Source of the DNA: Caldinitratiruptor microaerophilus
Lineage (GTDB): Bacteria > Bacillota > Sulfobacillia > Symbiobacteriales > ZC4RG38
Direction: 5' to 3'
DNA: 64,000 nt
Assembly (NCBI RefSeq): GCF_025999835.1
Contig: NZ_AP025628.1
Location: 1,798,001 to 1,862,000, forward strand
Part shown: in pieces, positions 1 through 64,000 of the stretch
Layout: each line of letters begins with the position of its first letter
Position numbering within the stretch: position 1 is the first letter of the stretch
Notes under the pieces: generated by a model
What the model was told of the DNA's origin: nothing
Database searches by the model: none
The model's input: the letters and a program-made list of their open reading frames with translations, nothing else
Translations under genes and position numbers: made by a program

Positions 1-565
1 GGATCACCACGGTGAGGATGGCCCGCCACCGCGTGGCGCCGAGGGCCAGCGCCCCTTCCCGCAGGGAGGTGGGCACGAGGCGGAGCACCGCCTCGGTGGT
101 CCGCGTCACGGTGGGCAGCATGATGACCGCCAGCGCCAGGCTACCGGCGAAGCCGTTGAAGTGGCGGACAGGGACCACGGCCAGGGCGTAGACGAAGACC
201 CCCACGACGATGGAGGGCACGCCGGCCAGCACGTCCGACCCGAACCGGATGGCGGACGCGACCCGGGTTTCACCGTACTCGCTGAGATAGACGGCGGCGA
301 GGACCCCGAGCGGGATCGCCATCAGGGCGGCCAGGGAGACCATCACGATCGACCCGGCGATGGCGTTGGCCATCCCGCCGCCCGGCTCCCCCACCGGTCG
401 GGGCATCGAGGTCAGGAACTCGAGCGTGAGGCCCGGCAGCCCCTGGCGGGCCGCGTAGAAAAGAATGCTCACAAGCGGTACCAGAACCACGATCGCCGCG
501 GCGAACATGAGCGCTTCCATCAAGAGTCCCCGCAGGCGCCGCCCGCGGTGCCGGCTCCGCCTCAC
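1..565 (-). CDS. pstA: Phosphate ABC transporter permease PstA (3' part cut by window edge)
   Basis: Inner-membrane permease of the high-affinity phosphate transporter PstSCAB, paired with PstC. The gene starts at GTG 565, whose GTGA overlaps the TGA stop of pstC, so the two are translationally coupled. The readable part has a basic N-terminus (RRSRHRGRRLRG), a first membrane helix, and the conserved stretch ending in REGALALGATRWRAILTVV. That stretch is the EAA-type loop that contacts the ATPase PstB. The C-terminal part lies beyond position 1. Membership in the pstS-pstC-pstA operon is seen directly. The matching ATPase gene is not downstream within view; a pstB gene sits in the phoPR operon instead. 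Confidence 0.93.
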   Translation of the reverse strand, partial: MRRSRHRGRRLRGLLMEALMFAAAIVVLVPLVSILFYAARQGLPGLTLEFLTSMPRPVGEPGGGMANAIAGSIVMVSLAALMAIPLGVLAAVYLSEYGETRVASAIRFGSDVLAGVPSIVVGVFVYALAVVPVRHFNGFAGSLALAVIMLPTVTRTTEAVLRLVPTSLREGALALGATRWRAILTVVI

Positions 566-1551
566 AGTACCCCACCCCCCAGGCTCCGGCCCCGCGTCAC
601 CGACCAGATCAGCACCCGCGCGCCGATCCCCACGAGCAGGGTGACCCCGAATAGCACCAGCCCCACCTCCACGAGCGCCGCGAGGTGCACGTCACCGACC
701 GCCTCCGCGAACTCGTTGGCGATCACGCTCGCCATGGTCTGCGCCGGTGACAGAAGGGACCTCGGGATCTCTGCCCGGTTCCCGATGACCATCGTGACAG
801 CCATGGTCTCCCCCAGCGCCCGCCCGAGACCGAGGATGATCGCTCCCATGATGCCCGGCCGCGCCGCGGGTAGCAGAACCAGCCGGATCATCTCCCACCG
901 GGTCGAGCCCATCGCCAGCGCTCCCTCCCGGAGGCTGTCCGGAACCGCCCGCAGCACCTCGCGGCTTACCGCCGTGATCGTGGGAACGATCATGATCGCC
1001 AGCACCACGCCCCCGGCCATCAGCCCCACGCCGAGGGGCGGGCCGCTGAACAGCGGAACAAAACCCAGGTGTTCCGAGAGGGGCACCTGTACGTGGTCCC
1101 GAAGCCACGGTGCCAGAACGAAAATGCCCCAGAGGCCGTACACCACGCTCGGAGCTGCCGCCAGGAGCTCCACCAGAAACGAGACCGGCTCCCGCAGCCG
1201 CGCGGGCGCCACCTCGGCCAGCCAGATGGCCACCCCGAGACCGGGCGGCCCGGCCAGGACCAGGGCCAGTGCGGAGGAGGCCAGGGTTCCGACCACGAAC
1301 GCCGCCGCACCGAACTCCTCCGCCACCGGGTCCCATTCCGCCCGCACGAGGAAGCGCCAACCGGTGCGGTCGATCGACGGGCCGGCCGCACGAACCATGC
1401 CAAGGGCCATCGCCAAGAGGATGAGCAGAATCAGCACGCCCGCCGCCAGGGTCAGCCACCGGAAGACCCCGTCGGCGCGCTGGCTGCGCAAGAACGCCTG
1501 CACCCGGCCCGCGCCAGTGCGCCGGGCCAGGGCTGCGGGTGGCACCTGCAC
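562..1551 (-). CDS. pstC: Phosphate ABC transporter permease PstC
   Basis: Second permease subunit of the phosphate importer, about 329 residues with around six membrane helices. Recognisable stretches are the LLILLAMALG first helix, AAAPSVVYGLWGIFVL in the middle, and the EAA loop (SLREGALAMGSTRWEMIRLV). GRALGETMAVTMVIGN near the C-terminus is typical of PstC. I chose GTG 1551, preceded by GAGGTG at a good distance; a TTG at 1569 would add six residues. The stop overlaps the pstA start by 4 nt. A strong hairpin separates it from pstS upstream. Confidence 0.95.
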   Translation of the reverse strand: MQVPPAALARRTGAGRVQAFLRSQRADGVFRWLTLAAGVLILLILLAMALGMVRAAGPSIDRTGWRFLVRAEWDPVAEEFGAAAFVVGTLASSALALVLAGPPGLGVAIWLAEVAPARLREPVSFLVELLAAAPSVVYGLWGIFVLAPWLRDHVQVPLSEHLGFVPLFSGPPLGVGLMAGGVVLAIMIVPTITAVSREVLRAVPDSLREGALAMGSTRWEMIRLVLLPAARPGIMGAIILGLGRALGETMAVTMVIGNRAEIPRSLLSPAQTMASVIANEFAEAVGDVHLAALVEVGLVLFGVTLLVGIGARVLIWSVTRGRSLGGGVL

Positions 1552-1611
1552 GTACCTCTCACCTCGCAAGCTGGACGCTGGTGCGGGCCCTACGGATGTC
1601 CGGCAAGTGGA

Positions 1612-1650
1612 GGGACCGGACCGCCCCCCGTCGACCGGCGGCCCGGCCCC
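1612..1650 (-). promoter_or_regulatory. Intercistronic hairpin between pstS and pstC
   Basis: Arms at 1612-1625 and 1637-1650 pair over 14 positions in RNA (12 Watson-Crick, two G-U) around an 11-nt loop, with no U tract. It lies in the roughly 120-nt gap between the pstS stop and pstC start. In Bacillus subtilis a stem-loop at the same place protects pstS mRNA, so the binding protein is made in excess over the permeases. The same role is inferred here from position and strength. Confidence 0.7.
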
Positions 1651-1669
1651 TGTTGTTGTGGATCGGAGG

Positions 1670-2833
1670 CTACTGGAGGAGCGGCTGCCCCTGGTAGGTG
1701 ATGGACTTGAGCTTGCCCTCGACGAGCTTGACGACCTCCGGGGGCAGAGGGGCGTAGAGGAGCTCGGGAGCCATCTTCTGGGCGTCGTGGGTCATCCACC
1801 ACAGGAGCTTCACGAGCGCCTCGCCCTTCGCCTTGTCCGCCTGCTCCTTGTAGACCAGGATGTAGGTGAAGGAGGCGATGGGGTAGCTCTTCTCGCCGTC
1901 CGGGTTCGTGATGCTCACCCGCAGGTCGGCCGGCATGTCCGCCGCGGCGCCGGCCGCAGCGGCCGAGGTGGTCTCGAGCGAGGGCTCGACGAACCTGCCG
2001 GCCTTGTTCTTCAGGTGGGCGTAGGGCATCTTGTTCTGGATGGCGTAGGCCAGTTCGACGTAGCCCACCGCGCCCCTGGTCTGGGCGACCTGGCCGGACA
2101 CACCCTCGTTGCCCTTCGCACCGATGCCGGTCGGCCACTTGACGGAGGTGCCTGTGCCGACCTTCTCCTTCCACTCCGGGCTGACCTTGCTCAGGTAGTC
2201 GGTGAAGACGGCGGTGGTGCCGCTACCGTCCGACCGGTGCACGACTGCGACGGGGAGGTCGGGCAGCTTGACGTCGGGATTCAGCTCGGTCAGGCGCTTG
2301 TCGTTCCACTTCGTGATCTTGCCGAGGAAGAGCTCCGCCACCACGTCCGGGGTCATCTTGAGGGGCACGTTCACGCCGGGGATGTTGTAGGTCACGACCA
2401 CGGCGCCCAGGACGGTCGGGATGTGCACGAGCTCGCCCGGCGCCTTCGCCAGGGCCTCGTCGGTCATGGGGGCGTCGCTGGCCCCGAAGTCGACGGTCCG
2501 CTCGGTGATCTGCCGCTGGCCGCCGCCACTGCCGATCGACTGGTAGTTCACCCTGACCGGGTTGGACTTGGAGTACTCATCGAACCACTTGCTGTAAATC
2601 GGATAGGGGAACGTGGCGCCGGCGCCGTTCAGGTTGATGACCTTCCCGCCCGACGCTGCGGGCTGAGAAGACGTGTTCTGCCCGCTCGTGCTCTGGCCCG
2701 CCCCCTGGGCACCGCTCTGGTTCCCCTGCGCCGCCTGGGGCTTGCTCCCGCACCCGGCCAGGAGCGCCACGAGGGACAGGAGAGCGGCTGCGACCACGAG
2801 GGGCCGGCGCCGCCGGACCGTCTGGACCACCAT
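1670..2833 (-). CDS. pstS: Phosphate-binding lipoprotein PstS
   Basis: Extracytoplasmic phosphate-binding protein that delivers phosphate to PstCA. The 387 residues start with a basic n-region (VRRRR), a hydrophobic segment and the lipobox LLAGC, so it should be a lipoprotein anchored to the outer face of the membrane. A Gln/Ser/Gly-rich linker follows. The mature domain carries the PstS signatures GAGATFPYPIY, SIGSGGGQRQI, FGASDAPM and RSDGSGTTAVF, which supply phosphate ligands in characterised homologues. It is the first gene of the pstSCA operon. Paired TTAA elements lie 66-94 bp upstream of its start, in line with control by PhoP. Confidence 0.96.
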   Translation of the reverse strand: MVVQTVRRRRPLVVAAALLSLVALLAGCGSKPQAAQGNQSGAQGAGQSTSGQNTSSQPAASGGKVINLNGAGATFPYPIYSKWFDEYSKSNPVRVNYQSIGSGGGQRQITERTVDFGASDAPMTDEALAKAPGELVHIPTVLGAVVVTYNIPGVNVPLKMTPDVVAELFLGKITKWNDKRLTELNPDVKLPDLPVAVVHRSDGSGTTAVFTDYLSKVSPEWKEKVGTGTSVKWPTGIGAKGNEGVSGQVAQTRGAVGYVELAYAIQNKMPYAHLKNKAGRFVEPSLETTSAAAAGAAADMPADLRVSITNPDGEKSYPIASFTYILVYKEQADKAKGEALVKLLWWMTHDAQKMAPELLYAPLPPEVVKLVEGKLKSITYQGQPLLQ

Positions 2834-2898
2834 CGCTCCGGGACCCTCCCTTTCGGTCTGGCTCGTGCTGCTGCCAGGGGACAGGCTAGCACGTGCGC

Positions 2899-2927
2899 TT
2901 TAAGGAAAGCGGGGGCGGATCGTTAAG
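2899..2927 (-). promoter_or_regulatory. Candidate PhoP operator of pstSCA
   Basis: On the minus strand CTTAACG and CTTAAAG occur with their TTAA cores 23 bp apart (cores at 2923 and 2900). TTAA is scarce in this GC-rich sequence. The same pair recurs before phoP (22 bp apart) and pstS2. The first element continues as CTTAACGATCCGCC, nearly identical to CTTAACGATCTGCC before the phoX-type gene. Bacillus PhoP binds TTAACA-like repeats with an 11-bp period, and 22-23 bp is two such periods. Operator function is inferred. Confidence 0.6.
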
Positions 2928-2945
2928 CCCGGATGAATCGTCGTC

Positions 2946-3707
2946 CTACCCGAAGCGGCCGGTGACGTAGTCCTCGGTCCGCTGGTCGCGCGGGTTCGTG
3001 AACAGGGAACCCGTGGGCCCGTACTCCACCAGCTCCCCCATCAGCAGGAAGGCCGTGTAGTCCGAGACCCGGGCGGCCTGCTGCATGTTGTGGGTCACGA
3101 TCACGATGGTGTACCGCTCCCGCAGGCTCCACACCAGGTCCTCGATCCGGGCCGCCGAGGCCGGGTCGAGGGCGGCGGTGGGCTCGTCCAGGAGGAGCAC
3201 CTCGGGGCCCGTCGCCAGCGACCGGGCGATGCAGAGACGCTGCTGCTGGCCCCCGGAGAGGCGCAGGGCGGACTCGTGCAGGCGGCTCTTGACCTCCTCC
3301 CACAGCCCGGCGGCGCGCAGGCTCGCCTCGACGCGACCGTCCAGCTCCGAGCGCGCCCGGACCCCCTGCACCCGCAGGCCATACGCCACGTTCTCGTAGA
3401 TCGACGTGGGGAACGGGTTCGGCTGCTGGAACACCATGCCGATCCGGCGTCGCACGGCGATCGGGTCGGCACCGCACGCGTAGACGTCCTCCCCGTCCAG
3501 GAGCACCCGCCCCCGCACTTCTGCATCCGGCACCAGCTCGACCAGGCGATTCAGGCAGCGGAGCAGGGTCGACTTGCCGCAGCCGGAGGGGCCGATCACC
3601 GCCAGGACCTGCCGTGCCGGCACCGGCAGGGTCACGTGGCGCAGCGCAGGACGGCCGCCGAACCGCACGCTCAGGTCTTCGACCCGGATCTTCTCGTGCA
3701 CGTCCAT
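2946..3707 (-). CDS. pstB: Phosphate transporter ATPase PstB
   Basis: ATP-hydrolysing subunit of the phosphate importer, 253 residues. All ABC motifs are intact: Walker [12 protein letters not shown]-loop [10 protein letters not shown], signature LSGGQQQR, Walker B with catalytic Glu [12 protein letters not shown], and H-loop IVTHN. I chose ATG 3707, which sits in TGATG with the phoR stop; GTG 3710 is possible. It forms an operon with phoP-phoR instead of closing the pstSCA operon. As the only catalytically complete PstB in view, it probably also serves the second Pst set at 13044-16647. Confidence 0.95.
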
Positions 3708-5119
3708 CACCCCTGGCTCGCAGCTGTCCGGGGGCCGGCGACCGGCACGGAGAACCGGAACGTCGACCCCCGGCCCGGCTCGCTCTCCACTGACACGGCG
3801 CCGCCGTGCAGCTCCACGATGTGCTTGACGATGCTCAGCCCGAGTCCGGTGCCGCCCGAACTGCGGCTGCGGGCGCGATCGACGCGGTAGAAGCGCTCGA
3901 AGAGGCGCGGCAGGTGTTCCCGGGCGATGCCGATCCCGGTGTCGGCCACGGACACGGTCACGAACCCCTCCGGGTTCGCCTCCGCCGCCACGGTGACCCG
4001 GCCGCCCGGCGGCGTGTAGCGGATCGCGTTGTCGACGAGGTTGTGCAGGACCTGCGCGAGGCGGGCCCGGTCGCCCCACACCGGGGGGAGGCCGGGCGGC
4101 ACGCGGCTCTCCAGCGTGAGCTCAGCGGCCCGGGCCCGCCGCTGGTGGCGGTCCAGGACGTCGGCGACGAGGACGTCCACGGCGACGGGGCCAGGCCGCA
4201 TCGCCATCCGGCCGGACTCGATGCGCGACAGGTCCAGCAGGTCCTCGATGAGGTCCGAGAGCCGGCTGGCCTCCCGGTGGACGATCTCGAGGAAGCGGCG
4301 CCGGGTTTCCGGGTCCGGGTCTGCCTCCAGGAGCGTCTCGGCGAACCCGCGGATCGACGTGAGCGGGGTGCGGAGTTCGTGGGACACGTTGGCCACGAAC
4401 TCGGTGCGCATCCGTTCCAGACGGCGGAAGCGCGTGATGTCGTGCAGCACCAGGAGCGCCCCGGCGGGACCCTCGCCGGCACGCGCCAGGCCGACGAGCC
4501 GTCCCTCCAGGACCCGCTCCTCCGGGTGCGCCCGCCGCAGTTCGAAGACTTCCGGCGGGCCGCCGGCAAGCAGCCGCTCGAGGCGCGCCTCGAGGTCGAA
4601 GTTGTGCGTGACCTCCAGGTGGTCGCGCCCCCGGGCCTCGGCGAGCGTGATCCCGAAGAGCGCCTCCGCGGCGGGGTTCAGGAGCACGATCCGCCGCCGG
4701 GCGTCGAGGATCACCACGCCCTCCGCCATCGTCGCCAGGACGGCCTCGAGCCGCAGGCTCTCGCGCCCCAGGGCCTCCAGGTAGGCCTGGAGCCGGTGGC
4801 TCATGCGGTTCACCTGCTCGGCCAGGTCCCGGACGTCGGCGGGGTCGCCGGGGGCGGGAAGGACGCTGCGCGAGAAGTCACCCTGCGCCAGCCGCCGCAG
4901 CACCGCGGCGGCCTCGGCCAGGGCGGTGGCCACCTGGCCGCTCATCCGCAGGCCCCACAGGGCCGGCACCGCGCCGATCGCCAGGACAAGGAAGAGGACG
5001 GCCATGCCGCCGGGGCCGGCGGCCCGCCACCGGGCGAGCTGCCACGCGGCCAGGGCCAGCATGGCCAGGAGGGGCACCACGGCGTACAGGACCGCCTGGC
5101 GCCGGATGCCGTTCATCAC
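3707..5119 (-). CDS. phoR: Phosphate-responsive sensor histidine kinase PhoR
   Basis: Membrane histidine kinase that phosphorylates PhoP when phosphate is scarce. The 470 residues show two membrane helices (about 8-29 and 38-58) separated by fewer than ten residues, a HAMP-like region (60-110), and a PAS domain (about 122-230). A HisKA domain follows with the phospho-acceptor His247 in [11 protein letters not shown], then an HATPase domain with the N-box [15 protein letters not shown] and glycine boxes DTGIGI and [12 protein letters not shown]. The near absence of an extracytoplasmic domain suggests that the signal comes from the Pst transporter or the PAS domain. It overlaps phoP by ATGA and pstB by one base. 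Confidence 0.92.
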
Positions 5120-5811
5120 GTGGAGGACCCGCGGAAGCGGTAGCCCACCCCGCGGACCGTCTCGATGTAGGTCGGGCGGGAAGGATCCGGCTCGATCTTC
5201 GCACGCAGGTGCCGGATGTGCACGTCGATCGTGCGGGGGTCGGCGGCGAACTCCTGCCCGCGCACGCGGTCCAGGAGTTCGTCGCGGGTGAAGACCCGCC
5301 CGGGCTGCTGGCTCATGACGCGCAGGATCTGGAACTCGGTCAGCGTCAGGTCGACCCGCTCGCCGTCCCGCGTCACCTCGAAACGCTCGTAGTCGATGTG
5401 CAGGGAGCCAAAAGTCCCGGACGGCCGCTCAACGGGCCGCGGCGCTGTCCGCCGGAGGATCGCCCGGACCCGGGATACCAGCTCGCGCGGGCTGAAGGGC
5501 TTGGTGACGTAGTCGTCGGCGCCCACCTCGAAGCCCACCACGCGGTCGATCTCGTCCCGCCGGGCCGTGAGCATGAGGATGGGCACGTCACTGGAGCGGC
5601 GGACCTCCCGGCAGACGTCGATCCCGTCCATCCCCGGCAGCATGAGGTCGAGGATGATGAGGGCGGGACGGCGCTCGCGTGCGAGACTGAGCGCCTCGAC
5701 GCCGTCGGCGGTGGTCACCACGCGGTAGCCGGCCCGCTCGAGATTGAAGGCGATCAGGTCGCGGATCGGCTGCTCGTCCTCGACGACCAGGATCTCGTCC
5801 GGCAAGGCCAC
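5116..5811 (-). CDS. phoP: Phosphate regulon response regulator PhoP
   Basis: OmpR/PhoB-class DNA-binding regulator of 231 residues. The receiver domain (about 5-120) has the acidic pair in VVEDEQ, the phospho-acceptor Asp55 in LIILDLMLPGMDG, the TAR switch and the KPFSPREL lysine. The C-terminal winged helix (about 135-228) includes RVFTRDELLDRV and the recognition segment DPRTIDVHIRHLRAKI. The start is GTG 5811 with GGGAGGCG upstream. It is the first gene of phoP-phoR-pstB. Paired TTAA elements 32-59 bp upstream suggest that it activates its own operon. Confidence 0.93.
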   Translation of the reverse strand: MALPDEILVVEDEQPIRDLIAFNLERAGYRVVTTADGVEALSLARERRPALIILDLMLPGMDGIDVCREVRRSSDVPILMLTARRDEIDRVVGFEVGADDYVTKPFSPRELVSRVRAILRRTAPRPVERPSGTFGSLHIDYERFEVTRDGERVDLTLTEFQILRVMSQQPGRVFTRDELLDRVRGQEFAADPRTIDVHIRHLRAKIEPDPSRPTYIETVRGVGYRFRGSST

Positions 5812-5842
5812 CGCCTCCCGGCACCGATCCTAGCAACCCTGC

Positions 5843-5870
5843 TTTAAGACAAAATGAAATGCACGTTAAG
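5843..5870 (-). promoter_or_regulatory. Candidate PhoP operator of phoP-phoR-pstB
   Basis: On the minus strand CTTAACG and CTTAAAG have TTAA cores at 5866 and 5844, 22 bp apart. A third, weaker match (TTCATT) falls midway, giving an 11-bp period like that of PhoP direct repeats in Bacillus. The block lies just upstream of the GTG start of phoP. It also borders the 3' end of the HAD gene transcribed towards it. Confidence 0.6.
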
Positions 5871-5883
5871 GCAGGATTGAGGT

Positions 5884-6717
5884 TCAGGCCACCTCGCCCA
5901 GCACGTAGCGCTCCAGGACGGCCGCCACCCCGTCCTCGTCGTTGGAGGCGGTGACGAGGTCCGCGCGCTGCCGGAGCTCCGGAACGGCGTTCGCCATGGC
6001 GACCCCGAGCCCGGCGAAGTCGATCATCTCCATGTCGTTCCAGTTGTCTCCCACCGCCACGATCTCGCTGCGGCGGACGCCGAGTCGGTGCGCGAGGAAC
6101 TCGAGCGCCGACCCCTTGTCGGTCCCCCACCGCCAGTACTCGAGCAGGCTGTGGCCGGGGATGTCCGGGCACAGCAGCGACCGGAGCGGCACGCCCAGCC
6201 ATCTGGGGGTCTCGGTGGCAGCGGGGCGCACCCGCGCCTCCAGGTCCAGTGTGAAGACCTTGAGGACCTCGAACCCGGCTGCGCTGGCCACGTCCTCCAG
6301 GGGGCGGGCGTGGCCCCGGGGCCCCTCCCGGAAGTACGTGGCCTCCGGGCAGGCCGGCTCGCCGAGCCAGAAGAGGTCGGGGCCGGAGGGCGCGTGCCGG
6401 CAGACGTAGACGGGTAGCCCGTGGCGCTCCAGGTGGCGCATCGCGTCGAGTGCGGCATCCGGGGGAAGGGGCCGCTCCAAGAGGACGCTCTCCCGGGCCG
6501 GGTCCAGCACCAGCGCGCCGTTGTAAAGGATGACGGGCACACGGATGCCCAGCCGGCGGGCGATGTCCCGGGCGGCGCGCCAGCGGCGTCCCGTCGCCAG
6601 GGTCACCGCCACGCCTGCCTGGATGGCGCGGCCGACCGCCGCGAGCACACGGGGCCGGATCTCGCCCCGGCTGTCCAGAACCGTGCCGTCGATGTCCAGT
6701 GCGACCAGCCGGTACAT
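5884..6717 (-). CDS. Cof-type HAD hydrolase
   Basis: Cytoplasmic haloacid-dehalogenase phosphatase of the Cof/IIB group, 277 residues, the usual length. Motif I is LDIDGTVLDS near the N-terminus with nucleophile and acid Asp. Motif II lies in VTLATGRRW, and motif III/IV is VAVGDNWNDMEMIDFAGLGVAMANA near residues 215-240. The family dephosphorylates sugar phosphates and flavin or PLP-type cofactors; the substrate here cannot be read. ATG 6717 follows GGAGGCGAGG. It is transcribed towards phoP, whose operator begins right after its stop, so co-regulation is possible but unproven. Confidence 0.88.
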   Translation of the reverse strand: MYRLVALDIDGTVLDSRGEIRPRVLAAVGRAIQAGVAVTLATGRRWRAARDIARRLGIRVPVILYNGALVLDPARESVLLERPLPPDAALDAMRHLERHGLPVYVCRHAPSGPDLFWLGEPACPEATYFREGPRGHARPLEDVASAAGFEVLKVFTLDLEARVRPAATETPRWLGVPLRSLLCPDIPGHSLLEYWRWGTDKGSALEFLAHRLGVRRSEIVAVGDNWNDMEMIDFAGLGVAMANAVPELRQRADLVTASNDEDGVAAVLERYVLGEVA

Positions 6718-6936
6718 CGGCCTCGCCTCCGGTGTGGCTGTCTCGCCCTTTAGGATGCCATACGAACTTGAAACTGACGTGTCGGGGGCGTTGAGCGGGC
6801 ATGAAATCCGGGCCCCGGCGCTTCCTCGAAACTTCTCTTGATCTCAATCCCCCGTTCACGCGCGCCCCGGGCACTTCTGCCAAGGTAAGAATGACTCCCA
6901 GCGCAAATCAAGGCAACGGCCCCGGGGGGTTCGACG

Positions 6937-8925
6937 ATGACACCTGCTGCGCGTCTGCTGGAGGCAGGGCTCTCCCGACTACGGGCGGCCTCCGGCAGCC
7001 TGCGGTTCCGCATCGGGGCGGGCGCGCTCGCGCTCGCCCTCCTCACCACGGGGGTCGCCTGGGTGGCACACGCGTCCCTGGTCCGGCAGGCGGCCACGGA
7101 AGCGCGCCTGGCCCAGGCGGCGGACGACATCGGCCGGCTGCTCGACGTCATCCAGGACACCCGCCAGATCGGAGAACTCGTGGACAAGACCCTGATCACC
7201 CGGTTCCCACCGGACCCGGCGCACGTGCAGACCCTCACCGCCCGCCTCGAGAGCGACGCCCGGATGCTCGCCGTGCCGGTGAGCGAGGGCGAGGCGGAAT
7301 ACCTCCGCCGGGCCCAGGTGTCCCTGCGGGAAATCGTGGACCTTTCCCGCCGCCTCCTCGAGGTGGACCTCCTGTCCCCTGAGGCGGTGCTGATCGGCAG
7401 CCAGGTGCGTGAGGCCGAACAGCGGCTGCAGCTCGCCCTCCTGGACGCCAAGCAGAAGCGGGTGGCGAACCTGCAGCAGGCCCGGTCGGACGCGCTCTTG
7501 GAGGCCCGCCGGGGGCGGCGGGTCCTCGGCGCCGCCGTGGGGGTCAACCTGGCCCTGGGGGCCGCGGTGATCGCCCTGGTCCTCGCTCGCGTCGGCCGGC
7601 CGCTCCGGGACATCACGGAAACCACCCGGCTCGCGGCGGCCGGGAACCTCACGCGGCGCGCGCCCGTGACCGGCAGGGACGAGATCGCGCACCTCGCACG
7701 AAACTTTAACCGGATGCTGGACGAGTGGTCCGCCGTGATCGGCGTCGTGTCCGCCTCCGCCCTGGAGGTGACCGGCACCGCCGGCCGGATGCACTGCGCG
7801 GCCGCCGCCGCTCGGGAGGCGGCCGGCGCTGCCGCCGGCGAGGTCGGGGCCGTCCGGGAGGCCGTCCGCCGACAGGGGCAGAGCCTGGAGGCCGCGCTGC
7901 ACCGGGTCCGGGAGCTCCACGACGAAGCCCGGCACATGGGGACGGTCTCCGGCGAGCAGGCCGAACGGGCGGAGGCCGCCTCGGCGATGGCCCGCGAAGC
8001 GGCCGGCGTGGCAGATGCGGCCCTGTCCGACCTCAGCGTCATGACCCAGCAGGCGGAGGCGGCATCCGGCTTCGCCGCGGAAGCCGGGGCGGTCATCGCC
8101 CGGTCGCTCGAGGCCACACGCCAGGTCGTCCGGGTGGTCGGGGCGATCGGCGAACAGGTGCGCCAGACCGCCGCCCACACGCGGGAAGCCGAGCGGATCC
8201 TCGCGGTGGTCACCTCTCTCGCCGAGCAGACGAACCTCCTGGCCCTGAACGCGGCGATCGAGGCGGCACGGGCCGGAGCCAGCGGGCGAGGCTTCGCCGT
8301 GGTGGCTGCCGAGATCCGCCGGCTCTCGGAACGTTCCCGCGCCTTCGCGAGGGAGATCGAAGACACCATGCGGCGCATCGGGGTCTCGGGCGGGGCAGCG
8401 CTCGAGGCCGTGGCGGAGAGCCAGGGTCTCCTGCAGGAGGCGGAGCGGCTGTCCGGCGAAGCCCGTTCCGCCCTCGACCGGATACTTGAGGCGGTGCACC
8501 ACATGAGCGCCGCCGCCGGCGCGGTGCGGGAGAGGGCCCGGGCAGCATCCGAGGGCGCCGGCCGGTCCGCGGCCGAGGTGCAGGAACTCGCCCGCTCGGC
8601 CCGAGACGTGGAGGCCGGCGCCCGGAGAATCGTGGAGCGGGAAGAAGAGATCGTCCGTGCCCTCGAAGAGGTTGCGGCCTCCCTCGCCCAGAGCGCGCAG
8701 CTGGTCGACGTGGTCGTCCGCACCACGGCGTCGGTGCTCGAGTCGGCGGGGGAGACCCAGGTCGCGGCCGCCCGGCTGGAAGACCTGTCCTCGACCCTGG
8801 AGGCCGCGGTCCGCCGTTTCGCCGTGCCGGACGGTGCGATCGCCGCATCCCAGGTGCCGCAACGGCAGCCGGCCGGCGAGCTGGGCGGTCACGAGGCGCC
8901 CGCGGCTCCCGGGGCCGCGGCGTGA
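6937..8925 (+). CDS. Methyl-accepting chemotaxis protein
   Basis: Transmembrane chemoreceptor of 662 residues. A first membrane helix (about 24-44), an extracytoplasmic helical sensor region of about 150 residues rich in Leu/Glu/Arg, and a second helix (about 191-212) are followed by a HAMP domain. HAMP contains [20 protein letters not shown] long cytoplasmic signalling coiled coil carries the hairpin tip [18 protein letters not shown] and [18 protein letters not shown], which contact CheA and CheW. The sensor part resembles a four-helix bundle and gives no ligand clue. GGGGGG before ATG 6937 may be its ribosome site. Its position in a phosphate cluster makes phosphate-related taxis a possibility only. 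Confidence 0.9.
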
Positions 8926-8959
8926 CCCCACCCCGGTGCGGCGACCGGGCCGGGGGGCG

Positions 8960-9661
8960 TCAGTCGCTGGTGGAGACGTGCACCGTGCGGGTCGCCTCGT
9001 CCCAGCGCACGCCGGCGCCCAGCGCTTCGGCGAGCGCCCGAACGGGCGCCAGGACACGGCCCTGGCGGTTGCGAGGCGAAACGTCGAGGCGCACGCGCCG
9101 GCCGTCGACCTCCGCGTGCGGGTCGCCGACCCGGAGCCGCACCACGTGCCCCCGCCCGCGTACGGTCACGACCCCCGACTCGGCGTCCCAGCTGACCGTC
9201 GCACCCAGGGCCTCGGCGAGGGGGCGGGCCGGCACGAGGAGCCGCCCGCCCTCGTTGGCGGGGGGCACGTCGAACGTCACCGGTATCCCGTCGACCGCCA
9301 CCCGGAATTCCGTCTCACCGGCCCCGTCAAGGCGGAAGAGGTACTCGGCGGCGGCGCGCCGCTCCTCCTCCCCCAGGGCGCCGGGGTTGCCGAGCGGCAT
9401 CTGGCGGCGGATGTACGAGGTGAGCGCCTCGACGGTGGGGTAGGCGCTGCGGACGTCGGTGAGGTCAGGTCCGGTCCCACCCTCCCGCTCCGCCCCGTGA
9501 CAGGCGGCACAGTGCGCCCCGTAGACCGCCTCGCCGGCGGGCGCGGCCCGGACGACCGGGGACGCGGCGCCGGTGATCGCTGCGACGGCGGCGAGCGCGG
9601 CAGGCACGAGCGCCGCCGGGACCGCCCGGCACACGGAGCGGCGGAACCCGCGGGACGGCAT
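8960..9661 (-). CDS. Secreted cytochrome c fused to a copper-amine-oxidase N-terminal-like domain
   Basis: A 233-residue exported protein. It has a signal sequence (MPSRGFRR, then a hydrophobic Ala/Val stretch ending PVVRAAPA). A class I cytochrome c domain follows with haem site CAACH and probable axial Met in RRQMPLGNPG. The C-terminus is a CuAO_N1-like wall/stalk domain with two repeats, LLVPARPLAEALGATVSWD and VLAPVRALAEALGAGVRWD. ATG 9661 follows GGAGG. It lies 78 nt downstream of the PhoX-type gene on the same strand. The fusion suggests a haem protein held at the cell wall; its electron partner is unknown. Confidence 0.8.
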   Translation of the reverse strand: MPSRGFRRSVCRAVPAALVPAALAAVAAITGAASPVVRAAPAGEAVYGAHCAACHGAEREGGTGPDLTDVRSAYPTVEALTSYIRRQMPLGNPGALGEEERRAAAEYLFRLDGAGETEFRVAVDGIPVTFDVPPANEGGRLLVPARPLAEALGATVSWDAESGVVTVRGRGHVVRLRVGDPHAEVDGRRVRLDVSPRNRQGRVLAPVRALAEALGAGVRWDEATRTVHVSTSD

Positions 9662-9682
9662 GGCTCTCGACCTCCGAATGCG

Positions 9683-9709
9683 GTGCGGGGAGGATCGCCC
9701 TCCCCGCAC
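9683..9709 (-). terminator. Hairpin between the phoX-type gene and the cytochrome c gene
   Basis: A perfect 11-bp inverted repeat (arms 9683-9693 and 9699-9709) with a 5-nt loop lies 30 nt after the phoX-type stop and 21 nt before the cytochrome start. There is no U tract. It could end part of the transcripts or stabilise the upstream message. Confidence 0.5.
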
Positions 9710-9739
9710 GCGTGTGGCCCTGTCCGAAGCCCCGGCTGC

Positions 9740-10966
9740 TCAGAACCCCGTCACGGCCACCACGGAGGAGCGCCAGGGGGCGTCCGGGTGCTGGATCGAG
9801 AAGAAGAGAGTCTTGTAGTCGGGGGTGAAGAACGGCCCCGTGCCCTCGGCGCCCAGAGGGATGGTGGCGAACCGCTTGAGCTTCCGGGTCCGGTCGGCGA
9901 CCCAGACGTGGTTGTTCCCGTACTGCGCGCCGGCGGGCGGCATGAACTCCTCGTATTTGTCCTCGAAGATCCAGAGGTTGCCCTCGCCGTCGACCGCCAG
10001 GTTGTCCGGGTTGAACAGGCCGGTGCCGGGGCCGCCGTCGACGAAGGGGGTCAACTCGAGGGTCTGGGGATTCAGCTTCCAGATCCGGCCGTACTTCTCC
10101 ACACCCTGCTTCTTGTTGTCGCCCGTCTCGGCGAAGTACAGCATGCCGTCCTTCGGGTTGTACTCGATCTCCTCCGGCCGGTTGAACGGCGTGGCCCCGT
10201 GCTCCAGGCCATACCTGCGGGCGTCCCCCAGGGCGGCGGGGTCACGCGGGATCTCGATCCACCGCCGGTTCCTGGCGTCGAGCGCGTACAGCTGGCCGCT
10301 GGACAGGTCTCCCTCCCGGTCCGCCACGAACTTGAAGATGAGGCCGCCGCGGAAGTCGTCCCCCATGTACACGGTCCGCCTGTCGGGCATCACGACGGCG
10401 CCCTCGTGGGAGAAGCGGCCCATACTGAAGTGCTTGCGAACCTGCCGGGTCACCGGGTCGAACTCAACCATCCAGCCGTAGAGCTTGGGGTTGGCGGCCA
10501 GCCCCGCCGGGATCTCCTTCACGTCCTGGGGCGGGTACTCCTCGGCGATCAGGACAGTGCCCCAGGGCGTGACGTTGCCCGCGCAGTTGTTCCAGGTGCC
10601 GCCCGCAGCGCTGAAGTCGACGCGCTCGGAGTGCAGGACGGTCCAGGTGCCGTCGGCGTTCCGGGCCACCGTGAGGAGGCTGCCGCCCCCCGGCGTGGTC
10701 TCGTGGTTGACCCACAGCCGCCCCAGCTCCGAACCGTAGATCGGCAGGTACACGGTCAGATCGGCCATCCCGCCGAACCTCTGACCGTCGGAGGTGGGGT
10801 CGTCTTCCTCCATCAGGATCTGGTAGCGGTAGCCGGCGGGCAGATGCAACTCCTTGTCGGTGGCGACGGGTACCGGGTTGAAGGAGACGGCCTGGGCCGG
10901 CGTCGCCAGCGTGGCGGCCGCCGCGGCCGCCGTGACGGCCGCGGCGACGATGCGCCTGGCTTTCAT
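9740..10966 (-). CDS. phoX: PhoX-type (DUF839) secreted alkaline phosphatase
   Basis: Probable extracellular phosphatase that frees phosphate from organic esters, 408 residues. The N-terminus MKARRIV plus an Ala-rich segment ending TPAQA is a signal peptide, more Sec-like than the twin-arginine signals usual for PhoX. Family stretches are clear: WNNCAGNVTPWGTVL (its Cys bridges the metal cluster in PhoX), EEYPPQDV, FSHEGAVVMPDRRTVYMGDD, FNRPEEIEYNPKDGMLYF, NPDNLAVDGEGNLWIFED and TGPFFTPDYKTLFFSIQHP. It is shorter than classical PhoX. ATG 10966 follows GGAGGGG. A TTAA element 55 bp upstream matches the pstS operator. Enzyme activity is inferred. Confidence 0.82.
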   Translation of the reverse strand: MKARRIVAAAVTAAAAAATLATPAQAVSFNPVPVATDKELHLPAGYRYQILMEEDDPTSDGQRFGGMADLTVYLPIYGSELGRLWVNHETTPGGGSLLTVARNADGTWTVLHSERVDFSAAGGTWNNCAGNVTPWGTVLIAEEYPPQDVKEIPAGLAANPKLYGWMVEFDPVTRQVRKHFSMGRFSHEGAVVMPDRRTVYMGDDFRGGLIFKFVADREGDLSSGQLYALDARNRRWIEIPRDPAALGDARRYGLEHGATPFNRPEEIEYNPKDGMLYFAETGDNKKQGVEKYGRIWKLNPQTLELTPFVDGGPGTGLFNPDNLAVDGEGNLWIFEDKYEEFMPPAGAQYGNNHVWVADRTRKLKRFATIPLGAEGTGPFFTPDYKTLFFSIQHPDAPWRSSVVAVTGF

Positions 10967-11004
10967 CGAATCCCCTCCTGGCAGATGGCTCGTACCGCCT
11001 GCCA

Positions 11005-12837
11005 TCATACAGGCAGATCGTTAAGATCTTCGCGTTCTGTCGATGAAGTTCTCACCCGGCGCTCCTTCGCCCGACGCTTCGCCACCGCAGCGATACGGGC
11101 CAGCTCCAGCACGCTGCCGAACGGATGGTCCAGGTTCGAGACGACCGCCAGGGACACCGTGGGAACCGGCGCGTCCGAACCGGGCGCTCCCCGGTTCGAA
11201 CCGACGGCGGCGTCGAACCGGCCGGCGATCCACCGGCACAGCCGCTCTGCGTCCGCCGACCGGGTGATGACGATGAAGTCGTCGCCCCCGATGTGACCGA
11301 CGAAGTCGTCGGGCGTGCCCACCGCGGCGACGGCGTCCTGGAGGATCTGCCCGAGAATCCGGATCACCTGGTCGCCATAGGCGAAGCCGAGGCAGTCGTT
11401 GATGAGCTTGAACCGGTCGATGTCCGCGTAGATCACCGTCATGGGTTCCCCGGCCTGGATGCGCCGGCCGAGCTCGGCCTCGATGCGCAGGTTCCCGGGC
11501 AGGCCCGTGAGGGGGTTGGCGTGCTTGGCGATGTCGATGTGGATCTGGGCGATGCGGTCCAGGAGCCGCCGGCTCGACAGCACCCCCTGGAAGCGGCCGG
11601 CGGCGTCCACCACCAGCACGTAGTCGTCGAGCTGCTCGCGCCGAGCCGCCACCGACTGCGCCACGGCCACGAGGGGCGTCCCCGCCTGCATGACGGGGGC
11701 CTCCTCCACGACGAGGTCGACGGGACGGTGCATGAACACGGCATACCCGTACTGGGACCCGAGCCGCTGGAAGACCTGGTGCCGCACCAGGATGCCCTCC
11801 GGGCGGCCGTCCGGGTCTGTCACGACCAGCACTCCGTCGGAGTCCGGCCGCTCGAGGAGCGGCAGCACGTCGGCGAGCCGGGCGACTCGGGACACGGTGG
11901 GCACCTGGACGGCCACCTCGCCCAGGGTGATGTCCTGCCCCGCCTTGTTCCCCGTCACGGCCCTGCGCCGGACGGCGTCGACCACCCGCGCCTCCGGTTC
12001 ACCCGGTTCGAGTGCAGGGCGGCCGACGAGGAACCCCTGGCCGAGGTCCACCCCGAGGTCCACCAGGTGCTCCAGCTCGGGAAGGGCCTCGATGCCCTCC
12101 GCGACGACCTGCGCGCTCATCCGGTGGGCGAGTTCCACCAGGGCCTGCACGACCTTGCGGCGCGTGTCGTCGCGGTGAACGTCCCGGATCAGGGAGCGAT
12201 CGAGCTTGATGAGGTCCGGGTGAAGCGAGGCGACCGTGGCCAGGTTGGAGTAACCGGCTCCCAGGTCGTCCACCGCGATCTTGAAGCCCCTCTGCCGGAG
12301 GCGGCCGACGACGGAGCGGAACGACTCGCCGGTGGCCCCCGCCGCCCGCTCGGTGATCTCCAGCACCACGTGCCGCGGCTTCACACCGGCTCCTCGCACC
12401 GCTGAGAGAAGGGTTTCCAGGAGGCGCTCCGGATCCCGCACCGTGAGCGGGTGCACGTTGAGCAGGAGACGGCCGGTCCCTCCGCCCAAAGCTCCCCGGA
12501 CGGCAAGGGCGGTGCGGATGCACAGAAGATCCAGGTCCACGGTCCGGCCGGACGCCTCCGCCGCCTGGAAGAGCGCCCCGGGGGACTCCAGCGGACCGCG
12601 AGGGCCGCGGGCGAGGGCCTCGTGGCCGGCCACGTGCCCGGACCGGAGGTCGAGGATGGGCTGAAAGACGGTATGGATCTCCTGGCGGTCCAGGATCGCC
12701 TGCAAGGGGTCTTCCGGGGGTCGATCGCAGCCGGTGCCGGCCTGGGCGCCGTCCGAGCCCGGCGTGAGGGTGCCGTTGGCGTGGGGCGTGCCGGTCGCCG
12801 CGCTCCAGCGTAGCGGAAAGAGGTCACGCAGCATCAT
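11005..12837 (-). CDS. EAL-CBS-GGDEF cyclic-di-GMP protein
   Basis: A 610-residue soluble protein. The N-terminal EAL domain (about 50-285) looks catalytically complete, with EALARGP, LLLNVHP, VLEITERA, VDDLGAGYSNLATV, IKLDRSLI and VVAEGIE. Two CBS motifs (about 310-430) may bind a nucleotide. The C-terminal GGDEF domain (about 440-590) has DIDRFKLINDCLGFAYGD and IGGDDF, a conservative change from GGDEF, so cyclase activity is plausible. Start ATG 12837 follows GGGAG; ATG 12834 is an alternative. It shares its upstream region with pstS2, where TTAA elements lie, and overlaps the phoX-type promoter. That points to second-messenger signalling tied to phosphate supply. Confidence 0.9.
   Translation of the reverse strand: MMLRDLFPLRWSAATGTPHANGTLTPGSDGAQAGTGCDRPPEDPLQAILDRQEIHTVFQPILDLRSGHVAGHEALARGPRGPLESPGALFQAAEASGRTVDLDLLCIRTALAVRGALGGGTGRLLLNVHPLTVRDPERLLETLLSAVRGAGVKPRHVVLEITERAAGATGESFRSVVGRLRQRGFKIAVDDLGAGYSNLATVASLHPDLIKLDRSLIRDVHRDDTRRKVVQALVELAHRMSAQVVAEGIEALPELEHLVDLGVDLGQGFLVGRPALEPGEPEARVVDAVRRRAVTGNKAGQDITLGEVAVQVPTVSRVARLADVLPLLERPDSDGVLVVTDPDGRPEGILVRHQVFQRLGSQYGYAVFMHRPVDLVVEEAPVMQAGTPLVAVAQSVAARREQLDDYVLVVDAAGRFQGVLSSRRLLDRIAQIHIDIAKHANPLTGLPGNLRIEAELGRRIQAGEPMTVIYADIDRFKLINDCLGFAYGDQVIRILGQILQDAVAAVGTPDDFVGHIGGDDFIVITRSADAERLCRWIAGRFDAAVGSNRGAPGSDAPVPTVSLAVVSNLDHPFGSVLELARIAAVAKRRAKERRVRTSSTEREDLNDLPV
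11016..11029 (-). promoter_or_regulatory. Candidate PhoP half-operator of the phoX-type gene
   Basis: Minus-strand CTTAACGATCTGCC is near-identical to the element before pstS. It lies 55 bp upstream of the phoX-type start and inside the last codons of the EAL-CBS-GGDEF gene. A weaker TTCATC match lies 22 bp further upstream. Only one full TTAA core is present, so this is weaker than the other sites. Confidence 0.45.
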
Positions 12838-12905
12838 GTTCGGCGCTCCCGGGCGGTGAGGGTGGTCGAAGAGCCCGAATGCGTGACGTGAATGATACAC
12901 CGGCG

Positions 12906-12958
12906 ATCTTAAGCGTTGCAGGGAGAAAACGTTAAGGGAAATCCCATTCGATCTTAAA
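12906..12958. promoter_or_regulatory. Divergent candidate PhoP operator (pstS2 / EAL-CBS-GGDEF gene)
   Basis: Three TTAA cores at 12909, 12932 and 12954 are spaced 23 and 22 bp. The outer two read GATCTTAA on the plus strand; the middle one reads CGTTAAGG, the reverse of the CCTTAACG form found before phoP. The block lies between pstS2 (start 13044) and the EAL-CBS-GGDEF gene (start 12837), so it could serve both. Confidence 0.55.
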
Positions 12959-13043
12959 CCTCATGCGGTACGCTCCTTGCGGGTACCCACAGCCAGCGGA
13001 CCGCGTTCCCGCCCATCCGGGCGGCACAGGGGGAGGCAGACTC

Positions 13044-13904
13044 ATGCGGCGGACGTTCCTCCCGGGGAACTGGCAGGCGGCCGGGCTCTCGCTTCTGGTC
13101 CTGGCGGTGGTGGCAGGCTGCACGCGCGCGGGCGCCGGCCGGCAGACCATCACGATCAAGGGTTCGGACACCATGGTGATCCTCGGCCAGCGGTGGGCAG
13201 AGGAATACATGCGGCGGCATCCGGAAGTGCACATCCAGGTGACGGGCGGGGGCTCCGGCACCGGGATCGCCGCGCTCATCAACGGTACCACCCGGGTCGC
13301 CCAGGCATCCCGGAAGATGACCCCGGCAGAACGGGGACAGGCAGAACGCCGCCACGGAAAGCCCGTGCGTGAGATCGTGACGGCCATGGACGGGGTAGCC
13401 GTGTACGTGAACGAGGGGAACCCCGTGGAAAGCCTCACACTGGCCCAGGTGCGTGCACTCTACACCGGACAGATCACGAACTGGAAAGACGTCGGCGGTC
13501 CCGATCTCCCCGTCGTGCTCTACGGCCGGGAGAACAACTCCGGGACCTACGTCTTCGTCAAGGAACACGTACTGGAAGGGGCGGATTACTCCCCTTCCAC
13601 CCGCACACTGTCCGGCACCGCGGCGGTGGTGAGCGCGGTCGCCTCCGACCCCGGCGGCGTGGGCTACGGCGGCATCGCCTATGGCCGAGGCGTCCGCCAC
13701 CTCAAGATCCGCCTCAACCCCTCGTCTCCCGCGGTCGGGCCTTCCCTGGAGACGGTCCGGTCCGGAGCCTACCCGCTGGCTCGGCCGCTCCACTGGTACC
13801 TGGTCGACGACGGCGATCCGGCCGTCCAGGCCCTGGTCGACTGGGTGCTGAGCCCCGAGGGCCAGCGGATCGTGGATGAGGTGGGCTACTTTCCGATCCG
13901 CTGA
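13044..13904 (+). CDS. Second phosphate-binding lipoprotein (PstS-like)
   Basis: A 286-residue lipoprotein with lipobox VVAGC after a short signal. Binding-protein signatures are IKGSDTMVILGQRW, VTGGGSGTGIAALINGTT, a QASRKMT segment in place of the usual GASD-type motif, and RENNSGTYVFVKEHV. It resembles the shorter PstS forms of Bacillus rather than the 387-residue PstS encoded at 1670-2833. ATG 13044 follows GGGGGAGG. It starts a plus-strand operon with pstC2 and the pstA2 fragments. TTAA elements lie 86-138 bp upstream. Phosphate as ligand is likely; a related oxyanion cannot be excluded. Confidence 0.88.
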   Translation: MRRTFLPGNWQAAGLSLLVLAVVAGCTRAGAGRQTITIKGSDTMVILGQRWAEEYMRRHPEVHIQVTGGGSGTGIAALINGTTRVAQASRKMTPAERGQAERRHGKPVREIVTAMDGVAVYVNEGNPVESLTLAQVRALYTGQITNWKDVGGPDLPVVLYGRENNSGTYVFVKEHVLEGADYSPSTRTLSGTAAVVSAVASDPGGVGYGGIAYGRGVRHLKIRLNPSSPAVGPSLETVRSGAYPLARPLHWYLVDDGDPAVQALVDWVLSPEGQRIVDEVGYFPIR

Positions 13905-13931
13905 CGGACCGGTCTGGCGGGGTGATCGGAG

Positions 13932-14876
13932 ATGACGGATCGCTGGGACCGGTGGGTACGGCGGATCACCTTCGCGAACGCCCTGACCGTGGCCGTCGTC
14001 CTCTTGCTGCTTTACGGCTGGCTGGTCCGGGAGGCGGCTCCGGTTGTGGCCGCGCCACCGTCGGAAGCGCAGGTGCGCCGCCTTCTGGGGCCCGTGAGCA
14101 CGCCGGAGGGCTCCGCATACGTCTGGCAGCCCATCTCGGCGGTGCCGAAGTACTCGGTGGTGCCACTCCTCATGGGAACCGCCAAGGTGTCGGCCCTGGC
14201 GACCGCCGTCGCCGCCGGACTCGGGCTTCCCGCCGCACTCTTCACGGCATCCTTCGCCCGGGGGCGGCTGGCCGAGGGCCTGCGGACCTGGATCAGCCTG
14301 GCCGGCGGCGTTCCGGCCGTCGTGGTGGGCGCCGTCGTCCTGCTCGACGTGGCGCCGCCGGCGGCACGGCTGCTGAAGCTGGGGTCGCCGCTGAGCGCCC
14401 TCACGGCCGGGATCGCCCTGGGTTTCTGGGCGGCGCCGACCGTGTACGGGGCAGGCGAGGAGGCGCTCCGCCGGGCCACCCGTGCCCAGCTCGAGGCGGG
14501 GCTGGCCCTCGGGGCGACGCGGTGGCAGGTCCTGCGCGACATGGTGATCCCCGCCGCGCGACCGGGGCTCGTGGCCGCTGTGCTGCTCGGGGCGGCGCAG
14601 ATCCTGGGGGAGACGATGATCGTCCTCATGGTCTCCGGGAACGCCGCCGTGGCGACGTGGGATATGCGGGCTTCCACCCGGACCATTTCCGCCACGCTGG
14701 CGGCCGAGATGGGTGAGGTGGTGGCGGGCAGCGTCCACTACCGCATCCTGTTCCTGCTGGGGACCCTCCTGCTGCTGGCGACCTCCATCCTGAACGCTGC
14801 CGCCCGACTTCTCCAGGCCCGGGCGGGCCGTACCCTGGAGCAGGCGGCCGGCGGTCCGGAGGGGCGGCCGTCATGA
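13932..14876 (+). CDS. Second PstC-like permease
   Basis: A 314-residue permease with about six membrane helices, less conserved than PstC at 562-1551. Supporting stretches are GTAKVSALATAVAAGLGLP, the EAA loop EAGLALGATRWQVLRDMVIP, and AQILGETMIVLMVSGNAA, the PstC-type GETM segment. A soluble insert sits between helices 1 and 2, about residues 40-75. It starts 28 nt after pstS2 and overlaps the next gene by ATGA. The system appears to be a diverged paralogue of the main Pst operon. Confidence 0.85.
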   Translation: MTDRWDRWVRRITFANALTVAVVLLLLYGWLVREAAPVVAAPPSEAQVRRLLGPVSTPEGSAYVWQPISAVPKYSVVPLLMGTAKVSALATAVAAGLGLPAALFTASFARGRLAEGLRTWISLAGGVPAVVVGAVVLLDVAPPAARLLKLGSPLSALTAGIALGFWAAPTVYGAGEEALRRATRAQLEAGLALGATRWQVLRDMVIPAARPGLVAAVLLGAAQILGETMIVLMVSGNAAVATWDMRASTRTISATLAAEMGEVVAGSVHYRILFLLGTLLLLATSILNAAARLLQARAGRTLEQAAGGPEGRPS

Positions 14877-15370
14877 GGCCCGGCCGCGCCGCCGAGCGGG
14901 GAGCGCTGCTCCTGGGAGGGCTTGCGAGCCTGACGCTCGCCGGGGGACTCCTCGGGATCCTGGTCGCCGCCGTTTGGTGGGGATGGCCCAGGCTCAGCCT
15001 GGGCCTGCTCACCCGGGCGCCGGAACACGGCATGACCGCGGGCGGGATCCTTCCGGCGGTGGCCGGCACGCTGATCCTCATCGGCCTCATGCTGGTCGTG
15101 GTCGTGCCCGTGGGCACGCTGGCAGGCATCTACCTGCACGAGTACGCCCCGGCGCGGTCCCGGGTCACCCGGGCCGTGCTCCTCGCCCTGGAGGGCCTGG
15201 CCGGGGTTCCGCCCGTCATTGTCGGGCTGTTCGGGTTCGGATTCTTCGTCCAGTACGTGGGGGGCCGGATCGACCGGTGGCTGTTCGGCGGCGAGGTGAC
15301 GTACCGCACCCCGTCACTCCTCTGGGCGGCGCTCACGCTGGCCGTGCTCACCCTGCCACCATGGTGCTGA
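14873..15370 (+). pseudogene. PstA-like permease, N-terminal part (broken by a frameshift near 15356)
   Basis: The first 160 residues are a good PstA: membrane helices at about 13-37 and 63-86, ATYLHEYAP-like GIYLHEYAPARSR, and GLAGVPPVIVGLFGFGFFV. The frame then reads LTLPPWC and stops at 15368-15370. One extra C in CCTGCCACC (15353-15360) would give LTLPTMVLTALQALGAVP, the normal PstA sequence, continuing in the frame of the following entry. This is therefore a one-base deletion, a sequencing error, or a split gene with restart at ATG 15361. It begins at an ATGA overlap with pstC2. Confidence 0.8.
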
Positions 15371-16647
15371 CGGCGCTCCAGGCTCTCGGCGCCGTGCCGC
15401 GGGGTCTCCGGGACGCGGGGCTGGCAGCGGGTGCGAGCCGCTGGCAGACCATCCGCGACCTCGTGCTCCCGCGCGCATGGGCCGGCATCCTGAGCGGCGC
15501 CATCCTGGCCATCAGCCGCGGGGCCAGCGAGGTCGCCCCCGTGATGTTCACGGGGGTCGCCTACTTCCTGCCGTACCTCCCGTCCCGGCTGAACGACCAG
15601 TTCATGGAACTGGGCTACCATGTCTTCGTCCTGGCAACGCAGTCACCGGACGTGCGGCAGACCCGCCCTCTCCTGTACGCGTCCGTCGTGGTCCTCCTGA
15701 GCATGACGTTCCTGCTTCATGCCCTGGCCATGACTCTGCGGCGCCGGGCCCGCACGGGCGCCGGCCGGGACCTCGCCGACCCCCTGGCGGCCGCGGCCGG
15801 TCCACCGCCGGCGGGCGGAGCCACCGCGCTGCAGGAGGCCGGGCCCGTCCGCCGCGGTCCTCGCACGGTGGTCGGGGGCCAGCCACCCCGGGTGAAGATG
15901 GACGTTACGGGCGTCCACCTGCAGGTGCGCGAAAGGGTCCTGCTCCGGGGCGTCACCCTGCCCATCCACGAACACCGGATCACGGCGGTCATCGGCCCGG
16001 CCGGCTCCGGCAAGGCGGCGCTCCTCCGGGTCATGAGCCGCATGGCCGAGGAGTGGGAAGGCGCCCGCCTCGAGGGACGGGTGCTGCTCGACGGCACCGA
16101 CATCCGCACGCTACCCGCCGAGGTGGTGCGCCGGCGGGTCGCCCTCATCGAGCGTCCCGTGGTCTTCCCCCGCTCGATCTACGACAACGTGGCCTATGCG
16201 CCCCGCCTGCAGGGAGTCCGGCGAAAGACGGACCTCGATGCCCGCGTCGAAGCGAGCCTGCGGGCGGCCGGGCTCTGGCGGGAGGTGCGGGACCAGCTCA
16301 ACCGGCCCGCCATGGATCTCGACCCGTGGCAGCGCGTCCGCCTCGTGCTCGCTCGCGCCCTGGCGGCGGGGCCGGAAGTGCTCCTGGTGGACGCCTCGGT
16401 GATCGTCATGGACCGGCTGGCCCTGAGCACCCTGGAGGAGCTCCTCGACGCGCTCAAGGCGAGCCATACCCTGGTGATCGTGACCCACGACCTGGGCCAG
16501 GCGGCGCGCCTTTCCGAGTACACGGCCTTCCTGGAGAAAGGGGAACTGGTGGAGTTCGGTCCCACAGAGGACGTGTTCGTCCACCCCCAGAAGGAGCGGA
16601 CACGCGCATACCTCATGCGCCCGTACCATTACGGGACCGCTCCGTAA
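15361..16647 (+). pseudogene. PstA C-terminal half fused to a catalytically dead PstB-like ATPase
   Basis: Residues 1-125 complete PstA (EAA loop RDAGLAAGASRWQTIRDLVL, then helices). A Pro/Ala/Gly linker (126-178) leads directly into a PstB domain (179-428). That domain matches the intact PstB over long stretches, for example [11 protein letters not shown] and QAARLSEYTAFL, but its catalytic motifs are gone. Walker A ends GKAALL instead of GKST, the Q-loop reads IERPVVFP, and the signature is LDPWQRVR instead of LSGGQQQR. Walker B is LLVDASVIVMD with no Glu; only the H-loop IVTHD survives. ATG 15361 has no clear ribosome site. It is either a decaying gene or a regulatory pseudo-ATPase. Confidence 0.8.
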
Positions 16648-16679
16648 GGCCACATCCGGCTCTCGGCCCGACTGCCCGG

Positions 16680-17849
16680 CTACGCCCTGACCGTATCCGG
16701 CAGTACGACGTGTCCCGCCAGCGCCAGAACCCTTCCCGCGACAGCCAGCGCGGCGCGCGGCCGGCCCGCGGCGCGCGCCGCCTCGCCCATGCGCTCGCGG
16801 CGCCCGGGGGCGTCGACCAGGAGGTAGCGGGCCAGGGCCGCGGCCTGCCCGGGGGTGCGTGCCTGGATGGCGGCGCCGAGGCGCGTGAGGTGCGCCGCGT
16901 TGTCTTCCTCGTGCCCCGGCAGCGGCCTCAGGAGCACCATCGGAAGCCCGACCGCCAGCGCCTCGCTGCAGGTGAGGCCCCCCGCCTTCGTCACGAGAAG
17001 GTCTGCCCAGGCCATGAGGGAGGCGACGTCGGGAGTGTACCCGTGGACCTCGAGGCGGGGATGGTCCGCCGCCAGCCCTCTCAGGCGGGCCGCGGCGCGC
17101 CGGTCCTGCCCGGCCACGACCGTCACCGCCGGCGGCGGGTCGAGCCGGAGGAGGAACCGGGAGACGGCCTCCAGCGGCCCGATGCCAAGGGAGCCGCCCA
17201 TGACCAGCACCCGGCCGGGTGCATCCGCCGCGCACCCACGCCGGAGTCCGCCCGGAGAACCCGCCCAGAAGGCTTCGCCGATCGGGATCCCGGTCACGGC
17301 CACGCGCCCGGGGGGCACGCCCCGCCCGAACAGCGCGCGGGCCGTGCTGGCGGAAGCGACGAAGAAACGGTCGTAGCCGGGGTGAATCCACGCCGGGTGC
17401 GGCCAGAAGTCGGTCAGGACCACGGCCGCGGGCACCCCGAGTTCCCCCCGCCACCGGAGATGGGCCACCGCCAGGCCGGGGAACGGGTGGGTGGCCAGAA
17501 CCACGTCCGGGCGGACCGAGCGGACGGCCTCCCGGATGGCAGGACCGAGGAGCCAGCTGGCCACGTCTCCGGCCCCGCGGGCGTCCGACGCCGTGGCCGT
17601 CTGCCGGTAGAGCCAGCCGTACGACCCGGGGGTCCACCGCAGGAGCCGGAGATACACGTCCGCCACGGCGGGGAGAAGGCGTTCCCCGCGCGTCGCCGGA
17701 CGCGTGCCCAGTTCCCGTACCACGACAAGCGCGCCCGGGCGAAGCCGCCCGACGGCCGCCGCGACCGCCCGCGCGGCCTGCGTGTGGCCTGAGCCGAACC
17801 GGGCCGAGAGGACCAGCACCCGCGGCACCGGCCCCCGGGTCACCGGCAC
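16680..17849 (-). CDS. Diacylglycerol glycosyltransferase (MGDG synthase / UgtP-like, GT28)
   Basis: A 389-residue membrane-associated glycosyltransferase that adds sugar from a UDP-sugar to diacylglycerol. The N-terminal acceptor domain shows LSARFGSGHTQAARAV, close to the glycine/His loop of MGDG synthases and UgtP. The C-terminal nucleotide-sugar domain shows VMGGSLGIGPLEAV, and TKAGGLTCSEALAVGLPMVL with PLPGHEEDNAAHL. MurG-type enzymes share the fold, but murG is present elsewhere in the window. Its start overlaps the phospholipase C gene by 10 nt, so the two should be made together. The sugar (glucose or galactose) and whether it acts processively cannot be read. Confidence 0.85.
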   Translation of the reverse strand: MPVTRGPVPRVLVLSARFGSGHTQAARAVAAAVGRLRPGALVVVRELGTRPATRGERLLPAVADVYLRLLRWTPGSYGWLYRQTATASDARGAGDVASWLLGPAIREAVRSVRPDVVLATHPFPGLAVAHLRWRGELGVPAAVVLTDFWPHPAWIHPGYDRFFVASASTARALFGRGVPPGRVAVTGIPIGEAFWAGSPGGLRRGCAADAPGRVLVMGGSLGIGPLEAVSRFLLRLDPPPAVTVVAGQDRRAAARLRGLAADHPRLEVHGYTPDVASLMAWADLLVTKAGGLTCSEALAVGLPMVLLRPLPGHEEDNAAHLTRLGAAIQARTPGQAAALARYLLVDAPGRRERMGEAARAAGRPRAALAVAGRVLALAGHVVLPDTVRA

Positions 17850-18544
17850 CCCACCGCTTCGAGGAAGAAGGCGAGGAAGCCGGCCGTGGTCCGCTGCGCG
17901 CGCGGCAGCAGCACGGACAGGGCGATCTCCTTCATCGTCTCCGTGGCCTCCGCGCCGGCCAGCGGCAGATACATCCGGGCGATCCGAGCGTTGGCAACGA
18001 CCCAGCCGGCGGGGTCTCCGGCCACGTCGTAGAGACCGTCACGGACCACGGCGAACTCCCGGCGCCGGCGGCGAGCGAAGTGCTCGAACTCCCGGTGTCC
18101 GTCCAGGAGCCGGCAGGCGGCGTGGTGGGGCACGCAGAGGTCCTGCACCAGGTGACAGGCCGCTCCGAGGTAGAAGAGCGCCGTCTCCCGGCTGCCATGG
18201 TGCCAGGCGGAGACGGCGCTCTCGAAGTACGCCCCGCAGACGGATGCCGCATGGGGCCAGCCCCGGATGCCCCGCCCCGTGGTCGGGTCGTACATGTGGG
18301 TCACGTTGCGGGAGCCGCCATCGGCCCACGCGCTCCCCAGCTGGATCTGTTCCAGATAGGGCCACAGTGCCTTCACGGCCGTCCAGTGCCCATCCGCTTC
18401 GAGGATCCGCAGCGCCTGGAGGTTGATGAAGTCGTGGGTGGGCGACGGTCTCGACCACACCCCTGCAACGGGGGCGACAGCTGCCAGCGCAAGCCGGCTC
18501 ACGACGCCAAAGTGCTGCCCGGCTTCCGCCGCCGGTACCGCCAT
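17840..18544 (-). CDS. Zinc-dependent phospholipase C
   Basis: A 234-residue enzyme of the Bacillus cereus PC-PLC family, which cuts phospholipids into diacylglycerol and a phosphorylated head group. All nine zinc ligands of the B. cereus enzyme have counterparts: Trp30, His37 (SPTHDFIN), Asp75 (SAWADGGS), His83 (VTHMYDP), His131 and Asp135 (CHLVQD), His141 (VPHHAA), His150 and Glu154 (GHREFEHF). Trp30 must be the mature N-terminus to bind zinc, so cleavage after PVAGV is expected and the Ala/Val stretch before it would be the signal. Its product is the acceptor of the overlapping glycosyltransferase. Confidence 0.85.
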   Translation of the reverse strand: MAVPAAEAGQHFGVVSRLALAAVAPVAGVWSRPSPTHDFINLQALRILEADGHWTAVKALWPYLEQIQLGSAWADGGSRNVTHMYDPTTGRGIRGWPHAASVCGAYFESAVSAWHHGSRETALFYLGAACHLVQDLCVPHHAACRLLDGHREFEHFARRRRREFAVVRDGLYDVAGDPAGWVVANARIARMYLPLAGAEATETMKEIALSVLLPRAQRTTAGFLAFFLEAVGCR

Positions 18545-18600
18545 GGCCCATCACCCTCTGCGATGAAGGCTCTCAGGGCCATCTTCGCGCGGTACCTTGA

Positions 18601-18621
18601 AATCCGCGTTACCGGCGGATT
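18601..18621 (-). terminator. Possible terminator hairpin downstream of ppa
   Basis: A 7-bp inverted repeat (18601-18607 and 18615-18621) with a 7-nt loop lies 77 nt after the ppa stop, followed in the minus direction by TTTC. It would separate ppa from the phospholipase gene. The rest of 18545-18697 shows nothing clear. Confidence 0.35.
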
Positions 18622-18697
18622 GTCGCTCAGGGAAATCCGTACGAAGGTTCGCCTCCGTGAGGCTGGCGGCCAACGCCCTCTGCCTTCCGACTGGAGG

Positions 18698-19189
18698 TCA
18701 CCGGCCGGCGTAAGCCCGCCGGGCGGCCGCCACCTCCTCGAGGGCCGCCTGGCGGCCGCGCCAGCCCCGGATCTCGGCCGTCTTTCCCTCGAGGTCCTTG
18801 TAGACGCGGAAGAAGTGCTCGATCTCCCGCTTCACGTGCGGCGGGACGTCGTCGATCTCCCTCACGTGGGCGAACCGGGGGTCGACGTCGACGACGGCGA
18901 GGATCTTCGTGTCCTCCCCCTTGTCGTCGGCCATGTCCAGCACCCCCACGATGCGGGCAGGCACCCGGCAGCCCGGGAACGTCGGGGCGGTGGAGAGCAC
19001 CAGGATGTCCAGGGGATCGCCATCCGCCGCGAGCGTCTCGGGAATGAAGCCGTACTCACCCGGATAGTGCATCGGCGAGTAGAGGACCCGGTCGAGGCGC
19101 AACCCGCCGAGCTCCGGGTCATACTCGTACTTGTTCTGGCAACCGCTCGGAACCTCGACGAAGGCGAGGACCGTCGACTCGCCGGTCAA
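18698..19189 (-). CDS. ppa: Inorganic pyrophosphatase (family I)
   Basis: Cytoplasmic soluble pyrophosphatase, 163 residues, normal for family I. It hydrolyses pyrophosphate to two phosphates and pulls biosynthetic reactions forward. The active-site stretches are present: VPSGCQNKYEYD, YPGEYGFIPETL, the metal-binding signature DGDPLDILVL, DKGEDTKILAVVDVD and EIEHFFRVYKDLEGK. The gene overlaps the preceding small membrane protein gene by 4 nt. It continues the phosphate theme of this half of the window, though ppa is a housekeeping gene and may be there by chance. Confidence 0.95.
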   Translation of the reverse strand: MTGESTVLAFVEVPSGCQNKYEYDPELGGLRLDRVLYSPMHYPGEYGFIPETLAADGDPLDILVLSTAPTFPGCRVPARIVGVLDMADDKGEDTKILAVVDVDPRFAHVREIDDVPPHVKREIEHFFRVYKDLEGKTAEIRGWRGRQAALEEVAAARRAYAGR

Positions 19190-19515
19190 CGCCGCATCCC
19201 CCTCCTCCTCCGCCGCCGGGCGCCCTGGCGCGCCCGCGCGGTCGCAGACGCCCCCGTCCCGGCGGCCTCACCCGCGGGTGCGGCCGGCGTGGCCGCCTCC
19301 GCGCCGGCCGCGGCCACCGGCTCTTCGGCCGGCGCCCGCCTGCCGGGATTCTCCGCCGCCGGTTCCGGCTCGTACGCCGGCGCCGCGGCGCCGCCACGGA
19401 GAGCCATGTACGTGTAGACGGCCAGCGGGACGAAGATCATCGAGGCGAACACCGCCAGCCCGAGCCACTGGTACAGGCTCAGCCCCCGGAAGAGGCTCAG
19501 AGCCCCCGAGTCCAT
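19186..19515 (-). CDS. Small membrane protein with Ala/Pro-rich basic tail
   Basis: Unrecognised 109-residue protein. One membrane helix (about 15-38, LGLAVFASMIFVPLAVYTYMAL) is followed by a low-complexity tail rich in Ala, Pro and Glu that ends in an Arg-rich cluster. The layout resembles small subunit-like or anchoring proteins, but no family is evident. Its stop overlaps the ppa start by 4 nt, so the two are coupled. The IS607-type element ends about 22 nt upstream of its ATG and has probably replaced its native promoter region. Confidence 0.6.
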   Translation of the reverse strand: MDSGALSLFRGLSLYQWLGLAVFASMIFVPLAVYTYMALRGGAAAPAYEPEPAAENPGRRAPAEEPVAAAGAEAATPAAPAGEAAGTGASATARARQGARRRRRRGMRR

Positions 19516-19537
19516 GTCTCACTCCCGTTCTCCTTTC

Positions 19538-19680
19538 CATGGACAAATGTCGCGTACCTTTGTCCCGAAAGGTTCCTGCTTCATCCACCGGCACCGCCCA
19601 AAGGCTGCAACCTCCGATGTCCACAGGCGTCACTTCCCGCCGAACTGGCGGTAGTTGGCCGGTGCCTAACCGGCCAAGGC
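19538..19680 (-). ncRNA. Candidate omega RNA at the tnpB 3' end
   Basis: TnpB nucleases use a guide RNA made from the tnpB 3' end and the right end of the element. Here the stretch after the tnpB stop can form two hairpins in the minus direction: GGCCGGT/ACCGGCC around the stop codon, and CCGCC/GGCGG just after it. A third possible fold, ACCTTT/AAAGGT, lies near 19557-19579. The guide would start at the element end, near 19537, and read into the small membrane protein leader. Folding and ends are inferred. Confidence 0.45.
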
Positions 19681-20769
19681 CAGCAGGTTCCGGGCCGCGT
19701 TCACATCCCGGTCATGGTGCGTACCGCAAGCGGGGCAGTCCCACGCCCGGACATCCAGGGGCAGTCCCTCCAGCACATGCCCGCAGCACGAACACGTCTT
19801 GCTGCTCGGGTAGTACCGGTTCGCCACGACCAGCTGGCTCCCGTACCACCCACACTTGTACACCAGCATCCGCCGGAACTCGCCCCAGCCCACGTCCGCG
19901 ATGTGCCGCGCCAGTTTCGGGTTCTGCAGCAGCCCGCTCACAGCCAGGTCTTCCACCACGATCACCCGCTTGGTTTTCGCCAGGCGCATGGTGAGCTGGT
20001 GTAAAAAGTCCCGCCGGATGTTTCGGACGCGCCGGTGCATCCGTGCCAGCCGCAGCGCCGACTTCCGTCGGTTCTTCGACCCCTTCTTCTTCCGGCTATG
20101 CTGCCGCTGACGGCGGCGCAGAAGGCGCAGGGTCCGCTGCAGGGGCCTGGGCGCCTCGACCTTCGCCACCGTGCCATCGTCCCCGGCCACCGTGGCGAAG
20201 TGATGCAGTCCCACGTCGATTCCCACCGCCGGCCCTTCTACGGGTACGGGATCGGACTGTTCGACCTCCACTGTCAGGCTCACGTACCAGCGGTCGGCCT
20301 CCCGGCTCACCGTGGCCGACAGGATGCGGCCTTGGACCCCGGGCTCCTCCTTCAGCCGGATGACCCCCAGCCGGGGGAGCTGCACCGCCCGGGCCAAAAC
20401 CCGGATGGAACCCGTCAGCCGGAACCGGTCGTCCCGCCCCTTCTTCCGAAACCGGGGGAAGCCCACCTTCCGGCCTTCCTTCAGGCTCCGGAAGAAGTTC
20501 TGGAAGGCCCGGTCCAGGTCCCGCAGCGCCTCCTGCGGGGCACACTTGGACACCTCGTACAGCCACAGGTACTCCGTCTTCTTCAGGCGGTTCAGTTCCC
20601 GGTGTTGCTCGATGGCGTTAGTGGTCTTGCCGGCCTGCTGGTAGAGTTCGACGCGTTGGGCCAGCCCCCAGTTGTAGGCGAACCGGGCGGCACCCGCGTG
20701 CTTGGCCAGCAGGATGCGCTGCTCCCGGTTCGGGTCCAGCTCGTACCGGTAGGCACGCGTAACTTTCAC
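19666..20769 (-). CDS. tnpB: TnpB RNA-guided nuclease
   Basis: A 367-residue TnpB, the ancestor type of Cas12 nucleases, which cuts DNA matching its omega RNA and favours retention of the element. The N-terminal helix-turn-helix region (AYRYELDPNREQ) and the linker are typical. The RuvC triad is intact: Asp in VGIDVGLHHF, Glu in VIVVEDLAV, Asp in HHDRDVNAARN. The zinc ribbon has CSCCG and CPACG. It overlaps tnpA by 152 nt in another frame. Nothing suggests inactivation. Confidence 0.93.
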   Translation of the reverse strand: MKVTRAYRYELDPNREQRILLAKHAGAARFAYNWGLAQRVELYQQAGKTTNAIEQHRELNRLKKTEYLWLYEVSKCAPQEALRDLDRAFQNFFRSLKEGRKVGFPRFRKKGRDDRFRLTGSIRVLARAVQLPRLGVIRLKEEPGVQGRILSATVSREADRWYVSLTVEVEQSDPVPVEGPAVGIDVGLHHFATVAGDDGTVAKVEAPRPLQRTLRLLRRRQRQHSRKKKGSKNRRKSALRLARMHRRVRNIRRDFLHQLTMRLAKTKRVIVVEDLAVSGLLQNPKLARHIADVGWGEFRRMLVYKCGWYGSQLVVANRYYPSSKTCSCCGHVLEGLPLDVRAWDCPACGTHHDRDVNAARNLLALAG

Positions 20770-21325
20770 GTTCGATGGCCTCCAGGGCTTTCTTCGCCTT
20801 GTTCCGGGCCGAGCGACGGCCGTAGAGGCGGGTACAGAAGCATGTGAGAACCTCGATCATGCCCTGGACCAGGTCATCCTTGACCTCACCAGGCTCGACG
20901 ACCACGATCCGCCGCCCCTGGGCCGCCAGGGCCGCTTCCACGTACTCGAAGCCGAAACGCATGAGCCGGTCCCGGTGCTCTACGACGATGGTGTTCACCT
21001 TGGGATCGGACAGCAGGCGCATGAGCTTGGGCCTGTGGCCATTCAGCCCGGAGCCGATTTCGGAGATGGCTTTCGTGACTGCCCAATCCTGATGGCTCGC
21101 GTACTCCACGAGTCGGGCAATCTGTCGGTCCAGGTCCGTCTTCTGGTCGGCGCTGGACACGTGCGCATACAGGGCCGCGGTGCGGGAGGAGACCTCCGGC
21201 TCCTTGACCAGGATCGTCCCGGTGGGCGTCTGTTCGAAGGGAACGGGCATCTTCCCTTGCCGCACCCAACGCCAGGCCGTCTTGTAGGAGATGCCTTGCT
21301 TTCTTGCCCATTCGCTCAGCTTCAT
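20618..21325 (-). CDS. tnpA: IS607-type serine recombinase TnpA
   Basis: A 235-residue transposase with an N-terminal MerR-like helix-turn-helix (MKLSEWARKQGISYKTAWRW) and a serine recombinase core. The nucleophile motif reads YAHVSSADQKTDLDRQ. The family has YARVSS, and the Arg two residues before the Ser motif is an active-site residue, here His (codon CAC, one step from CGC). Other core features remain: EIGSGLNGHRP, RDRLMRFGFEYVE, CTRLYGRRSARNKAKKALEA. The tail beyond that runs 40 residues into tnpB and looks non-native, perhaps a lost stop. The transposase may be inactive. Confidence 0.88.
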   Translation of the reverse strand: MKLSEWARKQGISYKTAWRWVRQGKMPVPFEQTPTGTILVKEPEVSSRTAALYAHVSSADQKTDLDRQIARLVEYASHQDWAVTKAISEIGSGLNGHRPKLMRLLSDPKVNTIVVEHRDRLMRFGFEYVEAALAAQGRRIVVVEPGEVKDDLVQGMIEVLTCFCTRLYGRRSARNKAKKALEAIERESYACLPVRAGPEPGAAHPAGQARGCRPVRLQLGAGPTRRTLPAGRQDH

Positions 21326-21351
21326 GTGGATAGAATAACCGATTTATCCAC
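21326..21351 (-). promoter_or_regulatory. Inverted repeat at the tnpA start
   Basis: GTGGATA (21326-21332) and TATCCAC (21345-21351) flank a 12-nt centre immediately before the tnpA ATG. A related GTCCA lies 5 nt further out. It is a good candidate TnpA binding site and autoregulatory operator. Confidence 0.4.
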
Positions 21352-21393
21352 TTTTGTCCATAGTTCGGCGAGCAGTTCTTGACCCCCCGGCGC

Positions 21394-22032
21394 TCACGTC
21401 CCACCCGAAGCCGCCGCCCGCACGGCCGCCACCAGTTCCCGCGCCCGGGCGGCGATCCCCGCGGGGTCGCCCCGGGTGAGCGCGCCCCCGACCCCCAGTG
21501 CCGCCGCGCCGGCCCGGAGCCACTCGGCGGCATTGTCCGCACCCACCCCGCCGGTCGGCACCAGCGGCGCCTGGGGCAGCGCCTCCCGGACTGCCCGGAC
21601 GAAGCCGGGTCCGAGGGCCGAGGCAGGGAAGACCTTCACCAGGTCCGCCCCGGCCTCGAGGGCCGCCGCGATCTCGGTCGGCGTGGCCGCACCCGGCAGC
21701 ACCGGCACGCCGTGGCGGTGGCCGGCGCGGACGACCTCGGGAAAGAGACCGGGCGAGACCAGAAATCGGGCTCCCGCCCGGACGGCGGCGACGGCGGTCT
21801 CGGCGTCGAGCACCGTCCCGGCGCCGACGAGGGCTCCGTCCGTCTCCCCGGCCAGCGCCCGGATGGCCTCCAGCCCGCCCGGGGTGGTGAGCGCCACCTC
21901 GAGCACGCGGATGCCTCCCTCCAGGATGGCCCGGGCAGCCCGCAGGGCCGCCTCCGCCGACCCGGCGCGGACGATGGCCACGACCCGTTCCTCGTGAATC
22001 CGCCGCGCGATCTCCCATCGGTACACAGCCAT
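21394..22032 (-). CDS. eda: 2-keto-3-deoxy-6-phosphogluconate aldolase
   Basis: Cytoplasmic aldolase of 212 residues that splits KDPG into pyruvate and glyceraldehyde 3-phosphate. The base Glu appears in VLEVALTTP, the LVGAGTVLDAE segment follows, and the Schiff-base Lys is in DLVKVFPA. The phosphate-binding end PLVPTGGVGADNAAEWLRAG is complete. I chose ATG 22032 (MAVYRWE). It lies 58 nt downstream of the KDG kinase gene on the same strand, giving a two-step module that feeds ketodeoxygluconate into central metabolism (Entner-Doudoroff or uronate degradation). Confidence 0.93.
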   Translation of the reverse strand: MAVYRWEIARRIHEERVVAIVRAGSAEAALRAARAILEGGIRVLEVALTTPGGLEAIRALAGETDGALVGAGTVLDAETAVAAVRAGARFLVSPGLFPEVVRAGHRHGVPVLPGAATPTEIAAALEAGADLVKVFPASALGPGFVRAVREALPQAPLVPTGGVGADNAAEWLRAGAAALGVGGALTRGDPAGIAARARELVAAVRAAASGGT

Positions 22033-22090
22033 CACCCGATCCGACGGTACACCAATTCGCGGCCGGACGCCAGCGCGTCGGACATGCCGG

Positions 22091-23035
22091 TCAGCGCGTG
22101 GGAACATCCCCCTCGCCGAGGAAGGCCGCCAGCTCCTCCCGGTACGGCAGCCCCTCGGTGTCGCCGACCACCTGGACGACCAGCGCCCCGGCGGCGTTGC
22201 CGTACCGCAGGCACGTCTCGACGTCCCGGCCGGCGAGCCACGCCGCGTAGAAGCCGGCGGCGAACGCGTCGCCTGCACCGACGGTGTCGACCACCTGCGC
22301 CGGGAACCCGGGCGAGCGCCAGGTGCGCGTGCCGTCGGTGGCCATCGCGCCGCGGGCGCCGAGCTTGAGCACCACGAGGCCCGCGCCGGCCTCGAGGAAC
22401 CACCCGGCCACCTCCTCCTCCCCCCGCCGGCCGCTGAGGAGCTCCCCCTCCTCCAGACCGGCCAGGACGAGGCCGGCCCGCCCGATGAGGGGGCGCAGGG
22501 CGGCGGCCGCTTCCCCCGCCCCCCAGAGCTTGAGCCGCAGGTTCGGGTCCAGGGCCACGGTCACACCCCGCTGCCGCGCGGCCTCCACGGCCGCCTCCAC
22601 GGCTTCCCGGCAGGACGGGCTCAGGGCCGGCGTGATGCCGGTGACGTGGAGCAGCCGGGCGGAGCCCACGTACTCCGGGTCGACGTCTTCCGGCCCGAGG
22701 CGGCTTCCGGCCGACCCCCGCCGGTAGTAGTACACCCTCGGGTCCCGGCCGAGCACCGACTCCCGGAACATCACGCCCGTGGGCGCGGCGGCGTCCAGGC
22801 GCACCCGGGACACGTCGACCCCCTCCCCCCGGATCGTCCGGAGGACGAAGCGGCCGAACGCGTCGTCGCCGAGCCGGCCGATCCACCCGCTCCGGTAGCC
22901 GAGCCGGGCCAGGCCGATGGCCACGTTCGACTCGGCCCCCGCCACCGACCGGACAAACGTGCGGGCGGCCCCCAGCGGCCCCTCTTCGGGCCAGAACACG
23001 ACCATCGACTCGCCCAGCGTCACCACGTCGAGCAC
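22091..23035 (-). CDS. kdgK: 2-keto-3-deoxygluconate kinase (PfkB family)
   Basis: Sugar kinase of 314 residues that phosphorylates KDG to KDPG, the substrate of the adjacent aldolase. PfkB signatures are present: the N-terminal glycine pair region VAGAESNVAIGLARLG and the C-terminal catalytic motif DTVGAGDAFAAGFYAAWL with its base Asp. PNLRLKLW near the middle is typical of KdgK. GTG 23035 is preceded by GGAGGCGAGAC. The substrate call rests on both sequence and the eda neighbour; other ribokinase-like substrates are less likely. Confidence 0.88.
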   Translation of the reverse strand: MLDVVTLGESMVVFWPEEGPLGAARTFVRSVAGAESNVAIGLARLGYRSGWIGRLGDDAFGRFVLRTIRGEGVDVSRVRLDAAAPTGVMFRESVLGRDPRVYYYRRGSAGSRLGPEDVDPEYVGSARLLHVTGITPALSPSCREAVEAAVEAARQRGVTVALDPNLRLKLWGAGEAAAALRPLIGRAGLVLAGLEEGELLSGRRGEEEVAGWFLEAGAGLVVLKLGARGAMATDGTRTWRSPGFPAQVVDTVGAGDAFAAGFYAAWLAGRDVETCLRYGNAAGALVVQVVGDTEGLPYREELAAFLGEGDVPTR

Positions 23036-23070
23036 CGTCTCGCCTCCTGCCGGCTCTCCCGCCCTGCGCC

Positions 23071-23745
23071 TCAGACCCGCGCGGGCGCCGGTTCGAGCCG
23101 GCCCCGGGACATGACCAGGTGCCGGGTGGCGTGCGCGGCCAGGGCGGTGTTGTGCGTCACCATGATCACCGTGGTGCCGGCGGCGTTCCGCTCCCGGAAG
23201 AGGTCCATGATCTCCGTCTCGGTCTCCTCGTCCAGGTCGCCCGTCGGCTCGTCCGCCAGCACGAGCGGGGGGTCGAGGAGCAGGGCGCGGGCCACGGCCA
23301 CCCGCTTCTGCTGGCCGCCGGAGAGCTGCCACGGGTAGCTGGCTGCGCGGTCCCCCAGCCCCACGCGCTCGAGGAGCTGCCGGGCCCGGGCGCCCAGGCC
23401 GCTCCCGCCGGGGCAGAACGCCGTCGGCAGGAGCACGTTCTCCACCACCGACAGGGTGGGGATGAGGCTGGCGAACTGGAAGACGAACCCCATCGTGCGG
23501 CAGCGAAACCGGGACCGCTCCCGATCGCCCATCGCCCAGATGTCCCGGCCGGCCACCCGGACGAGGCCGCGGTCCGGACGGGTGAGGCCCCCCACCACCG
23601 ACAGGAGAGTCGTCTTGCCGCTGCCGGACCGGCCGGTGACGACGACGAACTCGCCCGCGGCCACGGTCAGGTCGACGCCGTCGAGAGCCCGGACCTCCCC
23701 CTCGCCCTGCGGGTACATCTTGAAGACGTCCTGAAGTTCGACCAC
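23071..23745 (-). CDS. ABC transporter ATPase (MacB/LolD type)
   Basis: A 224-residue ATPase with intact Walker A (GRSGSGKTTLL), Q-loop (FVFQFASLIP), signature (LSGGQQKR), Walker B (LVLADEPTGDLDEE) and H-loop (MVTHN). The DEPTGDLD form and length fit the LolCDE/MacB group, which moves or extracts molecules by mechanotransmission. The start is GTG 23745 with GGAGG upstream. It lies 11 nt after the FtsX-like permease gene, its evident partner. The substrate is unknown. Confidence 0.92.
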   Translation of the reverse strand: MVELQDVFKMYPQGEGEVRALDGVDLTVAAGEFVVVTGRSGSGKTTLLSVVGGLTRPDRGLVRVAGRDIWAMGDRERSRFRCRTMGFVFQFASLIPTLSVVENVLLPTAFCPGGSGLGARARQLLERVGLGDRAASYPWQLSGGQQKRVAVARALLLDPPLVLADEPTGDLDEETETEIMDLFRERNAAGTTVIMVTHNTALAAHATRHLVMSRGRLEPAPARV

Positions 23746-23756
23746 CGACGAGCCTC

Positions 23757-24953
23757 CTACTCCCCGGACCGGATGGCCTCGTACGGCTCCATGAGCGCCG
23801 CCCGCACGGCCGGGTAGGCGGCGGACACGACCCCCATCAGGGCGGCCACCGCAGCGGTCCCCGCGGCGATGCCCGCGGTCAGGGCCGGCGGGGGCCACAG
23901 GTACGGCACCCGCAGCCCTGCGGCGATCCACCGTCCTCCCGCCAGGACCATCCCGGCTCCCAGCACGACCCCGACCAGGCCGCTCAGGGTGGTCAGGAGC
24001 ACCGCCTCGGTGAGGATGAGGCCGAGGAGCTGCCCGGCGCCGGCCCCCATGGCCCGCACGAGGCCGAGCTCGCGCTGGCGCTCGGACACGGTGGCGGAGA
24101 AGAGTACCCCCACCATCACGAGGGCGATGCCCAGCAGGACCGCCACCACAAGGAGCAACCCGCGTACGGCGCGCACCTGACCTTGCGCCACCTCCCGGGC
24201 GACTTCGCCGCGGCGGACCACCTCCGCCTCCGGCACCTTGCTCCGGATCTGCGTGACCACGATCTCCGGCGGTACCCACTCCTCCACCCGCAGGAGGATG
24301 GCCGACACCGCCCCGGGGCTGAGGCGTGCCGCGGGCCCCGCGGCCCCGGACTCCTGCGCCCGCCGGGCGAGCCGGTAGACGGCGTCCCGGCGGACGAACA
24401 GCATGCGGTCCGCGCCCCCGCCGGTGCGCAGGAGCCGCCCGGCCACCCGGAACGTCTCCCCGTAGAGCTGCACCGTCCCGCCGGGCCGGTGCCCGGTGTT
24501 CGCCCCGGCGATCGCCTCGTCCGCGGCCAGGGGACCCGGCAGCCGCGCCTCGAGCCACGGCAGCACGGTGAAGTCCGCCTCCGGATCGAAGCCGGCCACG
24601 ACCGGGTCGCCCGGCCGCTGGCCGGGCAGGAACACCTGGGGCGCGGCGGCGGTGACGCCGCCGATCTTCTTCACCGCGTCGAGGGCCGATCCGTCCATGA
24701 AAAAGCCGGCAGGCCGGCCGGCGACGAGGGCCTCCTGCACGTCGGCCGCATGCCCTGCGGGGACGACGAGCATGTCCGCTCCCAGCCGGTCCAGCCCGAT
24801 CCGGACGCTGCGCTCGGTGCCGAGAAGAGTCACCAGGCCGGCGAAGAACGAGGCCGTCGCCAGGACCACCCCTGCCGCGCTGAGCAGGCTGCGCCCGGGG
24901 CGGCGGCGAAGGTTCTGCGCGGCCAGGTAGAGGAACCCGATCCGCTCACGCAC
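23757..24953 (-). CDS. FtsX/MacB-like ABC transporter permease
   Basis: A 398-residue permease with one membrane helix at about 20-45, a large extracytoplasmic domain (about 46-265) and three C-terminal helices, the FtsX/MacB plan. The C-terminal FtsX domain shows RQRELGLVRAMGAGAGQLLGL and YPAVRAALMEPYEAIRSGE. The start is GTG 24953. With the ATPase it probably forms a homodimeric transporter, and the DUF4418 gene upstream is likely part of the same operon. Export of a peptide or cofactor-like substrate is a guess only. Confidence 0.87.
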   Translation of the reverse strand: MRERIGFLYLAAQNLRRRPGRSLLSAAGVVLATASFFAGLVTLLGTERSVRIGLDRLGADMLVVPAGHAADVQEALVAGRPAGFFMDGSALDAVKKIGGVTAAAPQVFLPGQRPGDPVVAGFDPEADFTVLPWLEARLPGPLAADEAIAGANTGHRPGGTVQLYGETFRVAGRLLRTGGGADRMLFVRRDAVYRLARRAQESGAAGPAARLSPGAVSAILLRVEEWVPPEIVVTQIRSKVPEAEVVRRGEVAREVAQGQVRAVRGLLLVVAVLLGIALVMVGVLFSATVSERQRELGLVRAMGAGAGQLLGLILTEAVLLTTLSGLVGVVLGAGMVLAGGRWIAAGLRVPYLWPPPALTAGIAAGTAAVAALMGVVSAAYPAVRAALMEPYEAIRSGE

Positions 24954-25039
24954 GGGAGCCGATGTCGTTCATCCTTCCCTGAGTGGTGCTGGGTCGCAAC
25001 GTTGGAGGGTTCGCCGCGCGGGGAACGCACACCTCCCGC

Positions 25040-25474
25040 CTAGGTCGCCTGGGCGCCGGCCTCGCGCCGGGACGTGAAGTAGGTGAAGGCCCCGGCGAGG
25101 AGGAGCACCACCCCGACGCCGATCAGCGTCGGCTTGGTTTCCAGGTTGCACGGCATGTCGGGGTTCGGACACGTCGGAACCACGTACAGCGGCAGGAGAA
25201 CGATCAGGAGGCCGAGCAGCGCTACCAGGGGGCTGTAGAGGCGGATCAGGTTGTGCACCTTGCTCAGTACCAGGATGAGGCCCAGCACCGCCAGGAACAC
25301 GCCGAGCGCCTGCGCCGTGTTCGCCGTCCAGCTGCAGCGCATCGGCACCTGGTTGCCGTTCTGGAGCATCATGAAGTGCCCGTGGTCCGCGCAGACCGTG
25401 AAGAGGTTGTGGGGGCCGAACGTGAGCAGCAGCCCTGCCGCCAGGGTGAGCCATCCCAGCCACTTGCCACGCAT
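25040..25474 (-). CDS. DUF4418 family membrane protein
   Basis: A 144-residue membrane protein with four predicted helices. DUF4418 features are seen: a first helix ending TFGPHNLFTVC, the segment PMRCSWTANTAQALG, the pair MPC near the third loop, and a last helix GVGVVLLLAGAFTYF. Conserved cysteines (FTVC, MRCSW, PTCPN, DMPC) face the outside in the predicted topology and could bind metal or form disulfides. ATG 25474 follows GGGAGG. It leads the operon with the FtsX-like transporter. Function is not established for the family. Confidence 0.8.
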   Translation of the reverse strand: MRGKWLGWLTLAAGLLLTFGPHNLFTVCADHGHFMMLQNGNQVPMRCSWTANTAQALGVFLAVLGLILVLSKVHNLIRLYSPLVALLGLLIVLLPLYVVPTCPNPDMPCNLETKPTLIGVGVVLLLAGAFTYFTSRREAGAQAT

Positions 25475-25733
25475 GGTGTTGACCTCCCGGATGAGAAGTA
25501 GCCGAGTGGGGTCCTGCGTGTTCCGATACGAATACGAGATGAATACTACGTACTTCAAGTGTACGAATGCCATGGCACGTCCGGTATGATCCGATCGGAT
25601 CATTTCGCAAGGGCCGGCGCGAATCCACGGTTTCTCCACACGGCCTCCAAGGCGCGTCCAACGGGCCGGGGTAGTCTGGTCGCAGGAACAGGGAGACGGA
25701 AACCGGCTCCCGCACACAGGAGGTGTTCTCCGG
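25475..25733. promoter_or_regulatory. Divergent promoter region with an 18-bp perfect palindrome
   Basis: This 259-bp region separates the DUF4418 gene (minus) from the secreted protein gene (plus). It is unusually AT-rich around 25510-25570. A perfect 18-bp palindrome, ATGATCCGATCGGATCAT, lies at 25586-25603, and CGTAC/GTACG arms lie at 25548-25564. A dimeric repressor or activator controlling both genes is inferred. No regulator gene is adjacent. Confidence 0.5.
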
Positions 25734-26300
25734 ATGACGAGGTGGTACAAGACCCTGGCCGTGGCCACCGGGGCGGCGCTCGCCCTCGGACTCCTGGCTC
25801 TGGCCCTTCCGGCGACGCCGGCTGCCGCGGCCACGGCCCCGGCGGCCCCGTCCACCCCGGCGCCCGCATGGGGGCCCGGGTACGGACCCGGCCTCGGACC
25901 GGGCACCGGCCGCGCCTGGGGCGGTCCCGGGTACGGCGGCCGGCTCGGCGGCTGGGGCCACGGGTTCGGCATGGGCCCCGGCTGGGTGTGCGGCGGCGCG
26001 GCAGGCGGCTGGGCGCTCGACGCCGACGCCCTCGAGAGCTACGTGAAGGCGAACCCGGCCCTGGTGGCCGAGCGCGCGCAGCGGGCGCTCGAGAACCTCG
26101 ACGCCCGGGAGCAGGCGCTGCGTGACGCCGTCGCCGACCTGCAGGGCGAGATCGAGGGCGTGACCGACGCCCGCCTCAAGGCCGTCCTCAGCGCCCGGCT
26201 CGAGCTCCTGAAGAACCGGCTCGACGCCATGGACGAGCAGCGGGCGTACCTGAAGGCCCTCGCGGACTACGCCCGCTCGCTGGCCGCCACGCCGCAGTAA
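25734..26300 (+). CDS. Secreted protein with Gly/Pro/aromatic-rich segment and helical tail
   Basis: Unrecognised 188-residue exported protein. A signal peptide (WYKTLAVATGAAL, cleavage near PAAAA) precedes a low-complexity stretch (about 45-90) with GPGYGPGLGPGTG and GHGFGMGPG repeats containing His and Met. The C-terminal half (about 98-185) is a charged, helix-forming segment with coiled-coil periodicity (RAQRALENLDAREQALRDAV). The general plan recalls periplasmic metal- or stress-binding proteins, but no family can be named. GGAGGTG precedes ATG 25734. Confidence 0.7.
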   Translation: MTRWYKTLAVATGAALALGLLALALPATPAAAATAPAAPSTPAPAWGPGYGPGLGPGTGRAWGGPGYGGRLGGWGHGFGMGPGWVCGGAAGGWALDADALESYVKANPALVAERAQRALENLDAREQALRDAVADLQGEIEGVTDARLKAVLSARLELLKNRLDAMDEQRAYLKALADYARSLAATPQ

Positions 26301-26341
26301 GCGCTCCCATCGCGGCGGTCGCTCGCAGCGGGACGCAGCCA

Positions 26342-26381
26342 GGCACCCCCGGCGCGGGAGACGATCTCCGGCGGGGGTGCC
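26342..26381 (+). terminator. Hairpin after the secreted protein gene
   Basis: GGCACCCCCG (26342-26351) pairs perfectly with CGGGGGTGCC (26372-26381), with an inner GGAG/CTCC stem. It lies 41 nt after the stop and lacks a U tract. It probably ends the secreted protein transcript. Confidence 0.5.
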
Positions 26382-26453
26382 CGGCCGCGCCGTGGCGCCG
26401 GTTGGCCGGTCCCGGCCCCCGTGCTACCATGGGGACGGGAGGCGAGGTTCAAG

Positions 26454-26714
26454 GTGCGGCGCATTACGTACAAGGATAAGGAATACCTCATCCACACCCG
26501 CTCGGGCATGCGGCTGATCGACTCCATGCGCGAGCAGGGGATTCCCGTCGAGTGCAACTGCAAGAAGGACCCGTCCAGCCGGCTCTGCCTGACCCGCTAC
26601 CCCAGGAGCGAGGCGTTCCTCCTCACCGAGCCGACGGAACTGGAGCGCAGCGTGCTCACTCCGCAGGAACTCGACCAGGGGTACCGCCTGGCCTGCCAGG
26701 CCCTCTTCAAGTAG
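26454..26714 (+). CDS. Ferredoxin-like small protein with non-canonical cysteines
   Basis: An 86-residue protein with the outline of a plant-type [2Fe-2S] ferredoxin: an N-terminal beta pair, RSGMRLIDSMREQGIPVEC, and the closing ELDQGYRLACQ. The cysteines are Cys34, Cys36, Cys45 and Cys81, spaced C-x-C-x8-C-x35-C. The usual spacing is C-x4-C-x2-C-x(about 30)-C, so cluster binding by the standard loop is doubtful. GTG 26454 follows GGGAGG; a GTG at 26421 is less likely. Its stop overlaps the convergent pyrF gene by 8 nt. Confidence 0.7.
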   Translation: MRRITYKDKEYLIHTRSGMRLIDSMREQGIPVECNCKKDPSSRLCLTRYPRSEAFLLTEPTELERSVLTPQELDQGYRLACQALFK

Positions 26715-27633
26715 CGCGCCGGGCCGCCGCCCGGAGGTCGAGGGCCGCCGAGCGGGCGGCTGCCGCCACCGAGGCCCGGAACTCCTCCGGGCCGGCGTGC
26801 TCGCTGGAGAACGCGTAGATGATGCTGCGCGCTGCCACCACGAGGGCACCGCGCCCCCCCGGCAGGAACGCCCCGGCGACTTCTGCCGCGCCCGCACCCT
26901 GGGCGCCGTACCCGGGCACCAGGAAGAAGGTGTGGGGCAGCCAGGCCCGGAGCCGGGCGAGGTCCTCCGGGTACGTCGCGCCCACGACGGCCCCCACCGC
27001 CGAGAACCCGCTGCGGCCCACGTGCTTCGCCCCCAGGGCGTCGACGAGCTTCGCCGCCTGCAGGGCCAGGGTCTCCCCCGACAGGAGCACCTGGTCCTGC
27101 AGCTCCGCCGCGCCGGGGTTGGAGGTCTTCACGAGCACGAAGAGCCCGCGGCCCAGGGCCGCCGCCCGCTTCACGAAGGGCTCCAGCGCGTCGCTCCCCA
27201 GGTACGGGTTCACCGTGAGGGCGTCCGCGTAGCGGTCCGGGTCGGCCCAGGCGGACACCGGCGCCTCGTGGCCGAGGAAGGCGTCGGCGTACGCGGCGGC
27301 GGTCGAGCCGATGTCGCCGCGCTTGGCGTCCGCGATCACGAGGAGGCCCTTCTGGCGGGCGTACAGGACGAGCTGCCAGAAGGCCTCCACGCCCGCCCCG
27401 CCGTAAGCCTCGAAGAAGGCGCTCTGGAGCTTGACCGCCGGGACCAGGGGGGCCACGGCGTCCACCACCGCCGCCCCGAACAGGTACAGGGCCGCTGCCG
27501 CCCCGCGCTCGTTCTGGCCGTGGCGGCGGGCGGCCTCCTCGCGGATGTGGGCCGGGATCCGCCCCAGCACGGGGTCGATGCCGACGCAGAGGGGATTTTC
27601 CAGCTCTTCGATGCGGCGGACCAGCCGGTCCAC
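26707..27633 (-). CDS. pyrF: Orotidine 5'-phosphate decarboxylase (type 2)
   Basis: Converts OMP to UMP, the last step of pyrimidine nucleotide synthesis. The 308-residue length and sequence fit the longer type 2 family: NPLCVGIDPVLGRIP, the catalytic ADAKRGDIGSTA block, VNPYLGSDALEPF, VLVKTSNPGA, and the phosphate-binding end FLVPGYGAQG. GTG 27633 follows GGAGAG. It stands without other pyr genes, downstream of rluD and lspA on the same strand with a 20-nt gap, so it is likely read from that operon. Confidence 0.93.
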   Translation of the reverse strand: MDRLVRRIEELENPLCVGIDPVLGRIPAHIREEAARRHGQNERGAAAALYLFGAAVVDAVAPLVPAVKLQSAFFEAYGGAGVEAFWQLVLYARQKGLLVIADAKRGDIGSTAAAYADAFLGHEAPVSAWADPDRYADALTVNPYLGSDALEPFVKRAAALGRGLFVLVKTSNPGAAELQDQVLLSGETLALQAAKLVDALGAKHVGRSGFSAVGAVVGATYPEDLARLRAWLPHTFFLVPGYGAQGAGAAEVAGAFLPGGRGALVVAARSIIYAFSSEHAGPEEFRASVAAAARSAALDLRAAARRAT

Positions 27634-27653
27634 GAACGGCTCTCCTGCCAACG

Positions 27654-28598
27654 CTACGCCTCCCCGGCCTCGCCCCGCCGGAGGGCCTCGATCGCCCGGG
27701 CCATGTCCTCCGGCGGGGGGACCTCGAACTGGAGCCATTCCCCGGTGCGGGGGTGGACGAAGCCGAGCCGGAACGCGTGCAGGGCCTGCGCCGTCAGCCC
27801 CAGGGCCTGCCGGCGCGGCCCGTAGACCGGGTCCCCCGCCACCGGGTGCCCGATGTAGGCCAGGTGCACCCGGATCTGGTGGGTCCGGCCGGTCTCCAGC
27901 CGGCACTGCACCAGGCTGAAGCCCCGGTACCGTTCCAGCACCCGGAAGTGGGTGATCGCCTCCCGGCCCCGGCCCGGCGTGACCGCCATCCGCTTGCGGT
28001 CGGTCGGGTGCCGGCCCACGGGCGCCTCGATCCGGCCGGACTCCACGGGCGGGCTCCCGTGGACGATCGCCAGGTACTCCCGGCGCAGGGCGCGGCGCTG
28101 GACCTGCTCGGCCAGGCGCTGGTGCGCCTGCGGGTTCAAGGCGACCACGAGGAGGCCCGTGGTGTCCTTGTCGAGCCGGTGGACGATGCCCGGTCGGGCG
28201 GGGTCGCCGGGGACGTCCTCGCCGTCCTCCCACGCCGCCATCCCGGCCACGGTGTTGGCCAGTGTGCCCCGCGCGTGCCCCGCCGCCGGGTGCACCACGA
28301 GCCCCCGGGGCTTGTTGACCACCAGCACGTCCTCATCCCGGTACACCACGTCCAGCGGGATGTCCTCCGGCACCAGGCCGGCCGCCTCCGGCGGGGGCAC
28401 CTCCAGGACGACCTCGTCCCCGGGGGACAGGCGCTGCCCCGCCCGGGCGGGCCGGCCGCCCACCCGGCAGCGGCCGGACCGGATCAGCGCCTGGATCCGC
28501 GCCCGGGACAGGCCCGGCTCGGGCTGCGCGGCGAGGAACACGTCGAGCCGCTGCCCGGCGTCCGCCTCCCCCGCACGGAACCGGAACACCTGCGTCAC
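27654..28598 (-). CDS. rluD: RluA/RluD-family pseudouridine synthase
   Basis: RNA pseudouridine synthase of 314 residues. An N-terminal S4 RNA-binding domain (GQRLDVFLAAQPEPGLSRAR) leads to the catalytic domain with the Asp motif GIVHRLDKDTTGLLVVA. Later motifs are RREYLAIVHG and LETGRTHQIRVHLAYIGHP. It resembles YlyB/RluD, which modify large-subunit rRNA. GTG 28598 overlaps the lspA stop by GTGA. The lspA-rluD pairing matches Bacillus, where ylyB follows lspA. Confidence 0.9.
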   Translation of the reverse strand: MTQVFRFRAGEADAGQRLDVFLAAQPEPGLSRARIQALIRSGRCRVGGRPARAGQRLSPGDEVVLEVPPPEAAGLVPEDIPLDVVYRDEDVLVVNKPRGLVVHPAAGHARGTLANTVAGMAAWEDGEDVPGDPARPGIVHRLDKDTTGLLVVALNPQAHQRLAEQVQRRALRREYLAIVHGSPPVESGRIEAPVGRHPTDRKRMAVTPGRGREAITHFRVLERYRGFSLVQCRLETGRTHQIRVHLAYIGHPVAGDPVYGPRRQALGLTAQALHAFRLGFVHPRTGEWLQFEVPPPEDMARAIEALRRGEAGEA

Positions 28599-29047
28599 CC
28601 GCGGCGCCCCTCCCGCCAGTGGTGCAGCAGGAAGAGGCCCACCCCGAGCACGATGGACACGTCGGCCAGGTTGAAGACGGGGTAGTGCCAGTCCCGCCAG
28701 TAGAAGTCCAGGAAGTCGACCACCCGGCCCAGCCGCACCCGGTCGGCGAGGTTGCCGGCCGCCCCACCGAGCATGAGTCCCATCGCGTAGGGCAGGACTC
28801 CCACCTGCCCTTCCGGCCGGCGCGCGTGGTACAGGATCAGGAGCACCGCCCCGACGGAGACCGCGATGAAGAGCTCGCGCTGGTGGGGAAGGAGGCCGAA
28901 GGCCGCGCCGGGGTTGAGCACGTACGTGATCTGGAAGAAGCCCGGAATCACGGGGATGGTCTCGCCGAGCGCGAGCCGGGCGGCGACGAGCGACTTGGAC
29001 GCCATGTCCACGACCAGCGCCAGGAGCCCGACCAGGATCGTGCGCAC
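28595..29047 (-). CDS. lspA: Signal peptidase II (lipoprotein signal peptidase)
   Basis: Integral membrane aspartyl protease that removes signal peptides of prolipoproteins, 150 residues with four helices. The catalytic Asp residues lie in GNLADRV and VFNLADVSI. NPGAAFGLL, a family hallmark, is present. Its clients in this window would be the lipoproteins PstS, PstS2 and OppA. Downstream rluD is coupled by a 4-nt overlap. Confidence 0.95.
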   Translation of the reverse strand: MRTILVGLLALVVDMASKSLVAARLALGETIPVIPGFFQITYVLNPGAAFGLLPHQRELFIAVSVGAVLLILYHARRPEGQVGVLPYAMGLMLGGAAGNLADRVRLGRVVDFLDFYWRDWHYPVFNLADVSIVLGVGLFLLHHWREGRRG

Positions 29048-29101
29048 GCCCTTCCCTCCCGTGCCCGCACCAGTCTAGCACAGGAAGGAACGGGAAAACA
29101 A

Positions 29102-29845
29102 TCACGGCCCCCGCACCCGGCCGCCGCCCTCCAGGGGATTGTCCACGTCGCCCATGTAGCGCTCCCCCTCGGGCCCCCAGCCGCCCACCTCCTGGCCGAT
29201 GTCCCGCCCCGCCGGATCGCCGTGCACGGGCTCCCAGTCCTCGTCGACCATCCGCTCGACGGGCGCCACCGTGCCCGGGTGCTCCTGGCTCCGGTACAGG
29301 TCGTCGTAATCGGTGGCCCCGGGCACGTCCTGGGGCGTCTCGGACGTGCCGTAGGCGGCCACATCCTGCCAGGCGTCCTCGCCGTCGTAGGCCGCGTATT
29401 CCTTGTCGTTGCGCCACGACCGGCCGAACGGCGGGGAGAGCACCTCCTCCTCGATCGGCCTGCGCAGCGGGTCGGGGCGGGCTTCCCGTGCCGACTTGCA
29501 GTCCGCACAGAGGGTCGTCATGGGGAAGGCTTCGAGGCGCTCCTCCGGGATCGGCCGCCCGCAGAACTCGCAGATGCCGTACCGGCCCCGGCCCATGCGG
29601 GCGAGGGCGTGGTCGATCGCCATGAGCATCCGCTGGGCGTTCTGCCGCAGGCCCAGGTCCTTCTCCCGCTCGAACATCTCGGTCCCGGCGTCCGCCGGAT
29701 GGTTGTCGTAGAGGGACATCTCCTCGTAGGCCTCGACCATGGACTGCCCGAGGCCGGCGTCGTTCAGCCGTTCGACCTGCTCCGCGTACCGCTTCTTCTC
29801 CTCCAGGAGTCGCCGCCGGAAGTGCTCCAGGCGCGCCGTGTCCAC
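29102..29845 (-). CDS. TraR/DksA-type zinc-finger protein (YteA-like)
   Basis: A 247-residue protein resembling the Bacillus sporulation-associated YteA. An N-terminal coiled coil (RLEHFRRRLLEEKKRY) is followed by the YteA motif MSLYDNHPADAGTEMFEREK and a four-cysteine DksA zinc finger (CEFCGRPIP, LCADCK). The acidic tail has PFGRSWRNDKEYAAYDGEDA and YGTSETPQDVP. DksA proteins bind the RNA polymerase secondary channel; whether YteA does is unproven. GTG 29845 follows GGAGGG. An ATG at 29887 overlapping the upstream stop is possible. It lies upstream of lspA. Confidence 0.85.
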   Translation of the reverse strand: MDTARLEHFRRRLLEEKKRYAEQVERLNDAGLGQSMVEAYEEMSLYDNHPADAGTEMFEREKDLGLRQNAQRMLMAIDHALARMGRGRYGICEFCGRPIPEERLEAFPMTTLCADCKSAREARPDPLRRPIEEEVLSPPFGRSWRNDKEYAAYDGEDAWQDVAAYGTSETPQDVPGATDYDDLYRSQEHPGTVAPVERMVDEDWEPVHGDPAGRDIGQEVGGWGPEGERYMGDVDNPLEGGGRVRGP

Positions 29846-29883
29846 GGTCGCCTTCCCTCCTCGCCGCGGCGGGGGACGGGCGG

Positions 29884-30195
29884 TCATGGCCCGAGGTTCA
29901 GGCGGACCATCCGCACGATGTCGGCGATCAGCCCGCCGATGTGCGGCACCCGGGCTTGCAAGGCCAGCGCCGCCAGGCGCAGCACCGCCGCCGCCACCAC
30001 CGTGAACCCGAACGCCATCCCGAGCCCCCGGGCGGTCCCGGCGGCGAAGTTCACCCAGAAAAGCCGCCAGGGCCGCCGGGTCAGGTCGGCGTAGTCGGCC
30101 AGGTTCATGCGTTCCAGGGCCACGGCCAGCCGCTCCACGCGCTCCTCCAGGCCGGGGCCCGTGCGGCCGCCCGCACCCCGGCACCCAGCGGTCAC
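29884..30195 (-). CDS. DUF5665 family membrane protein
   Basis: A 103-residue protein with an N-terminal helix (GLEERVERLAVALERMNLADY), the conserved block RRPWRLFWVNFAAGTARGLGM, and one membrane helix (about 55-80), followed by a short amphipathic end. The family has no assigned function and is common in spore-forming Firmicutes. GTG 30195 follows GAGGGGG. Its stop forms ATGA with a potential start of the YteA-like gene, so the two are probably coupled. Confidence 0.75.
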   Translation of the reverse strand: MTAGCRGAGGRTGPGLEERVERLAVALERMNLADYADLTRRPWRLFWVNFAAGTARGLGMAFGFTVVAAAVLRLAALALQARVPHIGGLIADIVRMVRLNLGP

Positions 30196-30285
30196 CGCGC
30201 TACCCCCTCGCCTGACCGTAGCGTGCGCGCCGGACGCGCGCGCTAACCGGGCACCGTGGACGCCGGTGCCCGGACGGCCGCGCCT

Positions 30286-31983
30286 TCATGCGGTCGGCGT
30301 CGCCTGCTGCCGGAGCGCCTCCTCCCGGAGCACCCGCCGCAGGACCTTGCCGGCCGCCGACTTCGGGAGGGAGTCCCGGAACTCGACGGACGTCGGGACC
30401 TTGTACCGGGCGAGGCGCTCACGGCAGAACTCGATCACCTCCTCCTCGGTGAGGGTCGTGCCGGGACGGGGCACCACGTACGCCTTCACGGTCTCGCCCC
30501 GGTACTCGTGCGGCACCCCGATCACCGCGGCTTCCATGATCCCCGGATGCTGGTAGAGGACTTCCTCGACCTCCCGTGGGTAGATGTTGTACCCGCTGGC
30601 GATGATGACCTCCTTGAGCCGGTCCACGATGTAGCAGTACCCATCCTCATCGATCCGGGCCACGTCGCCCGTGTGCAGCCATCCGTCCCGGAGCACCCGG
30701 GCCGTCTCGTCGGGCCGGTTCCAGTACCCCTGCATCACCTGCGGGCCCCGGACGCACAGCTCGCCCGGCTGGCCCACGGGCACCTCCTCGCCGGTCTCGG
30801 GGCTTACGATGCGGACGTCCGTGTCGGGGAACGGCACGCCGATGCTGCCGACCACCCGCCGCCCCTGGAGCGGGTTGGCGTGGGTGACGGGCGACGCCTC
30901 GGTTAGCCCGTACCCCTCGACCAGCTTCGCTCCCGTGAGCGCCTCGAACCGCGTCTGCACCTCCACCGGCAGGGGGGCGGCGCCGCTGATGCAGGCCTGG
31001 ATGGAGCTCAGGTCGTACCGCCCGACCTCCGGGTGGTTGTTGATCGCCACGTACATCGGGGGTGCCCCCGGGAACAGGGTGGGGCGGTAACGCTGGATGA
31101 GCTTGAGGACCTCTCCGACCTGAAACCGCGCGACCAGGATCAGGGTGGCCCCCGTGGCGACCCCGAGGTTCAGGGCGGTGGTCAGCCCGTACACGTGGAA
31201 GAACGGCAGGACGGCCAGCACACGCTGCTCCCCGCGCTCGAGCCCCCGCACCCACTCCCACGTCTGCAGCGTGTTGGCGACCAGGTTGCGGTGGGTGAGC
31301 ATGGCGCCCTTGGCGATCCCGGTGGTTCCGCCGGTGTACTGCAGGAGGGCCAGGTCCTCGCCGCGCACGGTCACAGCCGGTGGGGGAGCGCCACGGTGGC
31401 GCGCCAGGAGCTCGGGCAGGCGGTGAAGGTTCGGCTGGTCGGGCAGGGCGAGGGAGTGCCCTTCGCGCCGGGCCTTGAGCGGGTACAAGAGACGGAGCGG
31501 CAGCGGCAGCGCGTCCCGGATCGACGCCGCGATGAGCCGCCGGACCGGGGTCCTGGGCACCGCCCTCGAGACGCGCGGGTACAGGATGTCCAGGAACACC
31601 AGCGTCTCCGCCCCGCTGTCGCTGAGCTGGTGCTCCAGCTCCCGTTCCGTGTAGAGCGGGTTCGTCATGACCACCACGGCGCCCGCCTTCAGCGCACCGT
31701 AGAAGGTGATCACGGTCTGGGGCAGGTTGGGCAGCATGATCGCCACGCGGTCGCCGGGCCGGACGCCCAGGGCGGCCAGGGCGGCGGCGAACGCGTCCGC
31801 CGCCTCGCGCACCCCGGCCCAGGTCAGCCGTGCTCCCTGGAAGATGGTGGCCGTGCCGTGGGGCTTGCGGGCGGCGGTGTCGTCGAGGAATGCGTACAGG
31901 GGCACGTCGGGGTAATCCAGGTGGGGACGCACCCAGGGGTCGTAAAACTTGACCCACGGGCGATCCGCGGCGGTACCGGTCAT
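30286..31983 (-). CDS. fadD: Long-chain fatty acid-CoA ligase
   Basis: A 565-residue ANL-family enzyme that activates fatty acids with ATP and CoA. The P-loop LQYTGGTTGIAKGAMLTH, the VEGYGLTEASPVTH motif, GWLHTGDVARIDEDGY and RLKEVIIASGYNIYP hinge are all intact, and the catalytic Lys is in KSAAGKVLRR at the end. ATG 31983 follows GGAGGG. It stands alone downstream of the opp genes, separated by a region with an inverted repeat. No other beta-oxidation genes are adjacent. Confidence 0.93.
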   Translation of the reverse strand: MTGTAADRPWVKFYDPWVRPHLDYPDVPLYAFLDDTAARKPHGTATIFQGARLTWAGVREAADAFAAALAALGVRPGDRVAIMLPNLPQTVITFYGALKAGAVVVMTNPLYTERELEHQLSDSGAETLVFLDILYPRVSRAVPRTPVRRLIAASIRDALPLPLRLLYPLKARREGHSLALPDQPNLHRLPELLARHRGAPPPAVTVRGEDLALLQYTGGTTGIAKGAMLTHRNLVANTLQTWEWVRGLERGEQRVLAVLPFFHVYGLTTALNLGVATGATLILVARFQVGEVLKLIQRYRPTLFPGAPPMYVAINNHPEVGRYDLSSIQACISGAAPLPVEVQTRFEALTGAKLVEGYGLTEASPVTHANPLQGRRVVGSIGVPFPDTDVRIVSPETGEEVPVGQPGELCVRGPQVMQGYWNRPDETARVLRDGWLHTGDVARIDEDGYCYIVDRLKEVIIASGYNIYPREVEEVLYQHPGIMEAAVIGVPHEYRGETVKAYVVPRPGTTLTEEEVIEFCRERLARYKVPTSVEFRDSLPKSAAGKVLRRVLREEALRQQATPTA

Positions 31984-32046
31984 GGCGTGTGTCCCTCCGG
32001 CCGGGGTCCGGGTCGGTCCGGGCGCGTGCACGGTCGCGCAGGAGGC

Positions 32047-32077
32047 CCCGAAGGATACTGTTTGATCAGTTCGGGGC
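32047..32077. promoter_or_regulatory. Nested inverted repeat upstream of the acyl-CoA ligase gene
   Basis: CCCCGAA (32047-32053) and TTCGGGG (32071-32077) enclose a second pair, ACTG (32058-32061) and CAGT (32068-32071). It lies 64 bp upstream of the fadD start and downstream of oppC. An operator for a fatty-acid regulator or a terminator for the opp transcript are both possible. Confidence 0.35.
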
Positions 32078-32132
32078 AGAGGCCCGTCGCTCCTTCCCAA
32101 CCGTCCGGTCGGCAGAAAAACAGTTCACCCGG

Positions 32133-33038
32133 TTACCGCTTCAACTTCGGATCCAGGGCATCGCGCAGGCCGTCCCCCACCAGGTTGATGCTGAGGACGG
32201 CGAGGAAGATGAGGATGCCGGGCGGGACCCACAGCCAGGGTTCGAGCAGCAGCACCTTGTACGACAGGGCGCCGGAGAGCATGTTCCCCCACGACGGCAC
32301 GGGCTGGGGTACGCCGAGGCCGAGGAAGCTGAGGCCGGCCTCCCCCAGGATGGCGCTCGCCACCCCGAGGGTCGCCGCCACCAGGAGGGGTGCGGCGGCC
32401 CCCGGCAGCAGGTGGCGGACGATGATCCGGCCGTCGGACGCCCCCATGGCGGCGGCCGCCTGGGCGAACTCGCGGGTTCGGAGGCTCAGGAACTCCCCCC
32501 GCACGAGGCGGGCCACCCCCGTCCAGCTGAGCGCCCCGATCACGATCATCGTGTTGTAGATGCTCGGCCCCAGGACGGCGCTCATGGTGAGGGCCAGGGG
32601 GAAGAAGGGGAACACCAGCACCATGTCGGTGAGGCGCATGATGACGGTGTCCACCCAGCCGCCGTAGTACCCGGCGAGAGCGCCCAGGACCGTCCCGATG
32701 CCGACGGCGATGGTCACGGACACCAGGCCGACGCTCAGGGAGACCCGGCCACCCCACAGCAGCCGGCTCAGCACGTCCCGCCCCAGCTCGTCCGTGCCGA
32801 GGAGGTGGGCGGCCGAAGGCGGCTCCTCGATGTGGAGCACGTCCGTGGCGTCCCGGTCGTAGGGCGCCAGCACCGGGGCGAGGGCAGACGCCAGGGCGAG
32901 CGCCAGGAGGATCACCAACCCCGCCACCGCGCGGCGGTTCCGCAGGAGGCGGCGCAGGGCGATGGACCAGAGGCTCTCCCCGCGCCCGGCGACGGGTGCG
33001 TACGGGGGCGCAGTCAGCGGCTCGGGTGCGGCGCTCAC
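32133..33038 (-). CDS. Oligopeptide/dipeptide ABC transporter permease (OppC-like)
   Basis: A 301-residue permease with an OppC-type N-terminal domain (RNRRAVAGLVILLALAL) and six helices. The hallmark LLGTDELGRDVLSRLLWG is followed by the EAA loop REFAQAAAAMGASDGRIIVRHLLP and GLSFLGLGVPQPVPSWG. It is the last gene of a three-gene set with the OppB-like and OppA-like genes. No OppD or OppF ATPase gene is nearby, so ATPases must come from elsewhere. Confidence 0.92.
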   Translation of the reverse strand: MSAAPEPLTAPPYAPVAGRGESLWSIALRRLLRNRRAVAGLVILLALALASALAPVLAPYDRDATDVLHIEEPPSAAHLLGTDELGRDVLSRLLWGGRVSLSVGLVSVTIAVGIGTVLGALAGYYGGWVDTVIMRLTDMVLVFPFFPLALTMSAVLGPSIYNTMIVIGALSWTGVARLVRGEFLSLRTREFAQAAAAMGASDGRIIVRHLLPGAAAPLLVAATLGVASAILGEAGLSFLGLGVPQPVPSWGNMLSGALSYKVLLLEPWLWVPPGILIFLAVLSINLVGDGLRDALDPKLKR

Positions 33039-33068
33039 CGGGCGACACCTCCTCTTCGTCGGGTCGGA

Positions 33069-34031
33069 TCAGTCGTAGCGGATGCGGGGATCGACGAGCG
33101 CGTAGCCGATGTCCGTCAGGAGCGCCCCGAGCAGAGTGAGCACGGCGAAGATCAGGTTGACGGCCATGAGGACGGGGTAGTCGCGCCGCAGGAGCGCCTC
33201 GAAGCTCAGGCGCCCCATGCCGGGCCACGAGAAGATCGACTCCGTGATGATGGCGCCTCCGACCAGGGCCGGCAGTTCCAGGCCGAAGATCGTCACCACC
33301 GGGATGAGGGCGTTGCGCAGGGCGTGCCGGTAGACCACCACGCGCTCCCCCAGCCCCTTGGCCCGGGCGACCCGCACGTACTCCTGCCCGAGGACCTCGA
33401 GCAGGCTGGACCGCACGTACCGCATGAGGCCGGCCACGGAGACGAGGCCCAGCACCAACGCCGGCAGGACCAGGTGGTGGGCCACGTCCAGGAGGCCCTC
33501 CAGGCCCACCGGCTCCCGGCCCGGCGTCACCATCCCGCCCGACGGGAACCAGCCGAGCTGGAGGGCGAACACCCGGATCACCACGAGGCCGAAGAAGAAG
33601 CTCGGCACGGCCAGGCCGCCAAAGGCGAAGAGGGTGGCGAGGCGGTCCACGCGGGTGCCCCGCCGGGTTGCCGCCAGCACCCCGGCGGGGATGCCGAACG
33701 CGAACACGACGATCTCCGTGGCCAGGCCCAGCAGGAGGCTTGCCGGCAGGCGCTCTCCCACGACCTCCGCCACAGGGCGCTTGTACATGTACGAGTAGCC
33801 CAGGTTGCCCCGGAGCAGTTCGCCGAGCCAGCGGACGTACTGGACCGCCAGCGGCTCGCCCAGGCCGAGGCGCTGGCGGGCTGCCTCGAGCTGGGCGGGG
33901 TCGATGCGCGGGTCGACCATGGCGCTCATCGGGTCGCCGGGCGCCAGGTGGATCATCAGGAAGACCACCACCGTGATGCCGAGCAGGACCGGCACGGCCT
34001 GGAGGAGGCGGCGGATCACGTAGCGTGCCAC
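33069..34031 (-). CDS. Oligopeptide/dipeptide ABC transporter permease (OppB-like)
   Basis: A 320-residue permease starting MARYVIRRLLQAVPVLLGI, the OppB N-terminus. Further matches are FLMIHLAPGDPMSAMVDPR, LRGNLGYSYMYKRPV, the EAA loop EYVRVARAKGLGERVVVYRHALRNA and AIITESIFSWPGMGRLSFEALLRRDYP. It lies between the binding-protein and OppC genes with short gaps, in one operon. Confidence 0.93.
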   Translation of the reverse strand: MARYVIRRLLQAVPVLLGITVVVFLMIHLAPGDPMSAMVDPRIDPAQLEAARQRLGLGEPLAVQYVRWLGELLRGNLGYSYMYKRPVAEVVGERLPASLLLGLATEIVVFAFGIPAGVLAATRRGTRVDRLATLFAFGGLAVPSFFFGLVVIRVFALQLGWFPSGGMVTPGREPVGLEGLLDVAHHLVLPALVLGLVSVAGLMRYVRSSLLEVLGQEYVRVARAKGLGERVVVYRHALRNALIPVVTIFGLELPALVGGAIITESIFSWPGMGRLSFEALLRRDYPVLMAVNLIFAVLTLLGALLTDIGYALVDPRIRYD

Positions 34032-34124
34032 TCAGGAGGCCCTCCCCTCCCGTCCCGGCGGGCAGCCCGGTCCCCGCCACCCCGCGCGCCCGGCGGTCGG
34101 GGCGGAGACCGGGCTGCCGGGCCG

Positions 34125-35789
34125 CTAGCGGGCCTGCTGGGCCTTCGGGATCCACAGCTCGTGGATGTTCCAGAAGGGCCCCCGGATGTCCGGCTTCAGG
34201 CCCTGCACGCGGGCCGAGACGGCGTGGATGTCGTTCGGCGAGTAGAGGAAGACGTACGGCAGCTCGTCGTTCACCAGGCGCGCCCACTGGGCGTAGATGG
34301 GCTTGCGGTCCTCGGGCCGCAGCCGGCGGACGCCCTCCCGGATGAGCGGGGCGTTCTGCGGGTGGTCCCAGCCGGTCACCTGGGCCCACTTGTTGTCCGG
34401 CGTGACCAGGAAGATCCCGGCCGGGTCCGGGTCCGGCGGCACGGCCCAGGCCATGAGCCAGAGGTCCATGTTGTGCTTGTCGAAGACCTCACTCGCCAGC
34501 GTGGAGAACTCGAGCATCTCGAGGTTGACCTTGATGCCGACCTGACGGAGGTTGTCCTGGATCAGAGCGGCGGACTGCTCCCGGACCCGGTCGCCGCTGG
34601 GGTAGCGGAGGCTGACCTCGAACCGGCGCCCGTCCTTGCTGACGAAACCCTCCGCGTCCTTGGGGCCAAAGCCGGCCTGGCGCAGGTACTCCTCCGCCCG
34701 CCTCGGATCGTAGGGGTACGGGTCGAGGGCGGCCGGGTCGTAGGCCCAGGAGGTCGGGAGGATCGGGCTGTTCACCACCGTGCCGTGGCCGCCGAGCAGC
34801 CGGTCCACGATCGCCTGCCGGTTGATGGCGTGGGCCAGCGCCTTGCGAACCCGCTTGTCCGACAGGAAGGGCCGCCGGACGTTGACCCCCATGAACTGGT
34901 AGGAGAAGCTGGGGAACTCGTACAGGCGGACGTGCGGCATCTTCTGCAGCACGGGGACGTCCGCCGCCCGGACCGGGGCGTAGTCCAGCTCGCCGGCCTG
35001 GAGCTGGCCCACGGCCACGTCCTGGTTCACGATGCGGTAGATGATCCGCTCGATGTGCGGCCGGCCCAGGTAGTAGCCGTCCCACCGCGCCAGCTCGACG
35101 AACTGGTCGGGCCGGTACTGCACGAACCGGTAGGGCCCCGTCCCGACGGGCGAGCGGGTGGCCGGATGGTCCGCGAGCCGGGCGATGTCCGCCCCCCGGA
35201 AGACGTGCTCGGGCACGATCGGGAAGGAAAGCCGCTCCAGGATCGGCGCGTACGGCTCGACCAGGGTGAAGCGCACCGTGTGGTCGTCCAGGACCTGGAT
35301 GCCGCTCACGTCCGCGGCCCGGCCCTCCTTGTACTCCCGGGCGCCGGCGATCACCAGGTAGTCGGACGCCCGGACGCCGGGGTAGCGCGGGTCCAGGATC
35401 GCCTTGAAGGTGAAGGCCACGTCCCGGGCCGTGAAGGGCTGGCCGTCGTGCCACCGGACGTCCCGGCGCAGGTAGAAGGTCACCGACCGGTTGTCCGGCG
35501 ACACCTCGAAGCGCTCGGCCAGGTCCGGCTCCAGCCCCAGCTTCTCGTCGAGCTTCAGCAGGCCGTTGAAGACGAACCCGATGACGCTGCCGTCGTAGGC
35601 GTCCTCGTAGAGGAGCGGGTTGAACACCCCGCGGGGGGCCGAGAACATGCTGAGGTACAGCGTTCCGCCGTCCTCGGGGACGGCCGGCGCCGTGGGCACG
35701 CCGGGAGCAGGCCTCGGGCGCCGGGGGCAACCCGCCAGGGTCAGGCCGAGTGCCAGGACCACAGCCGCGATGAGCCACCTCTGCCGCAC
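34125..35789 (-). CDS. Peptide-binding lipoprotein (OppA/DppA-like)
   Basis: A 554-residue extracytoplasmic solute-binding protein of family 5. A short signal ends in the lipobox LTLAGC, then a Pro-rich linker. Family stretches are FNGLLKLDEKLGLEPDLAE, VTFYLRRDVRWHDGQPFTA, GTGPYRFVQYRPDQF, MGVNVRRPFLSDKRVRKAL and RRAEEYLRQAGFGPKDAEG. GTG 35789 follows GGAGGG. It is the first gene of the opp set. Peptides are the usual ligands; nickel or other substrates occur in the family. Confidence 0.92.
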   Translation of the reverse strand: MRQRWLIAAVVLALGLTLAGCPRRPRPAPGVPTAPAVPEDGGTLYLSMFSAPRGVFNPLLYEDAYDGSVIGFVFNGLLKLDEKLGLEPDLAERFEVSPDNRSVTFYLRRDVRWHDGQPFTARDVAFTFKAILDPRYPGVRASDYLVIAGAREYKEGRAADVSGIQVLDDHTVRFTLVEPYAPILERLSFPIVPEHVFRGADIARLADHPATRSPVGTGPYRFVQYRPDQFVELARWDGYYLGRPHIERIIYRIVNQDVAVGQLQAGELDYAPVRAADVPVLQKMPHVRLYEFPSFSYQFMGVNVRRPFLSDKRVRKALAHAINRQAIVDRLLGGHGTVVNSPILPTSWAYDPAALDPYPYDPRRAEEYLRQAGFGPKDAEGFVSKDGRRFEVSLRYPSGDRVREQSAALIQDNLRQVGIKVNLEMLEFSTLASEVFDKHNMDLWLMAWAVPPDPDPAGIFLVTPDNKWAQVTGWDHPQNAPLIREGVRRLRPEDRKPIYAQWARLVNDELPYVFLYSPNDIHAVSARVQGLKPDIRGPFWNIHELWIPKAQQAR

Positions 35790-36024
35790 GGGAAACCCTC
35801 CTGCCACGTACTGGCGATAGGGTTCCCGACCAGAGCCGCCGCCCATCGCACGGCAGGCCCCGCTTTGCCAGGTGGGGAACAGAATTCGACGCGTTATGTC
35901 ATCTGCCTGCTGGCACCGGCCCGAAAATTTGTGCCGGCAGCGGAAGGCTATGCCACCGGATCCCCACCCGATCCCGCCCCGGCCGCGCGGGCATACTGAG
36001 AAAACTGGGGGCGGAGGCGGGCCG
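35790..36024. other. Divergent intergenic region
   Basis: This 235-bp stretch separates the peptide-binding protein gene (minus) from a degenerate ABC ATPase gene (plus). It must hold both promoters. A relatively AT-rich segment lies at 35878-35935. No convincing -35/-10 pair or operator was found. Confidence 0.3.
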
Positions 36025-36696
36025 GTGACGAAGTGGGCGCTACGGGCATTCGGGCTCACCAAGCAGCATGCCGGACGGCCGGTCCTTCGGGGCGTCAATC
36101 TTTCGCTGGCGGCCGGCGAGGTGCTGGCGATCACGGGCGCGCCGGGGGCGGGCAAGTCGCTCCTCCTGAGCGTGCTCGCGACTGCGACCCGGGCAGACGC
36201 CGGTTCCTTCTACGTCGACGGATGGCCCGTCCTCGCCTGGCCCGGGCACCGGCCCCGGTTGCGGGAGGTCCGCCGCCGGATCGGCTACCTGCCGGAACGG
36301 ACCGGGCACCTGCCGGGGCTGACCGGGTGGGAGAGCGGGCTGCTGTTCGCCCGCCTCTTCGGACTCGACCCCGGCGCGGCCCGCCGGCGGCTGGGGGACC
36401 TCTTCGAGCGCCTGGACCTCCTGGGCGTCGCCGGGCAGCCCGTGGCCACCTACTCCCTCTCGGAGCGGCGCCGCCTCGCGCTCGCCGAGGCCCTCCTGCA
36501 CCAGCCCTCGCTCCTGCTTCTGGACCGCCCCGATGACGGCCACGCCGCGTCAGTACGGGCGCACATCGCCGACGTCCTGCAGGCCGAAGCCCGCCGCGGC
36601 CGCGCGATCCTGCTGGCGCTGCGGGACGGCGACGCGGCACCCGAACTGGCCCTGCTGGGTCGCCGGGCGGTGCTCGCGGGCGGTCTCCTGTCCTGA
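36025..36696 (+). CDS. Degenerate ABC transporter ATPase-like protein
   Basis: A 223-residue ABC domain of the CcmA/ABC-2 kind with a sound Walker A (GAPGAGKSLLLS) and RRRIGYLPERTG in the Q-loop region. The rest is degraded. The signature reads YSLSERRR where LSGGQ is expected, Walker B is LLLLDRPDDG with Arg in place of the catalytic Glu, and ILLALRDGD has no H-loop His. It may bind ATP but should not hydrolyse it normally. GTG 36025 follows GCGGAGGCGGG. A membrane protein gene follows 29 nt later and is likely its partner. Confidence 0.75.
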   Translation: MTKWALRAFGLTKQHAGRPVLRGVNLSLAAGEVLAITGAPGAGKSLLLSVLATATRADAGSFYVDGWPVLAWPGHRPRLREVRRRIGYLPERTGHLPGLTGWESGLLFARLFGLDPGAARRRLGDLFERLDLLGVAGQPVATYSLSERRRLALAEALLHQPSLLLLDRPDDGHAASVRAHIADVLQAEARRGRAILLALRDGDAAPELALLGRRAVLAGGLLS

Positions 36697-36725
36697 GACT
36701 TCGTGCGGTTCGTGGGGGGATGCGG

Positions 36726-37436
36726 ATGCACCCGGTCGCACGGTGGCAGTGGCGTGAGCTGGCCTCCGAGTGGCGACCCCTGTCCCTCTTCGCCGGGGCG
36801 GCCGCGCTGGTCGCGGCGATCTGGCCGCCGGCGATGTCCCTGCGCGTCCTGCTCCTGCTGGCCATCGCCTGGGCGCTCGGCAGCTCGGCGCGCTACATCT
36901 CCGGCGTCCTGGAGAGCGGTACCCTGTCCCGCCTGTCCCTCAGCCCCCGGGGACCTCGCCCCGTCCTGCTGGCGACCCTCCTCGTCCGCGCCGGAGCCCT
37001 CGCCGCGCTCCTGCTGCCGGCCGTCGCCGTCCTCTGGGCCCTCGCCCGTTCGGGCGCGGCAGGGCCGGCCGTGCCGGCGGCCCTCGCCGCCCTGCGGACG
37101 GGCGAGGACGCACTGGCCCTCTGGGGCGCGGTGCTGACCGGCACGGCGGCCGGCGCGGTGGTGGCGCTCACCCTCCGCCGGCAGGCGCACCGCCGCACGG
37201 CGGCCGCGGCCGCCACCGCGCTGTTGTGGCTGCTCCTGGCGCCGCCCGGGCCGCCTCCTCTCGCCTTTCCGGGCGCGCCGGCAGGGCCCCAGACGGCCGT
37301 GAGCGCCCTCGTGGCCCACGCCCCGACGCTCTACTCGCGCCACGGCACGTGGGCGGTGGCCACGGCCCTCGGGGGGACCCTGTCCGTCGGACTTGCCGCC
37401 GCCCTGGCGCCCCGGCTGCTGGCTGACCGCCGGTAG
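36726..37436 (+). CDS. Six-helix membrane protein, probable ABC-2-like partner
   Basis: Unrecognised protein of 236 residues, very rich in Ala and Leu, with about six membrane helices arranged in three pairs. There is no EAA loop. Size and position after an ABC domain gene suggest an ABC-2 type permease, comparable to CcmB-like proteins (haem-related exporters), but sequence support is weak. I preferred ATG 36726 (GGGGGG seven bases upstream) over ATG 36720. No other cytochrome maturation gene is adjacent. Confidence 0.6.
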   Translation: MHPVARWQWRELASEWRPLSLFAGAAALVAAIWPPAMSLRVLLLLAIAWALGSSARYISGVLESGTLSRLSLSPRGPRPVLLATLLVRAGALAALLLPAVAVLWALARSGAAGPAVPAALAALRTGEDALALWGAVLTGTAAGAVVALTLRRQAHRRTAAAAATALLWLLLAPPGPPPLAFPGAPAGPQTAVSALVAHAPTLYSRHGTWAVATALGGTLSVGLAAALAPRLLADRR

Positions 37437-37441
37437 CCGCC

Positions 37442-37666
37442 TCAGCCCGCCTCCAGGTCGACCCAGAAGTGCTGGTCCAGCCCCCAATCCCGTTCCAGTT
37501 CCTCGAGGGCCGCCGGGATCGACGGGAAGTACCGCTCCCAGGCGTCGGCCGTCCCCTGCTCGGTCACCTGCTGGACCCGCAGCCAGCACCCGAGGGAGTC
37601 CGGGTCCTCTTCGAGAAAGAAGAGGACGGAGACCGGATCGCCGGCGATCACCGCGGCCAGGCGCAC
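37442..37666 (-). CDS. Small acidic protein of unknown function
   Basis: Unrecognised 74-residue soluble protein rich in Glu, Asp and aromatic residues (EEDPDSLGCWLRVQQV, YFPSIPAALEELERDWG). GTG 37666 is preceded by a good GGGGGAGGGG site. It lies 37 nt after the M20 peptidase stop on the same strand and may be read from the same message. No membrane segment or signal peptide is seen. Confidence 0.55.
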   Translation of the reverse strand: MRLAAVIAGDPVSVLFFLEEDPDSLGCWLRVQQVTEQGTADAWERYFPSIPAALEELERDWGLDQHFWVDLEAG

Positions 37667-37703
37667 GGCGCTCCACCCCTCCCCCGGTCGTGCGGGTGCC
37701 GCC

Positions 37704-39080
37704 CTACAGCGCCCCCCGGGCCAGGAGCGGCCAGTAGGCGCAGAGGGTCCGCAGCCCGCCGTCGAAGTTTTCCAGGTGGAAGTGCTCGTTCGGGGCGTGG
37801 AAGTTCTCCTCCGGCAGGCCGAAGCCCAGGAGCACCACGGGGAGCCCGAGCACGGTAGCGAACGTCTCCGCCACGGGGATCGATCCGCCCATCCGCACCA
37901 GCACCGGCTCCACTCCGTATGCCTCCCGCAGGGCCTGTCGCGCCGCCTGCACGGCCGGGTGGTCGTGCGGGGTGAGGACCGCGCGGGCGCCGCCCGGCTC
38001 CCGCCGCACCTCCAGGGTGACCCCGGGGGGCAGATGGGTCCGCAGGTGGGCCTCGAGCCGGTCCAGGATCTCCTCCGGCTCCTGGTCGGGCACCAGCCGG
38101 CAGGTGATCTTCGCGTGGGCCTCCGCCGGGAGCACGGTCTTGGTCCCCTCGCCGGTGAAGCCGCCCCACACCCCGTTCAGCTCCAACGTCGGCCGGGCCC
38201 ACAGGCGCTCCAGCGTGGTGTACCCCGCCTCGCCGAAGAGGGCGGGGACACCGAGTTCGGCCACGAGGCGCGCGTCGTCGTGGGGGAGGGCAGCCCACTG
38301 GCGGCGCTCCTCCTCGGGGACCGGGCGCACGCGGTCGTAGAACCCTTCGACCCGGATGCGGCCGTCCGGACCGCGGAGGCCGGCCAGGAGCTCGACGAGC
38401 GCGTGGAGGGGGTTCTGCACCGCCCCGCCGTAGAGGCCCGAGTGCAGATCGCCCCGGGCGCCGCGCACGGTGATCTCGAGGGCGGCGAGGCCCCGGAGCC
38501 CCGTCGTGATCGCCGGCACCCCGCGGGCGAAGAACGTGGTGTCCGAGATGACCGCCACGTCGGCCCGGAGGCGGTCCCGGTGGGCCTCGACGAACGCCGG
38601 CAGGTGGCGGCTGCCGATCTCCTCCTCGCCCTCGACGAGAAACCGGAGGTTGAGGGGCAGCGCCCCGTCGACCCGCAGGAGGGTCTCCACCGCCTTGATA
38701 TGCAGGAAGACCTGGCCCTTGTCGTCGCTGGCCCCGCGGGCGTAGAGCTTGCCGTCCCGCACGTCAGGCTCGAAGGGCGGCGTCACCCACAGGTGCTCGG
38801 GGTCGACGGGCTGCACGTCGTAGTGCCCGTACACCAGCGCCGTGGGCCGTCCCGGGGCGTGGAGCCAGTCGGCGTACACCACCGGGTGGCCGCCCGTGGG
38901 CAGGACCTCGACGTGCTCGAGGCCGGCCGCCTGCATGGCGTCCGCCACCCACCGGGCCGCCCGCTCCACGTCCGGGCGGTGCGCGGAGAGCGCGCTCACG
39001 CTGGGGATCCGGAGAAAGTCCTTCAGCTCGGCCAGGTGCCGGTCGCGGTGCTCCCTCAGGTACGTCTCGTACCGGGACAC
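37704..39080 (-). CDS. M20 family metallopeptidase (dipeptidase)
   Basis: A 458-residue zinc peptidase of the M20/ArgE-DapE clan, most like cytosolic non-specific dipeptidases. Metal ligands are visible: His in VYGHYDVQP, Asp in ASDDKG, the general base and Glu pair in VEGEEEIGS, Asp in ISDTTFF, and the late His in HAPNEHFHLEN. A dimerisation domain (about 190-350) interrupts the catalytic domain. GTG 39080 follows GGGGGGAG. Together with the Opp importer it could serve peptide use, though the genes are not linked in one operon. Confidence 0.9.
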   Translation of the reverse strand: MSRYETYLREHRDRHLAELKDFLRIPSVSALSAHRPDVERAARWVADAMQAAGLEHVEVLPTGGHPVVYADWLHAPGRPTALVYGHYDVQPVDPEHLWVTPPFEPDVRDGKLYARGASDDKGQVFLHIKAVETLLRVDGALPLNLRFLVEGEEEIGSRHLPAFVEAHRDRLRADVAVISDTTFFARGVPAITTGLRGLAALEITVRGARGDLHSGLYGGAVQNPLHALVELLAGLRGPDGRIRVEGFYDRVRPVPEEERRQWAALPHDDARLVAELGVPALFGEAGYTTLERLWARPTLELNGVWGGFTGEGTKTVLPAEAHAKITCRLVPDQEPEEILDRLEAHLRTHLPPGVTLEVRREPGGARAVLTPHDHPAVQAARQALREAYGVEPVLVRMGGSIPVAETFATVLGLPVVLLGFGLPEENFHAPNEHFHLENFDGGLRTLCAYWPLLARGAL

Positions 39081-39272
39081 GCGGCTCCCCCCTGATCTCG
39101 TGTGTCTCCAGCCACGCATCCCTATTCGCCGGAGCCGGGTCGCCGTCCTGGTCCGCCGCGCTGCACCCCGGCGATCCCCCGCTGCAGTACAATAGCGGAA
39201 AGCGGCCCCCGGCCCCCGGGCGGTGTCGGGCAGTGCCGGGGGGCAGAACCGGCCCGGCAGGGGGGAGCCACG

Positions 39273-40535
39273 GTGGAGATCGTCATGCTCGAAGCGGCCG
39301 AACGGATCGCGCTGGCCACCGCGCTGGGACTGGTGGTCGGGCTCGAGCGCCTGCGGGCCGGCAAGGAGGCGGGCATCCGCACCTTCTCCCTCACCGCGAT
39401 GGCCGGGTGCCTGTCGCAGCTCACGGGACAGCCGGTGTACGGGATCCTGGCCCTGGCGCTCACCGGGATCGTGATCGCCGTGACCAACGCTCACGCCCTC
39501 TCCCGGGGCCAGGGGCCGGAGCTGACGACGTCGGCGGCCCTCACGGTCACCTCCTTCGCCGGCATTCTCGTGGGGCAGGGGCAACTCTTCGCCGCGGTGA
39601 TGAGCACCATCGTGGTGCTGCTCCTGCTCGCCTGGAAAGACGAGATGGTGGGGTTCAGCCGGCACCTCACGCGGGAAGAGGTGCACGCCGCCATCACGCT
39701 GCTCCTCCTGGGCCTGGTCATCCTGCCCCTCCTGCCCCCGAGGCCGGTCGACCCCTGGGGGATCCTCCACCCGCGCCAGGTCTGGATCATGGTCGTGCTG
39801 ATCTCCGGCATCGGCTTCGGCAACTACGTGCTCCTGCGGCGGTACGGCACGCGGGGGATCGCGTACGTGGGCTTCCTCGGCGGTCTGGTGAACAGCACGG
39901 CCACCGTGGCAGAACTCACCGCCTCGGTCCGCCGGGAGGGCGGCCCCCCGCCGGATTACGCCTTCCCGGGGATCATGCTCGCCAAGACTGCCATGTACCT
40001 GCGGAACGGGATCATCCTGGGCCTCTTCGCCCCTGAGGCCCTTCCGGTGGGGCTCCTGCCGGTGGGGCTCATGCTGGCCGTCAGCGTGACCCTCGCCGTG
40101 CGCGGACTGCGGCGGACGGCCGCCGAACCCCCGGAGGTGCACCTGCAGTCGCCCTTCTCGCTGCGGGCGGCCCTGGAGTTCGGGCTTTACTTCCTGGCGC
40201 TGACGGTCCTCGCCGGCGCCGCGCAGCGCGTGCTGGGCAACACGGGGTTCTACGCGGTGAGCTTCCTGGGGGGGATGGTCAGCTCCTCCACCACCACGGC
40301 CACGGCGGCCGCCCTCGCCCGCCAGGGCGCCGTCCCCACGGCCGTCGCGGGGCTCGGGGTCATCCTCTCCAGCATCGGCAGCGCCGTGGCCCTCCTGCCC
40401 CCGGTGGCCCGCGCCGCCCGGGGCACGCCGCTCTTCCGGCGCGCGGCCGGGGCGACGGCCCTCACGTCGGCCGCCGCCGTCGCCGGCCTGGCGCTCAATC
40501 CCTGGTTCCTGCAGCTCCTGCGGCTGTGGCGCTGA
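39273..40535 (+). CDS. MgtC/SapB and DUF4010 membrane protein
   Basis: A 420-residue protein with about twelve membrane helices. The N-terminal MgtC/SapB domain (about 8-140) has GLVVGLERLRAGKEAGIRTF and GILVGQGQLFAA. The C-terminal DUF4010 domain has YVGFLGGLVNSTATVAELT and SFLGGMVSSSTTTATAAAL. Such proteins are linked to growth at low magnesium or to membrane potential control, without a proven reaction. GTG 39273 follows GGGGGAG. It converges with ileS with a 12-nt gap. Confidence 0.87.
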   Translation: MEIVMLEAAERIALATALGLVVGLERLRAGKEAGIRTFSLTAMAGCLSQLTGQPVYGILALALTGIVIAVTNAHALSRGQGPELTTSAALTVTSFAGILVGQGQLFAAVMSTIVVLLLLAWKDEMVGFSRHLTREEVHAAITLLLLGLVILPLLPPRPVDPWGILHPRQVWIMVVLISGIGFGNYVLLRRYGTRGIAYVGFLGGLVNSTATVAELTASVRREGGPPPDYAFPGIMLAKTAMYLRNGIILGLFAPEALPVGLLPVGLMLAVSVTLAVRGLRRTAAEPPEVHLQSPFSLRAALEFGLYFLALTVLAGAAQRVLGNTGFYAVSFLGGMVSSSTTTATAAALARQGAVPTAVAGLGVILSSIGSAVALLPPVARAARGTPLFRRAAGATALTSAAAVAGLALNPWFLQLLRLWR

Positions 40536-40547
40536 GAGCCGGCCCGG

Positions 40548-43352
40548 CTACCCCGCCGGCTGGGCCCTCTCGGCCTCCAGTGCCAGGACCACGCCCGCGC
40601 AGCGCTCGCAGAGGTCGGGGTGGGCGCTCAGCCCCGCCTTCGGGCGGTAGAACCAGCAGCGCGGGCACTCCTCGCCCTCCGCGCGGGTGACGGCCACCCG
40701 AAGGCCGGACGGACCTTCGGCGAAGAACGCGCCGGAGGGCGCCTCCTGCCCGCCGGCATAGAGGCGGAGCTGCGAGACCTTGAGGAGCTCGGGCAGGTCG
40801 CCGACATACTTCTGCAGGACCTGCGCCAGCGAATCGCCCTCCACGTACAGGTGCACGGCCGCCTCCTCCGACCGGCCGATCGCCTTGGCCGCCCGGGCCT
40901 GCTCGAGGGCCCGGGCCACCGTCTCCCGGACCTCCAGGAGGCGGGCCCACTCGGCGCCGAGGTTCTCGTCCACGAAACCGGGGTCGACCTCCGGCATCTC
41001 CAGCAGCTGCACGGAGATCGGCGCACCGGCCGGCCGGGGCATGTGCCGGTAGACCTCCTCGGTGGTGAAGGCGAGGATCGGCACCAGGAGCCGGACAAGA
41101 GCGTCCGTGACCCGGTACATCGCGGTCTGGGCCGCCCGCCGCTCGGTTCCGTGGGGCAGGCCGGTGTACAGCCGGTCCTTGACGGCGTCGAGGTACACCG
41201 CCGAAAGGTCCACGGTGATGAACCGGTTCAGCTCGTGGTAGACCAGGTGGTACTCGTAGTCCCTGTACGCCTCCCGCGCCCGCCCGACGACCTCCTGCAA
41301 CCGGTGCAGGATCCAGCGGTCGATCGGGCGCATCCCGTCGCGGGCGACGGCGTCCCGCTCCGGATCGAAGTCGTAGAGGTTGCCCAGGAGGAACCGGAAG
41401 GTGTTGCGGATCTTCCGGTACACCTCGGCTGTCTGCCGGAGGATGTTCGGCGAGCAGGCCATGTCGTTCCGGTAGTCGCTGGCGGCCACCCAGAGCCGGA
41501 ACACGTCGGCCCCGTACTCGGCGACGACCTCCTGGGGGTTCACGACGTTGCCCAGCGACTTCGACATCTTGCGGCCCTCTTCGTCCACCACGAAGCCGTG
41601 GGTCAGCACGGTGCGGTACGGAGCCCGGCCCCGGTACACCACGGCCGTGAGGAGGGACGACTGGAACCAGCCCCGGTGCTGGTCGCTCCCCTCCAGGTAC
41701 ATGTCGGACGGCCAGCGCAGCTCCGGCCGCTCCTCGAGCACGGCGGCGTGGCTGGAGCCGGAGTCGAACCACACGTCCATGATGTGCGGCTCCTTCTCGA
41801 ACTCGCTGCCGCCGCACCGGGGGCAGGTCGTGCCCGCCGGCAGGATCTCCGCCGCCTCCCGGGTCCACCAGGCCCCCGAGCCCTCCCGCCGGAACAGGTC
41901 GGCGACGGCGGCGAAGGCCGCGTCGGTCATGAGGGGCTCCCCGCACCCTTTGCAGGTCAGGATGGGGATGGGCACCCCCCAGGCCCGCTGGCGGGAGATG
42001 CACCAGTCGCTGCGGTCGGCCACCATGTTGCGGATGCGCTCGCGGCCCCAGGCGGGGACCCACTCCACCTCGTCGATCGCCCGGAGGGCCTCCTCCCGGA
42101 ACCCCTCGACCGAGGCGAACCACTGCACGGTCGCCCGGTACAGGACCGGGTTCTTGCACCGCCAGCAGTGGGCGTAGGAGTGCTGGATGGTGCCCGCGTG
42201 CAGCAGGGCGCCGACCCGCTCCAGTTCGTCGATGATCGCCTGGTTCGCGTCGGCGTAGAACATGCCGGCGAACTTGCCGCCCGCCTCGGTGAAGCGGCCC
42301 TGGTCGTCGATCGGGTTCAGCGGCTCGAGCCCGTACTTCTGGCCGACCTCGAAGTCCTCGTGCCCGTGCCCGGGCGCCGTGTGGACGCAGCCCGTGCCGT
42401 CCTCCACCGTCACGTGCTCGCCCAGGATGAGGACGGAATCCCGTTCGATGAAGGGGTGCCGGCAAACGGCCCCTTCCAGCTCGGCGCCCTTGAACGTGGC
42501 CTTCGCCGGCCCGCCCCGCAGACCGCACGCCTGCAGCACCCGCTCGGCCAGGGCGGTGGCGAGGAGCATGTCGCCCTTGTCCGTGGGGTAGAGGCCGTAT
42601 TCGTGCTCCGGGTGCAGGGCGATCGCCAGGTTGCCCGGCAGCGTCCACGGTGTCGTCGTCCAGATCGCCACGTAGGAGCCTTCCGGCAGCTTGCCCTTGC
42701 CGTCGGTCACCCGGAAGCGCACGTAGATCGACGGGGATACCTTGTCCCGGTATTCCACCTCGGCCTCGGCCAGGGCGGTCTCGCAGTCGGCGCACCAGTA
42801 GACGGGCTTCAGCCCCTTGTAGATGTGGCCCTTGCGCGCCATGGCGGCGAAGACCTCGACTTGCTTCGCCTCGTACTCCGGGGCCAGGGTCATGTACGGG
42901 TGGTCCCAGTCGCCCCGGACGCCCAGACGGCGGAACTGCTCCCGCTGGATGTCCCGGTACTTGAGCGCGTACTCGTGGCAGCGCCGCCGGAGTTCCACCG
43001 GGTCGATCTGCCGCCGGTCCACGCCGAGCTCCTGCAGCGCGCGCAGCTCGATCGGCAGGCCGTGCGTGTCCCAGCCCGGCACGTAGGGCGCGTCGTAGCC
43101 GAACGCCGTGGCCACCTTGTTCACCATGTCCTTCAGGACCTTGTTCAGCGCCGTGCCGAGGTGGATCTCGCCGTTGGCGTACGGGGGACCGTCGTGGAGG
43201 ATGAACTGCGGCCGTCCCCGGCGCGCCTCCCGGACGCGCTCGTAGAGGCCGATCTCGTCCCACCAGCGCAGGATCTCCGGTTCCCGCTGCGGCAGGTTGG
43301 CCTTCATCGGGAAGTCCGTCCGCGGCATGTTGAGCGTGTACTTGTAATCCAT
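40548..43352 (-). CDS. ileS: Isoleucyl-tRNA synthetase
   Basis: Charges tRNA-Ile. The 934 residues start MDYKYTLNMPRTDFPMKANL. The class I HIGH motif appears as GEIHLGTALNK (near residue 62), the editing domain follows (LEGAVCRHPFIERDSV, GTGCVHTAPGHGHEDF), and KMSKS is exact at about residue 593 (GRKMSKSLGNVV). The C-terminal zinc site CPRCWF and CERC is present, as in bacterial type IleRS. ATG 43352 follows GGAGGCGACAGGG. A T-box leader upstream ties expression to uncharged tRNA-Ile. Confidence 0.97.
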   Translation of the reverse strand: MDYKYTLNMPRTDFPMKANLPQREPEILRWWDEIGLYERVREARRGRPQFILHDGPPYANGEIHLGTALNKVLKDMVNKVATAFGYDAPYVPGWDTHGLPIELRALQELGVDRRQIDPVELRRRCHEYALKYRDIQREQFRRLGVRGDWDHPYMTLAPEYEAKQVEVFAAMARKGHIYKGLKPVYWCADCETALAEAEVEYRDKVSPSIYVRFRVTDGKGKLPEGSYVAIWTTTPWTLPGNLAIALHPEHEYGLYPTDKGDMLLATALAERVLQACGLRGGPAKATFKGAELEGAVCRHPFIERDSVLILGEHVTVEDGTGCVHTAPGHGHEDFEVGQKYGLEPLNPIDDQGRFTEAGGKFAGMFYADANQAIIDELERVGALLHAGTIQHSYAHCWRCKNPVLYRATVQWFASVEGFREEALRAIDEVEWVPAWGRERIRNMVADRSDWCISRQRAWGVPIPILTCKGCGEPLMTDAAFAAVADLFRREGSGAWWTREAAEILPAGTTCPRCGGSEFEKEPHIMDVWFDSGSSHAAVLEERPELRWPSDMYLEGSDQHRGWFQSSLLTAVVYRGRAPYRTVLTHGFVVDEEGRKMSKSLGNVVNPQEVVAEYGADVFRLWVAASDYRNDMACSPNILRQTAEVYRKIRNTFRFLLGNLYDFDPERDAVARDGMRPIDRWILHRLQEVVGRAREAYRDYEYHLVYHELNRFITVDLSAVYLDAVKDRLYTGLPHGTERRAAQTAMYRVTDALVRLLVPILAFTTEEVYRHMPRPAGAPISVQLLEMPEVDPGFVDENLGAEWARLLEVRETVARALEQARAAKAIGRSEEAAVHLYVEGDSLAQVLQKYVGDLPELLKVSQLRLYAGGQEAPSGAFFAEGPSGLRVAVTRAEGEECPRCWFYRPKAGLSAHPDLCERCAGVVLALEAERAQPAG

Positions 43353-43386
43353 CCCTGTCGCCTCCGCCACCTGTGAACCGAAGTGG

Positions 43387-43419
43387 AAAGCCCCCGCCCC
43401 CGAAAGGGGCGAGGGCTTT
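43387..43419 (-). terminator. T-box terminator hairpin
   Basis: In the minus direction AAAGCCCTCGCCCC pairs with GGGGGCGGGGGCTTT around a short UUC-type loop. It directly follows the T-box sequence and precedes the ileS ribosome site, the normal place for the terminator that competes with the antiterminator. Confidence 0.8.
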
Positions 43420-43720
43420 GCCTCGCGGTACCACCCTTCTTGACCCCCGGGGCGCCGCGGGCGGCGCGGAACCGGTGGGGTCACCTCTGCCAGACGCCGG
43501 GACCCGCGCGGGGACCGGCGCCCGCTCCCGGATAACGGCGGGATCCGGCTGCGCCTACCGGCTGCGCCCGGCCCGGCACGCGCGGCACCGGACGGCCCTG
43601 GGGCAGCGGCTCGAGGGCGATCTTCCCGGAAGCCCAGGCACCGGCTCGCACCCGCCGCCGGCTCTCTGGGGCCCTGCGGCTTCCGGTACTCTTCCTCTCA
43701 TCGCCGGAGTGTGTAGTTGG
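43420..43720 (-). ncRNA. T-box leader of ileS
   Basis: Tandem hallmarks of a T-box riboswitch are present. The antiterminator sequence AGGGTGGTACCGCG lies at 43424-43437. A stem I start with CGATGAGAGGAAGAGTAC lies near 43685-43702. Between them, GGAAGATCGCC at about 43616-43626 places an AUC isoleucine codon at 43619-43621 as the likely specifier. Uncharged tRNA-Ile would pair with the specifier and with the UGG of the antiterminator to allow read-through. Confidence 0.9.
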
Positions 43721-43725
43721 TTCTC

Positions 43726-43755
43726 ATTCTAGTCGGTGGGTGCCAGGGAGGTCAA
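43726..43755 (-). promoter_or_regulatory. Sigma-A promoter of the ileS T-box transcript
   Basis: TTGACC (43750-43755) and TAGAAT (43726-43731) on the minus strand are separated by 18 bp. Transcription would start about seven bases further, near 43719, just before stem I of the T-box. Confidence 0.75.
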
Positions 43756-44401
43756 GGAACGCCTCGCCCGCAGGCCCCGACCGGGAGGCACGGCCGGGGC
43801 CGAGCTTGGGGGCTGACCCGGGAAGTTCGGATCCCGCCTTGTAGAACGCCGTACCCCGTGGTGAGACGAACCGCAGAACTTGCGCGGCGAACCGGCGGCT
43901 CGCCTGTCAACTCTTGCTGTTCACCCCCGTCCACGGGCCCGGTGGACGGTCTCAGGCGCTTTTCCGGCGGATCTGATTCACCATAACGCCGATATTATGT
44001 CATCGCCGCGGCGCTTTCGAATCCCGGAGACGCAAAGACTGATAGTCAAGCCAGGCCGCAGCGTGTCAACCTTTGCGTTGCTCTTCCCTGACGTTTACAG
44101 AATGCCGACCTACGATCTACTTCGTTGCCGGTGCTGCCGAGAACGCGCGCCAGCCGGAAGGTGGCCCTGTAGCCGGAGCGAATTCCGTCGTCGGTTGTCC
44201 CTTGACGCCAATTCGCCGGAGGTTCGGGCGGCAGACCGCTACCCTCAGACGCGACACCGCCCCGTCGACCGCCGGAACGGCCTGCCCGGCGGCGGCCCAC
44301 CGGCATGGCGGGCGAGATACGGGCAGGCCGCCGGTCGCCGGGTCCGGCGGGTCAGCACCCAGGAAATGCCAAGAGAGTCCACGAGAGCGGGAGGTCCGCG
44401 A
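43756..44401. other. Long intergenic region before the class V aminotransferase gene
   Basis: About 645 bp without a convincing gene. It is less GC-rich than its surroundings at 43970-44130. CATAA (43982-43986) and TTATG (43995-43999) form a small inverted repeat. Open frames in it have no ribosome site, no recognisable product and frame-breaking composition. No tRNA, riboswitch or insertion element was recognised. Confidence 0.35.
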
Positions 44402-45559
44402 ATGCCCGACGAGAAGCTCGCCGCCATCCGCGCCCAGCTGCCTGCCCTGGCGCGAGGCGTCTACCTCAACAACGGCACCACCGGCCCCCTGCCCGTCCCC
44501 GCCGCCGAGGCGATGCAGGCCGCCCTCGCCCGGGAACTGGGGCAGGGCCGCGTCGACCCGATGTACTTCCCCGAGGTCTTCGCGACGGTGCGGGAGCTCC
44601 GCGCCGCCCTGGCCGACCTCCTGGGGGCCACGCCGGGAGAGATCGCGCTGACGGCGAACACCACCGAAGGCATGAACCTGGCCCTGCTGTCGCTCCGCTG
44701 GCGGCCGGGGGACGAGGTGATCACCGCCACGACCGAACACCCGGGCGGGCTCTTCCCCGTCCACGTGCTGCGCCGCCGCTACGGCGTGACGGTCCGCATG
44801 GCGGACCTGACCACGCCCGGGCCGGACCCGGTCGAGGCCGTGCGCCGGCTCATCACCCCGCGCACGCGCCTCATCGCCGTCTCCCACGTGGCCTGGGGGA
44901 CGGGCGAACTCTATCCCATCGCCGACCTGGCCGAACTGGCGCACCGCCACGGCGCCCTCCTGGCCGTCGACGGTGCGCAGGGGGCCGGCGCGGTCCCCGT
45001 GGACCTCCGGTCCGCCGGAGTTGACTTCTATGCCTTCCCCGGGCAGAAGTGGCTCCTGGGACCCGAGGGCACCGGCGGCCTCTACGTCCGCGCAGACGTC
45101 CAGGCCGAACTGCTCCCCGTCTTCGCCGGGTACTTCACCGCCCAGGCGCACAACGCCCACGACTTCCTGCCCCACCCCGACGCCCGCCGGTTCGAGTGGG
45201 GCGGCCGGCACCCCGTGGCGCTGGCGGGCCTCCTGGCGGCGGTGCGGTGGCTGTCCCGCGAGGTGGGCCCCGGCTGGGCGGCCGCGCGCATCCAGGCGCT
45301 GGCGGCCCGGCTCCGGCAGCGGCTCGGCGAGGTGCCGGGGGTGCGGGTCGTCACCCCCGACCGGCACGCCGGACTGGTGACGGTCCAGGTCGAAGGGATG
45401 GAGCCGGAGGCGGCCGCACGGGAACTCCTGCGCCGCGGCTTCTGGATCCGCAGCGTCCCGACCCCGCCCGGCGTGCGGATCTCCTGCGGGTTCTACAACA
45501 CGGAAGAGGAGATCGACCGGATCGCCGGCGCGCTGGCGGACCTGGCACGGAAGACGTGA
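44402..45559 (+). CDS. Aminotransferase class V (cysteine desulfurase-like fold)
   Basis: A 385-residue PLP enzyme. The N-terminus YLNNGTTGPLPVPAAEAM and LTANTTEGMNLAL are typical of the family, as are TTEHPGG and the Asp-containing LLAVDGAQGAGAVPVDL. The PLP Lys is in FPGQKWLLGPEGTGGLYV. EWGGRHPVALAGL and the final VRISCGFYNTEEEID match the isopenicillin-epimerase/CsdA-like branch. The usual active-site Cys loop of desulfurases is not evident, so another amino-acid substrate is possible. ATG 44402 follows GGGAGG. It stands alone on the plus strand, 10 nt from the convergent divIVA. Confidence 0.87.
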   Translation: MPDEKLAAIRAQLPALARGVYLNNGTTGPLPVPAAEAMQAALARELGQGRVDPMYFPEVFATVRELRAALADLLGATPGEIALTANTTEGMNLALLSLRWRPGDEVITATTEHPGGLFPVHVLRRRYGVTVRMADLTTPGPDPVEAVRRLITPRTRLIAVSHVAWGTGELYPIADLAELAHRHGALLAVDGAQGAGAVPVDLRSAGVDFYAFPGQKWLLGPEGTGGLYVRADVQAELLPVFAGYFTAQAHNAHDFLPHPDARRFEWGGRHPVALAGLLAAVRWLSREVGPGWAAARIQALAARLRQRLGEVPGVRVVTPDRHAGLVTVQVEGMEPEAAARELLRRGFWIRSVPTPPGVRISCGFYNTEEEIDRIAGALADLARKT

Positions 45560-45569
45560 AACCCGGCGC

Positions 45570-46133
45570 TCACGGCTCGCCGGCCGCCTTCGGTCGGCCC
45601 GCCACCCCGGGCGCGGGACCAGTGCCGGCGCCGGCCGGAGGCGGAGCCGCGTTCGGGGCGGCCGGGCCGGTGGATTCGAAGGCCTTCTCGGGCAGCATGC
45701 GGTCCAGCAGCTCCATCTGCCCCCGCAGCAGGTTCCGGAGCTGTGCGCGCAGCTCGGCCGCCTGGCGCTTGAGGTCGGCGTTCTCCTCGAGCAGCCGGCG
45801 GGCCTTGGTCTCGCCCGCCTCGATGAGGCGCTCCGCCTGCAGGCGCGCCTCCTGGATGATCAGGTCGGCTTCCTTGCGGGCGTTGGCCTTGACCTCTTCT
45901 GCCGCCTCCTGGGCGGTGACCAGGGTCCGGTTGATCGTGCTCTCGAGGCTGCGGTACTCCTGCAGCTGCTGCTCGCAGAGCTGGACCTGGTCCCTGAGCC
46001 GGGCGTTCTCCCGGAGCAGCTGCTCGAACTCCCGGATGATCTGGTCGAGGAAGTCGTCGACCTCTCCCCGGTGGTAGCCGAAGAGCGCCCGGGAGAACTG
46101 CTTGTTGTGGATGTCCATCGGGGTGAGACCCAA
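45570..46133 (-). CDS. divIVA: Cell division protein DivIVA
   Basis: A 187-residue coiled-coil protein that marks negatively curved membrane at poles and septa. The N-terminal membrane-binding motif is typical: LTPMDIHNKQFSRALFGYH and GEVDDFLDQIIREFEQLL. A long coiled coil follows (about 30-145), and the C-terminus is a Pro/Gly/Ala-rich tail. I chose TTG 46133 (preceded by AGAGGTGA); GTG 46142 adds three residues. It ends the ylm-type cluster, as in Bacillus, where divIVA precedes ileS. Confidence 0.93.
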   Translation of the reverse strand: MGLTPMDIHNKQFSRALFGYHRGEVDDFLDQIIREFEQLLRENARLRDQVQLCEQQLQEYRSLESTINRTLVTAQEAAEEVKANARKEADLIIQEARLQAERLIEAGETKARRLLEENADLKRQAAELRAQLRNLLRGQMELLDRMLPEKAFESTGPAAPNAAPPPAGAGTGPAPGVAGRPKAAGEP

Positions 46134-46157
46134 GCCACTCACCTCTTGCCGGGCACC

Positions 46158-46460
46158 TCACGGGATCGGAAGGCGAGCGACGATCGAGACGGCGAGGCGG
46201 ACGCCGAGGTCCACGACGAAGATGGCGATGATCGGGGAGAAGTCGAGCCCGATGCCGCCGGTCGGGAGCAGGTTCCGGAACGGGGCGAGGAGCGGTTCGG
46301 TGAGCCGCCACACGGCCTCCTCGGCCCGGAAGAACCACTGCGTCTGCCGGTTCCAGCTGCGGGGCCGGAACCAGGACATGAGCACCCGGATGGTGATCAG
46401 GGCCACCACGGCCCCGCGGAAGTAGACCAGGGCCTGGATCAGAATGAACTTGAGCCCCAC
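46158..46460 (-). CDS. ylmG: YggT family membrane protein (YlmG)
   Basis: A 100-residue protein with two membrane helices of the YggT type, including VLMSWFRP, WRLTEPLLAPFRNLLP and DFSPIIAIFVVDLGVRL. The family is linked to division-site organisation in Firmicutes. GTG 46460 lies inside the end of sepF, with a 22-nt overlap, and follows GGAGGG. The sepF-ylmG-divIVA order matches Bacillus and Streptomyces. Confidence 0.92.
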   Translation of the reverse strand: MGLKFILIQALVYFRGAVVALITIRVLMSWFRPRSWNRQTQWFFRAEEAVWRLTEPLLAPFRNLLPTGGIGLDFSPIIAIFVVDLGVRLAVSIVARLPIP

Positions 46461-47077
46461 CTGCGCCCTCCTTGCTCTCGCCCGGCCGGCCGCTCCCCGG
46501 CCTGGGTGTGCGTGTCCCGGGCGTAGAGCCCGGCCAGGTACGCGGCCACCTCCTGGGCGTCGTACGCACCCCCGCCGAGCCCCTCAGGAGCCTTCCTCAT
46601 GCTGGCGACGTCAACCCCCGGCGGGGCCAGGAAGAAGATGCCCGAGGCGACCTTCTGCGTCTCGCCGCCCAGGGCGTACACGGCTCCGTTGAGGAAGTTG
46701 AGGATCTGGCGGGCTTCCTCCTTGTCCAGCCCCTCCAGGTTGAGGATCACCGGCCGCCGGTTCTTGAGCTGGTCGGCGATGCTCTGGACCTCGTCGAACG
46801 AGTGGGGCTCCACGACCAGCACCCGGAAGGGCTGCCGGGCCCCGCCCGGCGGCAGGGCGACGACGTTGCCGCCCGCCTCCCGCTCCCGGCCCGGCGTGCG
46901 CCCCGCCGCGGGGTACGGGTCCTCGGCGGTCGCGGCCAGCGCCGCCCGCACGCGCCGGACCCGGGCGTAGCCGCCCGCCGCCTCCTCCAGAGCCGCCGCC
47001 TCTTCGGGATCGTATGCCTCCTCGTCCGGGCCGAACCCGAGAAAGCGCATCATCCGGTCCCACACGCCCTGCCCCAT
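46439..47077 (-). CDS. sepF: Cell division protein SepF
   Basis: A 212-residue partner of FtsZ that bundles and anchors filaments. The N-terminal amphipathic membrane-targeting segment MGQGVWDRMMRFLGFGPDEE is followed by an acidic linker. The conserved SepF domain (about 85-175) has VLVVEPHSFDEVQSIADQLK, RRPVILNLEGLDKEEARQ and LGGETQKVASGIFFLAPPGV. A longer than usual disordered tail ends in GSSSF. ATG 47077 follows AAGGGGGA. It lies downstream of yggS. Confidence 0.93.
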   Translation of the reverse strand: MGQGVWDRMMRFLGFGPDEEAYDPEEAAALEEAAGGYARVRRVRAALAATAEDPYPAAGRTPGREREAGGNVVALPPGGARQPFRVLVVEPHSFDEVQSIADQLKNRRPVILNLEGLDKEEARQILNFLNGAVYALGGETQKVASGIFFLAPPGVDVASMRKAPEGLGGGAYDAQEVAAYLAGLYARDTHTQAGERPAGREQGGRRWGSSSF

Positions 47078-47135
47078 TCGCCGGTCCCCCTTGCCCCTTG
47101 CTGTGCCGCCTGGCGCGCGGCCCCCTGCCGGCCCT

Positions 47136-47828
47136 TCACCCCGGCCGGGGGCCGAAGATCGCCGTGCCGATCCGGACCAGGTTGGCCCCCTCCGCGATGG
47201 CCAGTTCGAAGTCGCCGGACATCCCCATGGACAGCCACCGCATCTCGACCCGCGGCAATTGCCAGCTCGCGACCTCCTCCGCCAGCCGGCGGAGCCGGGC
47301 GAACACGGGACGCACCACATCGGGCCCGGCCAGCGGGGCGATGGTCATGAGCCCCTGCACCTCCAGCGTCTCCAGCGCGCTCGCCTGCTCCACCAGGGCT
47401 CGCAGCCCTTCCGGGGCGACCCCGTGCTTGGTCGCCTCCCCCGACACGTTCACCTGGATCAGCACCGGGACGGTGCGGCCGGCGCGGCGCGCCTCCCGGT
47501 CGATGGCCAGGGCCAGCTCGGGGCGGTCGAGCGAGTGGATGAGGTCGGCGAACCCGAGCGCGGCCCGGACCTTGTTGGTCTGCAGGGTGCCGATCATGTG
47601 CCAGCGACACCCCCGACCGACCGCCTCGACCTTGGCGAGCGCCTCCTGCACCCGGTTCTCCCCGATGTCCGTGATGCCCGCGGCCAGCGCCTCCCGGATC
47701 TCCTCCGGCGTCCGGTTCTTCGTCACCGCGACGAGGCAGATCTCCTCGGGGGAGCGGCCGGCCGCCTCCGCGGCCCGGGCAATCCTTTCACGTATGAGCA
47801 GTACGTTCGAGGTGATGTTCGACACCAA
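47136..47828 (-). CDS. ylmE: PLP homeostasis protein YggS (YlmE)
   Basis: A 230-residue single-domain PLP-binding barrel protein. The PLP Lys is in LVAVTKNRTPEE, then DIGENRVQEALAK, WHMIGTLQTNKVRAAL, VNVSGEATKHGV and LSMGMSGDFELAIAEGANLVRIGTAIFG. The protein keeps vitamin B6 and amino-acid pools balanced; it has no known catalytic turnover. The start is TTG 47828 or GTG 47825. It sits between the HlyD-like gene and sepF. Confidence 0.94.
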   Translation of the reverse strand: MVSNITSNVLLIRERIARAAEAAGRSPEEICLVAVTKNRTPEEIREALAAGITDIGENRVQEALAKVEAVGRGCRWHMIGTLQTNKVRAALGFADLIHSLDRPELALAIDREARRAGRTVPVLIQVNVSGEATKHGVAPEGLRALVEQASALETLEVQGLMTIAPLAGPDVVRPVFARLRRLAEEVASWQLPRVEMRWLSMGMSGDFELAIAEGANLVRIGTAIFGPRPG

Positions 47829-47870
47829 AATCCAGCATCCCTTCCTAGAGAGGGCCTACAGTTCCATGAA

Positions 47871-49052
47871 TTACTGCTGCCGGCCACCGCCCGGGGGTGA
47901 CCCGGCGGAGGTGCGTGACACGCGCACCACCTCGCCCTCCCGGAGGCCACCTTCCACCACGACCTGGTCGAGGCCCTGACCCACGACCTTCACGGGCACG
48001 AAGTGCCCGGCGCCGCCGTCCTCCACCCAGACACCCAGCCGGCCACCCTCGTGGGTGAGCGCCGTGGCCGGGACCACCAGGCCGCTCCACCGCCGCAGGA
48101 CCACCCGGATTTCCGTCCGGCGCACATGCAGGAGTCCGTCCGGCACGGGGGCCGCGGACTCGAGGACCAGGAGCCGGCGCTCGCCTGCCCCCGCGGACAG
48201 GGTCAGGACGGTGAAGGCCGCCCGCGCTCGGAGGTCGGGGAGTTCGACCGGAAGCGGCTCGCCCGGCGCCAGGGAGCGGACCGCCTCCGCGGGAGCGGCG
48301 GCCACCAGCCACACCCGCGACCCGTCCACGATCTTGAAGACCGGTTCGCCCGCCCGCGCGGTCCCCACCGGCGGTTCGAGCCGGCGTGCCGGCAGACCGT
48401 CGAGCCACGCCGGGTCCGGCGCACCCCGCCCCCCGGCGCCGAGCCAGGCGAGGGCGTCAGGGTCCAGTTCCTCCTCGAGCCCGTCGACCGCGAAGCTGAC
48501 CGAACCGGGAACCTCGGCCGTGATCTCCTCGGCCGCGTTCGGGGGGCCGATCCGCACGACCGGCGTCCCCACCCGGACCACGCGGCCGGCGGGGACGAGC
48601 CGCTCGACAGGGCCATCCCGCGTGGCGACCTGGACCCGTTCCTCCCGGACGACCAGCGCCTGGGCGGCGAACCCGAGTTCGACCGCGTCCCGCCGGACGG
48701 GAACCGTCGCCGGCGCGGCAGCCGGCCGGAGCGGCAGGGCCGAGAGGGCGACGATCCCGAGCACGGCCGCGAGGGCCGCCAGCACCGGCAGCGCGCGCCG
48801 CCACGGCGCCGCCGGCCTCCGGGCACCGCCCTGCGGCCCGGCCCGGCCGCGGAGCATCACCAGGCGCGGGCGGGCGCCCGGCGCCTGCGGGGCCTGGGGT
48901 GCAGCCCCGCCCGGCGCTTGCGGCCGGATGACCGCGAGGTGGGGCGTGCCCGGCTTGCGCGGGCGCCGGTAACCGCGCGCACCGCCTGCGCGGCGGTCCC
49001 CACCGGCCCCGCGGCTGCCCTTTTGCCCCCCACGCGGGCCACGGCCGTTCAC
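47871..49052 (-). CDS. HlyD-like membrane protein in the ylm cluster
   Basis: A 393-residue protein. Residues 1-70 are very rich in Gly, Arg and Pro (RGPRGGQKGSRGAGGDRR). One membrane helix follows (about 80-105), then an extracytoplasmic part with barrel-sandwich features: GFAAQALVVREERVQ, GRVVRVGTPVVRIGPP, VPATALTHEGGRLGVWVEDGG and GQGLDQVVVEGGLREGEVV. It resembles the periplasmic adaptor (HlyD) fold without a partner transporter nearby. GTG 49052 overlaps the pgeF stop by GTGA, so it is coupled to pgeF. A cell-envelope or septal role is a guess from context. Confidence 0.75.
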   Translation of the reverse strand: MNGRGPRGGQKGSRGAGGDRRAGGARGYRRPRKPGTPHLAVIRPQAPGGAAPQAPQAPGARPRLVMLRGRAGPQGGARRPAAPWRRALPVLAALAAVLGIVALSALPLRPAAAPATVPVRRDAVELGFAAQALVVREERVQVATRDGPVERLVPAGRVVRVGTPVVRIGPPNAAEEITAEVPGSVSFAVDGLEEELDPDALAWLGAGGRGAPDPAWLDGLPARRLEPPVGTARAGEPVFKIVDGSRVWLVAAAPAEAVRSLAPGEPLPVELPDLRARAAFTVLTLSAGAGERRLLVLESAAPVPDGLLHVRRTEIRVVLRRWSGLVVPATALTHEGGRLGVWVEDGGAGHFVPVKVVGQGLDQVVVEGGLREGEVVRVSRTSAGSPPGGGRQQ

Positions 49053-49927
49053 GACGCGCGCCCCTCTCCGTCGAGGACGACGATGGCTGCCTGGCGCCCA
49101 GCCTGCCCGCGCTGGGCGCGGTGCGAGAAGAAGTCGGCGACGTGGCAGGCGGTGCAGATGCCGGCGACCTGGACCTGCGCCGCCGGCACGCCGCACGCGA
49201 CGACCTGGTCTCGGTTTGCCGCCCACAGGTCGAGCCGCCAGCGCCCCGGCGCCCTGCCGCGACGCAGCCACGAACCGGGTCCCGCACGCACGGCCCCGTC
49301 CTGCCCCTCCTCGAAGGCGGCCACGACGGGCTCGTCCACTTCGTAGCAGCATGGGCCGATCGACGGCCCCACCACGGCCCAGAGATCCCCGGGCCGGCTC
49401 CCGTACTCCGCCGCCAGGGCCCGCACCGCGTGGCCCGCGGCTCCCCGGGCGGTTCCTCGCCAGCCGGCGTGGACCAGGGCCGCGGCCCGCCGCCGGGGAT
49501 CGAAGAGGAAGACCGGGACGCAGTCGGCCGTGGTCACGACGAGCGCGAGCCCCGGGGTCGCGGTCACGAGGGCATCGACCCCGGGCACCAGCCCGCTCCG
49601 GTCGCCCGCCCCGGCGCCGGGCCCCGTGTCGGGCAGGGGGCCGTCGACCCGGGCCACCCGCACCCCGTGCACCAGGCCGGCGACCACGGCCCGCTCCGGC
49701 GGCAGGCCCAGCAGGGCCAGCGCCCGACGGCGGTTCTCGGCCACCCGGCGGGGATCGTCGCCAACGCCGTAGCTCAGGTTGAGGGAGCCCCGCGGCCCCT
49801 CCGTCACCCCACCGTGCCGGGACGTGAAAGCGGTCCGGAGGCCGCCCAACTGCTCCAGGAAGGGGAAGCGCAGCGCCCGGACCGCGCCGGCGTTCAGCCA
49901 CTGCGGAACGGTGCCCACCCCCGGCAC
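49049..49927 (-). CDS. pgeF: Purine nucleoside phosphorylase/laccase-domain protein (YlmD, PgeF)
   Basis: A 292-residue DUF152/laccase-domain protein. The metal-binding His/Cys residues are in TSRHGGVTEG, LVHGVRVARV, TTADCVPVFLFDP, VHAGWRGTARG and SIGPCCYEVDE, with TACHVADFFSHR at the end. Homologues cleave nucleosides with phosphate; in E. coli the protein edits murein precursors. GTG 49927. It opens the ylmD-yggS-sepF-ylmG-divIVA series. Confidence 0.92.
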   Translation of the reverse strand: MPGVGTVPQWLNAGAVRALRFPFLEQLGGLRTAFTSRHGGVTEGPRGSLNLSYGVGDDPRRVAENRRRALALLGLPPERAVVAGLVHGVRVARVDGPLPDTGPGAGAGDRSGLVPGVDALVTATPGLALVVTTADCVPVFLFDPRRRAAALVHAGWRGTARGAAGHAVRALAAEYGSRPGDLWAVVGPSIGPCCYEVDEPVVAAFEEGQDGAVRAGPGSWLRRGRAPGRWRLDLWAANRDQVVACGVPAAQVQVAGICTACHVADFFSHRAQRGQAGRQAAIVVLDGEGRAS

Positions 49928-49981
49928 GCTCTTTCTGGTTTCATCATAGCAAGCGTGCCGGGGGGTGCCAACGCGGCCCCG

Positions 49982-50248
49982 TCAGGCGCCGCCGGCGCCG
50001 CCGGTTCCGTCGGGCCCGTCGTCCCAGTCGACGAGGATGCAGTCCGGCCCGATCCGCACGATGCGGTGCCAGGGGATGACGATGTCCCGCTCGCCGCCGA
50101 GAAGTCCCCAGAGCCGGCTGTGCCCGGGGACGACCAGGGCCGTGATCCGCCCGGTCTTCTCGTCGATCTCCACGTCCACCAGTTCCCCGAGCCGCCGGCC
50201 CGTGCGGATGTTGATGACGTCCTTGCGCAGCTCCGACGCCTTGGCCAC
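49982..50248 (-). CDS. ylmC: PRC-barrel sporulation protein of the YlmC/YmxH family
   Basis: An 88-residue protein with a PRC-barrel: ASELRKDVINIRTGRRLG, VDVEIDEKTGRITALVVPG and IPWHRIVRIGPDCILVD. YlmC and YmxH are small spore-associated proteins of Firmicutes with unknown molecular function. GTG 50248 follows GGGAGGGAG. It lies between spoIIR and pgeF; in Bacillus ylmC lies in the equivalent place between sigG and ylmD. Confidence 0.87.
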   Translation of the reverse strand: MAKASELRKDVINIRTGRRLGELVDVEIDEKTGRITALVVPGHSRLWGLLGGERDIVIPWHRIVRIGPDCILVDWDDGPDGTGGAGGA

Positions 50249-50357
50249 GGGCGCTCCCTCCCCGGCCCCCCGGGTCCCGGCCGTGCAGGGGCCCCTACAG
50301 CATATGCCCGCCTGAGGCCGGCCTGGACGGGAGGCCACGGAGCGCCCGGCCACGGCG

Positions 50358-51176
50358 CTAGCGGAAGACCGCCTGCCCCTGTGCGACCCGGGTGGGCGGC
50401 CAGCGCCGCTCCGAGAACCGCTCGAGCCAGCGCAGGAGCGCCAGGCGCGGGCGGACGGGCAACTCGTCCAGGGTGCGCTCGTCAAGGAGGACCGGCGGCC
50501 CGCCCGCTGCGGCGACCGGTCGCTCGCCCTCCGGGTCGTCCCGGCGGGCCGGGGCGAGCGCGGGGACCGCCGGGCCGGAGCCGTTCGCCGCGGGCGGTGG
50601 CCCGGCCGGCGCGCCGGGATGCTCCTCCACCCGCCCGGTCCACTCCGGGTAGCACAGCATCGGGAACATGACGCACCACCAGTTGCGGCCCTCCCCGCGC
50701 CCGATCACCAGCCGCACGGCAGGGTAGCGCCCGGCCGGCAGGTCCAGGCCGGGGTAGCGGGTGGAGGGGAAGTCGAAGTGGCCGACCTCGAGCCGTACCC
50801 TCTCGGCCGGCCGCCCGGCGGCCGCCAGTTCGCGACGGGCCGCCGCGAGGACCGCGCCCCGGCCCGCCTCGACCGCCTGGGCCGCCTCGGCCGGGGTGGC
50901 CGCCCGGGCCACGAGGGCCCGGAGCACCGGCAGGACGGCGTCCCGGACCCGGAGCTTGACGACCTGGTCTGCCGGCGCGTCGCTGTTGGCGACGACGTGG
51001 AACCGGAGGAGCGAGTCGGGCGTCAGAGGCCGGATGGCGGCCGCCGGGGCCGGGGCAGCAGCGCCTTCCTGGGGGCCCGGCCGGACGGCGTCCCCCCGCC
51101 CTGCCCCGAGGAGTCCGGCTCCCGCCGCCAGGAGCGCGAGCCCTGCTCCGAGCCTGTGCACCGCTTTCGTCCGCAC
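50358..51176 (-). CDS. spoIIR: Stage II sporulation protein R
   Basis: A 272-residue secreted signalling protein made in the forespore that activates the SpoIIGA protease in the mother cell. A signal segment (LGAGLALLAAGAGLLGAG) precedes the conserved core: LLRFHVVANSDAPADQ, VVKLRVRDAVLPVLRA, DFPSTRYPGLDLPAGRYPA and GRGEGRNWWCVMFPMLCY. A Pro/Ala-rich insert (about 185-230) separates the core from the end. GTG 51176 lies 30 nt after sigG, so it probably shares the sigG transcript. In Bacillus spoIIR is elsewhere. Confidence 0.92.
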   Translation of the reverse strand: MRTKAVHRLGAGLALLAAGAGLLGAGRGDAVRPGPQEGAAAPAPAAAIRPLTPDSLLRFHVVANSDAPADQVVKLRVRDAVLPVLRALVARAATPAEAAQAVEAGRGAVLAAARRELAAAGRPAERVRLEVGHFDFPSTRYPGLDLPAGRYPAVRLVIGRGEGRNWWCVMFPMLCYPEWTGRVEEHPGAPAGPPPAANGSGPAVPALAPARRDDPEGERPVAAAGGPPVLLDERTLDELPVRPRLALLRWLERFSERRWPPTRVAQGQAVFR

Positions 51177-51206
51177 CGCCCCCTCGTGCGCGCTCCTGCG
51201 GCGCTG

Positions 51207-51980
51207 TCAGACGTACTTGCGCATGTGACTGAGCGCCGCCTTCTCGAGGCGGGAGACCTGGGCCTGGGAGATGCCGATCTCCTCGGCGACCTCCATCTGG
51301 GTCTTCCCCTCGAAGAACCGCAGAGTGAGGATCAGCCGTTCCCGGTCGCTCAGCCGGCGCAGGGCCTCCCGGATCGCGATGCCCTCGAGCCAGTTGCCGT
51401 CGTGGTCCCTGTCGTCGCTCACCTGGTCCATGACGTAGATGGGGTCGCCCCCGTCATGGTACAGGGGCTCGAACAGGGACACGGGCTCCTGGATCGCGTC
51501 CAGGGCGAAGACGATCTCCTCCACGGGCATCTTGAGCTCGTCGGCGACCTCCTGGACGGTCGGCTCCCGGCCCAGGCGGGCCACCAGGGCATCCCGCACC
51601 TGCAAGGCCTTGTACGCGATGTCTCGCAGCGACCGGCTGACCCGGATCGGGGTGTTGTCCCGGAGGTAGCGGCGGATCTCGCCGATGATCATCGGCACCG
51701 CGTACGTGCTGAAGCGGACGTTCTGCGACAGGTCGAAGTTGTCGATCGCCTTCATGAGGCCGATGCAGCCCACCTGGAAGAGGTCGTCCACGTACTCGCC
51801 GCGGTTGTTGAACCGCTGGATGACGCTCAGCACCAGGCGGAGGTTCCCCCCGATCAGCTCCTCGCGGGCCGTCGGGTCCCCGGCCTGCATCCGCTGGAAC
51901 AGTTCCCGCATCTGGGCGTTGGTGAGAACGGGCAGCTTGGACGTGTTGACTCCGCAAAGCTCAACTTTGTTTACCATCAT
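51207..51980 (-). CDS. sigG: Forespore sigma factor SigG
   Basis: A 257-residue sigma-70 factor for late forespore genes. It matches Bacillus SigG nearly throughout: NKVELCGVNTSKLPVLTN, GNLRLVLSVIQRFNNRGEY, DDLFQVGCIGLMKAIDNFD, FSTYAVPMIIGEIRRYLRD, and region 4 KTQMEVAEEIGISQAQVSRL. ATG 51980 (or 51977) follows GGGGAGAG. Promoter-like GGAATA and GATACTC lie about 107-137 bp upstream. SpoIIR follows on the same strand. Confidence 0.96.
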   Translation of the reverse strand: MMVNKVELCGVNTSKLPVLTNAQMRELFQRMQAGDPTAREELIGGNLRLVLSVIQRFNNRGEYVDDLFQVGCIGLMKAIDNFDLSQNVRFSTYAVPMIIGEIRRYLRDNTPIRVSRSLRDIAYKALQVRDALVARLGREPTVQEVADELKMPVEEIVFALDAIQEPVSLFEPLYHDGGDPIYVMDQVSDDRDHDGNWLEGIAIREALRRLSDRERLILTLRFFEGKTQMEVAEEIGISQAQVSRLEKAALSHMRKYV

Positions 51981-52086
51981 CGGCCCGTTACTCTCCCCGT
52001 CAGGGTCGCAGAACTCCGAACGTCGCCGCGCCCGTTTTCCGGAACTCGTTGGGTCGGCTGCCAGGGATTTTTCCTTGTCCGAACTT

Positions 52087-52117
52087 GAGTATCCCCGCCA
52101 CCCCGTGACCCTATTCC
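52087..52117 (-). promoter_or_regulatory. Candidate sigma-F/sigma-G promoter of sigG-spoIIR
   Basis: On the minus strand GGAATA (52112-52117) and GATACTC (52087-52093) are 18 bp apart. They resemble the forespore consensus (GNATA in the -35 and CATACTA in the -10). Both sigG and spoIIR are forespore genes in Bacillus, which fits. The match is by eye. Confidence 0.45.
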
Positions 52118-52279
52118 GGATGAATGGCATCGAATGCCAGACATCCCGACTCCAACCAGCACAGCGCCGACCGTCGCGGCGGCGGCCACCGGCCAACTTG
52201 GTAAAGCAACTTATTCCGAATAGGAAATTGGCCTGGCCCCGACTGGGGCTCCGGGTTTCGGGTATGATGAGAGGACAGA

Positions 52280-52306
52280 GGCCCCGGCGTGGCCGGGGCT
52301 GCTTTT
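52280..52306 (+). terminator. Terminator-like hairpin in the leader of the FtsH-like gene
   Basis: GGCCCCGGC (52280-52288) pairs with GCCGGGGCT (52292-52300) and is followed by GCTTTT. A TATGAT hexamer lies at 52263-52268, so the hairpin would come very early in a plus-strand transcript. It is 135 bp before the GTG of the protease gene. It could be an attenuator or end a short RNA. Confidence 0.45.
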
Positions 52307-52440
52307 CGCTCTTGTGCCGGCGGCGTGCCGGCGTCCCGCGCGCGATTCGCCGCCCGGCCGGTCGGGGAGCCCCCCGGCGGCCGAACCGGGGCGTGCATTT
52401 GCAACTGGAGAAAATTAAACAAATCAGGTGGTGGAGCGCC

Positions 52441-53994
52441 GTGCAGGTAACCCGCAGTCCCGAGCCGGTGCCCCGCAGGGCCGTCGTCCTGGGGGCGGTC
52501 GGCGCCCTCGCCGCGCTGGCGGGGTCGGTCTTCGCCGGTGCAGCGCCGGTCACCGTTGCCGCCCTGGGTCTCGCCGCCGGCGCGCTCGGTGCCGTGGCGA
52601 TGGCCGCACGAAGACCGCCGCAGGGTTCGTCCGGCCGGGTCCACGTGCTCGGGCGGGGGTCGGCTGCCGAGCGCGCCGAGGCCGCCGAGGCCCACCGGCC
52701 CACGGTGACGTTCGCGGACGTGGCCGGCCTCGACGAGGTACTGGGTGACCTGCGGGAGCTCGTCGACTTCATCCGCAACCGCGACCGGTACCTGGCCCTC
52801 GACGCCCGGCTGCCCCGGGGCGTGCTCCTGTACGGTCCGCCGGGGACGGGCAAGACGCTCATCGCCCGCGCGCTCGCAGGCGAGGCCGGAGCCACGTTCC
52901 GCTACGCGAGCGGCTCGAGCTTCGTGGAGAAGTACGTGGGCGTCGGCGCGCAGCGCATCCGCGAGCTCTTTCAGGACGCCCGCAAGCACGCGCCCGCGGT
53001 CGTCTTCGTCGACGAGATCGACACCATCGGCCGGCGGCGCGGGAGCGCCGAGACGGCGGAGTGGGACTCTGCCCTGAACCAGCTCCTCACCGAGCTGGAC
53101 GGGTTCAACAGCACGGACAACGTGCTGTTCGTCGCCGCGACCAACCGCCGGGAGCTCCTGGACGAGGCCCTCCTGCGGCCGGGGCGGCTCGACCGTCAGA
53201 TCTACATCGGCCTTCCCGACCTGGCCGCCCGGCTCGAGATCCTGCGCACCCACACCCGGCGCAAGCCGCTGGCCCCCGACGTCGACCTGGAGGCGCTGGC
53301 CCGCCGCACTTCGGGCCTCTCCGGCGCCCACCTGGCGGCGATCGTCAACGAGGCCGCCCTGTGCGCCGTCCGGGCCGGCCGGCCGGCGGTGACCGCCCAG
53401 GACCTGGCGACCGCCTTCGACCGGGTGCTGGCCGGGCAGAGCGGCCGCACGTCGGTGCTGAGCGACGAGGAGCGCCGGCTGGTGGCCTACCACGAGGCGG
53501 GACATGCCGTCGCCGGCTGGGTTCTCGGCCAGGGCGCCATCGAGCGGATCAGCCTGCTGCCCCGCTCCCGGGCGCTGGGGTACGTGCTGCAGGTGCCGGA
53601 GGAGCGGGCGCTCGTCACCCGCAGCCAGCTCGAGGCGCGCATCGCGGTGCTGCTCGCCGGGCGGGCGGCGGAGGCCCTCCTCACCGGCGACTTCACCACC
53701 GGGGCGGCGGACGATCTCCAGAAGGTCACCGAGCTTGCCGAGCGGATGGTCTGCCAGTACGGGATGGGGGAGCGCCGGCCGCACCAGGTCATCCGCGAGG
53801 AAGCGCTCGTCCTGTCCGGTCCGGCGGCGGACGAGGTGGATGCGATCGTCCGGCGGGGGTGGGTCCGGGCCCAGGAGATCGTCGGCAGCCACCGCCAGGC
53901 CCTGGCCGCGCTGGCCACGGCCCTGCTGGAGCGGGAGGTCCTCGACCGCGCCGACGTCGAGGCGATCCTGGGCGGCGCCGGCCAGGCGGCCTGA
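52441..53994 (+). CDS. FtsH-like AAA+ zinc metalloprotease, short form
   Basis: A 517-residue membrane protease. Two closely spaced membrane helices (about 14-34 and 38-56) replace the usual FtsH pair with its 70-residue outer domain. Then come the AAA+ module (Walker A YGPPGTGKTLIARAL, Walker B VVFVDEIDTIG, SRH ATNRRELLDEALLRPGRLDR) and the protease domain with HEAGHA near residue 351 and a distal Asp in TTGAADDLQKVTELA. The pore loop reads SFVEKYVGVGA. GTG 52441 follows GGTGGAG. It lies alone on the plus strand between sigE and sigG. A role in sporulation is suggested by context only. Confidence 0.9.
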   Translation: MQVTRSPEPVPRRAVVLGAVGALAALAGSVFAGAAPVTVAALGLAAGALGAVAMAARRPPQGSSGRVHVLGRGSAAERAEAAEAHRPTVTFADVAGLDEVLGDLRELVDFIRNRDRYLALDARLPRGVLLYGPPGTGKTLIARALAGEAGATFRYASGSSFVEKYVGVGAQRIRELFQDARKHAPAVVFVDEIDTIGRRRGSAETAEWDSALNQLLTELDGFNSTDNVLFVAATNRRELLDEALLRPGRLDRQIYIGLPDLAARLEILRTHTRRKPLAPDVDLEALARRTSGLSGAHLAAIVNEAALCAVRAGRPAVTAQDLATAFDRVLAGQSGRTSVLSDEERRLVAYHEAGHAVAGWVLGQGAIERISLLPRSRALGYVLQVPEERALVTRSQLEARIAVLLAGRAAEALLTGDFTTGAADDLQKVTELAERMVCQYGMGERRPHQVIREEALVLSGPAADEVDAIVRRGWVRAQEIVGSHRQALAALATALLEREVLDRADVEAILGGAGQAA

Positions 53995-54023
53995 AGCCCG
54001 CACGACGATCCGGCAGGGGTGGC

Positions 54024-54051
54024 GGGGCCCGGAGGCGATCCTCCGGGCCCC
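54024..54051. terminator. Bidirectional terminator hairpin between the FtsH-like gene and sigE
   Basis: A perfect 12-bp inverted repeat (arms 54024-54035 and 54040-54051, loop CGAT) lies between two convergent genes, 30 nt after one stop and 6 nt after the other. It has no clear U tract in either direction. Confidence 0.6.
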
Positions 54052-54056
54052 GGCCT

Positions 54057-54812
54057 TCACTCCATCCGCGCGATCTCCCGCCGCAGCCGCTTGAAGATGC
54101 GTTTCTCGAGGCGCGAGATGTACGACTGCGAGATCCCGAGGAGGTCGGCCACCTCCTTCTGCGTCCGCTCCCGGCCGTCCTTGAGCCCGAAGCGCAGTTC
54201 CATGATCCGCTTCTCGCGGCCGGTGAGCTTGGCCATCGCCTTCCGGAGGAGGGTGCGCTCCACCTCCTCCTCGAGCCCGCGGTAGATGATGTCGTTCTCG
54301 GTCCCCATCACGTCGGACAGCAGCAGTTCGTTGCCCTCCCAGTCCTTGTTCAGGGGCTCGTCGAAGGAGACCTCCGCCCGGGTGCGGCTCGACCGGCGAA
54401 GGAACATGAGGATCTCGTTCTCGATGCACTTCGACGCATAGGTGGCGAGCTTGATCCGCTTGGAGGGATCGAAGGTCTTCACGGCCTTGATCAGGCCGAT
54501 GGTCCCGATGGATACGAGGTCCTCCACCCAGATCCCGGTGTTGTCGAACTTTCGCGCGATGTACACGACCAGCCGGAGGTTCCGCTCGATCAGGGTGTTC
54601 TTGACCGATTCGTCCCCTGCCTGCAACCTGTCGAGGAGGGACGCCTCCTCCTGCACCGTGAGCGGCGGCGGCAGCGTCTCGCTGGAGCCGATGTAGTCGA
54701 GCGTTTCCGGCGGCACGAGCTCGAGCCACTCGAGAAGTCGTGCCAGCCGGGCCCGGGCCCGCCACAACCCCAGGCGCCACCCGCCCTCAAGCGGCAGTGC
54801 CAGGCCGGTCAC
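54057..54812 (-). CDS. sigE: Pro-sigma-E, mother cell sigma factor
   Basis: A 251-residue sigma factor made as an inactive precursor. The pro-sequence [20 protein letters not shown] precedes region 1.2/2 ([73 protein letters not shown]). Region 4 has [20 protein letters not shown]. SpoIIGA cleaves the pro-sequence after the SpoIIR signal. GTG 54812 overlaps the spoIIGA stop by GTGA, the usual coupled arrangement. Confidence 0.96.
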
Positions 54813-55771
54813 GATCGCACCCCCCAGCATCCTCCAGTGGCAGTTCCCAGCCCCGACCCCGTACCGCCCGCGGCCTCGTCCTCCAGCAGCGCGCCGGGCA
54901 CCAGTGCCTGGAACCGGCCCGCGGGGTCCAGCGGTTCCGGCGTCAGCGCCACCAGGGCGGCCCGGCTCCACCCTTGCACCTCGAGGCGGTCGGGACGGAT
55001 GGCGATCAGTAGCCCCGACGGGGTGCCGAGGCTCCGGAACGGAACCAGCCGCACCCGCCTCGCCCAGGCAGCCGGAAGGGCAGCTGCAGCCCCGGCGGGG
55101 TCGTCCAGCGGGTGGACCCGCAAGGCCGGCGGCAGGAGCGGTGCCAGCGCCCGGCGTTCCGCCACCACCACGGGAACGCCGCCGGCGGGGTCGTGCAGCC
55201 GGTTCCCGGTATCCACGAGCGCCCGCACGGTCACCTGCTCCCCTCCGACCGCGACCCGCAGGGCGACGAGGTCGGGCCGGGCCCGCCGCCAGACCCTGGC
55301 CGAGTCCAGGACCAGGCGGCCACCGGCCAGCACCAGCGCTGCCCCCGCCAGGATCAGGGGCGAAGGGGCGAGCGGCACGGAGAAGGCGACGTAGCCCTGC
55401 GCCGCCCTGTACACCGCCACGCCCCGCGGTACCCCGGAACCGAGGAGGACGGCTGCCCCGGCGATCGCGGCGCCCGCGGCGTAGAAGTAGAGGAGCAGGC
55501 GGCCCAGCGAGCGGACGGGGACCGTCCCGCCATACCCCAGGGTCAGGAGCAGGAGGCTGCCCGCCATCCGGGCTCCCCACCCGCGCAGGGCGGCACCTCC
55601 CGGGAAGGCGGCCACGACGTCGGCCAGTGCGCCCGCCGCGGCGGCGGCCAGAAGACGCAAGGGGCGCACCCGGACGCCGGCCATGACGCCTGCCGCCCAC
55701 AGCCAGAGGCCGTCGACGACCAGGGACAGCCCGAACACGACGTCGACGTCGACGACCCGGACGAGCGGCAC
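54809..55771 (-). CDS. spoIIGA: Sigma-E processing peptidase SpoIIGA
   Basis: A 320-residue membrane-embedded aspartic protease that activates pro-sigma-E. The N-terminal half has five predicted helices. The C-terminal cytoplasmic half has the catalytic motif [13 protein letters not shown] (Asp near residue 185), the downstream stretch [18 protein letters not shown], and a dimer fold resembling retroviral proteases. It starts at 55771 with GGAGGGGG upstream. Together with sigE it forms the spoIIG operon. Confidence 0.92.
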
Positions 55772-55830
55772 GCCCCCTTCCCCCTCCCGGGGTAATCCAT
55801 TCTACGCCCCGTCCCCACCGCCCATGCCTC

Positions 55831-55864
55831 ATTTTACAGGCGGGCGGACGCGGAGCCTGTCGAA
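55831..55864 (-). promoter_or_regulatory. Candidate Spo0A-activated spoIIG promoter
   Basis: A perfect Spo0A box, TGTCGAA, lies at 55858-55864 (TTCGACA on the minus strand), 87 bp upstream of spoIIGA. Its minus strand doubles as a -35 (TCGACA). TAAAAT at 55831-55836 is the likely -10, leaving 21 bp between them (22 bp if the -35 is taken as TTCGAC). Bacillus spoIIG is known for a Spo0A box over the -35 and a 22-bp spacer. A second hexamer, TAGAAT, lies nearer the gene. Confidence 0.6.
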
Positions 55865-55879
55865 CCCGCGGACGCGAAA

Positions 55880-55903
55880 GGGCCGGGCCCCGCGGCCCGG
55901 CCC
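55880..55903 (-). terminator. Terminator hairpin after ftsZ
   Basis: GGGCCGGGCC (55880-55889) and GGCCCGGCCC (55894-55903) form a perfect 10-bp stem with a 4-nt loop, followed in the minus direction by TTTCG. It lies 35 nt after the ftsZ stop and before the spoIIG promoter, closing the wall and division operon. Confidence 0.65.
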
Positions 55904-55937
55904 CAGGGTCCGATTCGCGGCGCGCACCCCCCGCCCG

Positions 55938-56993
55938 TCACGACTTGGACCGGCGCAGGAAGGCGGGGATCTCGAGGTCGTCGGTGAAGGGCTTGAGATC
56001 GAGCTCCCGGGCCCCCTGCGGCGCGCCGTTGCGCAGCCGCCGGTCCTGGTCGAACCCGGTGGCGATCACGGTGACCCGGACCTGATCGTGCAGCGACTCG
56101 TCGATCACCGCCCCGAAGATGATGTTCGCCTCCGGATCGGCCGCCTGGCTGATGATCTCGGCGGCCTCGTGGACCTCGTACAGGCTCAGGTCGCTCCCGC
56201 CGGTGATGTTCAGGAGGACGCCCTTGGCCCCTTCGATCGACGTCTCCAGAAGCGGGCTGGAGATGGCCGCCCGGGCCGCTTCGCTCGACCGGTTCTCCCC
56301 GGACGAGACCCCGATGCCCATGAGCGCCGACCCCTGGTCGGACATGATGGTGCGCACGTCGGCGAAGTCCAGGTTGATGAGGCCGGGGGTCGCGATGAGG
56401 TCGGAGATGCCCTGCACGCCCTGGCGCAGCACGTCGTCGGCGATCCGGAAGGCCTCGGTGAGCGAGGTCTTCTTGTCGACCACCTGGAGGAGCCGGTCGT
56501 TGGGAATCGTGATGAGCGTGTCCACCTTGGCCTTGAGGGCAGCGATGCCCTTCTCGGCCACCACCTGGCGCCGCTTGCCCTCGAAGGTGAACGGCCGGGT
56601 GACGACACCGACGGTGAGCGCACCGAGCTCCTTGGCGATCTCCGCGACGATGGGCGCTGCGCCGGTGCCGGTCCCGCCGCCCATGCCCGCGGTGATGAAC
56701 ACCATGTCCGCGCCCTTCAGGGCCTCGGCGAGCTGATCGCGGCTCTCCTCGGCGGCCTTCTCGCCGATCTCCGGGTTGGCCCCGGCGCCCAGCCCCTTCG
56801 TCAGCTTGGCACCGATCTGGATCTTCGACGGCGCCTGGCTCTGGCTGAGCGCCTGCGCGTCGGTGTTCAGGGCGATGAACTCCACGCCCTTGAGGCCCGA
56901 CGCGATCATGCGGTTGACGGCGTTGCTGCCCCCGCCGCCGACCCCGACCACCTTGATGCAGGCAAACTGCGCCTGGTCCGGCTCGTATTCCAT
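55938..56993 (-). CDS. ftsZ: Cell division GTPase FtsZ
   Basis: A 351-residue tubulin homologue that polymerises into the Z ring. GTP-binding motifs are [14 protein letters not shown] near the N-terminus and [14 protein letters not shown] near residue 104. The T7 catalytic loop is [12 protein letters not shown] short linker leads to the C-terminal peptide [12 protein letters not shown] that binds FtsA and SepF. I chose ATG 56993 (MEYEPDQ), with GGGAGG upstream; GTG 56996 is also possible. It lies after ftsA, the usual order. Confidence 0.97.
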
Positions 56994-57041
56994 CACGGTC
57001 AAGTTCCTCCCTCGGTCGGGCAGATGGGCCGGGAAGAGACG

Positions 57042-58283
57042 TCAGAAAAGCGCCTGCCACCAGTTGCGCAAGCGCTCCAGGAGCCCCGGCGAGGGCTCCC
57101 GCTCCTGCGCCGGAGCCGCCTCCCGCACGGGGCTGCGCGCCGCCAGCCGGACCAGACCGACCGCCGTGGCGAAGGCAGGCCCGGCCACGATGTCGTTCAT
57201 GCCGGCGAGGCCGGAAGGCTGCCCGACCCGCACGGGCAGGTCGAGGACCTGGGCCATCCACTCGACCAGGCCCGGCAGCTGGGCGGTCCCCCCTGTCAGG
57301 ACCACGCCGCCCGGGAGCATGCCCGGGTACCCGGAACGCTTGATCTCGCGGCTCACGAGCAGCACGAGCTCCTGCACGCGGGCCTCGATGATCGCCGCCA
57401 CGTCCCGCTGCGTGACCCGCCGCGTGCCGCGCCCGGAGGGATTCGGCAGCTCGAACTCCCGGTCCGCGGCCTGCGGCACGGTGGCACAGCCCTGCTCCAC
57501 CTTCACCTGCTCGGCGACGGGTAGCGGCACCCGCAGCCCCACCGCGATGTCGCTGGTGATGTGCTCGCCCCCCACGGGCAGGACCGAGCAGTACCAGGGG
57601 CTCCCCTTGTCGTAGAGGGTGATGTCGGTGGTCCCGCCGCCGATGTCGAGCAGGACCACCCCCAGTTCCTTCTCCGCCGGCGTGAGCACCGCCTCACCCG
57701 CGGCGAGGCCGGAGAGCCAGAGGTCCTCGACCTCCAGGCCGCTCCGGGCGACGGCGCGCATGAGGTTCTGCAACGAGGCCGAGGCCGCCGTGACCATGTG
57801 GGCCTCGACCTCCAGACGCCCTCCTACCATGCCGACGGGGTCCTTGACCCCGTCGTACCCGTCCACCTCGTACTCCCGGGGGACGATGTGGAGCACTTCC
57901 CGGTCCGGCGTGAGGTTGATGACCCGGGCCGCCTCGAGCACCCGGCGGACGTCGTCCGCCGTGATCTCGTGGTCCGGGCGGCTCACCGCCACCACGCCCC
58001 GGCTGTTGAGGGACCCGATGTGGCTGCCCGAGGCGCTGATCACCGCCCCGGTGATCTCCACGCCGCTCATCCGCTCCGCCTGTTCCACGGCCTGGAGGAT
58101 CGCCCGGCTGGTCCCCTCGATGTCGACGACGACCCCCTTGCGCAAGCCGCTGTTGGGAGCGATGCCGAGCCCGATGATCACAGGCTCCGGCGTCTGAGAC
58201 ACCTCAGCGACCACCGCGGCGACCTTGGTGCTACCGATGTCGAGACCGACCACCGCGTCCCGCAGTCGCTGCCTTCTGGCCAA
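57042..58283 (-). CDS. ftsA: Cell division protein FtsA
   Basis: A 413-residue actin-like protein that tethers FtsZ to the membrane. Actin-fold motifs are VGLDIGSTKVAAVV (phosphate 1), VVLLDIGGGTTDITLY (phosphate 2) and VVLTGGTAQLPGLVEWM (adenosine). A 1C subdomain lies between. The C-terminal amphipathic helix LLERLRNWWQALF binds membrane. I prefer TTG 58283, which has GGGAGGCC eight bases upstream; ATG 58319 has no ribosome site. It follows sbp in the cluster. Confidence 0.95.
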   Translation of the reverse strand: MARRQRLRDAVVGLDIGSTKVAAVVAEVSQTPEPVIIGLGIAPNSGLRKGVVVDIEGTSRAILQAVEQAERMSGVEITGAVISASGSHIGSLNSRGVVAVSRPDHEITADDVRRVLEAARVINLTPDREVLHIVPREYEVDGYDGVKDPVGMVGGRLEVEAHMVTAASASLQNLMRAVARSGLEVEDLWLSGLAAGEAVLTPAEKELGVVLLDIGGGTTDITLYDKGSPWYCSVLPVGGEHITSDIAVGLRVPLPVAEQVKVEQGCATVPQAADREFELPNPSGRGTRRVTQRDVAAIIEARVQELVLLVSREIKRSGYPGMLPGGVVLTGGTAQLPGLVEWMAQVLDLPVRVGQPSGLAGMNDIVAGPAFATAVGLVRLAARSPVREAAPAQEREPSPGLLERLRNWWQALF

Positions 58284-58447
58284 ATCCGTGGCCTCCCTGG
58301 ATGCGGGGCCTTCCACCATCGTCTGGGATCCACGAAGGGAATTCCACGCCGCCTGTCCATTTCCTCCCGTGGCCTAGCATTTTCTACTATCCCTGGGACC
58401 GGCAAGCGCAGCCGCTGCCTTCTTCCGGACAGCCCCGGGCTCCGCGT

Positions 58448-58837
58448 TCACTGCCCGAGGGGCGCCCCCCGGTCCCTGGACGGCGCGAGGATCCCCCAGC
58501 GCTCGAAGAGGCGGCGCCGGATGATGCCGAGGTTCTGGAAGACCCGGATGCCCATGGCAGCCACCGCGGCGAAGTACAGGTCGGAGACGCCGAGGCGGTC
58601 GCCGACGTAGATGAAGCCGGCGGCCATGACCATGTTGAAGAAGAAGCCGCTCAGGAAGACGGCCTGGTCGTACTTGCCCTCCAGACCGGCCCGCAGGCCG
58701 CCGAAGGCCGAGTCGATGCTGGCCAGGACGGCGATCGACAGGTAGCGGGCGTAGCTGACGCTGGGGACGACCGGCACGAGGAAGCCGGCCACGAGGCCGG
58801 CCGCCAGCCCCAGCACCATCACGAGCAGCCTGAGCAC
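58448..58837 (-). CDS. sbp: Small basic protein Sbp (DUF1290)
   Basis: A 129-residue membrane protein with three or four helices: GLAAGLVAGFLVPVVP, YARYLSIAVLASIDSAFGG, VFLSGFFFNMVMAAGFIYVG. The family is always found in the DUF881-sbp-ftsA neighbourhood of Firmicutes and Actinobacteria. Its function is unproven. GTG 58837 follows GGGAGG. It is 28 nt from the DUF881 gene. Confidence 0.9.
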   Translation of the reverse strand: MLRLLVMVLGLAAGLVAGFLVPVVPSVSYARYLSIAVLASIDSAFGGLRAGLEGKYDQAVFLSGFFFNMVMAAGFIYVGDRLGVSDLYFAAVAAMGIRVFQNLGIIRRRLFERWGILAPSRDRGAPLGQ

Positions 58838-58865
58838 GTGTGCTCACGACCTCCCAGGGCGCGCG

Positions 58866-59570
58866 CTATTCGCTCACCGGCCGCGCGTGGTCGAACTGGA
58901 GGCTACCCCGGTAGGCGGGGATCCGCACCTGGGGCCTCTTCTCCACGCTCACCTGAATGCTGTACAGTTCCAGCACGTCCAGGACCCCGCCCTTGAGGCG
59001 CAGCCCGCGCTCGAGGGTGTCCGGGTCGCCGATGGCCAGGATCTCCACCGGCGTGCTGGTACGCACGCCGTTCACCATCACCGTGGGGCCCACGCAACGG
59101 ATCTCCGACCGGGCGGTGAGCCGCTGTCCGTTCACGGCGATCGCCTCGGCCCCGCTGGCGAGAAGCTCGTTGACGACCCGGAGGATGTCCTCGTCATGGA
59201 TGATGAAGGCGTTCGGGTTCTCGCCGGGCCGCCACGGGCGGGCCGAGTCGTCCAGGACCACCCGCACGCCGGGGCCCTCCAGGGGCACGAGGCCGGCGGC
59301 CACCCGCAGCCGCTCCAGTTCGCCCGCCAGGTCCTTGTAATGGGCCTCCCGGTTCGCCAGGTTCTGCACCTGCGTGCGAAGGTCGGCGACCTCCTTGGTG
59401 AGCGCGTCCCGCTCCCGCTCGACGCCGCGGAGCTGCTGGGTCAGATCCTCGACGCGCTCGACGGTGACGTCGGCGGCCGCCACCTTCTGCTGGACCCGCC
59501 ACTGCATCGAAAGCATGAAGCCGAGCACGACGAGCACCAGGGCGATGGCCCACTGCCCCCCTCTGGGCAC
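58866..59570 (-). CDS. DUF881 family protein
   Basis: A 234-residue protein with one N-terminal membrane helix (about 8-24), a coiled coil (about 37-90, RVEDLTQQLRGVERERDALT) and an extracytoplasmic DUF881 domain. That domain shows GPGVRVVLDDSARPW, NAFIIHDEDILRVVNELLA and AEAIAVNGQRLTARSEIRC. It lies between ftsQ and sbp, as in Bacillus (ylxW/ylxX region). A divisome-linked role is likely but undetermined. GTG 59570 follows AGGAGGGA. Confidence 0.9.
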   Translation of the reverse strand: MPRGGQWAIALVLVVLGFMLSMQWRVQQKVAAADVTVERVEDLTQQLRGVERERDALTKEVADLRTQVQNLANREAHYKDLAGELERLRVAAGLVPLEGPGVRVVLDDSARPWRPGENPNAFIIHDEDILRVVNELLASGAEAIAVNGQRLTARSEIRCVGPTVMVNGVRTSTPVEILAIGDPDTLERGLRLKGGVLDVLELYSIQVSVEKRPQVRIPAYRGSLQFDHARPVSE

Positions 59571-59596
59571 CCACGTTCCCTCCTTTCGCAGCGGAC

Positions 59597-60406
59597 CTAG
59601 GTACCGGCGGCCCCGTCTGCCCCGCCGGCCTCCCCGGCGTCGGGGGCCGGGACCGCGGCGCCAGGCGACAGCGTGGGCCGCGCCGGGTTGCGCAGGTCGA
59701 CGTTGTGGCCGGTGAGGCGGGCCTCCTCGAGGAGCGTCCGGCCCCCGTCCGGTCCGGTGGCCAGAAGCGCCAGGACCTTCTCCCGCAGCGAGGTGGGCGG
59801 CCCCAGGATGGCGACCACAGGCCCCCGGAAGATCAGCGAGAGGTCGCCCTGCGGACTCACCGCCAGCTCGGAGAGGTCGGCCAGAGCGGCCTCCGGCAGG
59901 AGCTCCGCCGCCTCCAGCGCCCCGGCCAGGTGCGGGTGCCGGACCTGCTCACCCCGCAGGCCACGGGGGAGCGGGATGCCGGTGATGACCGGGAGGCGGT
60001 ACTCGTCCAGACGCGCCAGGCGGAGGATCACCCCGTCGGCGTCGAGGACGGCGTACAGGTTGTAGTACGGCAGCAGAGCGACCGGGGTCCGCTCGGTGAC
60101 CTCCACCCGCAGGATCCCGCCGGGCAGCCAGCTCACCCGGGCGTCGCGGACCCAGGGCTCGCCCTCGATCAGCCGGCGGCGGATGCGCTCGGCCGGGTGG
60201 CGCCAGCGCAGTGCGCCGGGCTCGAGCCCGGCCGCCACGAGCACGTCCTCGGGGCGCAGGTGCGCCGCCCCCACCAGGTCGACCCGCTGCAGGCGGTAGG
60301 GCGGAGCCTGTGCCAGCGCGTACCCGGTGAGAAGGACCAGGAGCGCCAGGGCGCTCACGGCCAGCGGCAGGCTCCCCGAGGCGCCGGCCCGCGGCCCGCC
60401 CTGCAT
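59597..60406 (-). CDS. ftsQ: Cell division protein FtsQ/DivIB
   Basis: A 269-residue bitopic divisome protein. A short cytoplasmic part precedes one helix (about 14-33). The POTRA domain follows (YRLQRVDLVGAAHLRPEDV, then EPWVRDARVSWLPGGILRVEV) and the beta domain has ERTPVALLPYYNLYAVLD. The C-terminus is a disordered Pro/Ala/Gly tail. It starts at ATG 60406 after GGGAGGGG. It sits between murA and the DUF881 gene. Confidence 0.93.
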   Translation of the reverse strand: MQGGPRAGASGSLPLAVSALALLVLLTGYALAQAPPYRLQRVDLVGAAHLRPEDVLVAAGLEPGALRWRHPAERIRRRLIEGEPWVRDARVSWLPGGILRVEVTERTPVALLPYYNLYAVLDADGVILRLARLDEYRLPVITGIPLPRGLRGEQVRHPHLAGALEAAELLPEAALADLSELAVSPQGDLSLIFRGPVVAILGPPTSLREKVLALLATGPDGGRTLLEEARLTGHNVDLRNPARPTLSPGAAVPAPDAGEAGGADGAAGT

Positions 60407-60478
60407 CCGGGAATCCCCTCCCCGCCGAGCTTCATCCTGATTCTAGCACACCGTGGACGGGGGCGGCGCCGCCGCCCC

Positions 60479-61759
60479 CTACTCCACGATCCGCTCCACG
60501 TCGGCCCCCAGGTCCCGCAGCTTCGCCTCGAGCCGCTCGTACCCCCGGTCGATGTGCTCGGTGCCGTAGACCCGGGTCTCGCCGTCGGCGACCAGCCCGG
60601 CCAGCACCAGGGCCATCCCCTCCCGGAGGGCCGGGGCGGACACGGCCGCACCGGACAGGCGGTCGACCCCCTGCACCACTGCCGTGTGGCCCACCACCTT
60701 GATCTGCGCGCCCATGCGCCGGAGTTCCTCCGCCTGCTTGAACCGGTTCTCGAAGATGGTCTCGGTGATCACGCTGGTGCCGTCCGCCACGGTGGCGAGG
60801 GCCATGAACTGGGGCTGCATGTCGGTCGGAATGCCGGGGTACGGCAGCGTCTTCACGTCGACCGCCTTGAGCCGCTTCGGGCCGCGCACCCGGATGGCGC
60901 CGTCCCCCTCGTCGACGATCTCCGCACCCATCTCGGTCAGCTTGGCGGACACCGCCTCCACGTGCTCGGCGATGACCCCCTCCAGCCGGACGTCCCCGCC
61001 CGTGATGGCGGCCGCGGCCATGAGGCTGCCCGCCTCGATCCGGTCGGGAATCACCGTGTGCTCGCAGCCGTGCAGGCGCCCGACCCCCTCGACGCGGATG
61101 ACGTCGAGGCCGGCCCCACGGACCCGGGCGCCCATCGCGTTCAGGAGGTTCTGCAGGTCCGTGATCTCGGGCTCCCGGGCCGCTCCCCGGATGATGGTGG
61201 TGCCCCGGGCCAGAACGGCCGCCATCATGAGGTTCTCGGTGGCGCCCACGCTCGGGAAGTCGAGGTAGATCTCCCGGCCGAGCAGGTGCGCGGCCTCGGC
61301 CTCGATGTAGCCGTGCCGCTCCTCCACCCGGGCGCCCATGTGGGCGAGGCCGCGCAGGTGGTAGTCGATGGGGCGGGGGCCGATCGCGCACCCCCCGGGG
61401 TATGCCATCCGCACCCGCCCGAGGCGGCCGAGGAGAGGGCCCATGAGGAAGATGGACGACCGCATTTCCCGCGTGAGGTCCTCACGCACTTCCCAGCTGT
61501 CGAGGTCGGCGGCCGAAACCGACAGGACGAGGCCGGACGCATCCTCCTCCTGCCGGACCTTCACACCCAGGCGCCGCAGGATCTCGATCATCACCTGCAC
61601 GTCCCGGATGGCGGGCACCCCGCGGATGACGCAGGTTTCGCGGGTCAGCACGGTCGCGGCCAGGATCGGGAGGATCGCGTTCTTGGCCCCGCCTGGCCGG
61701 GTCGTACCGACCAGGCGCCGGCCGCCGACGACACGCAAGCACTCCTTGCCAGACTGCAC
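60479..61759 (-). CDS. murA: UDP-N-acetylglucosamine 1-carboxyvinyltransferase MurA
   Basis: A 426-residue enzyme for the first committed step of peptidoglycan synthesis, transfer of enolpyruvate to UDP-GlcNAc. The fosfomycin-sensitive catalytic Cys is in GGCAIGPRPIDYHLRGL near residue 122. The N-terminal GGAKNAILPILAATVLT and late GYERLEAKLRDLGADVER are characteristic. The start is GTG 61759 with TAGGAGGT upstream. It follows murB in the cluster, as in many spore formers. Confidence 0.96.
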   Translation of the reverse strand: MQSGKECLRVVGGRRLVGTTRPGGAKNAILPILAATVLTRETCVIRGVPAIRDVQVMIEILRRLGVKVRQEEDASGLVLSVSAADLDSWEVREDLTREMRSSIFLMGPLLGRLGRVRMAYPGGCAIGPRPIDYHLRGLAHMGARVEERHGYIEAEAAHLLGREIYLDFPSVGATENLMMAAVLARGTTIIRGAAREPEITDLQNLLNAMGARVRGAGLDVIRVEGVGRLHGCEHTVIPDRIEAGSLMAAAAITGGDVRLEGVIAEHVEAVSAKLTEMGAEIVDEGDGAIRVRGPKRLKAVDVKTLPYPGIPTDMQPQFMALATVADGTSVITETIFENRFKQAEELRRMGAQIKVVGHTAVVQGVDRLSGAAVSAPALREGMALVLAGLVADGETRVYGTEHIDRGYERLEAKLRDLGADVERIVE

Positions 61760-61808
61760 GGAGATGACCTCCTAAGTACTCCGCCGGAGCCGGGAAGGCC
61801 ACAGGACC

Positions 61809-62726
61809 CTAGAGGGGTCCAAGCCCCCAGAGCCGGACCTCCGGCTCCAGGCAGACCCCGAACCGGTCCCGGACCTGGTCCCGGACCCTGCGCGCGAGCA
61901 CGAGCACGTCGCTTGCCGTCGCGTGGCCGAGGTTCACGATGAAGTTGGCGTGTCGGGGAGAAACCTGGGCGTCGCCCTGCCGCCAGCCCTTGCAGCCCGC
62001 CTGCTCGATCAGGCGGCCGGCGTGATCGCCCGGCGGATTCTTGAATATGCTTCCGGCGTTCGGCACCCCCGTTGGCTGGGTGGCCCGCCGGTGCTCCAGG
62101 TACCGCCGCACCCGCTCCATGAGAGCGGCCGGATCGGCCGGCTCGAGCCGCATCTCCACCTCGGTGACGATGGCGCCGGTGTCGATGAGGCAGGACGTCC
62201 GGTAGCCGAAGCCGAGGGCCGCCGGCTCCAGGACCTCCTCCCGGCCGTCGCGCCACATCACCCGGGCAGCGGTGACCACCTGGCTGAGGTCGCCGCCGTG
62301 GGCGCCGGCGTTGATCACGAGGCCGGCTCCGACCGTCCCGGGGATGGCACAGGCGAACTCCAGTCCGCCGAGTCCCCGGCGGGCACACTCGAGCGCCAGG
62401 CGAGGGAGGCTGTGGCCCCCGCCGGCCACCACGCGGTCGCCGTACAGGCGCCGGCGGGCGAGGTCCCCCCCCAGGACCACCACCACGCCGGGCACGCCCT
62501 CGTCCGCGACCAGGAGGTTCGAGCCGTTGCCCAGAACCCGGAGCGGCAAGGACTCCTCCCGGGCGACGGACAGGAGGGCGGAGAGCTCCGCGGGGCTCTC
62601 GACGGTGACGAAGAATTCGGCCGGACCGCCGATCCGGAACGTCGTGTGGCGCTGAAGCGGCTCCCCCTCCCGGAGGCGGCCCGGGTTGCGTAATAGCCTA
62701 CGAATGCGTTCCGCGATGCGTGCCAT
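61809..62726 (-). CDS. murB: UDP-N-acetylenolpyruvoylglucosamine reductase MurB
   Basis: A 305-residue flavoprotein that reduces the MurA product to UDP-MurNAc. FAD-binding stretches are LQRHTTFRIGGPAEFFV, VLGNGSNLLVADEGVPG and ECARRGLGGLEFACAIPGTVGAG. The catalytic Ser lies in NAGSIFKNPPGDHAGRLIE, the type II form without the extra Tyr loop. ATG 62726 lies 12 bases after GGGAGGG. It is between murG and murA. Confidence 0.96.
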   Translation of the reverse strand: MARIAERIRRLLRNPGRLREGEPLQRHTTFRIGGPAEFFVTVESPAELSALLSVAREESLPLRVLGNGSNLLVADEGVPGVVVVLGGDLARRRLYGDRVVAGGGHSLPRLALECARRGLGGLEFACAIPGTVGAGLVINAGAHGGDLSQVVTAARVMWRDGREEVLEPAALGFGYRTSCLIDTGAIVTEVEMRLEPADPAALMERVRRYLEHRRATQPTGVPNAGSIFKNPPGDHAGRLIEQAGCKGWRQGDAQVSPRHANFIVNLGHATASDVLVLARRVRDQVRDRFGVCLEPEVRLWGLGPL

Positions 62727-62765
62727 GCGCTCGTTCGCCCTCCCGCAGGCGGACCGCAGGTTAGC

Positions 62766-63917
62766 CTATTCGGGCGCCGGTCCGGAGGTCCGCACGCCCC
62801 GACCCGCGACCTCCAGGACCCGCCGCGCGATCCGCTCCCCGGCATCCGGCATCGCCGCCGCGCGGAGGGCGCGCGCCATGCGGTCCCGGCGGGCGGGATC
62901 GTCCAGCAGTTCCGTCAGCGCCCGGTACAGGCGCTCCGGGGCGAGCTCCGCCTCGCGGAACATCAGCACCCCGCCCCGCCGGGCCAGGGCCCGGGCGTTG
63001 TGCTCCTGGTGGCCGTGAGTGGCGTGCGGGAACGGGATCACGACCGCCGGCAGGCCGCGCGCGGCGATCTCGGCCATCGTGGTCGCGCCCGCGCGGGTGA
63101 CCGCCACGTCGGCTGCCGCCAGGGCCAGCGGCATCTCGTGGAGGTACGGCAGGAGCCGCAGCCGCGGCTCATCCTCCGGGGCCAGGCCCACCGAGCGGTA
63201 GAGGGCGTCGACCTCGTCCAACTGCCGGGCGCCGGTGACGTGGATGAGGTGGAATCGGGGGCGCTCCAGGAGCCGGGCAGCGACGGGCACCAGCGCCTGG
63301 TGGATCCCCCGGCCGCCCTGGCTTCCGCCGAAGGCCAGGACGACCTCCGCCCCCGCCGGCAGGCCGAGCGCCTCCCGGGCGGGCTCGCGCTGCGCTTCGA
63401 GGACGGCGCGGCGGACCGGGTTCCCGAACGCGACCAGGCGCGCGCCCGGGGGAAAGTGGCGGCGGGCCTCCGGGTAGGGGATGAAGACGACGCCGGCGAT
63501 CCGGCTGAAGAGGCGCACCGTGACTCCGGGGAAGGCGTTGCCCTCCCAGAGCGCGATGGGCACCCGCAGCATCCAGGCGGCCGCGAGCACGGGCCCGGAG
63601 ACGAACCCGCCCGTGGCCAGCACGGCGTGGGGCCGGAAGCGGCGCACGTGGCCCAGGGCCTGGAGGGTCCCCAGGCCTGTCCGCCACAGGCCCCGGAGAC
63701 GGCCCCGGAGGCCGATGCCCACGAGGGCCCCCGCGGACACGCCGGCGAACGGGAGCCCGGCCCGGCGAACGAGGTCCGCCTCCAGCCCCCTCTCCGATCC
63801 GACGTAGAGGAACTCCGCCTCCGGCTCGAGCCGGCGGATCTCGTCGGCGATGGTGAGCGCCGGGTAGATGTGCCCGCCTGTCCCACCGCCGGTCAGGAGA
63901 ATGCGTACGGACGACAA
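62766..63917 (-). CDS. murG: Lipid II synthase MurG
   Basis: A 383-residue GT28 glycosyltransferase that adds GlcNAc to lipid I on the inner membrane face. The N-terminal motif LLTGGGTGGHIYPALTIAD, the SERGLEADLV segment, and VLAFGGSQGGRGIHQAL are typical. The donor-binding part has VTRAGATTMAEIAARGLPAVVIPFPHATHGHQEHNA. TTG 63917 follows GGAGGCAA. It precedes murB and follows ftsW. Confidence 0.96.
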   Translation of the reverse strand: MSSVRILLTGGGTGGHIYPALTIADEIRRLEPEAEFLYVGSERGLEADLVRRAGLPFAGVSAGALVGIGLRGRLRGLWRTGLGTLQALGHVRRFRPHAVLATGGFVSGPVLAAAWMLRVPIALWEGNAFPGVTVRLFSRIAGVVFIPYPEARRHFPPGARLVAFGNPVRRAVLEAQREPAREALGLPAGAEVVLAFGGSQGGRGIHQALVPVAARLLERPRFHLIHVTGARQLDEVDALYRSVGLAPEDEPRLRLLPYLHEMPLALAAADVAVTRAGATTMAEIAARGLPAVVIPFPHATHGHQEHNARALARRGGVLMFREAELAPERLYRALTELLDDPARRDRMARALRAAAMPDAGERIARRVLEVAGRGVRTSGPAPE

Positions 63918-63928
63918 TGTTGCCTCCG

Positions 63929-64000
63929 CTAGCGGACGGTGTATCGCGAAACCCCGAGCAGGATCCCCACCCCGGCGAGCGTCACCACCAGGGCGGATCC
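63929..64000 (-). CDS. ftsW: FtsW C-terminal end (cut by window edge)
   Basis: The last 23 codons of a minus-strand gene are visible, ending GILLGVSRYTVR before a TAG stop at 63929-63931. The run GSALVVTLAGVGILLGVSR resembles the final helix of FtsW/SpoVE lipid II polymerases or flippase-type SEDS proteins. The position immediately upstream of murG is the usual one for ftsW. Only this fragment is in view. Confidence 0.7.
   Translation of the reverse strand, partial: GSALVVTLAGVGILLGVSRYTVR

Follow-up and report, generated by a model that had tools for sequence, protein, structure and literature searches.

In Caldinitratiruptor microaerophilus we identified a gene for a phospholipase C (PLC) of the Bacillus cereus PC-PLC fold that overlaps a glycosyltransferase (GT) gene within an island of phosphate genes. 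We show the fold and the zinc ligands of the PLC, the overlap, the reappearance of the pair among relatives in either gene order, its recurrent linkage to pst genes and the PHO boxes of relatives. The reading that we favor, to which we assign a probability of about 0.74, is that of a Pho-regulated pair that swaps phospholipid for glycolipid; the activities, substrates, location, induction and lipid exchange in this reading are inferred. In this view, the PLC and GT genes would be translationally coupled in one operon, which would belong to the Pho regulon and be switched on by PhoP when phosphate is scarce. The PLC, probably at the cytoplasmic face, would cut membrane phospholipids into diacylglycerol (DAG) and a phosphorylated head group, which phosphatases would then mine for phosphate. 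The GT, on the same membrane face, would transfer a sugar from a UDP-sugar onto DAG, and the phosphate-free glycolipid would stand in for phospholipid, resulting in a net saving of phosphate.

Overlapping phospholipase C and glycosyltransferase genes

The stretch of DNA analyzed here (the window) comprises 64,000 nucleotides and lies within a single 3.6-Mb contig; the features discussed are listed in Table 1. The PLC matches the PF00882 profile above the curated cut-off (E 4e-11) and is the only PF00882 gene product of the whole genome. When its AlphaFold2 model (pLDDT 91, with residues 1-30 poorly ordered) was compared with solved structures using Foldseek and VIA-align, the top match was B. 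cereus PC-PLC (1ah7; Z 28, 1.8 Å over 204 residues), followed by Listeria PLC and then by the catalytic domain of alpha-toxin. The window protein carries the eight side-chain zinc ligands of this fold (H37, D75, H83, H131, D135, H141, H150 and E154). All eight His, Asp and Glu residues are invariant in an alignment of 82 PLC sequences, which has 13 invariant columns, eight of them corresponding to the zinc ligands of B. cereus PC-PLC.

The ninth zinc ligand of the B. cereus enzyme is its mature N-terminal Trp. An earlier interpretation made without database searches (the sequence-only reading) had credited the window protein with all nine ligands, and this claim held in part: the eight side-chain ligands are confirmed, and Trp1 is unsupported. 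The residue presumably read as Trp1, W30, is preceded by 29 residues with no cleavage established, and the structural match aligns residue 31 of the model with residue 4 of PC-PLC. We rejected W30 as a conserved ligand, since 76 of the 82 sequences have V, I, L or F in its alignment column and two have W. The family conserves a P-x-Q motif (positions 25-27) shortly ahead of the first zinc ligand; the window protein keeps P25 and has A27 in place of Q. Compared with B. cereus PC-PLC, the Listeria broad-range PLC and the catalytic domain of clostridial alpha-toxin, the protein has the same fold (Z 25-28) and the eight side-chain ligands in common. Unlike these enzymes, the family described here has neither a conserved N-terminal Trp1 nor a clear signal peptide, and the PLC lacks a C-terminal membrane-binding domain and is found in an operon with a GT.

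An alternative explanation is that the PF00882 protein is a nuclease or another phosphodiesterase of the PLC/P1-nuclease superfamily, freeing phosphate from nucleic acid or another ester. In its favor, S1/P1 nucleases have the same fold (Z about 16), and the residues known to form the choline pocket of the B. cereus enzyme seem, as inferred from the alignment, not to be conserved here. Against it, PC-PLC is a much closer match (Z 28), PF00882 passes its cut-off, and the pairing with diacylglycerol-type glycosyltransferases is repeated in relatives; moreover, no nuclease family was found to outrank PC-PLC in the fold comparison of the model. We consider this explanation very unlikely.

The PLC and GT reading frames overlap by 10 nt (17840-17849, minus strand, PLC first), and the GTG start of the GT lies inside the last codons of the PLC. 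The GT matches MGDG_synth (PF06925) with E 3e-23 and 83 bits against a cut-off of 25, Glyco_tran_28_C (PF04101) with 44 bits against a cut-off of 22, and PRK13609 with E 1e-51. Its nearest NCBIfam model is diglucosyl-DAG synthase, far ahead of murG, and among solved structures it matches a processive DAG glucosyltransferase (9wde, 2e-32) and plant MGD1 (4wyi, 1.5e-22). The GT thus has the same MGDG_synth and GT28 C-terminal domains as UgtP/YpfP and plant MGD1, aligned over nearly the full length. Unlike these enzymes, it occurs in a Pho context and, at 176 bits, falls below the 500-bit equivalog cut-off of the NCBIfam UgtP/YpfP diglucosyl-DAG synthase model, so that neither its sugar nor its processivity can be assigned.

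The sequence-only reading had described a 10-nt overlap of the PLC gene with a UgtP/MGDG-synthase-like gene, beside two Pst systems, phoPR, a PhoX-type phosphatase and a pyrophosphatase, and all of these assignments held. PstS of the second pst operon has an open frame from 12963 and a likely start at 13044. The pstA frame of this operon is broken near 15370 (first part, 14873-15370), and its remainder shares one open frame with PstB (14974-16647); a sequencing error, a pseudogene and a frameshift are all possible, and we leave the cause undecided. No PHO box was found at the pyrophosphatase promoter in our motif scan, and whether this gene belongs to the PLC-GT unit could go either way.

The window also contains an IS607-like element (19666-21325, minus strand) composed of a serine-resolvase-type protein (20618-21325) and a TnpB RNA-guided nuclease (19666-20769). 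A protein encoded at 8960-9709 (minus strand) has a cytochrome c domain fused to a copper amine oxidase N-terminal domain.

Table 1 Features of the window around the PLC-GT pair
Feature	Position	Strand	Basis or remark
pstB, pstS, pstC and partial pstA, first pst operon	2..3707	-	pstB/S/C 562-3707; pstA fragment PF00528
PhoR	3707-5005	-	over PnpS and phoR_proteo cut-offs
PhoP/PhoB-type regulator	5116-5811	-	OmpR/PhoB-type response regulator
PHO box, phoP promoter, TTAACG-N5-TTCATT-N5-TTAAAG	5842..5869	-	p 0.001-0.002, best in window; internal positive control
PhoX-type alkaline phosphatase	9740..11008	-	PF05787 E 1.8e-58
EAL-CBS-GGDEF c-di-GMP protein	11005..12900	-	Pfam; divergent from pstS2, upstream of phoX
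PstS, second pst operon	13044..13904	+	TIGR02136 E 2e-68, over cut-off
PstC, PstA, PstB, second pst operon	13932..16647	+	TIGR02138, TIGR00974, TIGR00972
UgtP/MGDG-synthase-like diacylglycerol glycosyltransferase (GT28), 389 aa	16680..17849	-	PF06925, PF04101, PRK13609
PC-PLC-fold phospholipase C, 234 aa	17840..18544	-	PF00882, AlphaFold2, structure comparison
PHO-box-like repeats, ACAATC-N5-GTAACG-N5-TTCAAG, 11-bp period	18596..18623	-	upstream of PLC-GT operon
Inorganic pyrophosphatase	18698..19189	-	PF00719 E 2e-56; upstream of PLC

Recurrence of the pair and its linkage to pst genes

A scan of genome contigs with the window PLC as a single-sequence query returned no matches, and the alignment of the PLC family succeeded as a query. 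Applied to 84,980 species genomes, the alignment identified 144 related loci, of which 80 were kept, mainly from Desulfotomaculia, Heliobacteria, Negativicutes and Fermentithermobacillaceae; genes in these loci were called with a simple script. A GT28 gene adjoins the PLC gene in 13 of the 80 loci, six in the order of the window (L081, L127, L134, L137, L138 and L142) and seven in the reversed order (L131, L139, L148, L150, L153, L155 and L159). The L159 pair is that of Pelosinus fermentans JBW45, a culturable strain. About seven other loci, mostly from Desulfotomaculia, have a GT4 gene beside the PLC (L089, L100, L106, L116, L120, L122 and L129). The Desulfotomaculia PLC is often found with pst genes or a GT4 gene instead of GT28, and several Fermentithermobacillaceae have the PLC alone, without a GT. 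In a class-wide comparison of 154 genomes, PLC and GT lie side by side in G000, G007, G061-G063 and G069, where G007 (locus L081) is a genome of the window's own order; the PLC is absent from the same-family genomes G001 and G002. Besides the window's order, two further families of the class have the pair, as do Negativicutes, in which the gene order is reversed.

On a tree of the 82 PLCs, the label 'GT28 adjacent' requires six changes, 'any GT' 11 and 'pst nearby' nine, and these several changes therefore indicate repeated associations. Chance alone does not account for the pair, since the two genes adjoin each other in many genera and in either order, and the occurrence of two gene orders and two GT families favors function over shared ancestry of one arrangement.

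In 17 of the 80 loci a pstS gene is found no more than about 7 kb from the PLC. From a background of 67 PstS matches in 37 of these genomes (~1.8 per 3.7-Mb genome), about 0.6 such cases would be expected by chance in 80 loci. The 80 loci are not independent, though 'pst nearby' changes nine times on the PLC tree. In L131 and L148 the genes pstS-pstC-pstA-GT28-PLC follow one another on one strand, and Desulfofundulus and its kin have the arrangement pstS-pstC-pstA-STAS-PLC. Fermentithermobacillaceae that have the pair showed neither a PHO box nor pst genes nearby. As a separate observation, the protein encoded between pstA and PLC in operons of the Desulfotomaculia type (L090, L095, L098, L102, L112 and L146) is a small STAS-domain protein.

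Absence of the gene pair from relatives had been set beforehand as a refuting result; relatives do conserve the pair, and the idea survives. The sequence-only reading had also pointed to PF00882 genes beside GT28 genes near pho or pst loci as the pattern to survey in other genomes. The pair was found, and its link to phosphate recurs beyond the window. The suggestion of a separate solution in spore formers had to be amended, as the PLC-GT-pst set extends beyond a single spore former. Taken together, we regard a conserved, phosphate-linked PLC-GT pair as very likely.

Genes for EAL-CBS-GGDEF proteins are also found near the PLC in eight loci (L084, L123, L150, L151, L153, L155, L156 and L158). 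The window protein of this type is 36% identical, over both halves, to the one encoded beside GT28-PLC in L155, and its promoter has a PHO-box-like site (p 0.002-0.004). Judging from sequence, the c-di-GMP protein seems to belong to this regulon, which suggests that the Pho regulon in Bacillota has a c-di-GMP branch; its role is unknown.

PHO boxes and the side of the membrane

Promoters were scanned with a PhoP-box PWM that was kept fixed (units resembling TTAACA, with an 11-bp period), and significance was estimated by Markov resampling. The scan was validated by pstS promoters, of which 16 of 19 (84%) were positive. Among the 13 GT28-PLC operons, six promoters have a PHO box at p ≤ 0.011 (L148, L139 and L150, 0.001; L155,.003; L081 of G007,.004; L131,.011), and the promoters of L134, L137, L138, L127, L153 and L159 were negative in this test. 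The other PLC promoters were positive (p <=.01) in 23% of cases, versus 5% of 459 background genes.

The window PLC promoter was marginal with the strict motif (p 0.06-0.09) and reached p 0.005 with a GC-tolerant motif, which had been widened after the site of the relative G007 was seen. With the GC-tolerant motif it ranked third of 54 promoters, behind phoP and pstS1 and ahead of pstS2, which was fourth, and only 10 of 128,000 positions scored as high. The site at 18596-18623 has two mismatches to the phoP-type site. In the absence of expression data, we take this evidence for a PHO box at the window PLC-GT promoter as supportive and not decisive.

The glycolipid could alternatively serve structure and not phosphate, as a lipoteichoic acid anchor or in the sporulation membrane, with the PLC recycling lipid. 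UgtP makes lipoteichoic acid anchors in Bacillus, and in one family (f40) the pair is remote from pst genes and has a polysaccharide deacetylase-like gene as its neighbor. However, no LtaS-type PF00884 protein was found in G000, G007, G175 and G183 (G007 being only 77% complete), which argues against teichoic acid anchors. Diderm Negativicutes lack teichoic acids and yet carry the pair, and the PHO boxes and the pst linkage also speak against a structural role, which we judge very unlikely.

To place the favored phosphate-saving pair relative to the membrane, we considered the N-termini of the PLC family. Their hydrophobicity is close to that of cytosolic controls (GT28 and EAL proteins) and far below that of PstS lipoproteins, and a crude signal-peptide rule was met by 3 of 81 PLCs versus 16 of 19 PstS. 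Because the family N-termini resemble cytosolic controls and few pass the signal rule, a PLC on the cytoplasmic side is favored. The window PLC is one of the three that pass, as a borderline case. We thus infer that the PLC of the pair probably acts at the cytoplasmic face, with doubt for the window member, for which an extracytoplasmic location remains possible and is not excluded.

A related alternative is that the PLC is a secreted scavenger, like B. cereus PC-PLC, freeing head groups from environmental phospholipid, and that the GT merely shares the operon as a housekeeping glycolipid synthase. The closest structural matches are indeed secreted PLCs, the window N-terminus satisfies the crude rule, and Pho-controlled export of hydrolases is common. 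Against this, the N-termini of the 81 relatives behave like those of cytosolic proteins, the P-x-Q motif shortly ahead of the first zinc ligand is conserved, and a GT partner is found repeatedly, in either gene order and from two GT families. We consider a secreted scavenger unlikely.

Relation to known lipid remodelling systems

Membrane lipid remodelling under phosphate starvation has been documented for PlcP-bearing bacteria, plants and algae. The PlcP-Agt system is found in Alphaproteobacteria as well as in other phyla (PMC4796936, PMC9239053). In over a quarter of marine isolates an agt homologue is located close to plcP, with Pho boxes, and mutants confirmed the role of PlcP in phosphate-starvation remodelling (PMC4796936). 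As in PlcP-Agt, the PLC gene described here adjoins a DAG glycosyltransferase gene, with Pho boxes and a context of phosphate genes, and by analogy the cell would make DAG and convert it into glycolipid. PlcP is a calcineurin-like metallophosphoesterase, whereas the lipase of the present pair is a PF00882 zinc enzyme of the PC-PLC fold; this distinction is based on matching only PF00882, without a direct comparison with PlcP sequences. The pair further differs in its GT28 partner (GT4 in some relatives) and in its hosts, anaerobic Bacillota. The analogy with PlcP-Agt through a different lipase family, drawn before this analysis, is supported and fits the genomic pattern in PMC4796936. The accompanying claim that the PLC releases DAG and the GT glycosylates it is supported by context, and the lipid chemistry remains inferred. 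Plant NPC with MGD/DGD follows the same logic, in that the DAG used to make glycolipid in phosphate starvation comes from a phospholipase C; NPC belongs to an unrelated lipase family and acts in plant membranes.

The lack of another DAG source was considered as an additional argument for the pathway and rejected: PAP2 and DagK genes are present in the genome, so that DAG has other possible sources.

The open-licence literature searched yielded no paper that names PF00882 or the PLC-GT pair, and the novelty of the PF00882-GT pair is accordingly no more than provisional. If the favored reading is true, anaerobic Bacillota own an independently evolved version of lipid remodelling, based on a fold that has been associated mostly with toxins and secreted scavengers, and the PC-PLC toxin fold would gain an intracellular relative with a housekeeping role. 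The pair would then provide a genetic explanation, open to testing, for membranes rich in glycolipid among bacteria of phosphate-poor subsurface and sediment habitats, and metagenome marker genes beside plcP. A bolder reading, towards which we lean only slightly when all its parts are taken jointly, is that anaerobic Bacillota rely in phosphate starvation on a lipase from an undescribed but widespread clade of PC-PLC-fold enzymes, which would be intracellular, lack the N-terminal Trp ligand and have converged with PlcP. GT28 and GT4 enzymes would be interchangeable as its partners, and the same regulon would include a c-di-GMP protein.

Apart from these questions, we observed a second PLC subfamily with a GASSTH-like motif before the first zinc ligand (L089, L106, L116, L120 and L122). 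Its members are partnered with a GT4 gene and in many cases also have a PHO box, and both subfamilies are present in some genomes, e.g. those of Desulfofundulus and Desulfovirgula.
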